Position numbers and translations under genes: made by a program
Notes under the pieces: generated by a model
Told to the model about the DNA's origin: nothing
What the model saw: the letters and a program-made list of their open reading frames with translations, nothing else
Databases searched by the model: none
IMG/VR virus record: IMGVR_UViG_3300020312_000068
Span: 1-64,000 of that record
Strand: one strand, 5' to 3'
Length of the DNA stretch: 64,000 bases
Source of the DNA: a virus
In this document: positions 1-64,000 of the stretch, in pieces
Position numbering within the stretch: position 1 is the first letter of the stretch
Layout: each line of letters starts with the position of its first letter

Positions 1-2478
1 AACTGGTGGATCGGTCAAGTAGAGAATGATGGATCAGATCCAGATAATGATGGTTCTGCCCCTAAGGATTATGATTATACCAACAAGGTAAAATGTAGGA
101 TAGTAGGGTATCATAATCCAGATAAGGAGATACTACCTACTACTGATTTACCATGGGCCAGTTGTTTATTCCCTGTGATGTATGCACAGAGGAGTGGTAT
201 TGGTACTAACCAGCAATTACAAATAGGTTCATGGGTTGTTGGATTCTTTATGGATGGATCCTCATCTCAGTTACCTGTTATTATGGGTAGTATTCCTGAT
301 GAGAACCCTGATGGTGCCTATAAGAAGGAGGGTGAAGAGGGTAAAGGATACCAACCTATACTGGCACCTGACTATGATAAGTTAAAGCATGGTGAATCAG
401 GTGGTTCACAAGTTGGTGGTACTGCTGATACTGTTAAAGATAATGCTACTACTGGTAATAAAGAAGCAACAGATGATCAGGGAGGAGATACTGATGGTGA
501 AGAGTCAACTGTAAACCCACGTGGTAAGGCTTCTGGTCAAACCACAGCTATGGTTCAGGCTGACAAGAGGAAGAATTATGTTGTACATGTAGGTAATGGT
601 AAGTGTGGTACTCCTGCTGATGTAAAGATGAAGGGTGCCATTGGTGAATTACTAAAGTTTGCTAGAGGTATAGAGAAGAATGATGTAGATGAGTTTGTTG
701 ATAAGATCACTGGTGATATTGTAGATGTACGGGATGAGATAGATGCAGTATCAGAAAGGATACATGGTTTCATGGGTAGTGTCTTGGGTAATATTAAAGG
801 CACTGTGATGAAGGAGGCGAATGATTATATTCAGGGTGTTATTAATGATATTAAGATACCTGATCCAGATCTATTAGGTCCTGCTAAGAAGCAACTCAAA
901 AACGTATCTGATCTAATTAACTGTCTCTTCAAACAGATATTCAATGAGTTACTTGATGTTATTAAAGGTCTCCTTTCTGATTTACTCTCGCAAGTACTAG
1001 ATTCTGCTCTTTGCTTTATTCAGGATCTATTTGGAGAGTTGTTTGGCGATCTTATGAAAAAAATTCTTGATGGTTTAGAGACTGCTTTAGGTATTCTAGA
1101 CGGTGCACTTTCTGCTATCACTGGTGCTGCTGATATGATTCAAGGTCTTATGAGTAAGATTCTTGATCTTGTTGACCTAGTATGTGAAGGTGACCTATCT
1201 TGTGCTTTAGGACTATCTACATTCTCTACATCTGCTGGTCCTCAGGAGAGTGAGAATGATAAGATTAAGAAAGCCCAATCACAATATGGTTCAGCAGCAA
1301 AAGCAGCACTAGAGAAAGGAGGGGCTCAGATAGTTGGTACTGGTAAACCAAACTCTCGTGGCTTTACAACAGCGAAGAAACTTATTGGTGGCAAGTTTGT
1401 TAAGAAAGCCTTTAATACTGTAACTGGTGAGTTTGCTGATGTTGGTGCACCAGGCACAGGTATAAAATCAAGTTCATTTGAAAAAGGTAAGAGTTTAGTT
1501 GAGAAATGGGATAGTGTATACCCTATACGTGATTCAGATGGTAATATTAATTACGAGACTGTTAACTGTAGTCCAGCTAATCGTAATAAGAAACCATGTT
1601 TCCCTGAACTTATATGGGATAATGCTCAGTCTACATCTATCATTAAGGCACTACCTATCATTGATGATATTGGATCAATGGTTGGTGTGTTTATGAGAAA
1701 TAAGGGTTCTGGTATTAGTGCTACAGCCAAGGTTAGAGCCATGTTCACATGTAATGAACCAGAGGGAACGGGTGCATTATTGAAACCCGTTGTTAGCAAT
1801 GGTCAAATAGAAAAGGTTGTTGTGAATAAGACGGGTATTGGTTACGGGTTAGACCCAGACAACACATACTGTCCTAAAGAACAGGTTGTATACCTTATAC
1901 CTAATGTTGAGTTACAAGAGTATGCTGACGAGGGTGATCTATTATTCTTCCAGCCAGAATGGGGTGATGAGAACATTGCTAGGATGATGGTTATCGAGTA
2001 TAATTATCAGAATACTGGATATGCTGCTATCTCTACCTTAGAGAAGACAGATATTATACCAGAGGGTGTAGGATTACAGACCTTAGGTGGTACATTTAAG
2101 TTCACTCTTAACCCAGTTAAACAATTCTTTGATCTTGCTATACCTGCTACTGCTGTAGCAATATGGGCTCAGTGCTCAGATCTATTACCTGTATTAGATA
2201 CACTTGAGGTTATTAATGTAGGTAGAGATTATAAGGAACCTAAGATTAAAGTGGGTAAAGAAGAGGTTGGTTATGTCCCTGTAGATACTAAGGGCAGACT
2301 ATTAAAACCAGTTATAACCACTAGAACTGTAGGATTTGTTACACCTAGGGTTGTTGACTCATCAGGTACAGGAGCAAAGGTTGTTCCTACATATAATTAC
2401 GTTGGACCTAGCAAGTTTAATGAGATATATGAAACTAACACATACATCGACTGCGTAGGTCATCCAGAGATCAAATGA
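1..2478 (+). CDS. gp5: gp5-like baseplate hub protein, 5' end outside window
   Basis: The frame is open from base 1, so the start lies upstream; 825 residues are visible. The N-terminal ~110 residues resemble the OB-fold domain of T4-like/VgrG hub proteins (WASCLFPVMYAQRSG, SWVVGFFMDGSSSQLPVIMG, then IPDENPDG). A polar linker follows, then a long amphipathic, Gly/Leu/Ile-rich helical stretch around residues 240-400. Near residue 610 is a GIGY unit like the GSGY modules in other virion genes here. I see no T4-lysozyme motif, so the cell-wall hydrolase activity of T4 gp5 cannot be assumed. The gene overlaps the next by 4 nt (ATGA), and that product looks like the spike part. Family call is good; the exact T4 equivalence is inference. 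Confidence 0.8.
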   Translation, partial: NWWIGQVENDGSDPDNDGSAPKDYDYTNKVKCRIVGYHNPDKEILPTTDLPWASCLFPVMYAQRSGIGTNQQLQIGSWVVGFFMDGSSSQLPVIMGSIPDENPDGAYKKEGEEGKGYQPILAPDYDKLKHGESGGSQVGGTADTVKDNATTGNKEATDDQGGDTDGEESTVNPRGKASGQTTAMVQADKRKNYVVHVGNGKCGTPADVKMKGAIGELLKFARGIEKNDVDEFVDKITGDIVDVRDEIDAVSERIHGFMGSVLGNIKGTVMKEANDYIQGVINDIKIPDPDLLGPAKKQLKNVSDLINCLFKQIFNELLDVIKGLLSDLLSQVLDSALCFIQDLFGELFGDLMKKILDGLETALGILDGALSAITGAADMIQGLMSKILDLVDLVCEGDLSCALGLSTFSTSAGPQESENDKIKKAQSQYGSAAKAALEKGGAQIVGTGKPNSRGFTTAKKLIGGKFVKKAFNTVTGEFADVGAPGTGIKSSSFEKGKSLVEKWDSVYPIRDSDGNINYETVNCSPANRNKKPCFPELIWDNAQSTSIIKALPIIDDIGSMVGVFMRNKGSGISATAKVRAMFTCNEPEGTGALLKPVVSNGQIEKVVVNKTGIGYGLDPDNTYCPKEQVVYLIPNVELQEYADEGDLLFFQPEWGDENIARMMVIEYNYQNTGYAAISTLEKTDIIPEGVGLQTLGGTFKFTLNPVKQFFDLAIPATAVAIWAQCSDLLPVLDTLEVINVGRDYKEPKIKVGKEEVGYVPVDTKGRLLKPVITTRTVGFVTPRVVDSSGTGAKVVPTYNYVGPSKFNEIYETNTYIDCVGHPEIK

Positions 2479-3380
2479 CACAAGAATTATTCTCAGGTGG
2501 AAGCGTTACTCCTAACAATAATCCACAACATATAACTAAGTATCCAAAGAACTGGGTCATTACCACATCAGCTGGTCATGTACTTGAAATGGATAATACT
2601 GAGGATGGAGAGAGAATACGTCTACTCCACGGTAAATCAGGTAGTATCATAGAAATGGATGAGAATGATGATACATTTATCATCAGCAAAAGACACATAC
2701 ACCTAAATAGTGATGCTACTACGACCTTAAAGGTCGGAAAAGACAAACGCTCTGATAAATTAATCATTCAAGTTATCGGAGATGCTCACCTAAATGTGGA
2801 GGGAGACCTACACACAGAGGTTGAGGGTAATCGTTATGATCAGGTTGACGGTGATTACGAACTGAAGGTCAAGGGAGCAATATCCGTTGACTCAGCAACT
2901 AACATCGGTATCCTCTCAGACAATGAGCTTCGCATAAAAGCGAATACCATTAATAAAACCGCCACTTTTTATAATCTAAACATGCTTGCTGGTGGTGAGC
3001 TCAAAGAGGAGATACATGGCAACCGTGTGGTTAGCATGGATAAAGAGGGAGGTACCTTTGCTATTGAAAGTGCAGGGGATCTTCGATTTAATGTCAAAGG
3101 TTGTGAATACAACAACGTAGGTAGAAACTTATTTACAGAAGTCCAGGGCAAGATGAAAACCATTGCCCATGGCAACGATATTGATTGCATAGAAGGTGGT
3201 GCACCTTCTGGTATGAACGTTTCCAAAGCAGCAAATACAGGTTGGGAACTGAATACAGGCAGCACAGATGTACTAATAAACACAAACAACTTCACCATGT
3301 CAGCTAGTGGCAAGGGGTACATGTCTGCATCTGGGGACGAATTCAAAATCGACTGTAATAACGGTATCTATCTTAATTGA
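2475..3380 (+). CDS. Beta-helix spike-like baseplate protein
   Basis: This 301-residue protein is built of short repeating beta segments, such as HLNVEGDLHTEVEGNRYDQV and DYELKVKGAISVDSA. That periodicity is typical of the triple-stranded beta-helix of gp5 C-termini and VgrG spikes. It starts inside the end of the hub gene (ATGA overlap), which suggests coupled translation and that hub OB domain and spike are two polypeptides here. The PAAR protein encoded at 31208 would be expected to cap such a spike. The stop codon TGA lies inside the TTGACA of the promoter for the following auxiliary genes. Function is inferred from the repeats and the position. Confidence 0.65.
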   Translation: MTQELFSGGSVTPNNNPQHITKYPKNWVITTSAGHVLEMDNTEDGERIRLLHGKSGSIIEMDENDDTFIISKRHIHLNSDATTTLKVGKDKRSDKLIIQVIGDAHLNVEGDLHTEVEGNRYDQVDGDYELKVKGAISVDSATNIGILSDNELRIKANTINKTATFYNLNMLAGGELKEEIHGNRVVSMDKEGGTFAIESAGDLRFNVKGCEYNNVGRNLFTEVQGKMKTIAHGNDIDCIEGGAPSGMNVSKAANTGWELNTGSTDVLINTNNFTMSASGKGYMSASGDEFKIDCNNGIYLN

Positions 3381-3405
3381 CATTCTGACTTGAATGTCCT
3401 ATACT
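3377..3405 (+). promoter_or_regulatory. Host-like sigma-70 promoter for the auxiliary block
   Basis: TTGACA at 3377-3382 and TATACT at 3400-3405 are separated by exactly 17 bp, close to the sigma-70 consensus. The predicted start at about 3412 leaves only a few bases before the ATG at 3418, or about 15 before the in-frame ATG at 3427. It lies between a late virion gene and the ACP/oxygenase/CpeT block, so it probably drives that block early. Confidence 0.7.
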
Positions 3406-3417
3406 TAAGAAACTACC

Positions 3418-3714
3418 ATGTATGGTATGACAATCACTTCTGAACAGGCCAAGGTTCTCGTAGATTTCATCGATGACGAACTTGCTACATATGTTGAGAA
3501 GAAGGTTAAGGAAATTGATCTCTCGAAAGAGGGTGAAGCCTTTAAGTGCTATGAGACAACTCGCAGTGCTTTAATGGACATCAAAGGCTATGCCTTGGAT
3601 ATCGTAAAATATGCCAGTCAACATTCTGGCACAATGCGTACCCCAAATTCCTATCCTTTGCCCTATATTAAAGACGACACGACTGAAGACCCATGGCACA
3701 ATCACAGTACCTAG
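3418..3714 (+). CDS. Hypothetical protein (98 aa)
   Basis: Unrecognised small soluble protein and first gene after the host-like promoter at 3377. The N-terminal half is predicted helical with alternating acidic and basic residues (VDFIDDELATYVEKKVKEID); the C-terminus is polar and His/Pro-containing. An in-frame ATG at 3427 (MTITSEQ) is an alternative start that would give a normal short leader. It overlaps the next small gene by 22 nt in another frame, typical of tightly packed phage genes. Confidence 0.6.
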   Translation: MYGMTITSEQAKVLVDFIDDELATYVEKKVKEIDLSKEGEAFKCYETTRSALMDIKGYALDIVKYASQHSGTMRTPNSYPLPYIKDDTTEDPWHNHST

Positions 3715-3872
3715 CAAAATGCGTGGTGAACGTACCTGCTCGTAAATTTACCCTTCTTAGCGATACTGCTGAGGTCAAGGAAGTAAATTGCGAAACAGCA
3801 GATGAGTTCGAGAGAGTCTTGGACGTTGTTAGATCATCGTGCCAGACAGATGAAGTACAGTATGTTTATTAA
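3693..3872 (+). CDS. Hypothetical protein (59 aa)
   Basis: A short frame from ATG 3693 to TAA 3872. It begins [19 protein letters not shown] and ends with [11 protein letters not shown]. It fills the space between two neighbours: it overlaps the upstream gene by 22 nt and stops 2 nt before the ATG of the ACP-like gene. This spacing supports a real translated gene. No family recognised. Confidence 0.55.
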
Positions 3873-3874
3873 TT

Positions 3875-4318
3875 ATGTCACACGCGACAACTTTCGCTGA
3901 AATTAAAAGGATCCTAAGGGAAGCAAAACCTATTACTGATGATGTGCTACTTGAAGTGGCGAAGTTGGCTATTGGAGAAACTCTTGGAGAGAGAGTAGAT
4001 GAACTAGACAATCCTATAGGGTGGGACAGTAAGTTGGGCGATGACCTGATGCTGGACTCACTTGATATGGTTGAGTTAGTAATGTTTCTGGAGGAATGCT
4101 TTGCGGTTGAAATACCTGATGAAGACGCTGTTGACATCATTACTGTTGGTAATGCCTTGGAGGTCATCAAGCGCAATAAAAAGAACGCACCGTCAAAACG
4201 TAAGAAAGTTAACAAGAAGGCCAAGATAGCAAAGAATGTTCAAGAACAGATCGATGCTAAAGCTAAGGCACAGAAGGAACTGGATGATGAATTGGAAAAA
4301 GCGTTAGATGAAAACTAA
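3875..4318 (+). CDS. Acyl carrier protein-like protein with basic tail
   Basis: Residues ~20-100 read as an acyl carrier protein fold: a helical domain with [19 protein letters not shown], where Ser62 in DSL matches the Ser that receives 4'-phosphopantetheine, followed by [23 protein letters not shown], which matches helices II-III of ACPs. Typical ACPs are ~75-80 residues. This one is 147, with an extra N-terminus and a Lys-rich then Glu-rich charged tail after residue 100. ACPs tether acyl or peptidyl chains on a cofactor supplied by a holo-ACP synthase; no such synthase or ketosynthase is visible here, so host enzymes would be needed. It overlaps the next gene by 11 nt. The fold is well supported by motif; the role in a phage is unknown. 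Confidence 0.75.
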
Positions 4319-5054
4319 GAGGATATATTATAACTATGTGATGGGAGGTAGTGAGGAAGCATTTGGTGAGACAATGGAGCAAGACTTCTTTCCACCAGAT
4401 TACTTCAAAGAACCTACACCTGCTCTTAAAGGATATGATCAGAAGTATCGACATGCTAAATGTCCTGCTTGGAAGAACTATCATAAGAACACATGGGTAA
4501 TACATCAAACATTCCCAGTGGGAATGAAATACGAGTCTGAAAAACAATATCTGTCTACCAACCTAGGACAAGAAATTTTCGACCAGTATTTTATGCTAGG
4601 GGATGGATGGTTAGATGGTGAGTTCCCAGAGGTTCAGTTTAAACAAGGTTATTGTTTCTGGACTGAGGACTCTGATGTATGGATAGAACAATACCAACAT
4701 CCTGCTCTAACTCAACTGGGTTTGGTACAGATACCAGGAGCATTTCCTATATCTGTATGGCAAAGACCAGTTAACTTAGGGTTTACCATTCAGAAGTATG
4801 ATCAAACAATATGGTTGGAGAAAGATTTTCCACTATGTTATGTAAGATTCTCTAGTCAGAGAACTAGGGATGTAAAGTTTACACTAGAGAAGAAGACAGT
4901 TCCACAAGATGTACATAAGAAACAGTTACAAAACTTATGGCTTAAGGACTGGCACAATGGATTCTCATGGGATTTAATAAGAGAACGTTTACGTAAGGAG
5001 GAAGAGGCTGAGAAATCATGCCCAATCAATTTTCTATGGAACAAAAAGAAGTAG
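4308..5054 (+). CDS. Hypothetical protein (248 aa)
   Basis: Unrecognised soluble protein, rich in aromatic residues, with a Cys-Pro-Ala-Trp motif followed by [13 protein letters not shown] in the first third. The middle holds several Trp/Tyr/Phe-rich beta segments. The C-terminus is charged ([15 protein letters not shown]). It starts within the end of the ACP-like gene and overlaps the next gene by 37 nt, so it belongs to the same operon. A partner role with the ACP-like protein or the oxygenases is possible but nothing in the sequence shows it. Confidence 0.6.
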
Positions 5055-5302
5055 TTGAGTTACAACAAGAGTTTAGAGTCATTGACGGAATAGGGTGCTG
5101 TAAGGTATACTTCTTAAATGGAACTCCATTCACATTTGATGAGGACGTGGTACCTGAAGATTCTAAAGAAATTATGAATGCTGAAGAAAAACCGCACTTC
5201 ACCAACGAAGACCTATATAAAGGTAGTTCCTATCTTTTGGAAGAAGGATTCTTTTTAGAGAACCTTGTCGAAGAACTGAATGATCAAATTGATCAGGATT
5301 AA
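5018..5302 (+). CDS. Hypothetical acidic protein (94 aa)
   Basis: A small acidic protein, with a beta-prone first half (FRVIDGIGCCKVYFLNGTPF) and an acidic helical second half ending NDQIDQD. ATG 5018 lies inside the preceding gene; an in-frame ATG at 5036 (MEQKEVV) is an alternative start. No family recognised. It looks like a genuine member of the auxiliary operon because the coding frames chain closely. Confidence 0.5.
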   Translation: MPNQFSMEQKEVVELQQEFRVIDGIGCCKVYFLNGTPFTFDEDVVPEDSKEIMNAEEKPHFTNEDLYKGSSYLLEEGFFLENLVEELNDQIDQD

Positions 5303-5325
5303 CGCCACCAACCCCACGTGCTAAG

Positions 5326-5514
5326 ATGACGCTAAACACCGAATCGTTAACTAACGAAGTTAAACAGTTAAAAAAAGAGGTAGCCTATCTTAAGAATATA
5401 GTCTTAAATAGTACTTCCACATATACAGAAACACACTTTGAATACACTTCTTACCTGGATCACGCAGCGACTGAAATCGCTGAATACAAAAAACAAATAC
5501 CAAGCAGATACTAA
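5326..5514 (+). CDS. Small coiled-coil protein, possibly the first half of a frameshifted gene
   Basis: The 62-residue frame begins with a heptad-like coiled-coil segment (LTNEVKQLKKEVAYLKN). It overlaps the frame at 5438-5659 by 77 nt and contains a run of six A at 5488-5493 just before its stop. A +1 shift at that run would join the coiled coil to the basic C-terminal domain encoded by the next frame, giving one protein of about 110 residues. Either two overlapping genes, a programmed shift or a sequence error would explain this. Confidence 0.45.
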   Translation: MTLNTESLTNEVKQLKKEVAYLKNIVLNSTSTYTETHFEYTSYLDHAATEIAEYKKQIPSRY

Positions 5515-5659
5515 AATAGATAAGGAAAGGCAGCGTAAAGACAACCGTCGTGCTGCTAAAAGACTTATTAAAAACGCTAAAAAACACCCAGAATGGTATA
5601 CTGATCAAGAGATCTGGTTTGCCAAGAGGGTCAAAAAGGAGTTGAAACGGAAGAAGTGA
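5438..5659 (+). CDS. Small basic protein (73 aa as a separate frame)
   Basis: The C-terminal ~45 residues are strongly basic and look conserved-protein-like (RRAAKRLIKNAKKHPEWY, then DQEIWFAKRVKKEL). The only start in this frame is a TTG at 5438 inside the upstream gene with no clear ribosome site, so the true N-terminus may come from the 5326 frame through a shift. The stop overlaps the GTG start of the oxygenase gene. Nucleic-acid binding is plausible from charge alone. Confidence 0.45.
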   Translation: MNTLLTWITQRLKSLNTKNKYQADTKIDKERQRKDNRRAAKRLIKNAKKHPEWYTDQEIWFAKRVKKELKRKK

Positions 5660-6222
5660 ATCTAATTACATTATTTCCATCCCCAGTTTTATTACACAAG
5701 CCTAAACTGAGTACAAACTTATTAGAGTGGATAAAACAATATTATGAAACAGGAGAGCACGATAGCAATTCCTCATCTTGTGGATGGCATTCCAAGTATG
5801 ATCTACATGAAGATCAAGACTTCTTAGAACATTTTTTACTGCTACATGCTAATATAGCACATGCTATGTTAGATATAACCGATGCACCGTTTTACATAGC
5901 ATCGATGTGGGCTAACGTTAATAGTCCAGGCGATTTTAATATGTCTCACCTACATGCTGGTGTTGACTTCTCTGGAGTCTTATGGTTACAGACTCCAGAG
6001 AATTGTGGTACCTTGGTGTTTGAGAACGATAAAGCAATCACGAGATATAATTGGAAGATACCTGAGGACGTTAAAGATCAATATAATTTACATGACAGCA
6101 CATGGTTTAGACCTGAGGCAGGAACTATGCTTATATTCCCTGCTGATCTAAGACATAGAGTTGAAAGAAATATGTCTGAAGAGGATCGTATTAGTCTAGG
6201 GTTTAATATTAAATTGAGATGA
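5656..6222 (+). CDS. 2-oxoglutarate/Fe(II) oxygenase (TIGR02466-like)
   Basis: A 188-residue double-stranded beta-helix oxygenase. Visible elements are MSHLHAGVDFSGVLWLQTP (His98/His100/Asp104 region, iron ligands), then AGTMLIFPADLRHRV with distal His167, and EEDRISLGFNI with Arg178 for 2-oxoglutarate. This pattern matches the small putative oxygenases that are frequent in cyanophages. Such enzymes hydroxylate a substrate with O2 and 2-oxoglutarate; the substrate is unknown. The start is GTG at 5656 overlapping the previous stop, and the stop overlaps the next oxygenase gene (ATGA). The tandem with the next gene suggests related tasks. Confidence 0.8.
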   Translation: MNLITLFPSPVLLHKPKLSTNLLEWIKQYYETGEHDSNSSSCGWHSKYDLHEDQDFLEHFLLLHANIAHAMLDITDAPFYIASMWANVNSPGDFNMSHLHAGVDFSGVLWLQTPENCGTLVFENDKAITRYNWKIPEDVKDQYNLHDSTWFRPEAGTMLIFPADLRHRVERNMSEEDRISLGFNIKLR

Positions 6223-6749
6223 AAATATCTAATGGTGAAGTGAAGATCATTGATGATCTCATAACTACACAACAACAAATAGAATTATACGTAGAAGCAT
6301 GTAGTTTACCATATCAGTTACGTGGTAGTAATAAGTTTGACGTACAAGATTTAAAGACACAAAAGCCTGTATCATATGTTGATGAGCAGTGGTGTCACGA
6401 GAAATTCTTTAAGAATGGGATAGGTGATTACCTATCAGGGTTCTGTCCACCTAAGATAGATGGAGCCTATATTAATATGGGTCTTCATTCTGAGAACCCT
6501 GATGTTCATGTAGATAGTTCTATCAAAGGAGATAAGACACTACTATACTATATGAATAGAGAGTGGAAACATGAGTGGGGTGGTGAGACTATATTCTTAG
6601 ATGATAACTCTAATGAGATAGAATATATAACACCGTATGTACCAGGTAGAATAATAGTATTTGATTCTACTATCCCACATGCAGCAAGACAGCAGTCATT
6701 TGCTGGTCCTACATATCGGTTTACGTTAGCAATCAAGTTTAAATGTTAG
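6219..6749 (+). CDS. 2-oxoglutarate/Fe(II) oxygenase, prolyl-hydroxylase-like
   Basis: A 176-residue member of the 2OG-Fe(II) superfamily. The iron triad is visible as HVDSS (His97, Asp99) and IPHAARQ (His154), with Arg167 in YRFTLAIKF for the 2-oxoglutarate carboxylate. GGETIF and GRIIVFDS are the usual strands around the active site of P4H-like enzymes. It overlaps the oxygenase upstream by 4 nt and the CpeT-like gene downstream by 7 nt. The substrate cannot be told; P4H-type family members act on peptidyl proline or small molecules. Confidence 0.82.
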   Translation: MKISNGEVKIIDDLITTQQQIELYVEACSLPYQLRGSNKFDVQDLKTQKPVSYVDEQWCHEKFFKNGIGDYLSGFCPPKIDGAYINMGLHSENPDVHVDSSIKGDKTLLYYMNREWKHEWGGETIFLDDNSNEIEYITPYVPGRIIVFDSTIPHAARQQSFAGPTYRFTLAIKFKC

Positions 6750-7168
6750 AAGAATTCTTAGAATGGTTTGAGGGTAACTTTAACAACTGGGGTCAAGCAT
6801 CTAGTTGGCCATCTCACTATGCTCATGTATTGCTGACACATACTAGACTAGATGGAACTAAATTCTCATCATGTCAAAGATATAAGCATGATGGTAGAGA
6901 GTATAGAAATAAGGATATAGAGATAATAGAGAGAGATGGTGAGATCATAGCTCTTAATCCTGTAGCTGATATCCACTTCCGTAAAGAGGGTGATGCTTAT
7001 ATGGGCAGGAACTACAAATCACCTCTAGTTAATGGTGGATATCTTAGATCTGAGTGTATTTTGGAGAAAGATAAGTATACTGTGATCGATAGAGGCTATG
7101 ATGATAGTGGTAAACAGGTGTGGGGAAGTGAGTACGGTCCATTTGTCTTTGATAAAGAGTATAAATAA
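6743..7168 (+). CDS. cpeT: CpeT/CpcT-like phycobiliprotein lyase
   Basis: A 141-residue protein matching the CpeT/CpcT family: an N-terminal EFLEWFEGNFNNWGQA, then HYAHVLLTHTRL, a central beta-barrel with INPVAD-like and YMGRNYKSPLVNGGY segments, and a C-terminal GKQVWGSEYGPFVFDKEY. Host family members attach bilin chromophores to phycobiliproteins, and cyanophages often carry short versions. The phage protein is shorter than host lyases (~200 residues). It closes the auxiliary operon, and the late promoter for the next gene begins within its last codons. It strongly points to a cyanobacterial host. Confidence 0.85.
   Translation: MLEEFLEWFEGNFNNWGQASSWPSHYAHVLLTHTRLDGTKFSSCQRYKHDGREYRNKDIEIIERDGEIIALNPVADIHFRKEGDAYMGRNYKSPLVNGGYLRSECILEKDKYTVIDRGYDDSGKQVWGSEYGPFVFDKEYK
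7160..7167 (+). promoter_or_regulatory. T4-type late promoter octamer TATAAATA
   Basis: TATAAATA overlaps the end of cpeT and lies 26 nt before the GTG start at 7194. It matches the octamer used by the phage late sigma factor (gp55) in T4-like phages, and it marks the switch from auxiliary to virion genes. Confidence 0.75.
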
Positions 7169-7193
7169 CTTGAGAACTTAATGTAGGGTACGT

Positions 7194-8957
7194 GTGGCAA
7201 CTCGTAAGATATCAGATCTAACTCTACTGACCACAGTATCACCATCAGATACCCTTCTGTTGCTTGATAACTCTGATCCAGTAGATACAAATAAAAAGAG
7301 TCAGGTTAGTTCCATATTTAAAGCCGTCGCTGGTGGAACACAGAACCAACCTGGTCTGGCATTTGACCAGAAAACTTCGACTGGATTATATTCTGAAGCT
7401 CAGAACCAACTGGGACTTGCTTTAGGAGACTCAAAACTATTATTAGAAAAGCAATCAACATCTCTTGTAGTAGCTGCTAGAGACTCTGCTGATGCCAACC
7501 TTGACCTAACCCTACAGGCACTTGGTACTGGTGTTATCAGATTTGGATCTGACATTGCTATTACTGATACGGTTTTCAGTATACCTAATAGTTCTGATAA
7601 TAGTAAAATTGCTAAGTTTTCATCAACACAAATACCTACAGGAGAGACTAGAACATATGTTCTACCTGATCCTGGTGTTTCTGCTGATACATTAGTTACA
7701 TTAAATTCTACTCAAACTCTTGCTAACAAGACATTAGATGCCCCCGTGTTCACGGGAACATTGACTGCTACAAGCATGAACTTGAGTGGTAACATACAGG
7801 TAGATAACAATACAACGTTAGGTTCAAGTAATATTGATACTGTTACTGTTGCTGCTACTTCCACGTTTAATGCTAATACAACGTTTAATGGAACTATAAC
7901 TTCTAATGCCCTTACGACTCATACGAACGAAGTACAAATCAATCAGACGAGTGGATCAGGGTTATATAATAAAATTAAATGGTGGGATACCTCACAGAAT
8001 ACCAATGCTGGTAACTGGGCTGCTGATCTAGAAGTTACAAGTGATGCATCAACTAGGTATCTTGATTTAAAATACTATGATACTGATACTGGATATACTT
8101 CTACAAACTTCACATACGGTTTGAGAGTTGCTAGTATTGGATATACATTACCCGAAGCCTCACTAACAGTTAATGGTGGTGTCATTGATGGATATAATAT
8201 TACCAATCCTGGTAAATTCCTTAGTGGTACTGTAACACCTGTACTATCAGGTGATGGCTCAAGTGCTGTAATTACTCCTGTCATTACTAATGGTCAACTA
8301 ACTGCTTTGACTATTTCTAATGGTGGTTCTGGATATACTACAGCAACCATTACATTTACCACATCAGGTGGATCTCTTCAGTATAGAACTTATGATAATT
8401 CTGGAGAGGTAGAGACTAAGGAGACTGTTATTCATACAGGTAACCTTAATTTGATCAGTGCTATTGGTTCAGTTAATAACTTCGTAGCAACTGGTTCAGT
8501 TAACTTTGATGATGGTACATTTGTCCTTGACGATACTAACGATAGAGTTGGTATTGGTAGAACTCCTGCTACTCATAAGCTAGAAGTTGGAGGGGATATA
8601 TACTTTACAGGTCCACAGTTTATTGGTGGTGACAGCTCTTCGTTTACTATTCAAAAGAGACAAGGTGCTGTTCCAATATTATTTAAGAACCAAGGTGGAT
8701 CCACCGAGGTTCAAATTGACGGTTCAGGAAGATTTGGTATCGCAAAGAGTCCTGCCAAGAACCTAGATGTACTTGGTGACAGTAATATAGATGGTGATCT
8801 ATACCTTACTGAAACAGATACAATTAATAATATAGGCGGTGCATTACATTGTAAGCGTCTTAAATTAACTGACTTAAATGGTGCAGTCCAAACAATTACT
8901 GCTGATGATATTTCTGCTACTAGCAGGAATAAAGTTTACTTCCACGCATACTCTTAA
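7194..8957 (+). CDS. Tail-fibre-type virion protein (587 aa)
   Basis: Starts at GTG 7194 (MATRKISDLT), 26 nt after a late octamer; no ATG fits the N-terminus. It is low in charged residues and rich in Ser/Thr/Gly/Asn. It contains the fibre-typical TLANKTLDAPVFTGTLT segment, a GSGYTTATITF unit of the module shared with other virion genes here, and DDTNDRVGIGRTPATHKLEV, a phrase common in phage fibre and host-attachment proteins. Likely part of the tail fibre or baseplate periphery; the exact position is unknown. Confidence 0.7.
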   Translation: MATRKISDLTLLTTVSPSDTLLLLDNSDPVDTNKKSQVSSIFKAVAGGTQNQPGLAFDQKTSTGLYSEAQNQLGLALGDSKLLLEKQSTSLVVAARDSADANLDLTLQALGTGVIRFGSDIAITDTVFSIPNSSDNSKIAKFSSTQIPTGETRTYVLPDPGVSADTLVTLNSTQTLANKTLDAPVFTGTLTATSMNLSGNIQVDNNTTLGSSNIDTVTVAATSTFNANTTFNGTITSNALTTHTNEVQINQTSGSGLYNKIKWWDTSQNTNAGNWAADLEVTSDASTRYLDLKYYDTDTGYTSTNFTYGLRVASIGYTLPEASLTVNGGVIDGYNITNPGKFLSGTVTPVLSGDGSSAVITPVITNGQLTALTISNGGSGYTTATITFTTSGGSLQYRTYDNSGEVETKETVIHTGNLNLISAIGSVNNFVATGSVNFDDGTFVLDDTNDRVGIGRTPATHKLEVGGDIYFTGPQFIGGDSSSFTIQKRQGAVPILFKNQGGSTEVQIDGSGRFGIAKSPAKNLDVLGDSNIDGDLYLTETDTINNIGGALHCKRLKLTDLNGAVQTITADDISATSRNKVYFHAYS

Positions 8958-8962
8958 TTCTC

Positions 8963-9973
8963 ATGGCTAATGGTGTACTAGCGAGCTTCCAATCCGCTAC
9001 AACGAAATACTCTCATCAGTTCGTGGATCAGACCGCTAATCCTAATGGTCTGGTACGTGCTGATTTTCCCATTTATACATGTCCTGGTGCTACCATTACG
9101 AGTGGTTCACTTAGGATAATGAACACAACAGGTTCTACTGCTACAGTTGATGTGGCTATACAAGATTATACCTGTCAATTACAACTTGCTGCTCCAGGTT
9201 CACAGTCTCCTGTGGTATCTAACTGGTCAGCATTTACATTCCAACCTAACCAAGATGTAACAAGTTCATATGTTATTGTTGGTAGTCACAACGGTACAGC
9301 ATATGTACCTGGCGAGACTATAACAGTATCTGGTGGTGGATTAGCTGGTACTAATACAGGTGTGGTAGTTGCGTGGGATGCTGCTAACCTTAAAGTTTGG
9401 TACAAGGATCCTGTTGGTGATTGGCCAATTACTGTTGCTGCTGGAATTACTATTGCTGGTGCAGGTGGTGGATCAGGTACTATGACTGATAGTGCTGTTG
9501 GAACATGGGGAAGATGTGTTGCTTATGATAGATTACAGGGTCAGTTATTGGTACAGAATAGTACATTAACTAATAATGTATTCTCAAGTAAGTATACTGA
9601 TCTCTCTAATCAGAGAGTATCTGGTATTGGTGGTGCTGGACAACTAAGTAACCAGGCTAGAAACCTAACTTGGATGCCTTCGTTGAGTACAGTGACATTA
9701 TATAATAACGCAAACCAGAGTGGTACTGCTATCACTGCTGAATGGAAACAGACACTTGATAACGGGTCTGGTGCATATCCTGAAGTTATCTTAAGTGGAG
9801 TAGAATACTCCAATGATCAAAATAAGATTCTTAAGTCTTATCCTATACCTAACAATTCTGAAGTGAGTTTGACAGGACTGGTACTTGAACAGTGGCAGAA
9901 CCTCTATGTTAATGCGTCTGCTGGCGCAACATTTAATTTCATTGGTTTTGAAGAAACTACAACAATTTCCTAA
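8963..9973 (+). CDS. Virion structural protein (336 aa)
   Basis: A beta-rich, neutral protein with no enzymatic motif. Notable segments are FVDQTANPNGLVRADFPIYT near the N-terminus and a Gly-rich AGAGGGSGTM in the middle. It lies 5 nt after the previous fibre-type gene and 4 nt before the next, so it is co-transcribed with them. A fibre or collar component is the natural reading, but this is inference from composition and position. Confidence 0.6.
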   Translation: MANGVLASFQSATTKYSHQFVDQTANPNGLVRADFPIYTCPGATITSGSLRIMNTTGSTATVDVAIQDYTCQLQLAAPGSQSPVVSNWSAFTFQPNQDVTSSYVIVGSHNGTAYVPGETITVSGGGLAGTNTGVVVAWDAANLKVWYKDPVGDWPITVAAGITIAGAGGGSGTMTDSAVGTWGRCVAYDRLQGQLLVQNSTLTNNVFSSKYTDLSNQRVSGIGGAGQLSNQARNLTWMPSLSTVTLYNNANQSGTAITAEWKQTLDNGSGAYPEVILSGVEYSNDQNKILKSYPIPNNSEVSLTGLVLEQWQNLYVNASAGATFNFIGFEETTTIS

Positions 9974-9977
9974 TTAG

Positions 9978-12900
9978 ATGGCACTAACCAGATTAAAGAA
10001 TGTCTTCACATCGAAGACAGGTCGTTGCATATATGTCAACCCTGATGACTTTGATGCTTCGGATTCATTCGAGAATAGGGGTAACTCTCCTAATAGACCA
10101 TTCAAGTCTATTCAGAGGGCATTGATTGAGTCAGCTCGATTTTCTTATAGAACTGGTCAGTTTAATGATGCTTTTGAAGCATTCACGATTGTATTATATC
10201 CTTCAGACTACGTAATAGATAATCGTCCAGGTTTAAACCAAGATCCTGTACAAAAAGCATTTATAGATGACGATATACCTATATTATCTGCCTCATCTGA
10301 TTTAGATTTACAGAACGCAGACGGCACACCTAACGCAGACAACCTATTATATAAGTTTAATAGTGCTGAGGGTGGTGTAATAGTACCAAGAGGTACATCC
10401 ATTGTTGGGATGGATCTCAGAAAGACAAAGCTTAGACCATTATACATACCTGATCCTACTGCAGGTTCTATAGGACAGTGTGCTATTTTCAGAGTAACTG
10501 GTGGATGCTATTTCTGGCAATTCAGTTTCTTTGATGGTCCTTCAAGTGGTGTATATTCAGATTCCAAACAACCTACAGCATCTACTCCACCAACATATTC
10601 TCACCACAAGTTAACTTGTTTTGAATATGCTGATGGTAGAAATATATTGAGTAGTATCAATGATACTCAAGGTAATGCTCTAACAATCACTGACTTAGAC
10701 TTATACTATCAGAAGGTTGCTAAAGCATTTGATGATATCCCTGATACAACTGGTGTATTGTCTGCTGACGAATTCCAGAAGAGAGTTGAAGAGAACAGGA
10801 TCGTTGGTCCTAATACTTCTGGTCCAATTACTGTATCCAGTATTGCTACTGACTACATTAACCAAGGTGTATATACCACAACTGCTGAAGTTACGACAAC
10901 GACACCTCATGGATTCTCTAATGGTACTCCTATACAAATCGAAGGCGTGTCAGGCAATGTTGCTGACAGATTTAATGGCTCATATTTTATTACCGAAGTA
11001 CCTACGACCACCACATTCAGGTACATAATTAAAGATCCTAACTCATCTGCACCTGCTAACAACCCAGTTGCTACAGGTTCAACAGTACGAGTTGAGATTG
11101 ATAACGTAGATTCATCCTCACCATACATATTCAACTGCTCACTACGTAGTACATGGGGTACTTGTGGTATGCATGCTGATGGTAACAAATCCACAGGTTT
11201 CAAATCTATGGTTGTTGCCCAGTTCACTGGTGTCTCACTACAGAAGGATGATAATGCATTCATTAAATGGGATGGTTCTACTTACATAGCTGGTAACCAT
11301 ACCGATGGTGATAGTATATACAAACCAGCTTATAGAAACTTCCATGTTAAGTGTTCCAATGATGCTGTTATTCAAGCTGTATCAGTATTTGCTGTTGGTT
11401 TCGCTGATCACTTTGTGGCCCTCAGTGGAGGAGACCAAAGTATCACCAACTCAAACAGTAACTTTGGTAGTACGGCACTAAGAGCAAAAGGATTTAAGAA
11501 CCTACCATTCACACAAGATAAGGCTGGTAAGGTTACTCATGTTATACCACCTAAGAAACTAGCACGTACATATAATATTGTTAGTGGGTACACATTTGGT
11601 GCTGTCCTTAATAATAAGGAGATGGTGGCCACCCCTGCTAATAACAGTCATGGTATTGCTATTGGTGACTTTATTCGTGTAGATGCTATTGATGCTACTG
11701 AATCTTATCAAGTTGCTAACGTAGCCACTGATGGTAAACTGACTCTTAATAGAGGATTTAGAGGTAGTGCTAATGCTACTGCCTCATTATATAAAGGTGA
11801 CATTGATGAGATCCCTGTTGGATATATTGCTCTTGATGTACAGAAGATCAAGCACAATGCATCACAAAACAACCCAACATGGACATCAAGCACCACAGTT
11901 AGTGCCGACAGTTCATGTGTCTACAATGGTAAGGCTTATTGGACTTCTACTGGTGGTACCACTGGTAGTACAGCTCCAACTTGGGACACAGCACCGCTTG
12001 CAAGGAGTGATGGTGGAGTCACGTGGAGCTATGTTGGTGAAGTAAATACCAGACTATATCTCTATGGTTATAGTTCAGAAGCAACCAAGCCACCCTATAA
12101 ACTACAGGGTTATAACTTAGGTGCTCGTATTAATGATGTGATCTATGTTTCACTGATTAATACATCCACACCACAAATATACAAAGCAAGTATCACACCT
12201 ACTGGTGCTACTACTGTATCTGATGCTCATTTCACTAACATAACCACACAAGGATATGTACCTGGTGATCCTAATCACCCACTACAGTTTGATGACCAGT
12301 TAAGTACATGGTATATCAGAATTACTGCTGCTACATCAAATGATTCATCTACTGGTATTCATTACCACTTAGGTAACGAGAGTTTCTACGCTACATCACT
12401 ATTCACTGGTGCTTCATACATGAAGCGTATACCTGATAACAGGTCATCCAGAGATAGAACATATCGTGTAAGATATGTTGTAGACTCATCAGTCTTAGCA
12501 AGAGATCCAATCAACGGTTATATTATTCAGCCAAGGAATATAGCACTGGGTCAAAGTTATGAGAAAGTATATTATATCTACGATATTGAGAAGGTAACAC
12601 CACTTGTTAATGGTGCTCAGAATGGTATATACTATCTGACACTATTAAATGGTAAGATTGTACCTACTGATGGTAACCTTAACCAGTTTGCATTCTCTCA
12701 GAATATTAACAACCTGTATCCACAGTTAGATAAGGACAACCCAACAGAAGATCCAGCATCTGCTGTATCTGTAGCATCTAACACTACTGTTGGTTTAGTT
12801 ACTACAACTGATGGTGCACTGAATCAAGACCTCTCTAGATCTATTACTAAAGAGATTGTTGATGATTTTATAATGGAGGCAAAGAATAATTATACTAACT

Positions 12901-14498
12901 ATTCTACTGCTGATCCTGCTACTGCTAACTACATCACACTTGAAGCAAGAGATGGTGATGCAGTTGAATTAGATCTGAACCTCAGAATGATACCACTGAA
13001 TGCTACTGGTGGTACTGACCTAGAGGTAAGACGACCAAGTATTCTAAGATCTGGTAACCACACATTTGAATACGTTGGTTTCGGACCAGGTAACTACAGT
13101 ACTGGTCTACCCTCAGTACAGAACAGAGTTCTTACAGAGGATGAGGTACTATTAGCACAGTCACAGAAGGAAGAGGGTGGTATCGCATTCTACTCTGGAC
13201 TTAACAGTAATGGTGACCTATTCATTGGTAACACTAGAATCAGTTCTGTTACTGGTGAGGAGGAATCATTAGATACTCCAGTATTATCTGTTGTTGGTGA
13301 GACTGCTAACTTACGTCCTACATTTGATGAAATAATTGTTAGGGATAAGATTACCATTGAGAGTAATACTCTAACCACAGAATTTAAAGGTAAGTTCTTA
13401 GTACAAGGTGAGACAACAGTCAATGATAATATAACTTGTGCTGATATCACAGTTGGTAAGACAGGTGAATCAAGTAAGAATATTGACATCGTAGCATCTA
13501 GTCCTGGTTCAGGATCTGCTAATGATGGTGACTGGAAACTATTAGAACTACCAACTAGAGGACAATACACAGGATGGTACTGGAATGGTACTAACTGGGT
13601 TAAGCATGGTTTAACTGATACTGGTAATATTGCTATCAGTGGTGGTAGTGGTGGTAGTGATGCAACAGGTGACTTCCAGCTTAAGAATGGACTGGGTATT
13701 GATATCCAGAATGCTGGTACATTAAATGTTAACTCAGGTGCTACTACACTTGGTGGTACACTATCAGTATCGCAAGATGTTACATTATCAGGTGATATAC
13801 ATGTCAATGGTGGTGATATAACATCAAACCAGACCTCAGCAAGACTATTCAATACTGGTGTTACTGACCTAGACATAGGTGGACAGTCAACCTCAGTATC
13901 AATCGGTGCATCAACTGGTACTACAACCATTAACAATGAACTATCATTGAGTGGTGACTTCACTATTGGTGGTGGTGACCTAACAGTTGGATCAACCAAT
14001 GTTATTTCAGATAGTGGTGGTACATGTACATTAAAGGGTGTTGATGCTATTGATGCTACTACTGAGGCTACCATTGAGAGTGCCTTAGATACCCTCAACA
14101 GCTTGACATCTGCATCATCATTGAGTACAGTAGGTACTATTGGAACAGGTACTTGGCAAGCAAGTATAATTAATAGAGCATATGGTGGTACAGGTATTAA
14201 CACCTCAACCATATCTAATGGTCAGTTACTAATAGGTTCATCTAGTGGATTCGCATTATCAACCATATCTGGTGGTACAGCGATAGATATTACAAATGGT
14301 GCTAATAGCATACAGGTAATTAACACTGGTGTTACAGCATTTACTGTATCAGGTGGTCAATCTCAAATAACTAGGAACAATAGTACAGGATCAGTAACCT
14401 TAACTATAAGTAGCAACTCCAATGCTTATGGTAAGAGAACGATATCTACCTCATCTCCTAGTGGTGGTAGTGATGGAGATATATGGTATAGGTATTAA
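9978..14498 (+). CDS. Large fibre-type virion protein (1506 aa)
   Basis: The N-terminus (LTRLKNVFTSKTGRCIYVNP, then ENRGNSPNRPFKSIQRAL) looks like the start of a parallel beta-helix fibre, a form common in cyanophage structural proteins. Around residues 300-370 is an HGFSNG...FNGSYFITEV unit, a small beta module often seen in phage proteins. The last ~350 residues are Ser/Thr/Gly-rich with short repeats (GDFTIGGGDLTVGSTN) and AYGGTGINTSTISNGQLLIG, a unit typical of long fibres. The long minus-strand frame over the repeats is a shadow. It ends in an ATGA overlap with the glycine-rich tip gene, so the two products may assemble together. Confidence 0.65.
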   Translation: MALTRLKNVFTSKTGRCIYVNPDDFDASDSFENRGNSPNRPFKSIQRALIESARFSYRTGQFNDAFEAFTIVLYPSDYVIDNRPGLNQDPVQKAFIDDDIPILSASSDLDLQNADGTPNADNLLYKFNSAEGGVIVPRGTSIVGMDLRKTKLRPLYIPDPTAGSIGQCAIFRVTGGCYFWQFSFFDGPSSGVYSDSKQPTASTPPTYSHHKLTCFEYADGRNILSSINDTQGNALTITDLDLYYQKVAKAFDDIPDTTGVLSADEFQKRVEENRIVGPNTSGPITVSSIATDYINQGVYTTTAEVTTTTPHGFSNGTPIQIEGVSGNVADRFNGSYFITEVPTTTTFRYIIKDPNSSAPANNPVATGSTVRVEIDNVDSSSPYIFNCSLRSTWGTCGMHADGNKSTGFKSMVVAQFTGVSLQKDDNAFIKWDGSTYIAGNHTDGDSIYKPAYRNFHVKCSNDAVIQAVSVFAVGFADHFVALSGGDQSITNSNSNFGSTALRAKGFKNLPFTQDKAGKVTHVIPPKKLARTYNIVSGYTFGAVLNNKEMVATPANNSHGIAIGDFIRVDAIDATESYQVANVATDGKLTLNRGFRGSANATASLYKGDIDEIPVGYIALDVQKIKHNASQNNPTWTSSTTVSADSSCVYNGKAYWTSTGGTTGSTAPTWDTAPLARSDGGVTWSYVGEVNTRLYLYGYSSEATKPPYKLQGYNLGARINDVIYVSLINTSTPQIYKASITPTGATTVSDAHFTNITTQGYVPGDPNHPLQFDDQLSTWYIRITAATSNDSSTGIHYHLGNESFYATSLFTGASYMKRIPDNRSSRDRTYRVRYVVDSSVLARDPINGYIIQPRNIALGQSYEKVYYIYDIEKVTPLVNGAQNGIYYLTLLNGKIVPTDGNLNQFAFSQNINNLYPQLDKDNPTEDPASAVSVASNTTVGLVTTTDGALNQDLSRSITKEIVDDFIMEAKNNYTNYSTADPATANYITLEARDGDAVELDLNLRMIPLNATGGTDLEVRRPSILRSGNHTFEYVGFGPGNYSTGLPSVQNRVLTEDEVLLAQSQKEEGGIAFYSGLNSNGDLFIGNTRISSVTGEEESLDTPVLSVVGETANLRPTFDEIIVRDKITIESNTLTTEFKGKFLVQGETTVNDNITCADITVGKTGESSKNIDIVASSPGSGSANDGDWKLLELPTRGQYTGWYWNGTNWVKHGLTDTGNIAISGGSGGSDATGDFQLKNGLGIDIQNAGTLNVNSGATTLGGTLSVSQDVTLSGDIHVNGGDITSNQTSARLFNTGVTDLDIGGQSTSVSIGASTGTTTINNELSLSGDFTIGGGDLTVGSTNVISDSGGTCTLKGVDAIDATTEATIESALDTLNSLTSASSLSTVGTIGTGTWQASIINRAYGGTGINTSTISNGQLLIGSSSGFALSTISGGTAIDITNGANSIQVINTGVTAFTVSGGQSQITRNNSTGSVTLTISSNSNAYGKRTISTSSPSGGSDGDIWYRY

Positions 14499-15589
14499 TG
14501 AGCATTCCATTTTCTGAGAGTGTAGCAGAGTATCTGCTAGTTGAGAATAATTCTGGATCAGGTCGTGGTATAGCCGCTCGTCCTAAGTCAGGTGGTTCTT
14601 GGCGATGGTCTGATAACCTGTCAGCTAAATCTGGTGGGTCATGGCGTACTATCAAACAGGCTTATATAAAGACCAGTGGTAGTTGGGAGACCTGGTTTGA
14701 GATGGAAAAGGTATTCACATTCTATCTGGAACTACCTTTGAATAATAATACTCGTGATGGTAGTGGTAATTTACCAGCCAACTGGGTGCATGGATATGGT
14801 CAGAATGGTAATCAGAATAATGCACAGCATTTATATTCATTTCATTTAAGAGACTGGTTACAGAGTGGTGCTTATGTATCACCAACACTAGGCAGAGCAT
14901 ATCAAAGTGGTGATATAGTTCGTGGTCACATTTATATTAATGGTCACATGGAATCTAGATCACACACTGCTCAGAATGGTGGTGGTCTTAATATTAATGG
15001 ACAGTATGGTGCATTACAGATTGATGACCAGTGTGGTAATTCAACACACACTAGGATATATGTACAGATAACTGGTAATGGTAGACTCAGTGGATATGGT
15101 GGCAACGGTGGTGCTGTAACAGGTGGTGGCGGTAATGCTGGTGATGCTATGTTCTTACGTAGACAGGCATGGATACAGAATGATGGTAAGATGTGGGCTG
15201 GCGGTGGAGGCGGTGGCTCAGGATCAAATGGTAATTGTGTAGGCACATATTATTACAACTATAACTGTGGTAAGAATTGTTATAGACAGGGAACAGGATA
15301 TAATTACAACACTGCCTATGGTGGTGGAGGTGGCGGTGGTGCCACTGCACCAGCAGGGTCAGGTGGTAAGAATGGCAACAATAGCTATGCTCAGAATGGA
15401 TCAGCTAATTCAGGTGGTTCAGGAGGCAACTTATCAGACTGTAATGCTAATGCTGGTGCCAAAGGTGGGAATCCAGGTCAAAATGGATCTAATGCGTCAT
15501 ATAATGGAGGCCAAGCAGGTCGCTATATATGGGGTAATAACTATGTTAAATCATGGATTTCAACAGGAGACCGTAGAGGGAGGACTTAA
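14498..15589 (+). CDS. Glycine-rich putative tail-fibre tip adhesin
   Basis: 363 residues. The N-terminal third has repeating GGSWRWSD / GGSWRTIK / SGSWETWF units. The C-terminal half has many glycine runs (GGNGGAVTGGGGNAG, GGGGGGSGSNGN, GGGGGGGATAPAGSGG) interleaved with Tyr/Asn/Cys-rich loops. Such glycine-rich motifs form the polyglycine-helix sandwich in gp38-type adhesins of T-even phages, where the intervening loops bind the receptor. Its place directly after the long fibre gene (4-nt overlap) fits a distal tip. Sequence similarity to gp38 itself was not tested. Confidence 0.6.
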   Translation: MSIPFSESVAEYLLVENNSGSGRGIAARPKSGGSWRWSDNLSAKSGGSWRTIKQAYIKTSGSWETWFEMEKVFTFYLELPLNNNTRDGSGNLPANWVHGYGQNGNQNNAQHLYSFHLRDWLQSGAYVSPTLGRAYQSGDIVRGHIYINGHMESRSHTAQNGGGLNINGQYGALQIDDQCGNSTHTRIYVQITGNGRLSGYGGNGGAVTGGGGNAGDAMFLRRQAWIQNDGKMWAGGGGGGSGSNGNCVGTYYYNYNCGKNCYRQGTGYNYNTAYGGGGGGGATAPAGSGGKNGNNSYAQNGSANSGGSGGNLSDCNANAGAKGGNPGQNGSNASYNGGQAGRYIWGNNYVKSWISTGDRRGRT

Positions 15590-16044
15590 TGTCAGAAGTA
15601 AAGCAAGAACCTCAATTCAAAGTATATGGTGCTGATTCTGTCAAGTTCACCATTAATGAGGTTGATTCACAAGAAAAGAGAATCAAGGTTAGTATTAACT
15701 GTGATGAGTTAACTACTAATCCAGATGATATCTGGATAGATGCTCATCAACTGGACACTACTACACCATTAAGGATGCAGGTAGCAAATGAAGTATTTGC
15801 TGCGGTGCACCGTCAGAAGGTAGAAGAGTCAGATGTTAGCACACAGCTAAGTAATGCTAATTCTATCAAGAACCAAGAACAAACAGTCACTGCGACTGAG
15901 TTGGAGGTACATAAGGAGGCTGTGCATAAAGCACAAGCAAATCATTTTGATCCATTGTTGACAGACACACAGATCACAACTATATTCCATGAGGATGACT
16001 TTGATTTCCAATTTGAAAAACTTATGAAGGAATTGAATAGCTAA
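15589..16044 (+). CDS. Hypothetical protein (151 aa)
   Basis: An unrecognised, Glu/Gln/Asp-rich soluble protein. The first ~70 residues are beta-prone (SVKFTINEVDSQEKRIKVSI), the rest helical and polar. It overlaps the stop of the adhesin-like gene (TAATG) and the start of the next gene in the same way, forming one translational chain. A chaperone or assembly factor for the fibre tip is conceivable from position only. Confidence 0.55.
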   Translation: MSEVKQEPQFKVYGADSVKFTINEVDSQEKRIKVSINCDELTTNPDDIWIDAHQLDTTTPLRMQVANEVFAAVHRQKVEESDVSTQLSNANSIKNQEQTVTATELEVHKEAVHKAQANHFDPLLTDTQITTIFHEDDFDFQFEKLMKELNS

Positions 16045-16814
16045 TGTATGATATCAGTGAGAACAAATCATATGACATAGCAGCCTATGGGTTCGGTAAG
16101 AAGATCGAACAGCATGGGTTTGAGATATTATCATGTCTATCAGCACGTCAAGGCAAGAAGATATTTGGGAATGACCCTGACATAGTTGAGGTTGTTCCTG
16201 AGTTTGATATACTTGCTGACTGGATCAGTAAGAATCCAGGTGGTAAGGTAGAGGCTGGTGAAACATTAATCAGAAAATATGGATTACATAACGCTACTGT
16301 ACATCACAGATCTATATTATTCACATCTAAGTGGAAGTCTGATGCTCTAAGTATGCCAGACCACAGTCTGTTATATCATGCTGGATCATACTCACAATAC
16401 AAATTACCAGGTGTGGTAAGACTAACATCACAAGAAGCTGATGGTAGTAGTGTGTGTATTGGACCAAAGAATGGTGATAACTTCCAGAGATATGTACATA
16501 AGATAGATGAGAGTACAACATTCAAACCTAAGACTCTCAACAGTATAATATTACCAACAGAAGACTGTTACCTACAAGGATTTAAACTCAAGCAACACTT
16601 CGCATTCAAATGTACAGTTGATGAGTATCAGTCATTGAATGTAACTAAACCAATGTATATCATTGAGTTTACCACTAACCCTGTTAATGCTGTGGAGTGT
16701 GGTAGACAGTGGCTACAACAGTTTGAGGATGGATTGATTGAGTTTGTAGATAGAATACCAGTAGAGTATAAGGTCAAGGATATAAGTGAAGGTGGTGGAT
16801 ATGACATTATCTAA
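16044..16814 (+). CDS. Hypothetical protein, paralogue of the gene at 16953
   Basis: 256 residues of unknown function. The central part LHNATVHHRSILFTSKW ... HSLLYHAGSY ... GVVRLTSQEADGSS then VCIGPKNGD aligns by eye with LHNRCLLFTSGIWMS ... HALMYKPGAH ... GMTRLTALTDNASA then ICVGPDPQGD in the neighbour, so the two arose by duplication. Both are mixed beta proteins without membrane segments. The location immediately after the fibre tip suggests a virion or fibre-assembly function, but no family was recognised. Confidence 0.6.
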   Translation: MYDISENKSYDIAAYGFGKKIEQHGFEILSCLSARQGKKIFGNDPDIVEVVPEFDILADWISKNPGGKVEAGETLIRKYGLHNATVHHRSILFTSKWKSDALSMPDHSLLYHAGSYSQYKLPGVVRLTSQEADGSSVCIGPKNGDNFQRYVHKIDESTTFKPKTLNSIILPTEDCYLQGFKLKQHFAFKCTVDEYQSLNVTKPMYIIEFTTNPVNAVECGRQWLQQFEDGLIEFVDRIPVEYKVKDISEGGGYDII

Positions 16815-16974
16815 GGATTATAGATTAAGATTACAAATCATTGCCTGTAGTGTCAGACTCAAAAGGGATGTAACCTTTGAGGATATGGTATGGGCTACTA
16901 AATTATGTAAGTCTAATAAACATGCTATGGGAATTTGGGAGAGGACTGTTGGATGTCAACTTGTGAAAGAGTAA
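16801..16974 (+). CDS. Small basic protein (57 aa)
   Basis: ATG 16801 (MTLSKDYRLRLQIIACSVRL) lies inside the end of the preceding gene, and the frame runs to TAA 16974, overlapping the next gene. The helical, basic sequence contains DVTFEDMVWATKLCKSNKHA. A longer frame from 16786 exists, but the 16801 start gives a more usual 14-nt overlap. It sits between the two paralogues and may act with them; no family recognised. Confidence 0.55.
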   Translation: MTLSKDYRLRLQIIACSVRLKRDVTFEDMVWATKLCKSNKHAMGIWERTVGCQLVKE

Positions 16975-17642
16975 TCCAAGACTTCGGTCATGAGATTACT
17001 GTACTTTATTATAACAACGCAAAGAAAGGATTTAAGTTCATAGGTGATGACCCTGAAAGTAAGGTCATACCAGTGGATGAGGATGTACGAGAGAGGGTAT
17101 ATAATAAAATAGGCATCACTGGATATGATGATGACGTACCAGCTAGAGCATACTTAGATAAGTTTTACTTACATAATAGATGCTTGCTGTTTACTTCAGG
17201 TATATGGATGAGTGAGACTGCTGGTATACCACATGCTCTCATGTATAAACCAGGTGCTCACTGTAATTTTAAGATGGCAGGGATGACCAGACTTACAGCA
17301 CTCACAGATAATGCGAGTGCTATTTGTGTTGGTCCTGATCCTCAGGGTGATAGCTTAGGATACTATGCCCGTAAGGTCATACCCGTACAGACAGAGATAC
17401 AGTACACAGTTACTAATGACTATACGATACTTGTGCCAACTCAGAATATGTGGTACAATGGTAAAATAGTCAATGCTGGTACACCATACCGTGTTACAAA
17501 TTCAGGTAAACTTAAGTTGATAAATCCTGGATATGTGATATCATTCTGGTTAGATGACGTTGACATTGAACAGTCAGTTACAGATTACGTACAGATGTGG
17601 GTCAACAAACAAATACTAATCAAGGAACGTAATGCTAGATGA
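16953..17642 (+). CDS. Hypothetical protein, paralogue of the gene at 16044
   Basis: 229 residues from ATG 16953 (MSTCERVIQDFGHEI); an upstream in-frame TTG at 16935 is less likely. It shares the LHN...LLFTS, H-A-L-M-Y and RLT...ICVGP...GD pattern with the 16044 product, so both carry the same domain. The C-terminal ~80 residues diverge and are beta-rich (VTNDYTILVPTQNMWYNGK). The stop overlaps the next start (ATGA). Function unknown. Confidence 0.6.
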   Translation: MSTCERVIQDFGHEITVLYYNNAKKGFKFIGDDPESKVIPVDEDVRERVYNKIGITGYDDDVPARAYLDKFYLHNRCLLFTSGIWMSETAGIPHALMYKPGAHCNFKMAGMTRLTALTDNASAICVGPDPQGDSLGYYARKVIPVQTEIQYTVTNDYTILVPTQNMWYNGKIVNAGTPYRVTNSGKLKLINPGYVISFWLDDVDIEQSVTDYVQMWVNKQILIKERNAR

Positions 17643-17899
17643 AAAAGCATCTTAGTCGTGATCAATTCGAGTGGTTACTCGACATGTTGATGGAGAAGTA
17701 TCCTGACCATGAAGTAACAGAGTGGTTTAAAAGAGCATGGTGTACTAATGATGGTGATTCAGTTATTAAGACTGGATCATATCTTGGTATGTGTATTATG
17801 CAGTATCATCTTGATGAGTTTGATGAAGAGGACGATGAGTTCTATGAACAATACTTTGGTGAAGATGATGAAGATGAAGACGATTTAGATTGGGGGTAA
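17639..17899 (+). CDS. Small acidic-tail protein (86 aa)
   Basis: A helical N-terminal half (HLSRDQFEWLLDMLMEKYPD) is followed by an extremely acidic tail (DEFDEEDDEFYEQYFGEDDE and onward). Such tails can mimic nucleic acid or bind basic partners. The start overlaps the preceding stop (ATGA), so it is in the same chain. No family recognised. Confidence 0.6.
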   Translation: MKKHLSRDQFEWLLDMLMEKYPDHEVTEWFKRAWCTNDGDSVIKTGSYLGMCIMQYHLDEFDEEDDEFYEQYFGEDDEDEDDLDWG

Positions 17900-17902
17900 C
17901 CT

Positions 17903-17977
17903 ATGTGGTATGTTATGTTCTGGACAGTCCTAATAATGTATTGTCTAGTTAGAATAGGAGCATTCAAAAAGAAGTGA
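17903..17977 (+). CDS. Putative 24-aa membrane peptide
   Basis: ATG 17903 to TGA 17977 encodes MWYVMFWTVLIMYCLVRIG plus a basic end: one transmembrane helix and an AFKKK tail. It begins 4 nt after the previous stop. Single-pass peptides of this size occur in many phages, but at this length translation needs direct proof. Confidence 0.4.
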   Translation: MWYVMFWTVLIMYCLVRIGAFKKK

Positions 17978-18019
17978 GGAGATTTATTAGAGTATGGAAG
18001 TATTCATTAGGGAGTTTTA

Positions 18020-18139
18020 ATGACGAAACAACAAAACGATACGACAATGCGGTTGTTATTGTCCGTAGCTTCATATTTGCTACTTACCTTATCACTAATT
18101 GCTTTATTATTAGTGGTGTCATTCGGCATTGGTAGATGA
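18020..18139 (+). CDS. Putative 39-aa single-pass membrane protein
   Basis: ATG 18020 follows an AGGGAG ribosome site by 5 nt and the frame ends in an ATGA overlap with the methyltransferase gene. A short polar N-terminus (MTKQQNDTTMR) is followed by a 24-residue hydrophobic helix rich in Leu. The good ribosome site and the coupling to the next gene support expression. Function unknown. Confidence 0.5.
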   Translation: MTKQQNDTTMRLLLSVASYLLLTLSLIALLLVVSFGIGR

Positions 18140-19089
18140 GAGACACAATATTATATGGTGACTGTCGTGAAACTCTTGGTAATCTCAAAGCACAGATTCA
18201 AGTGGGTGTTGCTGAGAGACCAAGGATGTGTGTCACATCTCCACCTTATTATGGTTTAAGAAACTATGGTAATGAAGAGAAGCAAATAGGTCAGGAGCAG
18301 ACTCCTGAAGAATATATCCAAAACTTAGTAAACGTATTCAGGGAGGTTCGAGATGTGCTCGCAGATGATGGAACTTGTTGGCTTAATATTGGCGATAGTT
18401 ACTATAATTACAGACCTGGAAGGGGACAAGGATTGGTCAAACAGACAGTCTCAAATTCTAAGCAAGACTTACCAGATGTGTGTGCTCGTAGAGGAAATAG
18501 ACTCGACGGACTCAAAGAAAAAGATTTAATAGGTATACCATGGATGCTCGCATTCGCATTGAGAGCAGACGGATGGTATTTAAGACAGGATATAATATGG
18601 CACAAGCCTAATCCTATGCCTGAGTCAGTCAAGGATAGATGTACCAAATCACATGAGTATATCTTTCTATTAACCAAGAACCACAAGTATTATTATAACC
18701 ATGAAGCAATTAAAGAGAAGGCAGTGGGTGAACGATGGGGTGGTAACACTCCTATTAATATGGATAATACTAAGGATGTTGACAATCAGTTTAGTGGTTT
18801 AACAAGACCACGTAAGATGGTGTATGAGAAGAGGAATAGAAGATCAGTGTGGAAGGTAGCTACTAAACCATTTAAAGGAGCACACTTCGCTGTGTTCCCA
18901 CCTGAGTTGATTGAACCATGTATCAAGGCAGGATCAGAGGAGGGTGACATCGTACTCGATCCCTTTATGGGCAGTGGTACAACAGCACAAGTGGCACAGT
19001 CACTGGATAGACACTGGTTAGGATGTGAACTACATGAAGAGTACAGTAAAATAATAAACAAGCGAGTACCTGGCAAACTACCCCTTTAG
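18136..19089 (+). CDS. Site-specific DNA methyltransferase, beta class
   Basis: A 317-residue amino-methyltransferase. Motif IV TSPPYYG is at residues 34-40 and motif I DPFMGSGTT at 275-283: the order IV...I defines the beta class, and a TSPPY form is common among N4-cytosine enzymes, though N6-adenine cannot be excluded. GTCWLNIGDSY and WYLRQDIIWHKPNPMPESV are further family segments. The middle region (~190-235) would carry target recognition. It would methylate phage and perhaps host DNA. A second methyltransferase and a PD-(D/E)XK nuclease candidate follow within 2.5 kb, so it may protect against that nuclease or against host restriction. Confidence 0.85.
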   Translation: MRDTILYGDCRETLGNLKAQIQVGVAERPRMCVTSPPYYGLRNYGNEEKQIGQEQTPEEYIQNLVNVFREVRDVLADDGTCWLNIGDSYYNYRPGRGQGLVKQTVSNSKQDLPDVCARRGNRLDGLKEKDLIGIPWMLAFALRADGWYLRQDIIWHKPNPMPESVKDRCTKSHEYIFLLTKNHKYYYNHEAIKEKAVGERWGGNTPINMDNTKDVDNQFSGLTRPRKMVYEKRNRRSVWKVATKPFKGAHFAVFPPELIEPCIKAGSEEGDIVLDPFMGSGTTAQVAQSLDRHWLGCELHEEYSKIINKRVPGKLPL

Positions 19090-19173
19090 TGGACGGTTGA
19101 TAAACTGTCACACTGTTCCCCCATTTAGAATAATAAGGCTATATTATACTATTATACACAACGGAGGGCTACC
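19090..19173 (+). promoter_or_regulatory. Intergenic region with AT-rich promoter-like sequence
   Basis: 84 bp after the methyltransferase gene. A small inverted repeat (GACGGTT / AACTGTC, 19092-19109) is followed by TATACT at 19145-19150 and TATACA at 19153-19158, then GGAGG at 19163-19167. No matching -35 is evident and the exact -10 cannot be chosen. It probably holds the promoter and ribosome site for the next genes. Confidence 0.4.
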
Positions 19174-19392
19174 TTGTTAATGTCACTACACTTCGGAAGA
19201 CACTTCTGGTTAGATGAGGAGCATGAGTTATGCTCATGTCCTACATTTACTGATGGTACACCTGATCTAGATCAAACTGATTATGTATCTGAGTGGACTG
19301 AACTAGAGGATGTTGACCTAAGTAAACTTCTTTATGTTCATCGTCAACTTATCACTCAAGACGCAGTAACCTATTATGAGGCAAGAGCATGA
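19174..19392 (+). CDS. Hypothetical acidic protein (72 aa)
   Basis: GGAGG lies 6 nt before TTG 19174 and 12 nt before the in-frame ATG 19180. The spacing favours TTG, the codon favours ATG, so the first two residues are uncertain. The sequence contains HFGRHFWLDEEHELCSC and many Asp/Glu. The stop overlaps the next start. No family recognised. Confidence 0.55.
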   Translation: MLMSLHFGRHFWLDEEHELCSCPTFTDGTPDLDQTDYVSEWTELEDVDLSKLLYVHRQLITQDAVTYYEARA

Positions 19393-19592
19393 GGTACGCA
19401 TTAGCAGGACCATACTCATTGGATTTTAAACCAGTGAATCCACGCTCACGTGCTGGCAAGAACGGTAAACTCTTATTATGTCCACATTGTAAGGGTCTAT
19501 CAAGAGTATATCATTTCTCATGGTCTGCTCTATCATGCCAGACATGTGGCAAATCCATCAACAAATACGACTGGGAGGTCGGACACAAATGA
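19389..19592 (+). CDS. Zinc-ribbon protein (67 aa)
   Basis: Two CxxC knuckles are visible, CPHCKG (Cys31, Cys34) and CQTCGK (Cys50, Cys53), separated by 15 residues, the usual layout of a zinc ribbon. The N-terminus is basic (RSRAGKNGK). Such small proteins commonly bind nucleic acid or stabilise larger complexes. It is coupled to both neighbours by 4-nt overlaps, within the block containing the nuclease candidate and methyltransferases. Confidence 0.65.
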   Translation: MRYALAGPYSLDFKPVNPRSRAGKNGKLLLCPHCKGLSRVYHFSWSALSCQTCGKSINKYDWEVGHK

Positions 19593-19918
19593 AACTAACT
19601 ATTTCACCCCAAGGTCTAGTAAACAACAAGGAGTCATGGAACGATGATGTATCCACCCAACAACTCGTACGAACTGCTGTACATACTGTGCTGGAAGAGT
19701 TGGATCAAGAGGTTCTCGAAGAGTGGGAACTAGATGATGGTTCTATTGAAATAGAATCACATCACAACAACGTGATCTACAGAGGCACAGCAAATCCTAA
19801 TGCTACTAACTCTGAGTTCGATGGTTTCCCACCATACTATAACAAGGTCACTGAACCTGTTGAACTAGAGAACGTTACTGATGACTGGTATGATGAGGAG
19901 GGTAACTTAATCCCATGA
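19589..19918 (+). CDS. Hypothetical acidic protein (109 aa)
   Basis: ATG 19589 (MKLTISPQGLVNN) overlaps the zinc-ribbon gene by 4 nt; upstream in-frame starts lie deeper inside that gene and are unlikely. The protein is acidic, with a helical segment TAVHTVLEELDQEVLEEWEL and a Pro/Tyr-rich second half. The stop overlaps the nuclease start (ATGA). No family recognised; tight coupling suggests it acts with the nuclease. Confidence 0.55.
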   Translation: MKLTISPQGLVNNKESWNDDVSTQQLVRTAVHTVLEELDQEVLEEWELDDGSIEIESHHNNVIYRGTANPNATNSEFDGFPPYYNKVTEPVELENVTDDWYDEEGNLIP

Positions 19919-20481
19919 AAGCAGGTAGTTTCAATGCCATCACACCACCACTAGATTCACCTAGGATGAGAGATTTCCTTAACAGGTGCCTAGGATTGAA
20001 GTGGAAGGAGGGTACAGCACATGAACATCAGGTACGTGACATACTTGATGAGATGGAGATAGTGTATGAGTACCAACCTAATGGTTCACAACAGTTCCCT
20101 GATTTCAATGTACCATCACGTTGGGGAACGATACAGTTAGAGTGTAAGAGTAGTCAGCGTGCCAATCCCACATATAATAGTGGGAGACCGCACATGGGTG
20201 GACTATACATATTCTGCTCTAAGAAATACGATCAGACTACCATATTCTATGGTGATGACGTACTCACTCTTGAGAAGAGAGCATTGTATGATGAGTACCT
20301 AGCGGAACAGAAGGCACTGTTGGAGAAGTATCAGGCACGTGCTGACTGGAAAGATGACCGTGGGTTTGACTTTTACAATAGAGAGATGTATACTCAGAGT
20401 GGTGGAGCGCAATATACTGACTACTTTACCCATAAAGATCGTAAACTATGTGAGGACAATGTATTTCGTAGTTTCAACTAA
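19915..20481 (+). CDS. Putative PD-(D/E)XK nuclease
   Basis: 188 residues. An acidic helix with HEHQVRDILDEMEIVYEY (Glu37) precedes FPDFNVP (Asp63) and IQLECKSSQ (Glu76, Lys78): a textbook PD-X12-ECK arrangement of restriction-endonuclease-fold nucleases. YIFCSKK follows, as expected for the strand after the active site. The C-terminal third is charged and helical and could bind DNA. It is only slightly shorter than simple type II enzymes. Its gene lies between two DNA methyltransferase genes and overlaps the second by 23 nt. A restriction-like, nicking or recombination/repair nuclease are all possible. Confidence 0.65.
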   Translation: MKAGSFNAITPPLDSPRMRDFLNRCLGLKWKEGTAHEHQVRDILDEMEIVYEYQPNGSQQFPDFNVPSRWGTIQLECKSSQRANPTYNSGRPHMGGLYIFCSKKYDQTTIFYGDDVLTLEKRALYDEYLAEQKALLEKYQARADWKDDRGFDFYNREMYTQSGGAQYTDYFTHKDRKLCEDNVFRSFN

Positions 20482-21340
20482 GTGTGAAGAGCACTTATGG
20501 GGATGGGAGGAGAATTCCTTTCATGCCTGTATCACTGACCCACCATACGGTATGGGCATGGAAGAGTGGGATCATAGTGTCCCAACAGTAGAAATATGGC
20601 AAGAAGTATACAGGACACTAAAACCTGGAGCATTCTTGTTATCATTCTGCTCACCACAGTTGTATCATCGTATGGCATGTGCGGTAGAGGACGCAGGATT
20701 TGAGATTAAAGATCAGATCATGTGGATGACCACTACTAAGATGCCTAAAGTAAACAGATTGAAACCAGCACATGAACCTATTGTTGTGGCACAGAAACCC
20801 ACAGAGGGTAGTCTCAAAGATAACTTTGAGAAATATGGAGTGGGTTACATTAACACTGTGGATACGAGGATACCATGGGATAAGGATCCACCGAAGGGGT
20901 GGGTCGCTCAAGGTGGAAAACGTAGAACCTTTGGTAAGGAGGGTAATACGAAAGGTGGTGGAGCTAAGTATGGTACTGTAGATGCTAATCCTGACGGTAG
21001 ATACCCATCTAATATCATAGGTGAGGTACAAGAGGAGCACCAGAAGTATTTCTATGCGCCTCGTGCTACTCGTAAAGAGAAGGGAGCAGACAATGACCAT
21101 CCAACAGTTAAACCAGTATCATTGATGGAGTATCTCATCAAGATATACTGTCCACCTAAGGGTATGATATTAGATCCTTTCTGTGGTACAGGCACCACTG
21201 GTGTCGCTGCTCTACCCACTGAACGTAGTTTCTTGGGTATTGAGATGAATCCACATTATGCTGATATCGCAGAGCGACGGTGTGCGGATGCTGAACTGCC
21301 CACTGAGTTCTGGCAAGCACCTGTAGATGAGGTACAATAG
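20459..21340 (+). CDS. DNA methyltransferase, beta class, DPPY type
   Basis: From ATG 20459 the protein has 293 residues. Motif IV DPPYGMG is at residues 27-33 and motif I DPFCGTGTTG at 239-248, the beta-class order. PGAFLLSFCSPQLYHRM and DNDHPTVKPVSLMEYLI are typical of DPPY amino-methyltransferases. The open frame reaches back to 20339, but that region is inside the nuclease gene. The region around residues 125-205 (Gly/Lys-rich, KGGGAKYGT) may be the target-recognition part. Coupling to the nuclease gene suggests they are expressed together. Confidence 0.82.
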   Translation: MYFVVSTKCEEHLWGWEENSFHACITDPPYGMGMEEWDHSVPTVEIWQEVYRTLKPGAFLLSFCSPQLYHRMACAVEDAGFEIKDQIMWMTTTKMPKVNRLKPAHEPIVVAQKPTEGSLKDNFEKYGVGYINTVDTRIPWDKDPPKGWVAQGGKRRTFGKEGNTKGGGAKYGTVDANPDGRYPSNIIGEVQEEHQKYFYAPRATRKEKGADNDHPTVKPVSLMEYLIKIYCPPKGMILDPFCGTGTTGVAALPTERSFLGIEMNPHYADIAERRCADAELPTEFWQAPVDEVQ

Positions 21341-21344
21341 GCAC

Positions 21345-21509
21345 ATGATTAAATCAAACATGGACGATCCAGTCTATTTCACTAAGACTGAGGTCAAATT
21401 CCTTAAGTTCTGCCTATCGCAGAGCATGGAGTGGGTCTACCACTCAGATAGGGTACAACAGCAAGCTATCATTGCTAAACTGGATCACCTATCGGAGGCA
21501 CAAGATTAA
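21345..21509 (+). CDS. Hypothetical protein (54 aa)
   Basis: ATG 21345 lies 4 nt after the methyltransferase stop. The small protein contains DPVYFTKTEVKFLKFCLSQS and a helical C-terminus ending DHLSEAQD. No family recognised. It appears to be part of the same transcription unit. Confidence 0.5.
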   Translation: MIKSNMDDPVYFTKTEVKFLKFCLSQSMEWVYHSDRVQQQAIIAKLDHLSEAQD

Positions 21510-21510
21510 T

Positions 21511-21690
21511 ATGTTGAGGATGATGAAACTATTATTTGTAATTTCTGGAGTTTGGTTCTTACACTGGTTATGTCTCATTCCATTTTCTATTCAGGCCATC
21601 ATCAGCAGAAGCGCATCACAGATGCCTTCATTGACTGGTTTGTCCACAAATATATCGGTAAACGGTATAAACTGGACTTCCATGTTGTAA
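21511..21690 (+). CDS. Possible small hydrophobic protein overlapping the peptidase gene
   Basis: ATG 21511 follows the previous stop by 1 nt. The first ~30 residues form a hydrophobic helix (MKLLFVISGVWFLHWLCL) that could be a membrane anchor or signal. The second half overlaps the peptidase frame and looks like non-conserved shadow sequence (Ser/Thr/Asn-rich). Either a real overlapping gene or an accident of composition. Confidence 0.25.
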   Translation: MLRMMKLLFVISGVWFLHWLCLIPFSIQAIISRSASQMPSLTGLSTNISVNGINWTSML

Positions 21691-22019
21691 CCAAGGGATT
21701 AGTCAAAGAGAATCTCTATGGTGAGATGGGAGTACTGGACAGTTTATCCAGACCGAGACTATTTGAAATAGTAATCCGCTACAACTTGAGTAAGTGGGAT
21801 TACCTAGTCACACTGGCACATGAAATGATACACTGTAAGCAACGTGTATACAAGGAGTATGTGACCAGATATAATAGAAACTATTGGTACAAGTCATTTG
21901 TACCTGACTCTGTTCCGTATCTTGATGAACCATGGGAGGTTGAGGCACGGAAGTGGGAGTATTACTTAGCACATGAGTCCATAAGACAAGGGATAATTAC
22001 CACAGTGACACCTGAATAA
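21570..22019 (+). CDS. Putative zinc metallopeptidase (SprT-like size)
   Basis: ATG 21570 is preferred over an in-frame TTG at 21552. In the 149-residue product, LVTLAHEMIHCKQRVYKEY carries an HExxH zinc site (His84, Glu85, His88). The later PWEVEARKWEYYLAHESI could supply the third zinc ligand through an acidic residue. Size and context recall SprT/WSS1-like or ImmA-like peptidases, which act on DNA-bound proteins or regulators, but which family is not clear. It is encoded just before an SF2 helicase. Confidence 0.65.
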   Translation: MSHSIFYSGHHQQKRITDAFIDWFVHKYIGKRYKLDFHVVTKGLVKENLYGEMGVLDSLSRPRLFEIVIRYNLSKWDYLVTLAHEMIHCKQRVYKEYVTRYNRNYWYKSFVPDSVPYLDEPWEVEARKWEYYLAHESIRQGIITTVTPE

Positions 22020-22062
22020 GTGTCCACAATACCATGATTCCTCGTTAGTTTGCCCTTATAAT
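22020..22062 (+). promoter_or_regulatory. Promoter with GTGTCCAC box and TATAAT
   Basis: GTGTCCAC at 22020-22027 and TATAAT at 22057-22062 are separated by 29 nt; no -35 match is present. The same box and spacing occur upstream of other genes in this window (23895, 25312 and, on the minus strand, 27104). The predicted start near 22069 gives a short leader containing GAGG before the helicase ATG at 22085. Confidence 0.6.
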
Positions 22063-22083
22063 AGGGACACTAACGAGGTTTTT
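22040..22083 (+). terminator. Hairpin plus T-run overlapping the helicase promoter and ribosome site
   Basis: CCTCGTTAGT (22040-22049) pairs perfectly with ACTAACGAGG (22069-22078), with an inner CCCT/AGGG (22053-22056/22063-22066), followed by five T. This looks like an intrinsic terminator for the upstream operon. The loop contains the TATAAT of the next promoter, and the 3' arm contains the GAGG ribosome site of the helicase gene, so read-through transcripts would have that site sequestered while transcripts starting at the internal promoter would not. Confidence 0.6.
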
Positions 22084-22084
22084 A

Positions 22085-23311
22085 ATGCTTTCATTACGTC
22101 CACATCAAGTAAGGACAATCAACAGTATGAGAACTGTTGATAAGGGTACAATATACATTCCTACTGGTGGTGGTAAGACAAGGTGTATGATTGAGGATCT
22201 AAAGTTCAGACTCAGTGGTGCTACAGATAAGATCACAGTTGTGGTCGCACCACGTATCATGCTTGCTCTACAATTAGCAAATGAGTTTGACACAGCATTA
22301 AATGAGGAGCGTTACGTTATTGGTCATGTACACAGTGGTGAGACTGATGACTGGTGCTCTACAGATACAGATGAGATACGCAATTTCTTAGAGGGAGCGA
22401 TCTCATTTGGTAACAATCCCATCATATTCTCTACATATCATTCACTTCACAAGTTGGTTGAGGCAGGTGTGTATGCTGATCATGTATACTATGATGAAGC
22501 ACACAATAGTACTCAGCGTAATTTCTTCCCAACTGTAGCATCATTCAAGACTACACACGCATATTATTTCACTGCTACACCAAAGAATAGTTCTAAGCAC
22601 GCACGTGGTATGAACAATGAGGATGTGTATGGACAGAATATCATCACAGTTGATGCTAATGAGTTACTAGACTGTGGAGCGATCATCCCACCAACAGTAC
22701 AAGTACATACTATTGACACTGTTCGCACTAAGAAAGAGATAGCAAACATTGATGCTACCACTGTTATACGTGTTGTTGATAATGGTGACGCAGAGAAGGT
22801 GCTCGTTGCTGCCCCATCAGCACGTATCATCAACAGAATGATAGCACATACTGATCTATTCATGGAGTTAAAAGCACGTGGATACACAGTATTACGCATC
22901 ACATCTAAGCATGGAGCATTTATTGATGCTAAGAAGGTGAATAGAAAGGAGTTCTTCAAGCAGTTACACATCATGGGTGCGGATAAGAATGCTAAATTCA
23001 TCCTCTTCCACTATTCTATACTCTCTGAGGGTATCAATGTTGCGGGACTAACTAATGTAATCCTGCTACGTAACCTAGGTGTGGTTGAAATGGCGCAGAC
23101 TATTGGTCGTGTGATCCGCTTAGATAAGGAGGATTCACAGAATATAAATGATGGCACACTTAAACCACGTGCTTATCAGAACTATATCAAACCAACTGGA
23201 ATTGTATCTGTACCAGTGTATACTAACCACAATAAGAACACTGCTACAAGAGTACAAAGAACAGTTAATACTATCTTCAATGAGGGTAAACCAGCAACAG
23301 CATGGATATAA
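22085..23311 (+). CDS. SF2 DEAH-box helicase/ATPase
   Basis: 408 residues with ordered SF2 motifs: IYIPTGGGKT (motif I, residues 26-32), DEAH (137-140), FTATP (motif III, ~162-166), SEGINVAG (motif V region) and QTIGRVIRL (motif VI, ~338-346). It is a compact two-lobe helicase without obvious extra domains, of the restriction-subunit/UvsW-like group often seen in T4-like phages. It would use ATP to remodel or translocate on nucleic acid in recombination, replication or restriction-like processes. It lies downstream of the nuclease and methyltransferase genes but has its own promoter and upstream terminator. Confidence 0.82.
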   Translation: MLSLRPHQVRTINSMRTVDKGTIYIPTGGGKTRCMIEDLKFRLSGATDKITVVVAPRIMLALQLANEFDTALNEERYVIGHVHSGETDDWCSTDTDEIRNFLEGAISFGNNPIIFSTYHSLHKLVEAGVYADHVYYDEAHNSTQRNFFPTVASFKTTHAYYFTATPKNSSKHARGMNNEDVYGQNIITVDANELLDCGAIIPPTVQVHTIDTVRTKKEIANIDATTVIRVVDNGDAEKVLVAAPSARIINRMIAHTDLFMELKARGYTVLRITSKHGAFIDAKKVNRKEFFKQLHIMGADKNAKFILFHYSILSEGINVAGLTNVILLRNLGVVEMAQTIGRVIRLDKEDSQNINDGTLKPRAYQNYIKPTGIVSVPVYTNHNKNTATRVQRTVNTIFNEGKPATAWI

Positions 23312-23342
23312 CCCTTAGAGACGCTTCTAGAGGTCACACAGA

Positions 23343-23924
23343 ATGATTAATACCATGTTCTCAATACCATTAATTCACTACAATGTGGATAGATGGTTGT
23401 ATAAAAGAAATAAACTACTCGATCTCATTCCCCACGATGATATGACGCTAGGGGATGAGACTGTAGTATCAAATTATCAAGGTGCTAACAATCAGTGCGC
23501 GTTGATACAAACTATACTAGAGGATGAGATTAAACTATTCAACAGACAGTTGAACTGTAACGCACAAATAGTAAGAGCATGGTTTGAACAAGCAGATAAT
23601 AGTATGTTTCATCCACCCCATACACATGGTCATGGAGGATGGAGCGCAGTATTATTCTTAGACTATAATCCTGAGCACCATACACCCACCATATTCATCA
23701 GTCCATTCAATCATTTCATTGATGGATCGCAATTACAATACAGACCAGAGTGTAAGGAGGGAGATCTTATACTATTTCCTAGTATGCTATTACATTACAC
23801 ACTACCTAACACATCAAATGTGCGTAGAACAGTGTGTTCATTCAATCTAACAGTGGATATGGATAATATCCCACTCGCATGGACACCTGAGATAGTGTCC
23901 ACTGATCCACCACAAGCATCCTAA
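23343..23924 (+). CDS. 2-oxoglutarate/Fe(II) oxygenase
   Basis: 193 residues of the small TIGR02466-like group. HPPHTHGHGGWSAVLFLDY gives His93/His95, KEGDLILFPSMLLHYTLP gives distal His151, and SNVRRTVCSFNL gives Arg161/162 for 2-oxoglutarate. It differs from the oxygenase at 5656 in most residues, so it is not a recent copy. An in-frame ATG at 23355 is a possible later start. The GTGTCCAC box of the next promoter lies inside its last codons. Substrate unknown. Confidence 0.78.
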   Translation: MINTMFSIPLIHYNVDRWLYKRNKLLDLIPHDDMTLGDETVVSNYQGANNQCALIQTILEDEIKLFNRQLNCNAQIVRAWFEQADNSMFHPPHTHGHGGWSAVLFLDYNPEHHTPTIFISPFNHFIDGSQLQYRPECKEGDLILFPSMLLHYTLPNTSNVRRTVCSFNLTVDMDNIPLAWTPEIVSTDPPQAS

Positions 23925-23936
23925 AAGCGTTATAAT
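23895..23936 (+). promoter_or_regulatory. Promoter with GTGTCCAC box and TATAAT
   Basis: GTGTCCAC at 23895-23902 and TATAAT at 23931-23936 are separated by 28 nt; no -35 is visible. The box lies within the 3' end of the upstream coding region. The -10 is 6 nt before an ATG at 23943 and 4 nt before the inverted repeat that starts at 23941. Confidence 0.6.
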
Positions 23937-23940
23937 ACAT

Positions 23941-24005
23941 GTATGGAAGGCAAGGGTGACGGATACCACACCAGAACACGTCTTTAAATCGAACCTCTTC
24001 CATAC
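23941..24005 (+). ncRNA. Candidate ~65-nt structured RNA (or 14-codon leader peptide)
   Basis: GTATGGAAG (23941-23949) is perfectly complementary to CTTCCATAC (23997-24005). Inside, AGG/CCT (23954-23956/23994-23996) can extend the stem after a 5' bulge, and GACG/CGTC (23958-23961/23979-23982) can form a second helix. TATAAT ends 4 nt before the stem, so the RNA would begin at or close to the 5' arm. It is not a recognisable tRNA. The same stretch holds a short frame 23943-23987 (ATG to TAA, 14 codons), so a leaderless peptide is the competing reading. Confidence 0.35.
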
Positions 24006-24026
24006 CTATTCACTTGCTATTATCCA

Positions 24027-24158
24027 ATGAGCATCGTTAACCCAACAGTTCACCCATCATTTGTGTTCTACGCATTCAGATCATGCCAGAACGGTAATGA
24101 CATCCTACAGCGTATTGATGATTTGATTCTTGACAATGTATTTGTTGGTGCTAGATAA
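24027..24158 (+). CDS. Hypothetical protein (43 aa)
   Basis: ATG 24027 to TAA 24158. It begins MSIVNPTVHPSFVFYAFRS, and the C-terminal part (DILQRIDDLILDNVFVGAR) is helical. The ribosome site is weak. It lies between the candidate RNA and the next conserved-looking small gene. No family recognised. Confidence 0.45.
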   Translation: MSIVNPTVHPSFVFYAFRSCQNGNDILQRIDDLILDNVFVGAR

Positions 24159-24177
24159 CAGTAATCACTGAGGTTAA

Positions 24178-24420
24178 ATGCCCAGACAATATCCTTTCTC
24201 AAGAGGAGATTATGTTCAAGTAGATGGGGAGGAGGGATACATTAATTGTATCTCTCCCCATTACTTTACTCTCACTACGCACCAGTGGGAAGCGCCTGGT
24301 ACTCTACACGGAGTAAGACAAGTCAATGTACTTATCTTCAGGCATCTTTGGCCTAACATCATTTTCATTTCTAAACATCATGTGGATTCCGATGAACACG
24401 ATTCAGATCAAGGCATGTGA
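24178..24420 (+). CDS. Hypothetical protein (80 aa)
   Basis: GAGG precedes ATG 24178 at normal spacing. The first ~60 residues are beta-prone (RGDYVQVDGEEGYINCISPH, then YFTLTTHQW), resembling small proteins common in cyanophages, possibly an SH3-like barrel. The C-terminus is His/Asp-rich and overlaps the next gene. Function unknown. Confidence 0.6.
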   Translation: MPRQYPFSRGDYVQVDGEEGYINCISPHYFTLTTHQWEAPGTLHGVRQVNVLIFRHLWPNIIFISKHHVDSDEHDSDQGM

Positions 24421-24589
24421 CCAAGAGGTACACGTCGCCATAGAAAAGAAGAGAAGAGGATATTATTGGAGTTATGAACATCTAAACAAGTTCTATGGTC
24501 CATTCAAGGGCAAAGAAGATTGTTTAACTGATGCTCGCACGTATAGCAGGTATGGTACTACAAATAAACAACTCATTTCATCAACCTAG
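24380..24589 (+). CDS. Hypothetical basic protein (69 aa)
   Basis: The conserved-looking part is KACDQEVHVAIEKKRRGYYW followed by SYEHLNKFYGPFKGKEDC. ATG 24380 is one of three possible starts (24326, 24380, 24392); the first 54 nt of the longer frame lie within the previous gene and look non-coding. The C-terminus overlaps the oxygenase gene. Likely a small beta-hairpin protein; no family recognised. Confidence 0.5.
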   Translation: MWIPMNTIQIKACDQEVHVAIEKKRRGYYWSYEHLNKFYGPFKGKEDCLTDARTYSRYGTTNKQLISST

Positions 24590-25145
24590 TGATGTAGAAA
24601 GAAGACTGTTAGTAATAGATCGTTTCAAGGATATAATACTACAGGAGTTCTTACCACTAACACTGGAGTTCAAAGACCTATCAACTTACCAAGATGATTA
24701 CATTAACAGTAATGGTCAAGGGTATACGATAGGTCTTGAACAGTATGAAAAAGCAAAAGAACAAGACAGTGGATGGGCAATAGCACCATTATGGTATGAT
24801 GATTATGAGTATACACGTAACAGTATGCTCATGCCCAAGACAACTAAACTATTGAAGTGGATAGGACATACAACGTATGCTGGCATAACAGCATTACATC
24901 CTGATCATGGACTAGACTGGCACCATGATGATGATCCATTTCCTAACAAGTTACAGATGAGAGTATTCTATACTCTAAAGACATGCGGAGGATCATACAT
25001 TGAGGTAGAGGAGACAGAGAAGAGGATTAAGAAGAGGTACTTCAAAGAACAAGAATACATCATATTTCATAGTAAGAAGAGACACAGAGTATGGAACGAA
25101 GGTATTCTACCAAGGTATTCTCTTGTAATTGACGTTTTGAAATAA
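24552..25145 (+). CDS. Aspartyl/asparaginyl hydroxylase-like oxygenase
   Basis: ATG 24552 gives 197 residues; an earlier in-frame ATG at 24531 is possible. Key elements are GITALHPDHGLDWHHDDDP (His124, Asp126 as likely iron ligands), QMRVFYTLKTCGGSYI, FKEQEYIIFHSKKRHRVWN (His178, Asn182) and RYSLVIDV (Arg188). The GI..LH.D...R.F..L...E...F...HRVWN...R..L..D pattern matches aspartyl/asparaginyl beta-hydroxylase-type cupins. It is the fourth 2OG-type oxygenase of the window. Substrate unknown; a Lys/Arg-rich KRIKKRYF loop precedes the distal His. Confidence 0.68.
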   Translation: MVLQINNSFHQPSDVERRLLVIDRFKDIILQEFLPLTLEFKDLSTYQDDYINSNGQGYTIGLEQYEKAKEQDSGWAIAPLWYDDYEYTRNSMLMPKTTKLLKWIGHTTYAGITALHPDHGLDWHHDDDPFPNKLQMRVFYTLKTCGGSYIEVEETEKRIKKRYFKEQEYIIFHSKKRHRVWNEGILPRYSLVIDVLK

Positions 25146-25192
25146 ATGTTTAATTAAATGTGTATGGGCGTAGATACTCTTGGATAGTATCC

Positions 25193-25222
25193 TGAGAATA
25201 AAGGGTGCTTATTGAGAATAAA
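25193..25222. repeat. Direct repeat TGAGAATAAA, 20-nt period
   Basis: TGAGAATAAA occurs at 25193-25202 and 25213-25222, in the 237-bp gap between the hydroxylase-like gene and the gene at 25383. Two sites about two helical turns apart are typical of an operator or protein-binding pair. I see no gene or tRNA in the rest of this gap apart from the promoter at its 3' end. Confidence 0.35.
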
Positions 25223-25311
25223 TCAGCGGAAATGCTAGTAAACATGCGGTGTCGTTGTGGTCTAAGGCCGTCGCCTACCAAAAGTCAAGCAGCCTTGTGA
25301 TACTTTTTAAA

Positions 25312-25354
25312 GTGTCCACCTTTTGCCCAAAACTGAGACTTTTGGCCTTATAAT
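25312..25354 (+). promoter_or_regulatory. Promoter with GTGTCCAC box and TATAAT
   Basis: GTGTCCAC at 25312-25319, extended by CTTTTGCCC, and TATAAT at 25349-25354 are 29 nt apart. The minus-strand promoter at 27062-27104 has the same extended box and the same distance. A perfect 10-bp inverted pair, ACTTTTGGCC (25338-25347) and GGCCAAAAGT (25391-25400), brackets the start region. Confidence 0.65.
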
Positions 25355-25382
25355 TAGTTTATAGTCAATCAGAGAGTTTCCA

Positions 25383-25676
25383 ATGGCAACGGCCAAAAGT
25401 GGCACAAAACCGAGAAAGCGCAGAGTTTCACCAAAAAAGGTGAAAGATGTGACTTTTGACGTTTCTGAGATTTCTACAGCTATTAACATAATAGCCATAA
25501 AAGATCAGAAAGTGTGTATAACCTTCCAAGGTCAAGAAAAGGAGTATGTTTACAACTATTCTGACAACTTGGCAGCTTTTGTGAAAGAGTTAGAAAAGTT
25601 CACAAAAGAGCAACATCTATCATTAGGGAAATACTTTAACGGTTTAGTTAAAGACGGCAAACTCACTCAGAGCTGA
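25383..25676 (+). CDS. Hypothetical protein with basic N-terminus (97 aa)
   Basis: The first ~22 residues are strongly basic (KSGTKPRKRRVSPKKVKD) and probably disordered. The rest is a compact alpha/beta domain (VCITFQGQEKEYVYNYSDN, then FVKELEKF). The sequence suggests a small nucleic-acid-binding protein, but no family is recognised. It is the first gene of a three-gene + unit driven by the promoter at 25312. Confidence 0.6.
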   Translation: MATAKSGTKPRKRRVSPKKVKDVTFDVSEISTAINIIAIKDQKVCITFQGQEKEYVYNYSDNLAAFVKELEKFTKEQHLSLGKYFNGLVKDGKLTQS

Positions 25677-25861
25677 TGAAAATGGCTAAAAGCTATAAGA
25701 ACAGGAGAAATCCTGGAAAGCAGTCGTTTGGCCAGAAAAAGAGAGAATACTTTGAAAGTATGGATCTCATGGATTCTGGTTACATTGACAAAATGTCCAA
25801 TAAAACACGTATTCAGGCAAATTGTGACCTAGAATACGACGACCCCAACGATTACGACTAA
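25676..25861 (+). CDS. Hypothetical protein (61 aa)
   Basis: ATG 25676 overlaps the previous stop; ATG 25682 (MAKSYKNRRN) is an alternative. The N-terminal half is basic (NRRNPGKQSFGQKKREYF) and the C-terminus acidic (LEYDDPNDYD). No family recognised. Confidence 0.55.
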   Translation: MKMAKSYKNRRNPGKQSFGQKKREYFESMDLMDSGYIDKMSNKTRIQANCDLEYDDPNDYD

Positions 25862-25863
25862 CC

Positions 25864-26046
25864 ATGGACTATAGCACAACCGTCACACACTACCATGCAG
25901 GACTGTTGAGTCCTGATGAATGTGTCAAAATGATACAATTTCTTCTAGACACGGACAAACTCCTGGAATTCCCAGAATTGTTCGAGGTCTCAGATTATTA
26001 TATCATGGAAGGATTGTGCTATTATGTCCCTAGTCCAGTTGAATAA
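25864..26046 (+). CDS. Hypothetical protein (60 aa)
   Basis: ATG 25864 lies 2 nt after the previous stop. HYHAGLLSPDECVKMIQFLL is a helix-rich segment resembling the beginning of some 2OG-oxygenase N-termini, but the protein ends at 60 residues with no iron ligands, so it may be a remnant or an unrelated small protein. It ends 39 nt before the convergent minus gene. Confidence 0.5.
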   Translation: MDYSTTVTHYHAGLLSPDECVKMIQFLLDTDKLLEFPELFEVSDYYIMEGLCYYVPSPVE

Positions 26047-26059
26047 TTGACCACAGTCA

Positions 26060-26080
26060 GCTGGATTTTTTAGATCCAGC
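26060..26080. other. Hairpin between convergent genes
   Basis: GCTGGAT (26060-26066) pairs with ATCCAGC (26074-26080), loop TTTTTAG. There is no T-run after the stem on either strand, so it is not a standard intrinsic terminator, though it sits where both converging units end. The flanking ACCACAGTCAGCTG resembles the element repeated at 26312 and 27109. Confidence 0.45.
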
Positions 26081-26085
26081 GCGAT

Positions 26086-26259
26086 TCAGTCTTCAAATTT
26101 GAGTTCGTGCTCTGCTTCAATGACTGATTCCCAGAGGGAGTCGAATGCGTCATCGTGAGCAGGTGGCAAGTCTAAACCTGCCAACTCGCTGAACACCTCG
26201 CACAGGAGTGCATGCTGTGCTGAGTTGAGTCTGATCGTGAAGAGGTCGTTGATTTCCAT
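26086..26259 (-). CDS. Small acidic protein with LPPxxxDDA motif (57 aa)
   Basis: On the minus strand, ATG at 26259 runs to TGA at 26086. The sequence starts MEINDLFTIRLNSAQHALLC, contains LDLPPAHDDAFDSLWESVIE and ends in HELKFED. The LPP...DDA..SL.E segment matches the product of 26632-26775, so the two are paralogues. The ATG is 6 nt after its -10 (TATTAT), suggesting a leaderless transcript. Function unknown. Confidence 0.6.
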   Translation of the reverse strand: MEINDLFTIRLNSAQHALLCEVFSELAGLDLPPAHDDAFDSLWESVIEAEHELKFED

Positions 26260-26265
26260 GTCTTA

Positions 26266-26271
26266 ATAATA
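26266..26271 (-). promoter_or_regulatory. Minus-strand -10 TATTAT, 6 nt before an ATG
   Basis: Reading the minus strand, TATTAT (26271-26266), six bases, then ATG 26259. About 30 nt upstream is CTGTCC from the inverted repeat at 26301-26322, close to the position of the GTGTCCAC box in other promoters. The box is a weaker match than elsewhere. Confidence 0.45.
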
Positions 26272-26294
26272 CACGAAAATGGGGACTAGAAAGC

Positions 26295-26322
26295 AAAAAA
26301 GGGACAGTATCTCAACTGTCCC
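26295..26322 (-). terminator. Intrinsic terminator of the minus-strand operon
   Basis: Read on the minus strand, GGGACAGT and ACTGTCCC form a perfect 8-bp stem with a 6-nt loop, followed directly by six T (26300-26295). It lies just after the last gene of the 27035-26340 operon. Confidence 0.75.
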
Positions 26323-26339
26323 TAGGCAGCTGGAATTTT

Positions 26340-26498
26340 TCATTCCAGCGTTGTTATTGTGCCCTCGCTGACGATGATTCCATCTGCATAGTAGGAATCG
26401 AAATACGATTCCAACTCTTCTTGCAGGTGTCTCCATTGTACAGACTCTTCAACAGGCACGGAGATGTCAAAGCAAACTCTGAATTTCTCTACTGACAT
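26340..26498 (-). CDS. Hypothetical protein (52 aa), last gene of minus operon
   Basis: ATG at 26498 to TGA at 26340. It begins MSVEKFRVCFDISVPVEESV and ends EGTITTLE; mixed alpha/beta with acidic middle (LQEELESYFDSYY). The first 10 nt overlap the upstream gene's end. A hairpin (CTGGAAT/ATTCCAG) covers its stop codon. No family recognised. Confidence 0.6.
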   Translation of the reverse strand: MSVEKFRVCFDISVPVEESVQWRHLQEELESYFDSYYADGIIVSEGTITTLE

Positions 26499-26635
26499 AG
26501 ATCCTCAAACCTGCGAAGGATTTCAATTTGAATGTCCTCTTGGGACATCATGGCGAGGTTGCCTGTTTCGGTTGCCTCTTGCATGACATCCTCATAAAGA
26601 CTTTCAAGGATGGATTCGTGATGAAGGGTGCTCAT
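26489..26635 (-). CDS. Hypothetical helical protein (48 aa)
   Basis: ATG at 26635 to TAG at 26489. The sequence is helical and acidic: MSTLHHESILESLYEDVMQE then SQEDIQIEILRRFEDLCQ. It overlaps both neighbours by a few bases, the pattern of a translationally coupled operon. No family recognised. Confidence 0.6.
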   Translation of the reverse strand: MSTLHHESILESLYEDVMQEATETGNLAMMSQEDIQIEILRRFEDLCQ

Positions 26636-26775
26636 GAATAATCGAAGGGTGAAGGTTCAGTAATTTTCTCAAAGAGGGAATGATATGCAGCGTCCTCTTC
26701 GAGGTGAGGCGGAAGACCTAAATCTTGAATGAAAAGAATTGCATTCACGAGTGCGGTTTCTTCTGCCTCGGTCAT
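26632..26775 (-). CDS. Small acidic protein with LPP motif (47 aa)
   Basis: ATG at 26775 to TGA at 26632. The sequence MTEAEETALVNAILFIQDLG is followed by LPPHLEEDAAYHSLFEKITE. The LPP...EDA..SLFE segment parallels the protein of 26086-26259. It is 11 nt after the first gene of the operon and overlaps the next by 4 nt. Function unknown. Confidence 0.6.
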   Translation of the reverse strand: MTEAEETALVNAILFIQDLGLPPHLEEDAAYHSLFEKITEPSPFDYS

Positions 26776-26786
26776 TCGTAATTCCC

Positions 26787-27035
26787 TCACGCTGCCACCC
26801 CCTCAGGGTGGCAAAGGTCAACGATGGTTTGCTGAGTCACTTCACGCACTGAGTCCACGTGCTTGAAATACTGATTGATGTGCTTGCTCGTAGTACGAGA
26901 GTAGTACACGTCAGTTTTGAAGTGTCCGAGGTCAAGAGAGAATCCTGCTACGGGTGTCTCATAAGAGAATAGTACAGAAGTACCATTGTTGAATGAGAGT
27001 TCAGTTTGGTTTGCACCGAGTTGTCTTAGGATCAT
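26787..27035 (-). CDS. Conserved-looking hypothetical protein (82 aa), first gene of minus operon
   Basis: ATG at 27035. The sequence QTELSFNNGTSVLFSYETPV, then a beta segment and YSRTTSKHINQYF, resembles small proteins widespread in cyanophages and cyanobacteria, but I cannot name the function. It has its own promoter with a GTGTCCAC box upstream. Small beta-sheet protein with a C-terminal helix. Confidence 0.65.
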   Translation of the reverse strand: MILRQLGANQTELSFNNGTSVLFSYETPVAGFSLDLGHFKTDVYYSRTTSKHINQYFKHVDSVREVTQQTIVDLCHPEGVAA

Positions 27036-27061
27036 TTTAGTCCGATTTGGTTGACTCTTTT

Positions 27062-27104
27062 AATATAGTCCATATGCAGGCAGTGCAGGGGCAAAAGTGG
27101 ACAC
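27062..27104 (-). promoter_or_regulatory. Minus-strand promoter with GTGTCCAC box
   Basis: Read on the minus strand, GTGTCCAC (27104-27097) continues as TTTTGCCCC and is followed after 29 nt by TATATT (27067-27062), then about 26 nt to ATG 27035. Box, extension and spacing copy the plus-strand promoter at 25312-25354. The box is one arm of a palindrome with TGTCCAC at 27114-27120. Confidence 0.65.
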
Positions 27105-27108
27105 CTTG

Positions 27109-27129
27109 TCAACTGTCCACAGGCAGCTG
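27109..27129. repeat. 21-bp intergenic repeat (second copy at 26312-26332)
   Basis: TCAACTGTCCACAGGCAGCTG at 27109-27129 agrees in 19 of 21 positions with 26312-26332 and partly with 26050-26063. Each copy lies just beyond the 3' end of a minus-strand transcription unit, so it may be a transcript-end element or a binding site. Confidence 0.5.
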
Positions 27130-27132
27130 AGC

Positions 27133-27162
27133 AAAAAAAGAGCACCCCTGAGGGTGCTTTTT
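27133..27162 (-). terminator. Intrinsic terminator, possibly bidirectional
   Basis: AGCACCC (27141-27147) pairs with GGGTGCT (27152-27158), loop CTGA. Seven A before the stem give a seven-T run on the minus strand, ending the transcript of the 27165-27473 gene; five T also follow on the plus strand. Confidence 0.8.
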
Positions 27163-27164
27163 AA

Positions 27165-27473
27165 TTAGAACTTGATTCTGCCGATTACTGGCAAGAGTTC
27201 TTTGGTTAGTGCCTCAAGGTAGAGCAGAGGCAACAGGATCAAACTTAGACCGTCTCTTGGATAATCCTTGAGAGATTTCAAGTTGACCTTTGCGTCTTCG
27301 ATCTTTTTGTATGATCTCTTGACGCTTTCAGAATCTGGAGTGATGACCACTTTTGCAGGTTCTGGTTTTGCAACCGCTTTGCGAGTTCTCGCTTTTGGGG
27401 TTGCTGGTTTCCGTGTCCGTGTCTTACGTGCTGGTTTTGCTGCGGTTGACTTGGAAGCGGTTGAAGTTGGCAT
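27165..27473 (-). CDS. Lys/Ala/Pro-rich protein with histone-like N-terminus
   Basis: From ATG at 27473 the product has 102 residues (ATG 27488 would add five). The first ~45 are a basic, low-complexity tail (KPARKTRTRKPATPKARTRK) like those of histone H1-type or HU-tail proteins. The rest is a separate helical, hydrophobic domain (RDGLSLILLPLLYLEALTKE). DNA binding by the tail is inference from composition. It has a minus -10 TATAAT at 27505-27500 and the strong terminator at 27133. It is divergent from the gene at 27605. Confidence 0.6.
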   Translation of the reverse strand: MPTSTASKSTAAKPARKTRTRKPATPKARTRKAVAKPEPAKVVITPDSESVKRSYKKIEDAKVNLKSLKDYPRDGLSLILLPLLYLEALTKELLPVIGRIKF

Positions 27474-27499
27474 GCAGAAGAAATGCATTTGACTCTTGC

Positions 27500-27584
27500 A
27501 TTATAGTCACAACCCGACCCCGTTTAGCAAACCCGTAACATAATGAAACAATAAAACGGCTGACTTTCTGTTTCAATATGTAAC
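27500..27584. promoter_or_regulatory. Divergent regulatory region with 16-bp inverted repeat
   Basis: GTAACATAATGAAACA (27535-27550) and TGTTTCAATATGTAAC (27569-27584) form an inverted repeat matching at 14 of 16 positions with an 18-bp spacer. It lies between the divergent genes at 27473 (minus) and 27605 (plus), near the minus -10 TATAAT at 27505-27500. This geometry suits a dimeric repressor or activator site controlling both genes. Confidence 0.5.
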
Positions 27585-27604
27585 GCTTTTGTTGGTTAGG
27601 TCTC

Positions 27605-27904
27605 ATGATCCTTTATTATAAGGTCATCGGTGAGGAGGGGTTCGCGGAATGTCCCCTGTTCGACCCTCACCGAGTTTTCTTCACAACTGAATCTATGGCA
27701 CTGTCTTCTTGGACACCGACCAACAACAAACCGAATCATCCCCACTACATGCCCAACAAGAAATGGAATTCTTACAAGCGATGGGTTGATGCAGGATTCA
27801 TCTTCTTTGATCGAATGGAATTCCATATGAGAGCATACCCGCCCATGAACTTTCGACCTAACACCAGCGGGCACAATATCATCACTCTCACCCGCCACTT
27901 CTAA
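27605..27904 (+). CDS. Hypothetical protein (99 aa)
   Basis: ATG 27605 to TAA 27904. It contains CPLFDPHRVFFTTESMALSS, a Pro/Asn-rich centre and a C-terminal beta part; Trp, Tyr and Phe are abundant. A strong plus-strand terminator 24 nt after the stop supports this strand over the overlapping minus-strand frame. No family recognised. Confidence 0.5.
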   Translation: MILYYKVIGEEGFAECPLFDPHRVFFTTESMALSSWTPTNNKPNHPHYMPNKKWNSYKRWVDAGFIFFDRMEFHMRAYPPMNFRPNTSGHNIITLTRHF

Positions 27905-27916
27905 CCAGTTGGATTA

Positions 27917-27960
27917 GTGGCACACTCGACCCCTTCTAGGGGTCTTTTTTTGTGTATACT
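27917..27960 (+). promoter_or_regulatory. Promoter with AGTGGCACAC variant box and TATACT
   Basis: GTGGCACAC at 27917-27925 and TATACT at 27955-27960, 30 nt from the first eight bases of the box. It encloses the terminator at 27928. The same variant box occurs at 28312 with 29-nt spacing. Confidence 0.4.
27928..27951 (+). terminator. Intrinsic terminator
   Basis: GACCCCT (27928-27934) pairs with AGGGGTC (27938-27944), loop TCT, followed by seven T. It closes the transcript of the 27605 gene. Confidence 0.85.
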
Positions 27961-27986
27961 AAAAGAGTAAACAAACGAGATTCATT

Positions 27987-28298
27987 TTGCAGACTCATTC
28001 AATCACCCTCGGCATGAACATCCCAAACGAGGGCAAACTCACAAACCAAATGTGGGTCGATTTTCTAAACAGCGTTTCTGATCTTATCCCATATTGCACC
28101 ATACAGGATGCAGTCGGAATTTTCAAAGGCGAGGTTGAGCAAAGCAAAATCATCTCAATCACCGTGGACGAAAGAACCACAGGTGCAATGCACATGATCT
28201 CAAATCTTGAAAAGGTCGGGGACATGTACAAAAAACAGTTCAGGCAAGAATGCATAATGTATTCTATGACCAAGGTCGATAGTCTGACCTTCGCCTAG
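27987..28298 (+). CDS. Hypothetical protein (103 aa)
   Basis: Start TTG 27987 (MQTHSITLGM) follows CGAGA; ATG 28014 is an alternative nine codons later. The protein has an alternating beta/helix pattern (WVDFLNSVSDLIPYCTIQDA, KIISITVDERTT) resembling a ferredoxin-like fold of about 100 residues. No motif allows a functional call. It sits alone between two terminators. Confidence 0.55.
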   Translation: MQTHSITLGMNIPNEGKLTNQMWVDFLNSVSDLIPYCTIQDAVGIFKGEVEQSKIISITVDERTTGAMHMISNLEKVGDMYKKQFRQECIMYSMTKVDSLTFA

Positions 28299-28305
28299 GA
28301 CAGTC

Positions 28306-28343
28306 AAGAGAGTGGCACACGTTGTCACTCTCTTTCCTTTTTT
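28306..28343 (+). terminator. Terminator-like hairpin
   Basis: AAGAGAGTG (28306-28314) pairs with CACTCTCTT (28326-28334), 11-nt loop, followed by a T-rich run interrupted by CC. It ends the transcript of the 27987 gene. Confidence 0.6.
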
Positions 28344-28354
28344 CCCTCTATAAT
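28312..28354 (+). promoter_or_regulatory. Promoter with GTGGCACA variant box and TATAAT
   Basis: GTGGCACA at 28312-28319 and TATAAT at 28349-28354, 29 nt apart. The -10 is 6 nt before ATG 28361, with ATGTATG at the junction, the same bases as at 23939-23945. Predicts a leaderless transcript. Confidence 0.5.
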
Positions 28355-28360
28355 GAATGT

Positions 28361-28540
28361 ATGAAAAACAAACTCATTCAAGGCGACGGTTTTCTTTGCT
28401 CTCCAGGTATGGAGGATTTCTGCAAAAGAATGGTCGCCCAAGAGAGACAACAAATGCAGATCGATGAAGAGATTCGTCTCGGACTAAGACCTGCCCCCAG
28501 TAGACACTTCGGATACTGGAACATAAGCGATAGACATTAA
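28361..28540 (+). CDS. Hypothetical protein (59 aa), probably leaderless
   Basis: ATG 28361 gives MKNKLIQGDGFLCSPGMEDF and a helical, charged second half (AQERQQMQIDEEIRLGL). TATAAT ends 6 nt before the start codon, and no ribosome site is present. If transcription begins at the usual distance, the ATG is at the 5' end of the RNA. The upstream part of the longer frame (from 28322) is promoter/terminator sequence. Confidence 0.55.
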   Translation: MKNKLIQGDGFLCSPGMEDFCKRMVAQERQQMQIDEEIRLGLRPAPSRHFGYWNISDRH

Positions 28541-28558
28541 CGCTCTATCGCTTATAAT
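28516..28558 (+). promoter_or_regulatory. Promoter with TATAAT and inverted repeat
   Basis: TATAAT at 28553-28558, 29 nt after CTGGAACA (28516-28523), a weak match to the GTGGCACA box. AGCGATAGA (28526-28534) and TCTATCGCT (28544-28552) form a perfect 9-bp inverted repeat directly before the -10, across the end of the previous gene. AGGAG lies 10 nt before ATG 28589. Confidence 0.45.
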
Positions 28559-28588
28559 TAAAACATCACACACAGGAGATTTCATTCT

Positions 28589-28774
28589 ATGGCATCATGG
28601 GCAGTACAACCCTCATCATGGGGTAACGAACTCAAAGCAAATGCAGAGTTTGGTTCTGACTTTGACCGCATCCAAGACATTGCTTATTCATGGGCAACTG
28701 AAATGGGTGAAGCGATGACAGTATGGAAGTGTGGGACAATCAGTGAATTTAAGTGGATGGAGGTAGATGCTTAA
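28589..28774 (+). CDS. Hypothetical protein (61 aa)
   Basis: Has a clear AGGAG ribosome site. Sequence features: SWAVQPSSWGNELKANAEFG, then helix DFDRIQDIAYSWATEMGEAM. Its stop overlaps the next ATG (TAATGA). No family recognised. Confidence 0.55.
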   Translation: MASWAVQPSSWGNELKANAEFGSDFDRIQDIAYSWATEMGEAMTVWKCGTISEFKWMEVDA

Positions 28775-28938
28775 TGAACGCATCAACTCACGAACTCTTA
28801 TCAACTGACCCTTACATCAAATACTATTTTCTCTCATGTCCCGATCAACAAGAACAGCAGTCCGTTATTGGACAAACCAGCAAAACAACCCGCGTTTACT
28901 CTGGTTCAACTCATTCCAAGAGGCAGTCGATCTTGTAG
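28774..28938 (+). CDS. Possible small protein (54 aa)
   Basis: ATG 28774 overlaps the previous stop. The first ~30 residues (MNASTHELLSTDPYIKYYFL) look protein-like, but the rest is Ser/Thr/Gln-rich and overlaps the more convincing frame at 28836. It may be real, or only serve to couple translation to the next gene. Confidence 0.3.
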   Translation: MNASTHELLSTDPYIKYYFLSCPDQQEQQSVIGQTSKTTRVYSGSTHSKRQSIL

Positions 28939-28994
28939 AGGGATTTCTCAAATGTGGTTACCGTGCTGAGATAGCACCGCCACATATCAGATAA
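28836..28994 (+). CDS. Hypothetical protein (52 aa)
   Basis: ATG 28836 to TAA 28994. After a Thr/Arg-rich start the sequence LLWFNSFQEAVDLVEGFLKC and GYRAEIAPPHIR has the look of a folded alpha/beta unit. It overlaps the 28774 frame. No family recognised. Confidence 0.5.
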   Translation: MSRSTRTAVRYWTNQQNNPRLLWFNSFQEAVDLVEGFLKCGYRAEIAPPHIR

Positions 28995-29002
28995 GGACAG
29001 TC

Positions 29003-29078
29003 GGGGGCGTTGCGCCCCCCCTGCCCCGTTTAAAAAGAGTCCCGTTCGTCTAACCTACAAAAGTGGGTACGTGCGGGA
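29003..29078. other. Intergenic inverted repeats
   Basis: GGGGGCG (29003-29009) pairs with CGCCCCC (29013-29019), without a T-run. Next, TCCCG..CGT (29040-29049) pairs with ACG..CGGGA (29069-29078) with a symmetric internal loop. A TATATA -10 candidate follows at 29083-29088 before the gene at 29120. Possibly a terminator plus an operator or RNA leader. Confidence 0.35.
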
Positions 29079-29119
29079 TCGTTATATAGAAAATATTTTT
29101 TCTCAGAAATTTTTGCCCT

Positions 29120-29473
29120 ATGAGCGATCCGAATAAACTTAAACCAGGAAGTTACATAGACACTCAGGGAATGGGTGGTCCTATGACTCCAGAAGATCTT
29201 GCCAAATGGAAGGCATCTCCTGAGTATAAGAAACAGACTTACAAACCCGCCATTGTAAAACCTCGAAGACTATTCACAGATACTTACTGTAAGGAGATGT
29301 CAATATTAATCAACGAGGTACTTGACGCAAGGGAAGGTAAGATGGATTACACATCTTATTTCGATACAGAAGAATTCAAACATCCCGTAACAGAGGATGA
29401 ACCACCTTACAGTAGACCTATCACACATGACTTCGAGAAAAGAGTCCTCAGAAAAATGTTCCCCAAAGACTGA
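29120..29473 (+). CDS. Hypothetical protein (117 aa)
   Basis: The N-terminal third is Gly/Pro/Lys-rich (GSYIDTQGMGGPMTPEDLAK), the middle helical (CKEMSILINEVLDAREGK), the C-terminus charged with FEKRVLRKMFPKD. It overlaps the next gene. No family recognised. Confidence 0.55.
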   Translation: MSDPNKLKPGSYIDTQGMGGPMTPEDLAKWKASPEYKKQTYKPAIVKPRRLFTDTYCKEMSILINEVLDAREGKMDYTSYFDTEEFKHPVTEDEPPYSRPITHDFEKRVLRKMFPKD

Positions 29474-29672
29474 GCATACATTCACCTTTACGGATGAACA
29501 ATTATTATGTCTACAAGTATGCTTACAGAATGCTCCGACACCATATCATATCTCTAAGAAGAAGATAGTTGGTGATCTTGAAGGTATAATAGGTAAACCA
29601 CCTGTCGTCAAGCATCCCCCCTTAAAGGTTGCTAAGTACGATCTATCAAAATATGGGATAACTGATCAATGA
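29427..29672 (+). CDS. Hypothetical protein (81 aa)
   Basis: ATG 29427 is preferred; a longer frame from 29397 lies inside the previous gene. TFTFTDEQLLCLQVCLQNAP is a helix-like segment near the middle, followed by KKKIVGDLEGIIGKPP. The stop overlaps the purN start (ATGA). No family recognised. Confidence 0.5.
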   Translation: MTSRKESSEKCSPKTEHTFTFTDEQLLCLQVCLQNAPTPYHISKKKIVGDLEGIIGKPPVVKHPPLKVAKYDLSKYGITDQ

Positions 29673-30217
29673 GAATAGCAGTACTCTGTTCAGGTTCTGG
29701 TACTAACTTCGAGAACCTCGTAACACAATGCCCTGAGCATGACTTTGTGCTTATGATTTATAATAAAGAAGATTGTGGAGCAATAAAAAGAGCAGACCGC
29801 CTCGGAATACCCCACATACACCTAACAAGTAGGGAAGAAAATGAGATGATAGCACTCTTGACGAACATCAATGTAGAATTAGTTGTACTCGCAGGGTGGA
29901 TGAGGGTGCTATCTTCCGAATTTATCAAAGCATTTCCAAGGCAGATCATTAATATACACCCAAGTCTCTTGCCAAAGTACAAAGGCTTACATGCTATACA
30001 GCAAGCATTAGACGCTGGAGACAATATTACTGGTTGTACTGTTCATTATGTCACTGAAGAATTAGATTCTGGTGAAATAATAGACCAATCACATGTCCAT
30101 ATCTCTAAGGAAGACACTCTAGAGACTCTAACACAACGTGTACAACGTGCTGAACACCGATTGTTACCGTTAGTTGTTAAGCAAATCGAAAGAAATTATG
30201 AATTTGTGTTGAATTGA
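29669..30217 (+). CDS. purN: Phosphoribosylglycinamide formyltransferase
   Basis: 182 residues. Ligand loop CSGSGTNFENL at residues 7-17, catalytic INIHPSLLPKYKG with Asn95 and His97, and LDSGEIIDQ with Asp133 match the Asn-His-Asp triad of GAR transformylase. It transfers a formyl group from 10-formyl-THF to GAR in purine synthesis. It is slightly shorter than bacterial enzymes (~210 residues). purN is a known auxiliary metabolic gene of cyanophages, thought to raise purine supply for genome replication; no other purine genes lie in the window. Confidence 0.92.
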   Translation: MRIAVLCSGSGTNFENLVTQCPEHDFVLMIYNKEDCGAIKRADRLGIPHIHLTSREENEMIALLTNINVELVVLAGWMRVLSSEFIKAFPRQIINIHPSLLPKYKGLHAIQQALDAGDNITGCTVHYVTEELDSGEIIDQSHVHISKEDTLETLTQRVQRAEHRLLPLVVKQIERNYEFVLN

Positions 30218-30236
30218 ACAAATAATGTGTTATAAT
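30209..30236 (+). promoter_or_regulatory. Sigma-70-like promoter
   Basis: TTGAAT at 30209-30214 and TATAAT at 30231-30236 have a 16-bp spacer. The -35 lies at the end of purN. No GTGTCCAC box is present, so it is of a different type from those at 22020-27104. Confidence 0.55.
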
Positions 30237-30261
30237 TACTTGTACAGACCTATACAAACGG

Positions 30262-30471
30262 ATGATTAATCTCGATGAGAAGTATCATAGTTACCTTGGA
30301 GGCAGCAAAACCTTCAAAATTGATGGTGTTAACGAACCCTTAATGGGTTATGGTTATCATTGCGACGGAAATGACATCAAAGGGTACTATGTAACCACAA
30401 CAAACTACAAATTATTCTATAATATGAATGAGCAGTTCATAAAAATGGAGGCTCTCCGTGGAAACGAATGA
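30262..30471 (+). CDS. Hypothetical protein (69 aa)
   Basis: ATG 30262. Beta-rich sequence with SYLGGSKTFKIDGVNEPLMG and GYYVTTTNYKLFYNM. First gene after the promoter at 30209, and overlaps the next. No family recognised. Confidence 0.55.
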   Translation: MINLDEKYHSYLGGSKTFKIDGVNEPLMGYGYHCDGNDIKGYYVTTTNYKLFYNMNEQFIKMEALRGNE

Positions 30472-30742
30472 TACAATGCAACTTCTCCTGGCTCTAAAGA
30501 GTCAGGTAGAAGCACTTGAGAAGAGATTAAACGATATGGAGCTTCTTATGAAGCGTCCAGGTCATGAAGAGTATGAGAAATTAGTCGATGTTGTGCTAGA
30601 ACACGACAAAGATCTCCATGATCCTGTCTATTTGCATGACATGCAAGACAAATACTTTGATTGTGTAGCAGCCTGTGACCCAAATGCTCAGGAAGAATCC
30701 TGTGAAACCGTTTGTAAACCTATTTTAGAGACACATGAGTAA
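30458..30742 (+). CDS. Hypothetical coiled-coil protein (94 aa)
   Basis: Start GTG 30458 lies 6 nt after GGAGG, which decides it over ATG 30476. An N-terminal coiled coil (LLALKSQVEALEKRLNDMEL) is followed by an acidic stretch and a Cys-containing C-terminus (CVAACDPNAQEESCETVC). The four Cys may bind metal. No family recognised. Confidence 0.6.
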   Translation: METNDTMQLLLALKSQVEALEKRLNDMELLMKRPGHEEYEKLVDVVLEHDKDLHDPVYLHDMQDKYFDCVAACDPNAQEESCETVCKPILETHE

Positions 30743-30920
30743 TACAGAAAAGTTCTATCACATATATTACGGGAAAAAACCAATATTTAAAGCGTTAAAC
30801 GAAGAAGAATATGAATTTATCTGGGAAAAACTGATGTGGGTCTATAATGATGACATAAGTTTCGTAGAATTTGAAGAATCTAGAGATGATAAAGCAGAAT
30901 TAGCGGAATCTTCGTTCTGA
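30735..30920 (+). CDS. Hypothetical protein (61 aa)
   Basis: ATG 30735 overlaps the upstream gene by 8 nt. KFYHIYYGKKPIFKALNEEE and FIWEKLMWVYNDD suggest a small beta-alpha protein of a type common in cyanophages. Last gene before the late baseplate cluster. Confidence 0.6.
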   Translation: MSNTEKFYHIYYGKKPIFKALNEEEYEFIWEKLMWVYNDDISFVEFEESRDDKAELAESSF

Positions 30921-30957
30921 AACCCAAAAAAATCGCGAAAAATCGCGTCGTTCGACT

Positions 30958-30964
30958 CTAAATA
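30958..30964 (+). promoter_or_regulatory. Late promoter-like CTAAATA
   Basis: CTAAATA lies 24 nt before ATG 30989 at the entry to the PAAR/gp25/gp6 cluster, matching in place and sequence the elements at 31779 and, with TATAAATA, at 7160 and 51821. Confidence 0.6.
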
Positions 30965-30988
30965 TTTCAAAAATAGGGCGAAAATCCT

Positions 30989-31207
30989 ATGGAAGCAGAA
31001 TTTCAAGCCTTAGAAGGCGATTTTACCATAAAAATTGGTAGAGAGTTGCATAATTACTCTAAAATTTCGGATATTCCCGAAAAATTTGACCATTTGATCA
31101 AGTTTATACCAAATATTCCCGAAAGTCCTCATAGTGAAGAGGATCACGAGCACATTCACAAGTTCACTGACTTCATACATATGTTACAGAGTAGAGAACA
31201 GAAGTAA
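30989..31207 (+). CDS. Hypothetical protein (72 aa) before PAAR
   Basis: First gene of the late cluster, one nucleotide upstream of the PAAR gene. It contains FQALEGDFTIKIGRELHNYS and an acidic/His-rich stretch (HSEEDHEHIHKF). Possibly a baseplate accessory or spike chaperone; no family recognised. Confidence 0.55.
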   Translation: MEAEFQALEGDFTIKIGRELHNYSKISDIPEKFDHLIKFIPNIPESPHSEEDHEHIHKFTDFIHMLQSREQK

Positions 31208-31492
31208 ATGCCTGCAGTTACAAGAATTGGAGACGCAGATGTCTCTCATTGTTCTGGAATGACCAGAGCAGAGGGATCTCCTAACGTCTACTGTAATAAT
31301 ATACCAATATCTCGTCAGGGGGATGTTAATACTTCTCACCTATTACCTGCTCCTATATGTCCTTCCCATGCGGTTGCTATTACAACAGGTAGTACAACCG
31401 TATTTGTAAATGGCAAAGGATGTGGTAGAGTAGGTGATGCTACATGTACCTCTGTTGCAGAGGGATCTGATAATGTATTTGCTGGAGGTTAA
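31208..31492 (+). CDS. PAAR-domain spike tip protein
   Basis: 94 residues, the size of T4 gp5.4. It has the PAAR signature pattern: MPAVTRIGDADVSHC at the start, ISRQGDVNTSHLLPAPICPS, then VFVNGKGCGRVGDATCTSV and a final SDNVFAGG. PAAR proteins fold into a cone that caps the central spike, with a metal bound near the tip by His and Cys residues. Partner would be the spike-like protein at 2475. Confidence 0.9.
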   Translation: MPAVTRIGDADVSHCSGMTRAEGSPNVYCNNIPISRQGDVNTSHLLPAPICPSHAVAITTGSTTVFVNGKGCGRVGDATCTSVAEGSDNVFAGG

Positions 31493-31494
31493 TT

Positions 31495-31641
31495 ATGGCT
31501 AAAACAAAAGGAACTTGGATGAACACCAATACTATTGAGGCGAAACCAAAGAAAACGAGACAGGGAAACTCTAAAAATTCCAAATATAGTGCTACTGCAA
31601 GGAACCATGCCAGAAAACAATACAAAGGGCAAGGCAAATAG
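31495..31641 (+). CDS. Small basic protein (48 aa)
   Basis: ATG 31495, 2 nt after the PAAR stop, to TAG 31641. Very basic: KPKKTRQGNSKNSKYSATAR and RKQYKGQGK. Small proteins of this type are frequent at this position in cyanophages. It overlaps the next gene. Function unknown. Confidence 0.55.
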   Translation: MAKTKGTWMNTNTIEAKPKKTRQGNSKNSKYSATARNHARKQYKGQGK

Positions 31642-31786
31642 AATAATTAACGGTGTAAGGAACCATAATGTTCCCGTAGATATGGGTGATAACTTCTACG
31701 AGAACGGAAATGAGTACTGCAAGTACCTTATTACAGACCCCAGAAGCGATGTCTATCTGCGGAACTCGAAAAAAGTGTCTAAATAG
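31607..31786 (+). CDS. Hypothetical protein (59 aa)
   Basis: ATG 31607 follows AAGGA; the longer frame from 31535 lies in the preceding gene. It contains NRIINGVRNHNVPVDMGDNF, then CKYLITDPRSDVYLRNS. The CTAAATA of the gp25 promoter overlaps its end. No family recognised. Confidence 0.5.
   Translation: MPENNTKGKANRIINGVRNHNVPVDMGDNFYENGNEYCKYLITDPRSDVYLRNSKKVSK
31779..31785 (+). promoter_or_regulatory. Late promoter-like CTAAATA
   Basis: CTAAATA lies 25 nt before ATG 31811 of the gp25 gene. Confidence 0.6.
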
Positions 31787-31810
31787 ATTGAGGTCGATTA
31801 ATATTAAGGA

Positions 31811-32203
31811 ATGGCAGTAACGAGTAGCCGTACGTTCAAGGATTTTGACCTTACATTTAGGCGCAATCCTATTACGAACGACGTAAATACTCTTAAGAAT
31901 GAAAACGCTATCAAAGAGTCTGTAAAGAACATTGTTCGATACAACTTTTATGAGAAGCCTTTTCTGCCGAATTATGGTGGCAACGTATATGGTGCCCTAT
32001 TTGAGTTATATGATGCCCGTAGTTCAGGATTACTTGAAGCACAGATCCAGAACTGTATAAACAACTACGAACCACGAGTCGTTTGCTATAACGTCATCAC
32101 AGCGTTTGATGAGGATTATAATGACTTACGTGTGGAGATATATTATCTAATTACAGGTCTTCCTAATATAATAGACACCTTGGAGGTAATACTGAAGCGG
32201 TAA
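31811..32203 (+). CDS. gp25: gp25-like baseplate wedge protein
   Basis: 130 residues, nearly the length of T4 gp25 (132). AIKESVKNIVRYNFYEKPF and NYGGNVYGALFEL are the family core, followed by NYEPRVVCYNV, which carries the EPR motif of gp25 proteins. It forms part of the baseplate wedge at the sheath-initiation interface. The stop overlaps the gp6 start (TAATG), as in related phages. Confidence 0.92.
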   Translation: MAVTSSRTFKDFDLTFRRNPITNDVNTLKNENAIKESVKNIVRYNFYEKPFLPNYGGNVYGALFELYDARSSGLLEAQIQNCINNYEPRVVCYNVITAFDEDYNDLRVEIYYLITGLPNIIDTLEVILKR

Positions 32204-34074
32204 TGGCACTTACACAAGTAAACTCGTTAGAATTTAACGAGATCAAGGCACAATTAATCGATTATTTGAAGGGTCAGAGTGAATTCTCTGATTATGACTT
32301 CGAGGGATCCTCATTGTCCATTCTTTTAGACGTATTAGCATATAATTCTTACTATTCTGCGGTCAACGCAAACCTATTAGTCAATGAGAACTTCCTAGAC
32401 ACTGCTGTTTTACGTGAGAACGTTGTAAAACTAGCTAAGTTGATAGGATATACCCCTAGAAGTGCTAGAAGTGCCCGTGCGACCTTTACAGTGAAGGTAC
32501 AGACCACTTATGGTAGTGGTGCCAATGGGCGTGGGTATCCTCAGAGTGTTCAGATCAATAAAGGGATCTTCGTTTCCTTCGTAGGGACTGAAGGTAACTT
32601 CATTTTCTCCATTCCTAAAGATTTAATTGTATCCGTTAATACATTAGACGGTGTTGCGACCTTTAATGGTGTCGTAGCATATGAAGGTGTCTTTATAACT
32701 GATACATTCAGGAAAGAGAGTAGTGAGAGACAAAGATTTATCTTAGCAAACGAAACTGCTGACACTTCTTCAATGTCAGTGGAAATTACACGTGGAACTC
32801 TAACAGATGCTTATCTACAGGGTGACGATATCACTGCTATAAACAATGTTAGCAAAGTATTCTTCTTAGAGGAGTCAGAATACAAGAGACCAGAACTTAT
32901 TTTCGGTGATGGGATACTTGGAGAGGCATTAGTCAATGGAGACGTTATAGAAGCGACCTATACGACCTCTCAGGGCAATGGAGCGAACGGTTTGACCTCA
33001 TATTCCTTCGCAGGTACTATTAAGGACTCTCAGAACCAACCTATTACCTCTGGAATCACTCTGACACTCGATGCTGTACCCGATGGTGGTGCTGCTAAGG
33101 AAACTATTGACTCAATTAAGTATTCTGCGCCAAAATTCTACTCTGCTTTCGGTAGAGCAGTTACTACAAAGGATTATGAAGCTATAATTCCCCAAATTTA
33201 CCCAAATGTCCAATCTATTGTTGCTTTTGGCGGGGAAGAGGCAGATCCTCCAGAATACGGTAAAGTGATTGTTGTCATTAAGCCGAAAAACGCGGATAAA
33301 CTGTCTATTTCCGAAAAAGACGCTGTTCAGAAGAAAATTCGCTCTTATTCGGTTGGAGCAGTTGAACCAAAGGTAATGGATCCGTCAATTTTGTATATTG
33401 ACTTGGTTTCATTCGTTTATTTCAACCCAAACATCACTAGACGCACTCAAGAGGAAATTTCTCAAATTGTTTACCGCAATTTAGAGGCATTAAACCTTGC
33501 TGCTGAGTTTAATAAGTTTGGTGGCAAATTTAAGTATTCTAAAGTCCAGAAAATCATTGATGAGGCTGAACCAGCGATTACATCAAACATTACTAGAGTT
33601 AGAATGCGTAAAAACGTACCTGTGACGCTAAGTCAGCGTTTTAACTACAAGGTATGTTTTGGAAACAGAATTAATGCTCAATTAGAAACTCCTACGTTCG
33701 AGACTAACGGTTTTAAACGTGCTGACGGAGGAAATACAGTATTTTACCTAAATGACGATGGTTTGGGTACTGTACGTCTATTCTCGGTCAACGCAGACGG
33801 TTCTAAGTCGTATGTGGGCGGTAATTGGGGCACAGTTGATTATACGATGGGAGAAGTGACTATTAATGACCTTATTATTACTGAGGTTGTTAATTCAACT
33901 GATAATATCATTCAGTTCTCTGTTGTACCTGAATCTAATGACTTAATCTCTCTCAGAGAGACCTATTTGACAATAGGTATAGATAATCTTGTTGTTAATG
34001 TTATTGATGACGAAATTTCCAGTGGTAGCAATACGTCTGGAACAGGCATAATCCCAGAATCAAGTTATAGTTAA
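32203..34074 (+). CDS. gp6: gp6-like baseplate wedge protein
   Basis: 623 residues (T4 gp6: 660). The conserved N-terminus (FEGSSLSILLDVLAYNSYYS, NANLLVNENFLDTAVLRENV) and DYEAIIPQIYPNVQSIVAFG are typical of gp6/gpJ-like proteins that form the inner ring of the baseplate and control its conformational switch. It follows gp25 directly and precedes the giant protein by 3 nt. Codon and base use changes to more CG-containing codons around 33.1-33.8 kb. Confidence 0.9.
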   Translation: MALTQVNSLEFNEIKAQLIDYLKGQSEFSDYDFEGSSLSILLDVLAYNSYYSAVNANLLVNENFLDTAVLRENVVKLAKLIGYTPRSARSARATFTVKVQTTYGSGANGRGYPQSVQINKGIFVSFVGTEGNFIFSIPKDLIVSVNTLDGVATFNGVVAYEGVFITDTFRKESSERQRFILANETADTSSMSVEITRGTLTDAYLQGDDITAINNVSKVFFLEESEYKRPELIFGDGILGEALVNGDVIEATYTTSQGNGANGLTSYSFAGTIKDSQNQPITSGITLTLDAVPDGGAAKETIDSIKYSAPKFYSAFGRAVTTKDYEAIIPQIYPNVQSIVAFGGEEADPPEYGKVIVVIKPKNADKLSISEKDAVQKKIRSYSVGAVEPKVMDPSILYIDLVSFVYFNPNITRRTQEEISQIVYRNLEALNLAAEFNKFGGKFKYSKVQKIIDEAEPAITSNITRVRMRKNVPVTLSQRFNYKVCFGNRINAQLETPTFETNGFKRADGGNTVFYLNDDGLGTVRLFSVNADGSKSYVGGNWGTVDYTMGEVTINDLIITEVVNSTDNIIQFSVVPESNDLISLRETYLTIGIDNLVVNVIDDEISSGSNTSGTGIIPESSYS

Positions 34075-34077
34075 TCC

Positions 34078-37000
34078 ATGCCAGTAGAGCAATCCTCGTG
34101 GAAGGTAGCGTCGTGGGTCACCCCCTCAACTCAGGTAACAGGTGACCTAATTGACTCTACCGTATCACCAGAAAGTAGATCTAGAATTTCCGATAGAATT
34201 GAGGAACAGATTCCTCAGTTTATCAGAGAAGATTATGGTGACTTTGTTACCTTCCTTAAGTATTACTATAAGGGATTAGAGTTAAAGGGCAATCCAGTTG
34301 ATATTGTCCAGAATATAGATGAATACTACAATATAGACAAGTTAAATGAACTTGTAGAGAAGACTACATCGTCATCTGGGATAACTTCTACTACAACTAC
34401 CATTGACGTTGCTAATACTAGGGACTTCCCGTCTGAAGGATTGGTAATGATCGATGATGAGATCATATACTACTCAAGTAAGTCTCAGACCCAGTTAAAG
34501 GGGTGTACAAGAGGGTTTCACGCAACAACTAAGGTAGGTACCCTTAAGGAATTTACATTCACTTCATCTATAGCAGCATCACATGACTTTGGTGCTGATG
34601 TAATCAACCTAAACAACCTATTACCTCTATTTTTACTCCAAAGGTTCAGAGATCAGTTTTCTGCGTCTTTCCCATCGAAGTTTGCCGAAGGAATACAGCA
34701 ATCTTCCGTTACTAAGCGTCTTAAGGACTTCTATGCTGCTAAAGGTACTTCTCGTTCCTTTAAGTATCTCATTAGAGTGCTATTTGGCGTAGAGTCAACT
34801 ATACAGTATCCAAAAGAGAGAATTTTTAAGCCATCTGACGCATTCTACACTGTCAGAGAGGTTATTCGTGCTACAGCAATATCTGGTAACCCAGTAGAGC
34901 TAACTGGAGAGGTTTTATACCAAGCAAACGATCCAAATGACCCAAATGTCAACGATGCGCGGATTTATGTTAAATCTGTAGTTGAAGTCTTCACCGAAGA
35001 TGGAAAAATCTACGAATTGGACGTAGATACGGAAAATGGTGCTGGAACGTTCACTACTCCGTACAAATCAATCCTTACTGAAGATGTAAGCTCCAATTTA
35101 GACGAAGATGTCATTTCTGTTGACTCTACTATCGGTTGGCCTGAGAAAAACAGTAGTTTCCGTGTTAATAACGAGATTATTGAATATACTGACAAAACAG
35201 TTACTCAATTCCTTGGTTGTACCCGTGCTAGACAGAATACGACCAATGCTCCTCATATTGCGGGTTCTGAAGTCAGTTCATCCTTTGAAATTTACGGATA
35301 TTCCAATAGAGACCAAACTAAGATCAGTTTGAAGGTTTATGGCGGTACTAGAGGTGTTGAACTTGTTTCTGGCGGTAGATATTACCTTCAAGACTCAAAA
35401 GTCACTACTCCTGCTGCTCCAGGCTTCGATTCACTCGATCCCCTCTGGGATAGCTTCGTTTATAACGTTAAGAAGCTTGTAAACGCAACTGGGGCGGTTT
35501 TAGACGCTCCTAACAACGATGGAAGCGTTGTAGTTACAATAAGTACGGATCAAGACCATTTCTTCAAGCGTGACGACATAGTTACGATTTTAAACGCTCC
35601 AGAAGACGTATATAACTCACAATTCCGAGTTTTGGGTGTTGGTAGCAATCAAAGCTTCCAAATCCTACTTCCTTCGACTCCAATCGCAGGAGTTAACCAA
35701 ACTTTCCTCTGTGCGCGAGAATTTGCGAAATCTACGTCTTCAGACACTTCAATTCGCACAAAAGTCGAAAATACGCCTTCTGACGTTCAAAATGTCTATA
35801 GATCTTCTGAAAACGCGATTATTGCGTCTCCAGGAATTCCTGGACACGAAATCGGTCCATTTGGAGCTGGAGATCTAGATCCAGGCAATCAACGCTATTT
35901 GAAGCGAATTCCGCTTACTACAATCACAAAATCGATAAAAACGGCAACTCCAGTCGGTCAAGTCGGAATTGGCGTTAATGGAGTTCCATTTTTCTCATAT
36001 AAGTCGGAAAACACGAAATTATACGGTGGAGTCAAATCTATTACCGTTATTAACCCAGGTGACGGATATGACATCACAAATCCACCAATAGTTGAATTTG
36101 AACCTATATGGCGTGCTGGAACCAATTTTAACCTTAATCAAAGAATTAGAAACAGTTTAGGATACAGATATAAGAATATCGGTAGTGGAAAGAGTGCTGA
36201 ACTTGGTAGTGAGCCAACTCATACAAATGCTAACTTAGTACAAGATGGTTCTTGTATATGGCAATATGAGGGTATATCTGCTGAGGCAACTGTTAGTGTG
36301 TCTGGTCGTGTATATGCTATCAACGTAACTAACGGTGGTTCTGGATATACATCTGTACCTACAGTGTCTATTACAGGTGGTGGTGGGACTACACAGGCAT
36401 CTGCTACTGCTACGGTTACTAATGGTGTCGTTAATGCCATCTCAGTGACTGCTGAAGGTACTGGGTATACATCTGCCCCCACAGTCACTATTACTGGTGG
36501 TGGAGGCATCGATGCGACTGCTACAGCAGTTGTTCGTGGTGGATTGACCGCTGAGGGTATTACAATAACAAATCCTGGATCTAACTATGATACTAGACCA
36601 TTTGTTACTCTAATATCAGGTAGTGGTGCTGTTGCTTATCCATCTATTGTTAATGGTAGAATTGTTTCTATCATCCTGACATTTGGTGGTAGTAACTACT
36701 ATGGTCCTCCTGACGTTGTTATTACTGGTGATGGTGTTGGTGCTGTTGCTTTTGCGACTATTGATGGAAGTACCCAGACAGTTACCTCTGTTACTGTCAC
36801 TAATGGTGGTATTGGATATACTGCTGGTAAAACATTTGTAAATATCGTTTATCCAGGATCTGGTGCTACTTTCCAGGTTGAACTTCCAATATTAACCGAA
36901 AATACTGCTGCTACTCCAGAAGAACTTGGTGTAACTACAAATGAACTTGTAGCACCTAAAACAGCTGACCTTAATAATGGAGTTTCCATTAAAGGTGCTA

Positions 37001-40000
37001 ACTACGGAATTTATGGTGGGGAATATGGATATCTTTATAACCCAAGAAGGTTACGTTTCCTTTTAGGAGATAACGTTAGTGATAATGCCACTAACTCAGA
37101 ATTAAACCCAACTAGACATTCTCCTATTCTTGGATGGGCATTTGACGGTCATCCAATATACGGTCCTTATGCTTATGTTGATAGAGAGAATAAGAATCCA
37201 TATAATCAGCTAACTCAGATGAGAAGCTCTTATAGGGTAAAATCTAGTAGAGATGCTTTGATTACTGGTCTAACTGACCAAATGGGTAAGTATATTGAAG
37301 ATTATGAGTATATCGAAGGATCAGGTGATCTTGATCAATATAATGGAAGATATTGCGTAACCCCAGAATACCCTGGTGGTGTATATGCTTATTTCTGTAC
37401 ACTAGATGGTTCTACAGGTAATCCTAAGTTCCCATACTTTGTTGGTCCTGAGTTCTATTCACAGGCAGATAGTATTAACTGGAAGGGTAATGGACTACAG
37501 AGGAACTTCACAGAAGATGCTTCAAGATATAAGCGTCCCTACATCTATACTGATACATCTATTGTTAGGAGAAAGGAATTAGGCGATCCTGTTGAATATG
37601 TTCTTGCTATGGAGGATGCTACAACTCCTTTAGTGCTAGAGAGTGATGATGGTGATGGAACAGATATTGAGTTTATTGGATTTGTTGATATTGGTATTGG
37701 TTACTATGACTACTTCCCAACTATTAAAGGTGGTGCTGTAGATTCATTATTTGTTTCTGCTACTAATAGGTATTTCTCATCTGGTTTAGATACTTATCTT
37801 ATCGAAGGTGCTGGATTTAACTATAAAGTCAATGATAGACTTATATTTGATGAAACAGGTACTGGTGGATCAGGTATATCTGCTAGAATCTCACGTATTA
37901 CTGGTGCTGCTGTTAATACCTTATCATATTCAGTGGATTCTACTACTGATGTCATAACTGGAACTATGGGAACAGCAGATGCCCATTATATCAAACCAGG
38001 TGAAGGTATAGACATCTCTATTGGTAATAACTTAATTACAAGAGATATCAAGACTAAGGTTATTACAACCAATAATGTTGATGTATATCACTTTAAGTAT
38101 TTTGATTTAACAAACTTCTACATCAGTTCTCCAGGTAGAATAGTACAAGCTAATTTAACCATTACTGGTGGTGAGAGTTATACTAATGGTACATATAATG
38201 GTGTCATCCTAACTGGTGGTAGTGGAACAAATGCTTCTGCCAATATTACAGTTAGTGGTAATGAAGTCACAGCAGTCTCTATACAGAATCAAGGTAAGAA
38301 TTATGTAGATGGAGATGAGTTAACATGTGCTGCCACTGCTATAGGTGGTACTGGTAAAAACTTTAAAGTTGATATAGGTAACGTACTTAAGACAGGTGGT
38401 ATATCACAAGGATACTGGACATTCTTTGCTGGTAGTGGTGGAGTACCTGGTACATACACTAAAGTACCTCTTAAGAACGCTTCTACGTCCTCTGGAGAGG
38501 GTGCTGAGTTCACTATAGTCGTTGCTGCTGGTGGTGGAGTAGAATCCGTAACAGTAACTAAGGAAGGTAGTGGATATTACCCTGGTGAGCAATTAGATCC
38601 TGTAGATTCTGATATTGGTGGATGTACTGGATTCTATCTAACACCTAATGCTGTTAATCAAGAATTTACTGGTAGAGGAAGTGCTTCTCACCAGTTGAGT
38701 GTTGGTGATGAGATTGTTGTCACAGGAACTAACCCATCTGACTATGATGGAACTCATATTGTATCTGGATATACGACTGAAAGAAGATTCCAGTTTAAGA
38801 AACCAGTAGGAATCATTACAGATACTGCTATAGCAACGACTACTGAAGTTTTCGTCAAAGAAGCGAAATTAGATCTTATTAATGGTCATCAATACAGGTT
38901 TGATACCACAGATGCTTCTAATGCTGGTAAGAGACTTGAATTTACCTTTGATAAAGAGAATACTAATGTATTCACATATAAGAATGTAACTGATGTTGAA
39001 AATGACCCTCAAACTGGTCAACAACAGTCTATCACTATATCTCTAGATGATGTTCCAGGAACATTATTCTATTTTGATATTAATGGTATTAATGGTGGAG
39101 CAGGTAGTTACCTCAGTGTAGTAAATGACCCATATTTGGGATCTAATACTATTGTAACTACTCCTAGTACTACATCAATGACATTTACCCTGGCAAGAGA
39201 ACCAGAAGGTAATTACAACACAACTAATACACTATCATACGCAACTAACTCAATATTCCCTGCTGGTGGTATTGCTGCTATTAACATTGGTGACCCAGGC
39301 AGAAACTACTCTACTATTCCTAAATTTACTGGGGTAGAACGTGCTGGTGCTGGTGCTACTGCTCAATGTACAATATCAGGTGTAGTTGAGGATATCGCTG
39401 TACTTGAAGCAGGAGTTGACTATAATGGAAGTAACCCACCTGTCATTGTTTGTTCAATGCCAGATTTCCTTGATCTAACTCTAGAACAGGTCTTTGGTAC
39501 CTTTACTGTTGGTGATATTGTTATATCTCAAACTACTCTTGGTACTGATACTGCTCGTGGTAGGGTTATCTCATGGGATGCTAATACCTCTACATTAAGA
39601 GTACAACCACTTCGCAACAATTTACAAGGTACAGCAAATCGTGGTTTCATTATGTTTACCACAGGTAATGCTAATACTAATAAGATTTTCTCTAGTTCAA
39701 ACCAAGCTGTAATTGCTGCTATAGGTGGTACCCAGGCGCAGGTTGCTGCTGTTGTTCCTTCAACTGGTCCTGAAACTGGACAGATACAGACTATTGCTGT
39801 TAACAACGGTGGAAGTAACTATAGGACTGCTCCAACTGTTTATATTGATGATCCTTGGTATGGTGGTGTACTTACTGTAAGTATTAACAGTCAGAATACA
39901 TCTGCTAACTTTACTCCTGGTACATACACTGGTGTAACACAAGAATCTGTTGCTCCTACTGGTGGAGATAACTCTGAATTTACTATTGTTATTGATAGCA

Positions 40001-43000
40001 ACCAAGATGTAGCATCAGCAACTGTAACTACTGGTGGTAATGCTTATGCTCTTGGTGATTTAATCACTATTAATGGTGAGAAGATCACTGGTGGTGGATC
40101 TGCTGATGACTTTGTACTTAAAGTAGAGTCATTGACATTTGTTAGAAAGGCAGTTACATCTACTACTATTAATGCTTCTATTGATGAGGTAATTGTAACT
40201 AACTCTGGTTCAGGTTATCTATCTGCTCCTGAAGTTGAGATATCTGGTGGTACTGGAATTAATGCTTCTCTGAGAGCAGAGATCATTGATGAGACTGTTA
40301 AGAAAGTTATTATAGAAAATGCTGGAACTAAATTCCAAAATCCACCTATCATAACCATTAAACAAAATTTAGGAACAGGTGCTTCTATCCTATTGAAGTC
40401 TACTGATTTGGGTAAGGTTATCAATTTGGGTGGTGATAATATTACTTACAACTACTCACATGATAGAACCCTCAAACCTGCCGTTAACACGACTTATAAC
40501 TTACAACTCACAAGAACTCAAATCGTTGACTTCTTCACTGTTACGGATGGAGGATTCTCCTTCGTTACTAAGCCAACCATCGAGCTCGTTGGTGGAGGTG
40601 GAAGCGGTGCAGTTCTGGATGCTGTTATTGATAACGAAGTTATTCAGGGTATTGAGGTAATCAATCCAGGTAAGGGATATTCATCTACTCCTGCTGTACA
40701 GGCAAAGATGACTCATTCCTTTGTACCTTTACAGTCTAATAGTACTCTTAACTTCCCATATAACACTAAGATTCCTACAGGAACAAAAGTTAAGTTAGTT
40801 GAGGTAGATGGTGGTTTACCAGCTCCTTTACTAGAGAATACTACTTATTATGCTGTTGCTCAAACTATTGCTAATGGTTTAGCAGATAACCAGATTAAGT
40901 TGGCATCTACCTTTAGTGATTCACAAGGTGTTAACCCAACTACTATTACAATCTCTGGTGTACCTACCATTGGACCAGGTGGAACATCCACATTTAATTT
41001 AACTACAACTGACCTAGGTGATAGTATAACTGTTACCATGAAACCAGCAACATTCTCTGTTGGTGAGAAACTATATCAAGGTACTTCTACCGATTCATTC
41101 TCTGCTGTAGGTACAGTCAAGAACTGGGATTCTAAAGGTAGGATTCTCTCTGTTGAAATTGAGCAAGGTGAGTTCTTAGCAGGACAACCTGTATTTGGTT
41201 TACAGACTAAAGCATTTGGTGAAATCCATGAATTTGATAGAGCATTAGCGAACTTTACAGTATCTCCTATTGCTACTGCTACTGCTGAGTTCAAGAGAAC
41301 CACTGGTATTCTTGATCTTAATGAACAGCGTTTATATGACTCTGATAGGTATCAGGAGTTCTCATATGTTGTTAATTCACCTGTTAATGTTAAAGAGTGG
41401 AAGAATCAGTTTAAGACATCTGCTCACCCAGCTGGATTTAAGGTATTAGGTACTCAAATAATTTCACAATCTACCTTTAAGAGGTATCGTAGGAAGTCTT
41501 ATCTGAACTTATCTAACCCAGACCTAGCAGGTTGGTGGGAACCAAGAGAGGGTGATGAGGATCAGTCATTCAATGGTACAACATACTTTACTCCGAAGCC
41601 ATCTGCTTCTAACTCTGGTAAGTTGTCTAGAATTGAGAACTTCTTCTTAGGTAAACCAGATTATACTGCTCTTGTTCCAACTAATGTTCAGATTAGTGGT
41701 AAGCAGCTATTGGATGTTAGAAAGATTCTAAGTGCTGTTGTAGATAAGTTTGATAAGATACAAGATAGAACAGTTACCTTCGATGGGTCTAGTTCTTCTA
41801 TAGTTTCGACAGCTAATAACCAGTTTACTATAACCAACCATGGTTTCATTACTGGTCAAAAGATTAATTATAGTGTACTCTCTGATAGGTATCAGGATGC
41901 TAGAAATCTAATAGTTGCTAATATTGATTATATTGTAGATACCACTTCTGATTGGTTAGAAGCACAATATCCTGCTTTAACAGATGGTACTAAACCAGAT
42001 TATGACAAGGCTAAGTGTTCTAGAGATATTAGGTTCTGTGTTGTTAACTGGACTAATGACTTACGTTATGGTGGTAACTCATTCTCATGGGATGTTGTAG
42101 ATCAGTATATTGGCGGTGTTGGTGTATTAGGTAATAAGTATGCTGATGCTAAGTTCCTTATCCTTAAGAATAAGCAATTAATTGCTGAGGAAGCACTAGG
42201 TATGATGAAGGTGGATTACCCTGCTTTCAGTGTACATAATGGTTCTGATCAAGATTGTTACGATGATATCATCGATGTATTAGAAGCAATCTGCTATAAC
42301 ATGACATATGGTGGTAACAGTGAAGTATATGATGGTGCCAAGTATTATGTTGATGGTAACCATGTTGATTCTGTAGAAACTGAAGTTAACGTCTGTTTCA
42401 ACCATGCTAGAGACCTTGCTATCAAGGTAATGCAGAACTATCCTCTGACACTAGCACATTCTACTCAGCAGCAGTTCTTTGACAGTACAATAACATTTGA
42501 TACTGATGGTTTTATTGATAATAAGGTTGCTGATGCTAGAACTTTAATCCTTGCTAATAAGAATCAGATTGCTGAGACTGCTGTAGACAGGATGGAGACA
42601 CAATATCCTTCTCATGCTGTTACTGGTGGTAGGATTGAGTGTGAATATGATATTAGAGACTTTATCGACGTAATGGTCGAGAACCTTGCTCGTGGTGGTA
42701 ATGATGGTGTCTGGGATGCTGCAAACTACTATGTAACAGGTGGATTTGTTATTGGCGAAGAAGCTGAATCAGCATATGCCTTTGAACAAGCAAAATTAAT
42801 CACACATCTTGTTTTACAGAATAAGACAGTATCTGATATGACAGGTCAGGTAATTGATAATAGTATTACTGTTGATCCTCCTGATGATAAGTGTACTGCT
42901 GTACAGGCAACTGTAACTACTTTATATGATATCGTTATTAATGCTATTACTACACCTCTGGATCATCAGAATGTAACTAGGACTGCTAAGACTGGTGGTA

Positions 43001-46000
43001 ATAGAGGAGCATGTTCTTTAGTTGAGTCTGCTCTTACTACTCAAATGGCAATCATTACTACTGCCATAGCAAATGACAATATGAATCATGTTGTTAGGAC
43101 TGAACCAGCAAATGCCATATATCATATTGCTGGAGAGGAGACTGAGACTATTGCTGCTATTCAGTATGCTAGAGATCTATGTAAACAGGCAGTACAGAAT
43201 CTACTTCCTAACGCAGATTCAACAATTACTGAAGATACTACACCTAAGTGTACTGATGTACAGGCTTCTATTGATACTCTTGCTGAGATTATATGGAAAG
43301 GTATTGATAATCCATCAAGTATACCTGAAAGAAACGTTGGAACATATCCTAATGTAAGAACTGGTGCTCCCGTTGCTGGTTATACCATACATGGTGCTAC
43401 TAATGCTGTTTATCTACCTGCTTCGGGTCTATTCACTGTAACTGTAGCAAATCATGGATTTGAATTAGGTGAGTACGTACAGTTTGAAGATGAAACCTTC
43501 ATACTTACATGTGCTTATGATAATCATGCTACAGAGCATAAGTATCCAAGATCAACTGACCCTGCTAGTGGTAAGTGGTTGGAAATTCTTCAGATTACTA
43601 AGAATACATTCACAGTTAACGTTGGTATAAGCACCGATACATCTGTTCATAAGTATGTTTCTGCTACAGGTGTCCACACCTTTGTAAGTGGTGTCACAAA
43701 TGCTATATCAGATGGTACTAGCCAGTATACGGCTGCCTCTGGTACTACCTATGATCCCGCAACTGGAGATATGGTCATCAATATTGGTGCTCATAGTCTT
43801 ACAACTGCTAATACCATTACCATTGCTAATAGTGGAATAGTATTCACTTGTGATAAGGACAATCATGCTACTAACCATGCTTATCCTCGTGCTACTGACC
43901 CTGTAAGTGGTAAGACTCTTAATATCAGTGCTGTTGCTGCGAATACAATTACTGTTAATGTAACTCCTGCTACTAAGGTTAGAAAACAGATTCAAGATTC
44001 TGACAATTACTATGTAATTAAGGTTGATGATAATAATATTAAACTTGCTCAGTCTAAAGCATATGCTTCTGCTGGATATCCAGTAGAGTTAACTGGTCTA
44101 TCCACTTCTAATCAGCATAAACTCAGACTTAGATTTGATGGTGAGACTACTGACTTCCAGACCAGATATAGGGATGCTGCGGTATCACCAATTAATAAGA
44201 ATATGCTTATGGTTTCTATTAATGGTATTATCCAGAACCCTGAGTCATATAGTTTGAGTGGTAGTACAATTACATTCAGTGAAGCTCCTAAAGAGGATTC
44301 TGAGTGTATCATAATGTACTATAAGAGAAATGATATTTCTACAAACTTCCAGTTAGATCAGTTTGGTGATGTTATTGCTACTCTTGATACAGCAGATGGT
44401 CTTTATCAAGGTTCAGGATATACTCCTGGTACATATAGCGGTGTATCTTTAATCAATAAGAGAGGTAACACTGGTACTGGAGCAACTGGTAATATTACAG
44501 TCACGAATGTTCTTGAGGGTGCTACTCACAACGTCAATAACCAGTATGCTGATGCTCGTGTATTGATCAATAATAATGCTGAGATAATTGCTGATATTGC
44601 TGTTGGTCTACTTAACAAGTATGGTACTCCTACTGATAATAGAGTAGCAGATGGGGCAAACCTAATTCTCATGAACAAGGATTTCATTGCTAAGGAAGCA
44701 GTGGAGAGAATGCATAATGATATACCTTACACTATACCTTCAAGTAGAGAGTTAGATGCTTACAACTTACTACAAGGAAATAGAGAGTTTCTAGCATGGG
44801 AAGCATATCATTTATTCAGTACTATTGATTATCCTGGATATACTCATGCTCAAGGATATACACCTCAAGATTGTGTAGATGATGTTCTTGATATCATAGA
44901 TGCTGTATCATTTAACTTAGTACATGGTGCTAATAACAAGGTATATGATGCTGCTTATTTCTACACTGGTGCTTATGAGAGTGGTAGTGTTATTGCTGGT
45001 GAGGAGCAACAAACTCTTGCTGTTATAGGTCAGTTAAGGAACTTGATGTATAAGGTTGTGACTAATGAGTTAGTTACAGTTGGTGGAAGTCATGGATATA
45101 CTCAGTATACAGAAGATACTACTTATATCTTTGATGGTTGTGTCACAGTTAAGAACACTATTAACACCTTATTGACTATCATCGAGACTGCTATTAATAC
45201 TGACTTAATGGTACATGTCACTAAGACAGAACCTACTCTATTTGTTGAACCAACAGGAGATAGTCAGGACTGTGTAGATGATGTCGTTGACTGCTTAGAA
45301 GCTATTGCTATTAACATGAAGTTTGGTGGTAATAGTGAGGTATATGATGCTGCTAAGTATTACGTTGATGGTGCTCACGTTGCTGGTGAAGAGATTCATA
45401 CCATCTATGCTTTCCGTGAAGCAAATAAGATAGCACAAGAAGTCATTAAGCAAAATGCTGTTACTGTACAAGGTACACATGGTCTTACTCAGAAATATGA
45501 TGGTGGTTTAACAAGACTATCTGGTAATCCTTGTGCTACTGTATGTTCTACAGTTGATACTCTTTGGAATATCATTGAAGTAGCAGTTAATACTAATTCT
45601 ATGAGTACGTTCACTAGAACTGCTCCTACTGGATTTACTGTTCCTGGTCTTGGTCCTAGCCAATGTAAGGCAGATACTGTTGATGTTCTACAAGCAGTTG
45701 GTGTCAATATAGCATTCGGTGGAAACCACATATTATACGATACTATCAATATGTACTTCGTTGGAAACCATGTTTCTGGTGAAGAGACAGAGACTAAGTA
45801 CGTATTTGAAGAAGCACGTCAAATGGTGCTTAAAGCAATTAATAATGAATCTTTCGATACATATGACCATCTAAATCTTACCGATAAGCAACAGTTTAAG
45901 GATACTTCTATTACAGCGTATTCTACAACTCAGACTGCTTCATTCACTCCTACAGCAGCAACTTATACACAAGCTAATGGTCTACTAGAATTAACCATTG

Positions 46001-49000
46001 GATCACACACTTTAACGGTTGGTAGTCGCATACAGATTGCTGATGGTTCATTGAAGTTTAAGTGTGCTATGGATGATAGCATAACTCATCATGCTTATCC
46101 TAGATCTACTGATTTCGCATTCGGTAAATCTATTCCTATTACAGCAGTAACAGGTACAACAATTACTGTTAACGTAGGAAGTACACCTCAGGTTCTTTTC
46201 AACGTCACTGACGGGTCATATGACCCCACTACAGGTCATTTAGACCTACAGATAGTAAATACCAGTTTCACTCCAACTGCGGGTAGTTACGTTCCTTCTA
46301 CAGGACTAATGACCCTTAATATTGGTTCTCATAGTTTGATAAAAGGTGAGCATGTATTACTCGCTCCTGGTTCACAGATATTTACCTGTGATATGGATGA
46401 GGATTCTACTGATCATGCCTATCCTAGACTTACAGATCCAGTTTATAACAAACCAATTAAGATTGAGGATGTATCTGGTAATAACATAGTATTGGATGTA
46501 GGTAAATCACCTCAGGTTACTCATGATGTAACTAATGCCCAGTATACTCCTAATACTGGTATCATGAACTTGACTATTGGTAACCATTTACTCAAAGTAG
46601 GTCAAACTGTAAAACTTAGTGGATTAACATTCCAGTGTAATCAGGATCAGTATAGTGGTGATCATGTATATCCTAGATCTACTATTGAAACACATACAGC
46701 TACCAATGCTTCCTTTAATACACAAACAGGTATTGTTACTATAACCGTCAATTTCCATGGAATGAGAGATGGTGATTGGGTTAAGTTAGATGATGGTGCT
46801 CTCACATTTACATGTACACAAGGTGGTGGTACACATGCTTATCCTCGTCCTTCAGATCCTATATCTGGCAAGTGGGTACAAGTATCTAATACAACCGCAA
46901 CTACATTTGATATTCAGTGCTTAGAGAACGTTCCATGTACTAATGCTACTGTTCATTCATTCCACACAGCAGCTACTGATGGAATTAAACAGAAGAAGGA
47001 TAGGGCATATAACAATGCTGTAGAAATTCTAGCAGTTACTGATACAACTATAAACGTTAATGTCGGTATCTCTTCTAACACCACAACTCATAGATGGAAG
47101 CCTGGATTTACTGCTACTGCTGGTGTTATTAGTGGTGGTGATCATACTCATACTTGGAAGTCTTCTAAGGCAAATTCAGTCATATTACCTCATGGATTTA
47201 GACCTCAGAGAATACTAACTGTAGAGACTGCTGCTTATAATCCTACTACAGGTATTATGACATTGACTGTACCTGATCATAATCTAACTTCTACTGATGA
47301 GATTAAGATTAAGGATGATTCATTATCATTTACATGTACTCATGGTGCTGGTACTAAGACATATCCTAGGGCATCTGATCCAGTAAGTCAGAAGTGGATT
47401 ACTGTAGGAAATATCACTAGAGATACATTTACAGTACAGGTTTTAGATTCTACACCTTCTACTAACGTAACTGCTCATACATTCGTATCTGCTCTTGCTG
47501 ATGGTATCACTGTTAAAGGACAGACTATCAAACTTGCTGATGGTTCTATCACAATGACTTGTGATATGGATGATCACTTTACTGACCATGCTTATCCAAG
47601 AACAGGAACTATAACACATACAGTTACTGATGCTAGTTACAATCCAACAACAGGTATATTAACATCTACTATTAATGATCATGGAATGGTTTCTGGAGAC
47701 TTCGTTAAGTTCGCAGATGATTCATTAACCTTTACTTGTACTGAAGGTGCTGGTAATCATACGTATCCAAGATCAACAGACCCTGTAAGTGGTGCTTGGT
47801 TAGAGATAAGTAACGTCACTTCTAATACATTTGATGTACAGGTTCTTGATGCTCTACCTTCAACTAATACTACAGTCCATACATTCGTAAGTGCCACTTC
47901 AGGTGGTGTCACACAAAAGATTGACAGAGCATATGATACAGCACTTCAGATTGTTGAAGCAACTCCTGATCGTATTACTCTTGATGTAGGTAAGACCCCA
48001 ACGGTTACTCATACTCCAACAGCTGCTACTTACAATGCTGCTGCTGGTACTATGGAAGTCACCATTGGTGCTCATAAGTTAAGAACTGGTACTACAGTTA
48101 AGATGCTAGAAGGTGCTGTTACCTTCACATGTGATGAGGATGCTGATGCTTCTAACCATGCTTATCCTAGATCTATCGTTGATGGACACCAGGCAAGTGC
48201 TGTTGCTTATAACCCAACAACAGGTGTAATGAGTGTAACCAGCAATGGACATGGATTACGCAATGGTGATTGGATCAAGTTAGCTAAGGATAGCTTCAAG
48301 TTTACATGTACTCATGGTGATTCTGGTAATCACACATACCCTAGAGTAACTGATCCATTCTATGATAAGTGGATTCAGGTAAGTAATGCTTCTAATAACG
48401 CATTTGATGTACAAGTTCTAGCAACTCAACCATCTACGAATACTACAACTCATACTTGGGTATCTCCTACAGGAATGACACCTACTGATGCTTCTTATAG
48501 TGGCACAACAGGTATTATGACCTTGACTGTTTCTGGTCATGGTATGGAAAATGGTGATATGGTTAAACTTGACGATGGTGCTATAACATTCAAGTGTGAC
48601 TATGGATCAGGTGTTCATACATGGCAAGGTGGTGTTGCTAACAACGCTGTAAGTGATAACTTAGGGCAACAATATAACGTAAGTAATGCTGATTACAATC
48701 CAACTCTCGGTACATTAGTATTGACTATTGGTAGTCACTCACTGACAACTTCCAATACTGTACAGATCGTTTCTGGATCATTAACATTCAGTTGTGACGC
48801 AGACTCTCATGCTACTAACCACACATATCCAAGAGCAACAGACCCTGCTAATGGTGCTACACTCGCTATTACTGATGTAGATGTAACAACAATTACAGTT
48901 AATGTTGGATTAGCAGAGGGATCTGGTACTGCTTATCCTAGAGGAACTAGAGCAGAATATACTGCTGCTGGTGGATCTACATACGATCCTGCTACAGGTT

Positions 49001-51825
49001 TAATGGTTGTTACAACAACTGTCAACCATGCTATTAATGTTGGTGATGAGGTTTTATTTGACGACGGTGCTATAACATTCAGTTGTAACTTTGGTGGTGC
49101 TTCAGGTGCTGCTGCTCAGAAGTCATACCCACGTAATACTGACTATGCTAGTGGTAAGTGGTTAAAGGTTCATGCTAAGACTGCTAATACATTTACTGTA
49201 CAGGTATTAGATACAATACCTTCTACTAACACTGATGCTCATACATTTGTATCTGGTGTTACTAATGCTATCAATGTAAGAGACCCTCTAAGTGGTAGAT
49301 TCGTTGAGATCTTTAATGTAACACAACATACTTTCGATATTCAAGTCTTAGATACTATTCCTTCTAGCATATCTTCTAATCATACATTTGCTTCTGCTGT
49401 ATCTAACTCTATTCAGAGAGCAGAAATTAGAGCGAAGCGTGACAGATCATTCGATCATGCTGTTAATATTTCAGCGGTGTCTGCTACTACTATTACATTA
49501 GATGTTGGTATATCTTCTCATGTATCTCCACATCAGTTTGTATCTGCTCTAGCTGATAGTATCATTACTGGTGGAAACCATGCTCATAAGTTTAAGAGTG
49601 CTTCAGCAGGTGCTGTAATAACAGGTGGATCATATAACCACACATTCTTAAGTGCTGATTCTGGTGCTGTCTTGAATGGACAGTGGGGATGTACTCATGT
49701 ACAGGCTTCTGTAGATACTTTGATGGATCTAGCATATACCGCTATACATCAGGGTAACTTCAGTGGAATTACAAGAACGGTAGGTCAGTGTGGTGACGGT
49801 TATGAAACTGCACCAACTATATCTGTAAGTGGTGGTACACCTACTACTGCTGGTACTCTTGTTCCAATATTATCTGACGAAGGATATATCAAGAAGATTG
49901 ATCTTATCGCAACAGGAGCTGGATACAACAATGTACCTACTGTAAAGATTACATCTAATACTGGTTCAGGTGCTACTGCCACTGCTGCTGTTGCTGCTGG
50001 TGCTCTTACTGGTATTACCGTAACTGAGGCTGGATTTGGATATGATGATGTAACAGTTGAAATCATTAAGAACGCTGCTGATACTATTACAACTACAGCT
50101 ACTGCTTTTGCTACTGTTGGAAGATACTTAGAAAGGATTGATGTACAAACTACAGGTAAAGGATATAATTCTGCCCCTGCTGTATCAATTAGTGGTGGTA
50201 CACCTGCTACTGCTGCTAGTGGTGGTCTTAGCAGACTAACTGGAGCAGTAACAGATGTTGCTCTCGTTTCTGGTGGAGATGGATATCAAGATACTGATGT
50301 ATTAGGTGCTAATGCTGCTGATATTGGTGGTACAGTCACAAATTCCTTCCAGGTTGAAGTTGACACAGTAACCTTTAATGGAGTTACTACACAGTTTGCT
50401 GCTACTGTTGGTGGTACTGGATATAACCTACCTGCTAATGATAGATTCTTATTATTCTTGAACTCTACTATACAGAAGGTTTCTACTTCTTACACATATA
50501 CAGGCACACCATCTACTATTACCTTCTTGGAAGCTCCTAAGGGTAATATGGACTTCTACTGCTTCTATGTTGGACAGTTACAGGATATGGATGATCTTTC
50601 ACCATACTTTAATGGAACTAGAAAGACATTTATCCTTAAGAAGAATGATCAACCATTCTCACTTGAATCTGATTCAACAGAAGTTGTAACAGCAAATAAT
50701 ATTGTTATGTTCTTGAATGGAATATATCAGGAACCTGAAGTTGCCTTTACTCTTAATGGTTCTATCCTTGAGTTTAGTGAGGCACCTAGATCAGGTACTG
50801 ACGTATCAATTCTAATCTATACTGGATCTAATCTTGATATAGTAACTGAAGATACTTACAACTGTATTGACCCTGGTGATTTACTACAGATTGAGTCCGA
50901 GGGAGACATACGTACACTTGCTACTGTTGCTAGTTCCTCCTCATTAGATACATATGAGTATACAGGACTACGACCAACTGTTGCTGAGTTTACTGCTGTA
51001 ATTTCTGGTGGTAAGGTCGTTGACGTGATTATCACTAATCCAGGTTCTAATTATGAAGTTGCTCCATACCTACTATTCAATGGTGGTGGTGGAACTGGTG
51101 CTTTCGCACAGACTGAAATATCTGTAGGTAGTGGTCAAGTTATAGCGGTAACCAATCTAGAGGGTGGATCCGATTATAATACTGTTCCTTCTGCTACAGC
51201 ATATCATCCTATAGCACTTGAAAGAACACAGAGGGATAGGGCAATATCTAATGTCAACTTCTTGTATACAACTCATTTGGATGCTTCTTTAACAGCAACT
51301 GATACTACAGTTAATGTTCTTAATGCTTATTATAATGCTGGAATTGGATTCCCATCCCAGGGTGAGATATTAATTCCATATTGGAATGCTGTTGAATCTG
51401 TATGGGGTGCTGAAAGAATCCTATATGGTTCTGTTGATTACTCAACTAACCAGTTTACAGTTACTACCAATGGTAGAGGACATCAAGATACGGGTCCATC
51501 GTTAGGTGTTGGACACGTTATCAATGTTGAAACTGGAACTTATTCCTCTGTGATTAAGAGTGGTGATGCTTGGACTAATGGTATCCAGACTTCCTATAAA
51601 ATGAGTGAGGTTACTGCTACTATGGCTGCTAACCACAATCGTGAAACTGGTGAGGAAGTATACATTCAATTCTTATCTGGTACTGTTTCTGGTACAGATT
51701 TAGATGGAACTTATAAGATAAAGAAAACGGGAGCAACGACCTTCACGGTTGAGATCCCAGTAGCACTAGCTGTTAGTGGACAGAATCTACAGATTCTTCC
51801 AACAGTTCGTGTCTACACCGTATAA
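34078..51825 (+). CDS. Giant modular virion protein (5915 aa), in gp7 position
   Basis: One uninterrupted frame of 17.7 kb. The N-terminus ([38 protein letters not shown]) and [20 protein letters not shown] match the cyanophage baseplate protein that follows gp6. Then come GSGY-type beta modules (~res. 654-930, 1724-2204, 5234-5417), a YHYH-like domain ([27 protein letters not shown]; ~1005-1125), alpha-helical repeats (~2600-2960, ~3480-3950), and beta repeats with a YPR motif (14 copies, ~3150-5030). T4 gp7 is only 1032 residues, so homology beyond the N-terminus is unproven. It probably builds the baseplate periphery and a large appendage. The minus frames inside are shadows. Confidence 0.75.
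41880..45930 (+). repeat. Helical repeats encoded in the giant gene (two blocks)
   Basis: Units of roughly 115-130 residues recur at about 41880-42960 and 44530-45930. Each combines YADARxLIxxNKxxIAEEA, a QDCVDDVxDVLEAIxxNM helix, [16 protein letters not shown] and a GEExETxxAF helix. Copies are diverged, so the duplication is not recent. The two blocks are separated by two beta YPR units at 43360-43990. Confidence 0.7.
43360..49680 (+). repeat. YPR beta-module repeats encoded in the giant gene
   Basis: A module with GSHSLTxGNTVxIxxGSLTF, [19 protein letters not shown] and ITVNVG recurs: 14 YPR motifs, two at 43360-43990 and the rest at 45940-49300, plus one degenerate HTW copy near 48600. 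Some copies alternate a long form with Asp-His and a short form with GxGTHTYPR. Confidence 0.75.
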
Positions 51826-51828
51826 ATA
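51821..51828 (+). promoter_or_regulatory. T4-type late promoter octamer TATAAATA
   Basis: TATAAATA covers the stop codon region of the giant gene and lies 20 nt before ATG 51849 of gp8. Confidence 0.75.
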
Positions 51829-51848
51829 ACCTATAAAGCCCTTGTCTG

Positions 51849-53372
51849 ATGGCACTTGTAACCGACAAATTTAGAATTTACGCAGCCGAGGCGTTTAGAA
51901 ACACTCTCGGTAGCACTGGTTCGGACGCAAACAAAGTTTATTTGTTTGTTGGTCGTCCGAAAGCTTGGGGTAATCCTGATTCCCCACCTACTAATGAGCC
52001 TATTGACTCATTCACATATCATAGACAGACGTATGGTGATTCGGTTGCTTTTAAGCGAGTAGATATTACTGATACTTCTCTCGTTGTACCTAGAGTAGAT
52101 TGGATTGATCCCACTGAAACAACTGGTGGTACTGGACGTACATATTCTATGTACAAACCAGATTACAGTCCTGCTAAGACTACTGCCAATGGTGCTACTC
52201 GTCTATATGATTCAAACTTCTATGTGATGAACTCTGACTTCAACGTGTACAAATGCTTGTACAATGGTCAGTCTCCCACATACCCTAGAGGAAGACCCTC
52301 ACTGATTCAACCAACAGGAACATCAACCACAGTTATTGAAACCAACGACTCATCTGAGTATAAGTATCGTTGGAAGTATATGTATACTATTGACGCTGAT
52401 AATATTCTAAAATTCGTTACTACAGAGTTTATTCCTGTAATTGAGAATTCTCTAGTACAAGCTGCTGCTGGTGCTGGATCTATTGATACTGTTGTTATTG
52501 AAAATGCTGGTCAGGGTTATAACAATGATACCTACACTAACGTACCTATTCGTGGTGACTGGTCAATCAATGGTGGAACTCAAGCATATGCTTCTGTTAC
52601 GGTAGAGTCTGGATCTGTAACTAACGTTACTGTTACTAACTCTGGATCTAAGTATAGTTTCGGTACTATTGATGTTGGATTAATCCCTAACATTGGAGCT
52701 GGTGGATCGGGTGCTGACCTTGATGTCATTATCCCTCCTAATGGTGGACATGGTGCAGATGTTATCAGAGAGATTGGTGCTTACCGTCTTATGTTTGCTT
52801 CCAAACTAGAGACATCTACTGCTTTCGTTGACTTCCCAACTGACCTTACATTCCGTAGAGTTGGTTTGGTACTTAATCCATATGATTATAAAACTACTAC
52901 AATATCTGATCAGAATACAAGATCTGCTATTAAAGCAATGATCTTCCCTCAGTCTGGTACTGGTATGCCTAGTGGAACCTTTACTGCTGGTACTACTATC
53001 ACACAGAATACCACAAATGCTAAGGGATATATTGTTTCTTATGATTCGACTACGAAAGTATTGCGTTATTATCAAGATTCAACTGATGGATTAACTTCTG
53101 GAAATATTGTTGAGTTCAGTGGTAACTATGAGATTACCTCATCAAACCTTATAACTGCTACTCCTAACCAGACATTTGGTACATCACAAAACCCAGTTAC
53201 ACAGATCACTATTGGTGTATCTGTATACGAACTAGGTCTTTCATTTGTTGAAGGATATGCTAACGGAGAGGTTGAAATCAACTCTGGAGAAATCCTCTAC
53301 ATAGACAATAGGAACCCAATAACCCGATCTGCGGATCAGAACGAAGAGCTCAAAGTAGTAATTGAATTCTAA
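51849..53372 (+). CDS. gp8: gp8-like baseplate wedge protein
   Basis: 507 residues, longer than T4 gp8 (334). The N-terminal ~200 residues match the family: DKFRIYAAEAFRNTL, YDSNFYVMNSDFNVYKCLYN, and SSEYKYRWKYMYTIDADN. The extra length includes GQGYNNDTYTNV and GSKYSFGTIDV units of the GSGY module also found in the giant protein and other virion genes. gp8 joins gp7 and gp10 in T4 wedges. Starts 20 nt after a late octamer. Confidence 0.85.
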   Translation: MALVTDKFRIYAAEAFRNTLGSTGSDANKVYLFVGRPKAWGNPDSPPTNEPIDSFTYHRQTYGDSVAFKRVDITDTSLVVPRVDWIDPTETTGGTGRTYSMYKPDYSPAKTTANGATRLYDSNFYVMNSDFNVYKCLYNGQSPTYPRGRPSLIQPTGTSTTVIETNDSSEYKYRWKYMYTIDADNILKFVTTEFIPVIENSLVQAAAGAGSIDTVVIENAGQGYNNDTYTNVPIRGDWSINGGTQAYASVTVESGSVTNVTVTNSGSKYSFGTIDVGLIPNIGAGGSGADLDVIIPPNGGHGADVIREIGAYRLMFASKLETSTAFVDFPTDLTFRRVGLVLNPYDYKTTTISDQNTRSAIKAMIFPQSGTGMPSGTFTAGTTITQNTTNAKGYIVSYDSTTKVLRYYQDSTDGLTSGNIVEFSGNYEITSSNLITATPNQTFGTSQNPVTQITIGVSVYELGLSFVEGYANGEVEINSGEILYIDNRNPITRSADQNEELKVVIEF

Positions 53373-56300
53373 ATGGCACAGAATACGAATCTAAACATAT
53401 CTCCCTATTTTGACGACTTTGATGACGACAAAGGGTTTTTAAAGGTATTGTTTAAGCCTGGATTTCCAGTACAGGCAAGAGAACTAACTACACTCCAATC
53501 ACTCCTACAGAACCAGATAGACACGTTTGGTCAAGGTGTGTATAAAGAGGGTAGTATGGTGGTACCTGGTGGTACTACACTTAATAGGAATTATCCTGTT
53601 GTTTTAGTTCAGAATAACTATCTGAACCTACCTTTAGAATTGTATAGAGATTCACTTAACGGCAAGGTTGTGAAGGGTGCCACTTCAAACATCCGTGCTA
53701 GAGTTAATTTTTCAATCAGTTCTACAGAGTCAACTCGTGGATATGTTTCATTCTATATTACCTATCTAACTAAAGCAGATGATAATGTAACCAGTGTATT
53801 CCAAGCTGGTGAGATATTAACTTGTGAGGAAGATATTACTTATAGTACCTCTACTATTGTTGCTGGTACTCCCCTTGCTCAACTATTAAACTCTAATAGT
53901 ACTGCTGTTGGTTCTACTGCCAACATTGGTAAAGGTGTTTACTTTGTTCGTGGATACTTTGTACCTGTAGCAGAGCAGACTTTAATACTTGATCAATATT
54001 CTAATACTCCATCTTATAAGGTTGGACTTAAGGTAGAAGAGAGAATTATAACTGCTGATGAGGATGCTACCCTATATGACAATGCTATAGGTAGCACAAA
54101 CTTCTCAGCACCAGGTGCAGATAGATTTAAAATCAACCTAACCCTAGTTAAGAAAGCACTTGCTGATCCTAACTCTGCTGACTTTATTGAACTCTTACGT
54201 ACTAACGTTGGTAAGATTGAGAAGAAAGTTGAGCGTAGTGATCTTGGGTTTATTAATGATATACTTGCCACTAGAACTAAAGAAGAGTCTGGTGACTATT
54301 ATGTCAAGAGATTTAGTGTTGACGTAAGGGAGAACCTTAACGACGCATTTAATAATGGGGTCTTTACCAGTGATCAGACCACACAGGATGGTGCTACACC
54401 TACTGAGGATAAGCTTGCTGTACAAGTCTCTCCAGGTACTGCTTATGTTTCTGGTTATAGAACAGAGAAACTAGCAAATACATTTAAGGATTCGGACAAG
54501 CCCCGCACATTTACTGCTGCTGATTCACAGTCTATTACTTCAGACTTTGGTAACTATGTTCTGATTAGTAATCTGTTCGGTGGTGTTCAATTATATGATA
54601 CTGTTAGTTTACATAATGAGAAGATTGCTACTGGTGGTAACGCAAATGGTGACACCATAGGACAAGCAAGAGTTTTTGGATTCTCATTTGAGAGTGGTGC
54701 TAGAGATACTACTGCTACAAAATATCAACTTGCTTTAGCAGATGTTGATCTGTTTACAACTGTTACTATTGGTAGTACTGCTATAGTAGGAGATAAGAAG
54801 TATGTTGGTATGACATCTGGTGCTACTGGATATTCTAGGACCAATGGTACTGTTACTTCTGTTACCTTTGAACAGGTGACTGGTAACTTCGCAGTTAATG
54901 AGACTATTGCTTTAGAAGAGAATCCTACTGCCAGTATTGCTACTATCAGTGCTGTTACTTCTTATCAGTTTACTGACTGTAAGTCATTCTATAAGGCTGG
55001 ATTTACTGCTGATATAGATTTAGATCTTAGATCAACTGTAGCTGCTAATGCTCCTGTATTAAGCAGTACATCTGGTAACGCAACTGCTACTTTAACTGCT
55101 AGTCTATCTAATTTCTCAGCACAGTTGAGGAAGAATGATGTACTTGCTATCAGTAACAATAACTTGTCACATCAGGTTAGAGTCACTAGCATAACAAATG
55201 CTGGTGAGATCGCTATTGAAAGGATCACCTCAAATAATTTAAACGATGGAGCAATCAGTGGAAACATCACATTACTCAGACCACAAATTAGGGAAGCTCA
55301 AAAGAGAACACTTATATCGGCAATTCCGAAAGCTGCCGTTAAGTCTACTTCCACTAACAGCTCTGGTAGTTCTGTTGCCCCTCTCGGATACTTCAGAAAG
55401 TCCTATTCAGTATCCGTTACTGGAGGAGCATTCTCCCTCTCTGCAGGATCTAATCTTACCTTCAGAGATCCCACAGATGGAGATGACTTCCAAGTCATTG
55501 CCACTGCTGGAACCAATGCGGGTACCTCTTACACCGTAGGTAATGGTATAGCAACCACTTCTAACCCAGGTGATGCTAGTGCTTCTATCACTGGATTAAA
55601 TGCTGGTACTTCAGCTGCTATTGTTATAGCAACTGTATACTCAAGTAATAGAACTGCGAAAGCAAAGACTACTGAGCGTATGAAGGTGCTTAGAGTCGAT
55701 CATACTTATGGTGCTAGTGCTAATGGTTTAACACAAACTACTGCTGGTTATGGACATAGATTAGAAGATAAGTTTATATCTCTTGGATGTGCTGATGTAT
55801 TCTCACTGAAGGCTGTATATGAGTCATCTAATTCTGATGATCCTGTAATACCTAACTGTGGTTATAGTAACCTTATAGGTAATTTTGCGATAGGTGATAT
55901 ATTAACAGGTGCTGAATCTGGTGCTAAAGCACAGATCGTATCATTTGATAGTACCACAGTGTACTATGTAATGTTGAATAAGAATGCTTTCTCTGGAGAG
56001 GAAGGTATATCTACTCCTGATGCTAGTGGTAAGATTACTCTTGGAACCATTAAAACTGGTAGTGCTAATATCACATCATCGTTTGACTTAGATAATGGTC
56101 AAAGAGAACAGTATTATGATTATTCTAGACTTGTAAGGAAGTCTGGTTATGCTGCTCCTACACGTAGAATCTTAGTTATCTTCGATAGATTCTCCACAAC
56201 TTCTGGAGATGGATTCTATAGTGTTGATTCCTATTCTTCTGATGATTATAAAGAAATACCTACCTTTGGTACAATTCCATTAAGAAACGGTTTAGACTTC

Positions 56301-59300
56301 CGTCCAATGGTTCCTGCTGCCATCTCAGGGTCAGGTACAAGGCTATCACCATTCTTACATTCTTCTAATGATTATTTTGGTTTCAGTACTAGAGCATTCA
56401 CTGGTAACCTTGTAGGTCTACCAGGACAGGCAGATACCACTATTCTTTCCTATGAGTATTACCTAGGTAGAATAGACAAACTTAGCATGAATAAAGATAA
56501 TAAGATTATCATTGCTAAGGGTGAACCATCTGAGACTCCTGTCGAACCATCTGATCCAGAAGACGCTATGCTTCTGGCAACTATTACTATTCAACCTTAT
56601 GTCTTTGATATTGATGAAGATGTCACTATCACACAGACAAACTTTAAGAGATATACATTTAGAGATATTCAACAGCTTGAGCACAGAATCAAGACTCTTG
56701 AATACTATACACAGTTATCACTACTAGAAGCTGAGACTGCTACCTTTGCTGTTAGAGATAGCAATGGTATGGATAGATTTAAGAATGGATTTATCGTTGA
56801 TAACTTTGCGTCACTAGCAACCAGTGATACATTCCACCCTGACTATAGAGTATCAGTTGACTTTGATGAGGGTCATTTACGTCCTTCCCACTATACAACT
56901 AACCTTCCTCTGATTGTTAGTTCCACCTCTACTAATATTCAACAAACAGGTGATCTAGTAACACTACCATATACTGACTTAGTATTGGTTGATCAACCTT
57001 ATGCTTCTGCTTTAGAGAATGTAAACCCATTCAACGTCTTTACTTTCATTGGAGATATTAAATTAACTCCAGAAACTGATGACTGGGTAGACACTAAGAC
57101 ACTCGCTGCTATCCAAGGACCAGTTGTAGAAGGTAACTACATGACAACTGTTAGAGAGTTTGGTGCTGATCAGAATGGTCTAACACCTATTCAGTGGGGT
57201 TCATGGCAGACAACATGGTCTGGTACTGTATGGCAGACACGTCAAGTCACAACAGGTAAAGGTAAGAACAGACGTACCAGAACTGAGAGATTCTCAAGAG
57301 TTAGAACAGATCAGTCAAGAACTGGTATTCGCCATAGTATTACACCTATTATTGAACAACAGAGTCTTGGTAACAGGATTGTATCTGTTGAGCATATTCA
57401 AAATATGCGTTCTAGGAACATTGAATTTAAGGGTGAGAAACTCAAGCCAAGGACACGTTTCTATGCTTTCTTTGATGGTGTAGATGTTAAGGCATATATC
57501 ACTCCTAAACTTCTTGAGGTAACTAAGAATCCTAATGATGATTCTGATACTAACTCAACTCCTTTCCAGGTTGGTGAGACAGTTAAAGGTCTTACATCTG
57601 GATGTACACTAAGAATTTTGGAACCTAACCATGAGCACAATACAAACCCATACACAGGTACAAGTATTTCCTCAGTTTCAGATTACACTGCCAACCTGGC
57701 ATGGATTAATCTTGACACTAACGCTCTCGCTGCTCAAGCTCTCGGAGCTTATTCTGGCAACCCAATCCCTAATGAGATCTTGGTTGGACAGTCTTCAGGT
57801 GCTCGTGCGAAAGTTAAAGAGAGAAGATTAATTACAGATGGTGCTGGATTCCTGAAGGGAACATTCTTTATACCAGAACCTAACGTATCTACTAATCCTA
57901 AGTTTAAGACTGGTACACGTATCTTCCGTCTATCTGATACAACTAATGATTCACAAGTACAAGGTGAATCAGAGTCTAGTGCTCAGACAGAATACTCTGC
58001 TACTGGTATTCTCCAGACTCAGCAGGAAACTATTATTTCTGTACGTAATGCTCAAGTTGATGAGCAGAGATTTACACAGAACAGAACCTTATGGTCTGAC
58101 CCTCTTGCTCAAACATTCTTGATTCAAGATGAGGACTTAGAAGGTGGTGTATTCTTAACTAAGATCGATCTATTCTTCCAACAGAAGGATTCTGAGATCC
58201 CAGTTGCTATTGATATTCGTACCGTAGAAAATGGTACCCCAACACAGGTAATCGTTCCATTCTCTAAGGTAATCAAGAAGGCAGCTGACGTAGTTACATC
58301 AGCAGATGCTTCTACACCAACAACATTTGTATTTGAGTCTCCAGTATTCATAGGACATCAACAGGAACATGCTATTGTTGTCACATCTGACTCAAACCAA
58401 TATAAAGTATTCATCTCACTTCTAGGTGAAGATGCTATTGATGCTGCTCACGCAGGAGAGAAGATCTCTGAGCAGCCATATATCGGTGTTCTATTCAAAT
58501 CACAGAACGCTTCTACTTGGACACCATCTCAGTTTGAAGACTTGATGTTCAAGATCTATAGAGCAGACTTTACTCTACCTACTACTCTTGCTCAGTCTAA
58601 GTTGATTCTTAACAACGCAACACTGGAAGAGAATAATGGTGGATTTGTAAGTGCTCTACCAAACGCCTTTGCCACAACTGATGATCAGGCATATGTTGAT
58701 GTCTTCCATAGCAATCATGGTATGCAATCATCTGCTAACTATGTTGTTGTAGATGGTGTTAAATCTGAAGTTGGTGATACCACACTTAAAGTTGCTCTTG
58801 CTGCTTCAGGTGTATCACAGATAACAGTACAGAATGCTGCTAACTTCCATCTTTGTATAGGTGGTAACGCAACACAAGCTGCTAGTTTAAATTCAGGAAA
58901 TACTGGACCAGGTAATGCTGCTCCTGCTGTTTCCAATACAAACCCAGGCTTTGTTAAGATCGGTGATGAAATTATAGCTTATGAGCATATCAATACAGGT
59001 TCTCCTGATTGGATTATTGATATCTTAGGACATAATGCTGCTTCTGTAAGTGGTAGAAATTGGGATCCTGTTACTAATTCAGGTTCTGCTACAGGTACTG
59101 CTCATCTTATAGAGGCTACCGTAGAGTGTTATAACCTTGCTGGTATACCTCTGACAAAGATTAACGGTACACATCATACATCTACATTTGGTGGTCTGAC
59201 TTCTTTAAATAGTCCACACAAATATAGACTAAACATTACTGGAGTTAAAGCACATAAAACAATCAGTGCTGGAGGGGATGGTGTAACCATTTCCCAAAAC

Positions 59301-60038
59301 ATACCTTGGGATGTGCTAACTCCACAAATACAAACTCAGACACAACCTGGCTGTAGCATTAGTGCTAGAGCATTGGGTACAAGTGGAACCTCATGTGGTC
59401 CATTCCCATCAGGATATACTGCTGAGACATCATTCGTTAAGGATACAACATTCAGAGATATTACTTTGAATGATATCAATTACTTCCTTGCTACTAAGGT
59501 CATTGCTTCTAAGCAAAATGAAATTAGCAATATGTCTGGAGGTAAATCACTTGACGTAGAATTAAACTTCTTCTCTGACGCAAGTCACTTATCACCTGTT
59601 GTTGATACTCAGAGAATGAGTGTCACTACCACTGCTAACCTCATCAACAACTGGACTCCTTCTGCTGGAGTAGGTGATGAGAATGCTGCTATATACATCA
59701 CTAGACTCGCTAGACTTGATAACTCAGCTACGGGTGTTAAGGTTGCGTTGGCAGCAAACAACTTTGAATTCTCTAATCTCTGCTTAATGTATAAGTTAGT
59801 ACCTGTAGGTTACACTGGAGATACTGATGATTTGAATTTTGAATATTTCAATACTACTGGTATACCTGACAGTGGAGACATGGTTCCTCAAAATGATCCA
59901 TTTGTCTGGACAGATTATGAGTTTACCGTTGAAGATGCTCCTGCTTATGATGGATTCCAACTTAAAATCGTACTTAGAAATTACAATCAACCGTACATCC
60001 CAAGAGTCAAAGATTTAAGAATCATTGCATTGGCATAA
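53373..60038 (+). CDS. DUF4815-like large baseplate/fibre-attachment protein (2221 aa)
   Basis: The N-terminus ISPYFDDFDDDKGFLKVLF, KPGFPVQARELTTLQSLL and QNQIDTFGQGVYKEGSMV is the DUF4815-type domain of T4-like cyanophage structural proteins. A basic stretch around residues 1290-1310 (KGKNRRTRTERFSRVR) and a C-terminal ~600-residue beta region (FLIQDEDLEGGVFLTKIDLF) follow. It directly follows the gp8 gene with no gap, where T4 has gp9/gp10, so a wedge-periphery or fibre-attachment role is likely. It ends in a TAATG overlap. Confidence 0.75.
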   Translation: MAQNTNLNISPYFDDFDDDKGFLKVLFKPGFPVQARELTTLQSLLQNQIDTFGQGVYKEGSMVVPGGTTLNRNYPVVLVQNNYLNLPLELYRDSLNGKVVKGATSNIRARVNFSISSTESTRGYVSFYITYLTKADDNVTSVFQAGEILTCEEDITYSTSTIVAGTPLAQLLNSNSTAVGSTANIGKGVYFVRGYFVPVAEQTLILDQYSNTPSYKVGLKVEERIITADEDATLYDNAIGSTNFSAPGADRFKINLTLVKKALADPNSADFIELLRTNVGKIEKKVERSDLGFINDILATRTKEESGDYYVKRFSVDVRENLNDAFNNGVFTSDQTTQDGATPTEDKLAVQVSPGTAYVSGYRTEKLANTFKDSDKPRTFTAADSQSITSDFGNYVLISNLFGGVQLYDTVSLHNEKIATGGNANGDTIGQARVFGFSFESGARDTTATKYQLALADVDLFTTVTIGSTAIVGDKKYVGMTSGATGYSRTNGTVTSVTFEQVTGNFAVNETIALEENPTASIATISAVTSYQFTDCKSFYKAGFTADIDLDLRSTVAANAPVLSSTSGNATATLTASLSNFSAQLRKNDVLAISNNNLSHQVRVTSITNAGEIAIERITSNNLNDGAISGNITLLRPQIREAQKRTLISAIPKAAVKSTSTNSSGSSVAPLGYFRKSYSVSVTGGAFSLSAGSNLTFRDPTDGDDFQVIATAGTNAGTSYTVGNGIATTSNPGDASASITGLNAGTSAAIVIATVYSSNRTAKAKTTERMKVLRVDHTYGASANGLTQTTAGYGHRLEDKFISLGCADVFSLKAVYESSNSDDPVIPNCGYSNLIGNFAIGDILTGAESGAKAQIVSFDSTTVYYVMLNKNAFSGEEGISTPDASGKITLGTIKTGSANITSSFDLDNGQREQYYDYSRLVRKSGYAAPTRRILVIFDRFSTTSGDGFYSVDSYSSDDYKEIPTFGTIPLRNGLDFRPMVPAAISGSGTRLSPFLHSSNDYFGFSTRAFTGNLVGLPGQADTTILSYEYYLGRIDKLSMNKDNKIIIAKGEPSETPVEPSDPEDAMLLATITIQPYVFDIDEDVTITQTNFKRYTFRDIQQLEHRIKTLEYYTQLSLLEAETATFAVRDSNGMDRFKNGFIVDNFASLATSDTFHPDYRVSVDFDEGHLRPSHYTTNLPLIVSSTSTNIQQTGDLVTLPYTDLVLVDQPYASALENVNPFNVFTFIGDIKLTPETDDWVDTKTLAAIQGPVVEGNYMTTVREFGADQNGLTPIQWGSWQTTWSGTVWQTRQVTTGKGKNRRTRTERFSRVRTDQSRTGIRHSITPIIEQQSLGNRIVSVEHIQNMRSRNIEFKGEKLKPRTRFYAFFDGVDVKAYITPKLLEVTKNPNDDSDTNSTPFQVGETVKGLTSGCTLRILEPNHEHNTNPYTGTSISSVSDYTANLAWINLDTNALAAQALGAYSGNPIPNEILVGQSSGARAKVKERRLITDGAGFLKGTFFIPEPNVSTNPKFKTGTRIFRLSDTTNDSQVQGESESSAQTEYSATGILQTQQETIISVRNAQVDEQRFTQNRTLWSDPLAQTFLIQDEDLEGGVFLTKIDLFFQQKDSEIPVAIDIRTVENGTPTQVIVPFSKVIKKAADVVTSADASTPTTFVFESPVFIGHQQEHAIVVTSDSNQYKVFISLLGEDAIDAAHAGEKISEQPYIGVLFKSQNASTWTPSQFEDLMFKIYRADFTLPTTLAQSKLILNNATLEENNGGFVSALPNAFATTDDQAYVDVFHSNHGMQSSANYVVVDGVKSEVGDTTLKVALAASGVSQITVQNAANFHLCIGGNATQAASLNSGNTGPGNAAPAVSNTNPGFVKIGDEIIAYEHINTGSPDWIIDILGHNAASVSGRNWDPVTNSGSATGTAHLIEATVECYNLAGIPLTKINGTHHTSTFGGLTSLNSPHKYRLNITGVKAHKTISAGGDGVTISQNIPWDVLTPQIQTQTQPGCSISARALGTSGTSCGPFPSGYTAETSFVKDTTFRDITLNDINYFLATKVIASKQNEISNMSGGKSLDVELNFFSDASHLSPVVDTQRMSVTTTANLINNWTPSAGVGDENAAIYITRLARLDNSATGVKVALAANNFEFSNLCLMYKLVPVGYTGDTDDLNFEYFNTTGIPDSGDMVPQNDPFVWTDYEFTVEDAPAYDGFQLKIVLRNYNQPYIPRVKDLRIIALA

Positions 60039-60337
60039 TGGAAGATTTTGAAGCATACGCAAGGTCACGAGAGAAGGAAATTCTCACAAAGAAGGATGAT
60101 AGGGGTGAAATAGACCCTCGTGACGAGAAAGGTTTAATTAAAGTAGAGGATCATAAGAATCTAGGAAGAGATCCAAATTCCAACGCTATCATTAATACTG
60201 ATAGTGCTGGTTATCTTGCTTATGTAAAAGCAAGGGAACGAGCTCGCTTAAAAGATAAGTCTGTTATGGACCTGAAGGACGAGATTACGGAACTCAAGGA
60301 TATGCTTAAGGTTCTAGTAGAAAACAGTAATAAATAA
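60038..60337 (+). CDS. Hypothetical charged protein (99 aa)
   Basis: Highly charged and helical: DFEAYARSREKEILTKKDDR at the N-terminus and a coiled-coil end (DLKDEITELKDMLKVLVENS). It overlaps the preceding structural gene (TAATG). A small adaptor or scaffold is conceivable; no family recognised. Confidence 0.6.
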   Translation: MEDFEAYARSREKEILTKKDDRGEIDPRDEKGLIKVEDHKNLGRDPNSNAIINTDSAGYLAYVKARERARLKDKSVMDLKDEITELKDMLKVLVENSNK

Positions 60338-60343
60338 CATTGA

Positions 60344-60351
60344 GATAAATA
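60344..60351 (+). promoter_or_regulatory. Late promoter-like GATAAATA
   Basis: GATAAATA lies 23 nt before ATG 60375; a second, TAATAAATA-like, copy overlaps the preceding stop at 60328-60336. Confidence 0.5.
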
Positions 60352-60374
60352 CTCTTTAGGGAAAATTCTAGAGC

Positions 60375-60713
60375 ATGGCATCAGCTGTATCCAATCTATT
60401 GATTTACCAAGGTGCCGATTTCAACATCGACTTCTCAGTCGAGAACGATAACGGTACTGAATTTGATATGACGGGGTACTCAGCAGCGTGTAAGATCAAG
60501 AAGCATTACACAAGTAGTACTTCTACAACAGTTTCAACTGCTATCTTAACACCTGTTACCGCTGGACGCATCCAACTTTCTCTATCAGCTGCTCAGACTA
60601 CCGCTATGAAGTCAGGCAGATATGTTTATGATGTTGTTATAACAGCAGCTTCTGGGTTAAAGACCAGAGTGCTTGAAGGTACAGTTAGTGTTCTGGAGGG
60701 GGTCACACTCTAA
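60375..60713 (+). CDS. Small beta-sandwich virion protein (112 aa)
   Basis: Alternating beta segments (LLIYQGADFNIDFSVENDNG, TGYSAACKIKKHY, RIQLSLSAAQTTAM, SGRYVYDVVITAASG) give an Ig-like or BppU-N-like domain that is common as a fibre-anchoring unit in phages. The stop overlaps the next start (TAATG). First gene of the distal fibre unit. Confidence 0.65.
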   Translation: MASAVSNLLIYQGADFNIDFSVENDNGTEFDMTGYSAACKIKKHYTSSTSTTVSTAILTPVTAGRIQLSLSAAQTTAMKSGRYVYDVVITAASGLKTRVLEGTVSVLEGVTL

Positions 60714-60934
60714 TGGCAAGATTAAGATTTGGAGATCAATCAGTTCCAAGAGTTACACGAGTCGCCACTGGTGGTGGCGGTGGAACAGTTGGTGCTTTGG
60801 CCGACGTTGACCTGACAGATACAAGTGAAGGCGGTTTACAGAATGGTGGAGTATTGGTATACAACTCCTCAAAAGCAAAATTTATACCAACAAATGTGCT
60901 AAACAACATCACAGTTAATGGGGGAACATTCTGA
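60713..60934 (+). CDS. Small virion protein ending in GGTF (73 aa)
   Basis: Gly-rich with basic start (ARLRFGDQSVPRVTRVATGG) and GALADVDLTDTSEGGLQNGG, a phrase seen in phage fibre and knob proteins. It ends in VNGGTF, the same residues that end the next protein. Both junctions are 1-nt overlaps, so translation is coupled. Confidence 0.6.
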   Translation: MARLRFGDQSVPRVTRVATGGGGGTVGALADVDLTDTSEGGLQNGGVLVYNSSKAKFIPTNVLNNITVNGGTF

Positions 60935-62613
60935 TGGCATCAAAGTTACTGGTAAAACGTAGTACGGGGACAGCTGCTCCAGGTACCGTTGATTTCGGTG
61001 AATTAGCCTTAACGGTTGGGACAGGTACCCAAGCGAACCTCGGAGACAGACTGTTTGTTGGAGACAATAATAGTGCTGCTCAAGTGGTTGGTGGTAAATA
61101 TTTCACCGACATGCTGGATCAAGTACACGGTGTAACAACCGCTGCTAGTGCTCTGATCGTAGACAGCAATAAGAAACTTGATGATTTCTATGTTGATGAT
61201 GTTCAAATCAACGCTAATGAAGTCACAACAAGTACAACAGATTCTGACCTAATCATATCTGCCAATGGAACTGGTAAGGTTGTTTTACAAGATGGTCAGG
61301 AATTAGAATTTGGTACTACTGGCGATATAGAGTTTGTATGGAATGACTCTGACGCTGATGTACAAATAAGAAGATCAAGTGGTGGTAACGCTGCTGCTGC
61401 ATTACTAATCCAAGACGACATCCCCCTGAAGTTTGGATCTGGTAATGACGCACGTGTTTATTACGACGAAACAACACTAGACAAACTACGTTGGGCTGGT
61501 GCTGATCAAGAATTCGATTCAGGTGTTCAGGTTAAGTTTGCCGATAACACTACTGCTTCCAATACCACAACTGCTGCCGTAGTAATTACAGGTGGTTTAG
61601 GTGTTGGTGCTAAGGCATGGATCAAAGATTTGAATGTAGATGATGACGCAACTATAGGTACTGCTGCTGGTGATACCTTAACAGTTAACTCAACAACTAC
61701 CTTTAATAACGGTGTAACCTTCAGTGGTACACAAACCGTTTCTGGTACCATCAACCAGACTGGTGAGTTTACAATCGACCAGTTAAAGTTGGATGGTAAT
61801 ATCCTCTCTACCACTTCTGGTACTGAGATGATTATCGACCCTTACCCTGCTGGTAATGATTCAGAGGGTTTGGTTATTATTAAAGGTGACTTACAGATTG
61901 ATGGTACGACTACTACAGTCAACAGTGCTTCAATGTCTGTTAATGATCCTACTATTGAATTAGGTGATCCTACAGTTACATTATCACTTACTACTGCTGC
62001 TACTTCTGGTGATACAGTTCTTACTGTTGACCGTGTTGTAGGACTTAATGTTGGTGATGACATCACTGGAACAAATATAGCAAACTCAACAAATATTCAA
62101 TCTATCAATACTGGTCTTAAGCAAATTACTTTAGATCAGGCAATCACAGGAAACATCGATAGCGGTGGATCAATCGTCGCAACACGCGATGCTTCTGATG
62201 GCCTAGATAGAGGTGTGAAGGTACACTATCATGACGGTACTAATGCTAAGTTTGGTTTCTTCGGTTATGACCGTACAGGTGGTGCTGATGGAAATGGTGC
62301 TTGGACATTCATCGAGAATGCTACAGATACCAATACAGTATTTGGAGTAACAGGTAACCGTGGTACAGTTGTACTTGGTGATCTAGAACTCGATACCGAT
62401 CTTGAAGTTCAATATGGTGGTACAGGTGTTTCAACCTTTACCCAATATGGCGTTCCTTATGGTAACGGTGCCTCTGCTATGCAGGTAACAGCTGCTGCTA
62501 ATATGGCATCACCTGGTACTGGTGATGATGCCACAACCTCCTATCAAGTTTTAACAGTCACCGCTGCTGGTGTTCCTGTTTGGACTAATACCGTCGATGG
62601 GGGTACGTTCTGA
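60934..62613 (+). CDS. Fibre-type virion protein (559 aa)
   Basis: The N-terminus SKLLVKRSTGTAAPGTVDFG and GELALTVG-like segment is typical of trimeric phage fibre proteins. The middle has repeating 'delta-t' style beta strands, TVLTVDRVVGLNVGDDITG is a small beta module, and VQYGGTGVSTFTQYGVPYGN is the GGTG unit of phage long fibres. It ends VDGGTF, like the preceding small protein. A trimeric tail fibre or fibre shaft is likely. Confidence 0.68.
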   Translation: MASKLLVKRSTGTAAPGTVDFGELALTVGTGTQANLGDRLFVGDNNSAAQVVGGKYFTDMLDQVHGVTTAASALIVDSNKKLDDFYVDDVQINANEVTTSTTDSDLIISANGTGKVVLQDGQELEFGTTGDIEFVWNDSDADVQIRRSSGGNAAAALLIQDDIPLKFGSGNDARVYYDETTLDKLRWAGADQEFDSGVQVKFADNTTASNTTTAAVVITGGLGVGAKAWIKDLNVDDDATIGTAAGDTLTVNSTTTFNNGVTFSGTQTVSGTINQTGEFTIDQLKLDGNILSTTSGTEMIIDPYPAGNDSEGLVIIKGDLQIDGTTTTVNSASMSVNDPTIELGDPTVTLSLTTAATSGDTVLTVDRVVGLNVGDDITGTNIANSTNIQSINTGLKQITLDQAITGNIDSGGSIVATRDASDGLDRGVKVHYHDGTNAKFGFFGYDRTGGADGNGAWTFIENATDTNTVFGVTGNRGTVVLGDLELDTDLEVQYGGTGVSTFTQYGVPYGNGASAMQVTAAANMASPGTGDDATTSYQVLTVTAAGVPVWTNTVDGGTF

Positions 62614-62627
62614 CGTTCTTTTAAATC

Positions 62628-62834
62628 ATGGATGTAAACATCATTATTTCTACATTACAACGTAAAGTTGGTGAACTGACTCTCGCTAATACTATGCTTG
62701 AGGCAAAAGTCATAGATTTAACAAACCAGTTAAATACTATAAACCAACAACAATCATCAGAGAATGCTATAAATGGCAACGAGGATCAAACTCAAAAGCT
62801 CGACGACGGCAAGCGCAACACCGACGACTTCTGA
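62628..62834 (+). CDS. Small coiled-coil protein (68 aa)
   Basis: ATG 62628, 14 nt after the fibre gene. The first ~40 residues form a coiled coil (LQRKVGELTLANTMLEAKV, DLTNQLNTINQQ); the C-terminus is Asn/Asp-rich and overlaps the next gene by 62 nt. Possibly an assembly factor for the following fibre. Confidence 0.5.
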   Translation: MDVNIIISTLQRKVGELTLANTMLEAKVIDLTNQLNTINQQQSSENAINGNEDQTQKLDDGKRNTDDF

Positions 62835-64000
62835 TTTAGTCGATAAGGAAGTTGCTCTTAATATAGCGGATAAGAAGCTTTTTGTTAACAATAACGGAAC
62901 AGTAGAGGAAATAGCAAATGCCGTACCGAACACGGCAAGTGTTACTGCCTCAATGTTTGCTGCGGATATAACTAATGGTCCAAATAATACATACTTTGTT
63001 GCTAAATCAGGTTCAGATTCTTCAAGTTTGTCAGGTGGTGCTGATAGAGGTAAGAGTACAACTACCCCATTTTTAACTGTTGCTAAAGCTTTAACAGTTG
63101 CTACAGCAGGTGATATAATTCATATTGCTGCTGGTGAGTATACTGAAGCTGCTCCTCTAAACATACCTGATGGCGTAACTATTAAGGGTGCTGGTCTTAG
63201 GGCTACCCAATTAAAGCCGACTGGTGGTACCAATGATGTGGACTTTATGGTCCTTGCTGGTGACACAACAGTCTCAGATTTAACTGTAAAAGATATAATT
63301 TATAATTCTGGTAATGATACTGGTTACGCATTTGTATGTGCTAACAACTGGGATTCAGATAGAAGTGCTTATATAAACCGAGTTACCGTTCTTAATAAGG
63401 GATCAACTACATCAGCATCCGACCCTTATGGATTTGATGCTGGAGATGCTGGACGTGGTGCTAAATTAGATGGTGCTATATCCAACTCAAACTCATTAGA
63501 GACTGCTGTACTATTCAACGAAGTAACCTTCTTTGTACCTAATTCTGTTGGTGTATACTTAACTAATGGTATTCGTTGTGAGTGGCAAAACTCCTTTATA
63601 TACCTTGCTAACGAAGGTATTAAGGGTGTACAGGGTGCTACAGGTAAGCATGGTACTGGACAGACAAGATTAAAATTATCTGGTACTTCTGGTACGTTTG
63701 CTACTAACGAAAAGATTTATCAGTTAGAGAATCAGTTTAAGTCAGGTACTTATGCTGTAAGTAGTAATGTCGTAACTGTTACACGTACTGCTCATGGTCT
63801 TGTCACTAACGATAGAGTTTATGCTGACTTCATCACTGGTACTGCTACTGATGGTTATTATCAAGTAACAGGTGCCCCAACTGCTGATACCTTTACCTTT
63901 GCTCTTACCACTGGAAACACAAGTGGTAATGTAACTTATAAGAAAGCAGAAGGTTATGGTAACATTGCTAATAATGATGGAACATATATTTTCCTAACAG
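62773..64000 (+). CDS. Fibre-type beta-helix protein, 3' end outside window
   Basis: ATG 62773 (MATRIKLKSSTTAS) opens a frame with no stop to the window end (409 codons visible). After ~60 residues comes the start of a right-handed parallel beta-helix: YFVAKSGSDSSSLSGG, then PFLTVAKALTVATAGDIIHI and DGVTIKGAGLRATQLKP. Near the end is RTAHGLVTNDRVYADFITG, an HGL-type module also seen in the 9978 gene. A tail fibre or spike with surface binding is likely; a depolymerase is possible but no catalytic residues can be assigned. Confidence 0.7.
   Translation, partial: MATRIKLKSSTTASATPTTSDLVDKEVALNIADKKLFVNNNGTVEEIANAVPNTASVTASMFAADITNGPNNTYFVAKSGSDSSSLSGGADRGKSTTTPFLTVAKALTVATAGDIIHIAAGEYTEAAPLNIPDGVTIKGAGLRATQLKPTGGTNDVDFMVLAGDTTVSDLTVKDIIYNSGNDTGYAFVCANNWDSDRSAYINRVTVLNKGSTTSASDPYGFDAGDAGRGAKLDGAISNSNSLETAVLFNEVTFFVPNSVGVYLTNGIRCEWQNSFIYLANEGIKGVQGATGKHGTGQTRLKLSGTSGTFATNEKIYQLENQFKSGTYAVSSNVVTVTRTAHGLVTNDRVYADFITGTATDGYYQVTGAPTADTFTFALTTGNTSGNVTYKKAEGYGNIANNDGTYIFLT

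Follow-up and report, generated by a model that had tools for sequence, protein, structure and literature searches.

Does the octamer GTGTCCAC, which recurs at a near-constant distance upstream of -10 hexamers in a viral genome fragment, mark a family of regulated promoters, and what kind of factor would read it? The DNA analysed here (the window) is a stretch of 64,000 nucleotides from an 82-kb IMG/VR record which is, by its sequence, a fragment of a T4-like cyanophage. A sequence-only reading of the window had paired the octamer with a -10 at 22020, 23895 and 25312 on the plus strand and at 27104 on the minus strand, and all four boxes and -10s do sit at these coordinates. Exact pairs of the form GTGTCCAC-N20..36-TATAAT occur three times in the window versus 0.02 times in shuffled sequence, with no further match in the rest of the 82-kb record. 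By itself the octamer is not enriched in the window: there are five copies versus 2.4 expected, 13 of 100 shuffles reach five, and the fifth copy, at 43670, lies within a giant ORF. The signal therefore resides in the pairing of box and -10 rather than in the octamer.

Examination of the flanking sequence revealed that the octamer is the right half only of a longer element, a 22-nt near-palindrome with the consensus TGTGACAGTT-N4(5)-AA(G/C)TGTCCAC (right end written AA(G/C)TGTCCACT). Its half-sites, GACAGTT and AACTGTC, are one base further apart in some phages. A GACA-type left half-site is present upstream in all four original sites: GTGACACCTGAATAAGTGTCCAC at 22020, TGGACACCTGAGATAGTGTCCACT at 23895, TGTGATACTTTTTAAAGTGTCCACC at 25312 and GTGGACAGTTGACAAGGTGTCCACT at 27104 (minus strand). 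The dyad spans about -62 to -41, with its centre at about -53, and is followed 28–30 nt later by TATAAT and then by a purine-T initiator. The extension TTTTGCCC, said to be shared by the sites at 25312 and 27104, does occur at both, with a shift of one base between the two copies; in the wider family it is only part of a weak C-rich tract.

The second half-site emerges without having been selected for. Searching IMG/VR with the originally proposed pattern gave many matches, and the flanks of those listed yielded the second half-site; 39 of 81 unique promoters with a gap of 28–30 nt have a CAGTT that ends 6 nt ahead of GTGTCCAC. When promoters are fetched by the box alone, -10 hexamers peak at gaps of 28 and 29. 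The full dyad pattern plus a -10 occurs at at least 120 IMG/VR loci, versus 6 when the wrong gap of 40–43 nt is required. In the window, at least five such promoters are present (Table 1).

Table 1. Coordinates of the promoter elements and the nested hairpin in the window.
Feature	Sequence	Position	Strand	Remarks
Promoter 1 operator dyad	GACACCTGAATAAGTGTCCAC	22007..22027	+	overlaps upstream ORF stop codon (22017-22019)
Promoter 1 -10	TATAAT	22057..22062	+	predicted start A22069; before uvsW-like helicase ORF 22085-23311
Promoter 2 operator dyad	GACACCTGAGATAGTGTCCAC	23882..23902	+	within 3' end of 2OG-Fe(II) oxygenase ORF 23343-23924
Promoter 2 -10	TATAAT	23931..23936	+	predicted start A23943; short genes 3'
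Promoter 3 operator dyad	GATACTTTTTAAAGTGTCCAC	25299..25319	+	intergenic
Promoter 3 -10	TATAAT	25349..25354	+	predicted start A25361; before ORFs 25383-25676, 25676-25861 and 25864-26046
Promoter 4 operator dyad	GACAGTTGACAAGGTGTCCAC	27097..27117	-	top match of the record, score 38.9
Promoter 4 -10	TATATT	27062..27067	-	predicted start G27055; before minus-strand ORF 27035-26787
Promoter 5 operator dyad	AGGGACAGTTGAGATACTGTCCCT	26298..26322	-	diverged box at 26307; absent from the sequence-only reading
Promoter 5 -10	TATTAT	26266..26271	-	predicted start A26259, the A of an ATG
Weaker sixth site	GACGGTTGATAAACTGTCACA	19092..19112 (box 19105)	+	precedes ORF 19174; TATTAT 29 nt on; score of 15.5, under the cut
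Terminator-like hairpin	CCTCGTTAGT..ACTAACGAGG-TTTTT	22040..22083	+	loop contains the promoter 1 -10

Evidence that these sites function as promoters comes from the predicted start point, which was likewise not selected for. In 212 family members aligned on the -10, position +1 is a purine in 97% and position +2 a T in 78%. A purine-T initiator is found at 33 of 48 sites from whole-genome scans, versus 15% after TATAAT hexamers that lack the box, and at four of the five sites in the window (the exception, 22020, has AC). Start codons lie close downstream of the predicted starts. At 23943 (+) and 26259 (-), as in several relatives, the predicted start base is itself the A of an ATG, and so transcripts from these two promoters might be leaderless. 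A -35 element is mostly missing: 133 of the 212 members match at most three of its six bases. Nineteen members match five or six—more than do shuffled spacers—and some members may therefore work independently of an activator.

The distribution of the element was examined by scanning whole genomes with a model trained on IMG/VR promoters (P-SSM7 being among the training phages) that permits half-site spacings of 6 or 7 nt; most S-RIM2 sites need 7, and are missed with a fixed 6. The model's rate in shuffled sequence is 0.07 per 180 kb, the shuffles preserving dinucleotides only. It finds 5 sites in this record, 4 in Syn9 (at 44790, 46306, 47220 and 49094), 11 in P-SSM7, 8 in S-PM2, 4 in P-HM2, 5 in S-RIM2, 9 in S-RSM4 and 7 in an IMG/VR relative. 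All eight T4-like cyanophages, this one included, thus carry 4–11 sites versus 0.03–0.08 expected, while the same scan finds none in the T4 genome; the sites of S-PM2 and P-HM2 are mostly diverged. The proposal of a promoter family, present on both strands, in which the spacing is fixed and the -35 poor is thereby borne out, and the family is conserved in relatives.

The positions of the sites are also conserved. Most good sites fall in one block of short genes in Syn9, S-RIM2, P-SSM7, S-RSM4, the IMG/VR relative and this record. A box lies directly before the helicase gene in all five phages checked (this phage, Syn9, S-RIM2, S-PM2 and P-SSM7); in S-PM2 and P-SSM7 it scores below the cut and is still recognisable, and in P-SSM7 a terminator is nested in it. 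A second box–gene pair, that of window ORF 19174, is common to P-SSM7 and this phage. Among 142 genomes of the Prochlorococcus genus and the Synechococcus family, the dyad was found on a single contig, and that contig is phage: phage genes lie on it, among them two that are DNA methyltransferase-like, as in this window. The full promoter form is matched three times in 257 Gb of prokaryote genomes. Of the earlier suggestion of a phage or host activator, the host-regulon part is consequently unlikely, as the picocyanobacterial genomes examined lack the dyad.

In the window, the block contains two DNA methyltransferases, a superfamily II helicase, 2OG-Fe(II) and Asp/Arg-hydroxylase oxygenases, and short ORFs, and is surrounded by baseplate hub/lysozyme, baseplate wedge and tail-fibre proteins. 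The nearest DNA matches, via the helicase, are Synechococcus and Prochlorococcus phages. The methyltransferase genes lie at 18136-19089 and 20339-21340 (+), the first sharing 69% identity with its P-SSM7 relative. Two giant ORFs, of 5915 and 2221 aa (34078-51825 and 53373-60038, +), occupy a structural region beside the baseplate wedge genes. Judged by their predicted functions, the genes of the block are probably early. The earlier reading had likened the logic of these promoters to that of T4 MotA middle promoters; a box does take the place of the -35, but the combination of short ORFs, helicase and methyltransferases fits early expression at least equally well.

Part of the family combines promoter and terminator. 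A terminator-like hairpin followed by a T tract lies in the spacer of 46 of the 212 members, versus 2 after shuffling. The hairpin at promoter 1 (-21 kcal/mol, z -4.9, T5 tail) ends just before the helicase ATG, and these bases would both terminate the upstream operon and launch the one that follows. At promoter 5 it is the operator itself that forms a hairpin in RNA, followed by TTTTTT; this palindrome can be read as an intrinsic terminator for the upstream minus-strand genes as well as a putative activator site. In many cases the operator overlaps, or directly abuts, the stop codon of the upstream gene (as at promoter 1, and in S-RIM2 and S-PM2), and with a nested terminator one short stretch thus closes one operon and opens the next. 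Terminator-like palindromes with a recurring CAGCTG (GGCAGCTG or CAGCTGGA) are also seen between block genes at 26060, 26330 and 27120. The window contains no match to Rfam RNA elements.

Motif, spacing, initiator, conservation, restriction to phages and nested hairpins are computed properties of these sites; how they are used can be proposed from them. The fixed distance, the dyad symmetry, the centre near -53 and the missing -35 fit a dimeric activator bound upstream of the polymerase. We consider it likely that these are activator-dependent phage promoters, probably early, served by the cyanobacterial RNA polymerase and a putative dimeric DNA-binding protein. The host RNA polymerase, carrying its main sigma factor, would read the -10 and initiate at the purine 7 nt on; since most family promoters lack a -35 it would need help, and this would come from the protein dimer on the dyad, contacting polymerase from just upstream. 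The promoters would control the block of mostly short genes around the uvsW-like helicase, probably early in infection, and some family members would have an intrinsic terminator nested between box and -10. An activator at -45 to -52 had been suggested previously; an activator-type site is still the best reading, but it is the 22-nt dyad, and not the octamer, that would be bound. A more specific proposal is that T4-like cyanophages have a new activator of their own, not related to MotA and virion-borne or else made first, which recognises GACAGTT-N4/5-AASTGTC about -53 and turns on a whole operon block, with terminators inside its promoters; this we offer as a tentative possibility only.

The same dyad could instead be the operator of a phage repressor that shuts the promoters off as infection proceeds. 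Dyad symmetry and promoters with autonomous -10s are compatible with this, as is the minority of members that have a -35, yet the site lies upstream of the core region bound by polymerase and at a near-fixed distance from the -10, and neither that distance nor a missing -35 would be required for repression; we regard a repressor as unlikely. Somewhat less probable again is that no dedicated protein is involved and host RNA polymerase reads the box as an upstream element, through its alpha subunit tails or a sigma factor. Early genes, if that is what these are, do need host machinery able to start immediately, but the high information content, the symmetry and the two-step spacing of the half-sites set the box apart from A/T-rich upstream elements, and the box sequence is unused by host-group genomes.

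Several dyads and spacers form hairpins followed by T tracts, as would be expected if the palindromes acted in RNA alone, as terminators or processing hairpins, with the -10s incidental. However, the fixed -10 spacing, the +1 initiator and a G:G mismatch within the consensus dyad favour a site read in DNA, making an RNA-only role very improbable. Chance recurrence of the octamer, to which its lack of enrichment in the window would lend itself, can be practically dismissed in view of the pairing relative to shuffles, the wrong-spacing control, the gap peak and the sites in multiple phages, and is refuted by conservation before orthologous genes.

If the controlled genes are early, the activator would have to be virion-borne, made first, or a host protein with other native targets. 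We searched for it among 48 small P-SSM7 proteins that T4 lacks and that are conserved in four or more other cyanophages. The Pfam and PHROGs matches listed for these proteins include no helix-turn-helix regulator, and a single "transcriptional regulator": PHROG 385, a protein of 76 aa (P-SSM7, L152:248-478) found in all six cyanophages compared. It is without relatives in Pfam and without convincing ones in the PDB, and is thus a weak lead only. To our knowledge, T4-like cyanophages, which are abundant ocean viruses, lack MotA, AsiA and Alt/Mod, and the promoters described here bear on how such phages take over host transcription without them. As the operator, spacing and start point are precisely defined in several phages that can be cultured, DNA pull-down should lead directly to the activator, and in genomes of uncultured cyanophages the motif can help to sort candidates for early genes.

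The sequence-only reading knew of no described cyanophage element of this form, and here it was probably wrong. In Syn9, a novel regulatory element reportedly controls the early genes, while the middle promoters are said to be host-like (Doron et al., ISME J, 2016); the elements are reportedly conserved among T4-like cyanophages and abundant in genomes and metagenomes. The promoter family described here is probably this Syn9 early-gene element, the comparison being with the reported properties of that element. Both belong to T4-like cyanophages and are phage promoters that are not host-like, and Syn9 has four of our sites. The symmetric form of the dyad, its exact spacing, the initiator and the terminators nested in the promoters come from the present analysis, and may or may not be contained in the earlier work. 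The class is thus likely not new, and these promoters add a further member to what is probably a known kind, with a putative activator. Papers on P-HM2, Ma-LMM01, S-CREM1 and AR9, and reviews, do not describe the motif.

Class I and II activator sites of the CRP/NtcA type are centred at -61.5 or -41.5. The present promoters resemble them in having a dimer site at a constrained distance upstream of the -10, but differ in sequence (GACAGTT/AACTGTC) and in their centre near -53. With T4 MotA middle promoters they share a phage-specific box plus -10 in place of a -35; the MotA box, however, is centred near -30 and acts with AsiA. The difference in placement noted by the earlier reading thus stands, and a MotA-like placement was rejected given the dyad centre and the lack of sites in T4. 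In earlier literature, the early promoters of cyanophages were regarded as sigma-70-like, and motA and asi were noted to be missing; cyanomyoviruses are without motA and asiA (PMC2984593). The PeSL cassettes of T4-like phages, as cited in later work, reportedly unite a promoter and a stem-loop terminator in one short intergenic unit (Arbiol 2010; Comeau 2014), an arrangement that the members with a hairpin may resemble; here, the stem-loop is found in only part of the family, and the operator dyad is the constant part.

Two IMG/VR contigs (L316 and L318) carry repeated GTGGACAGTTTAGAAAGTGTCCACT palindromes without a -10 at the right distance, and these perhaps represent a different element. 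In the window, the minus-strand short ORFs at 26085-26800 resemble diverged copies of each other (LPPHLEEDAAYHSLFE / LPPAHDDAFDSLWE).
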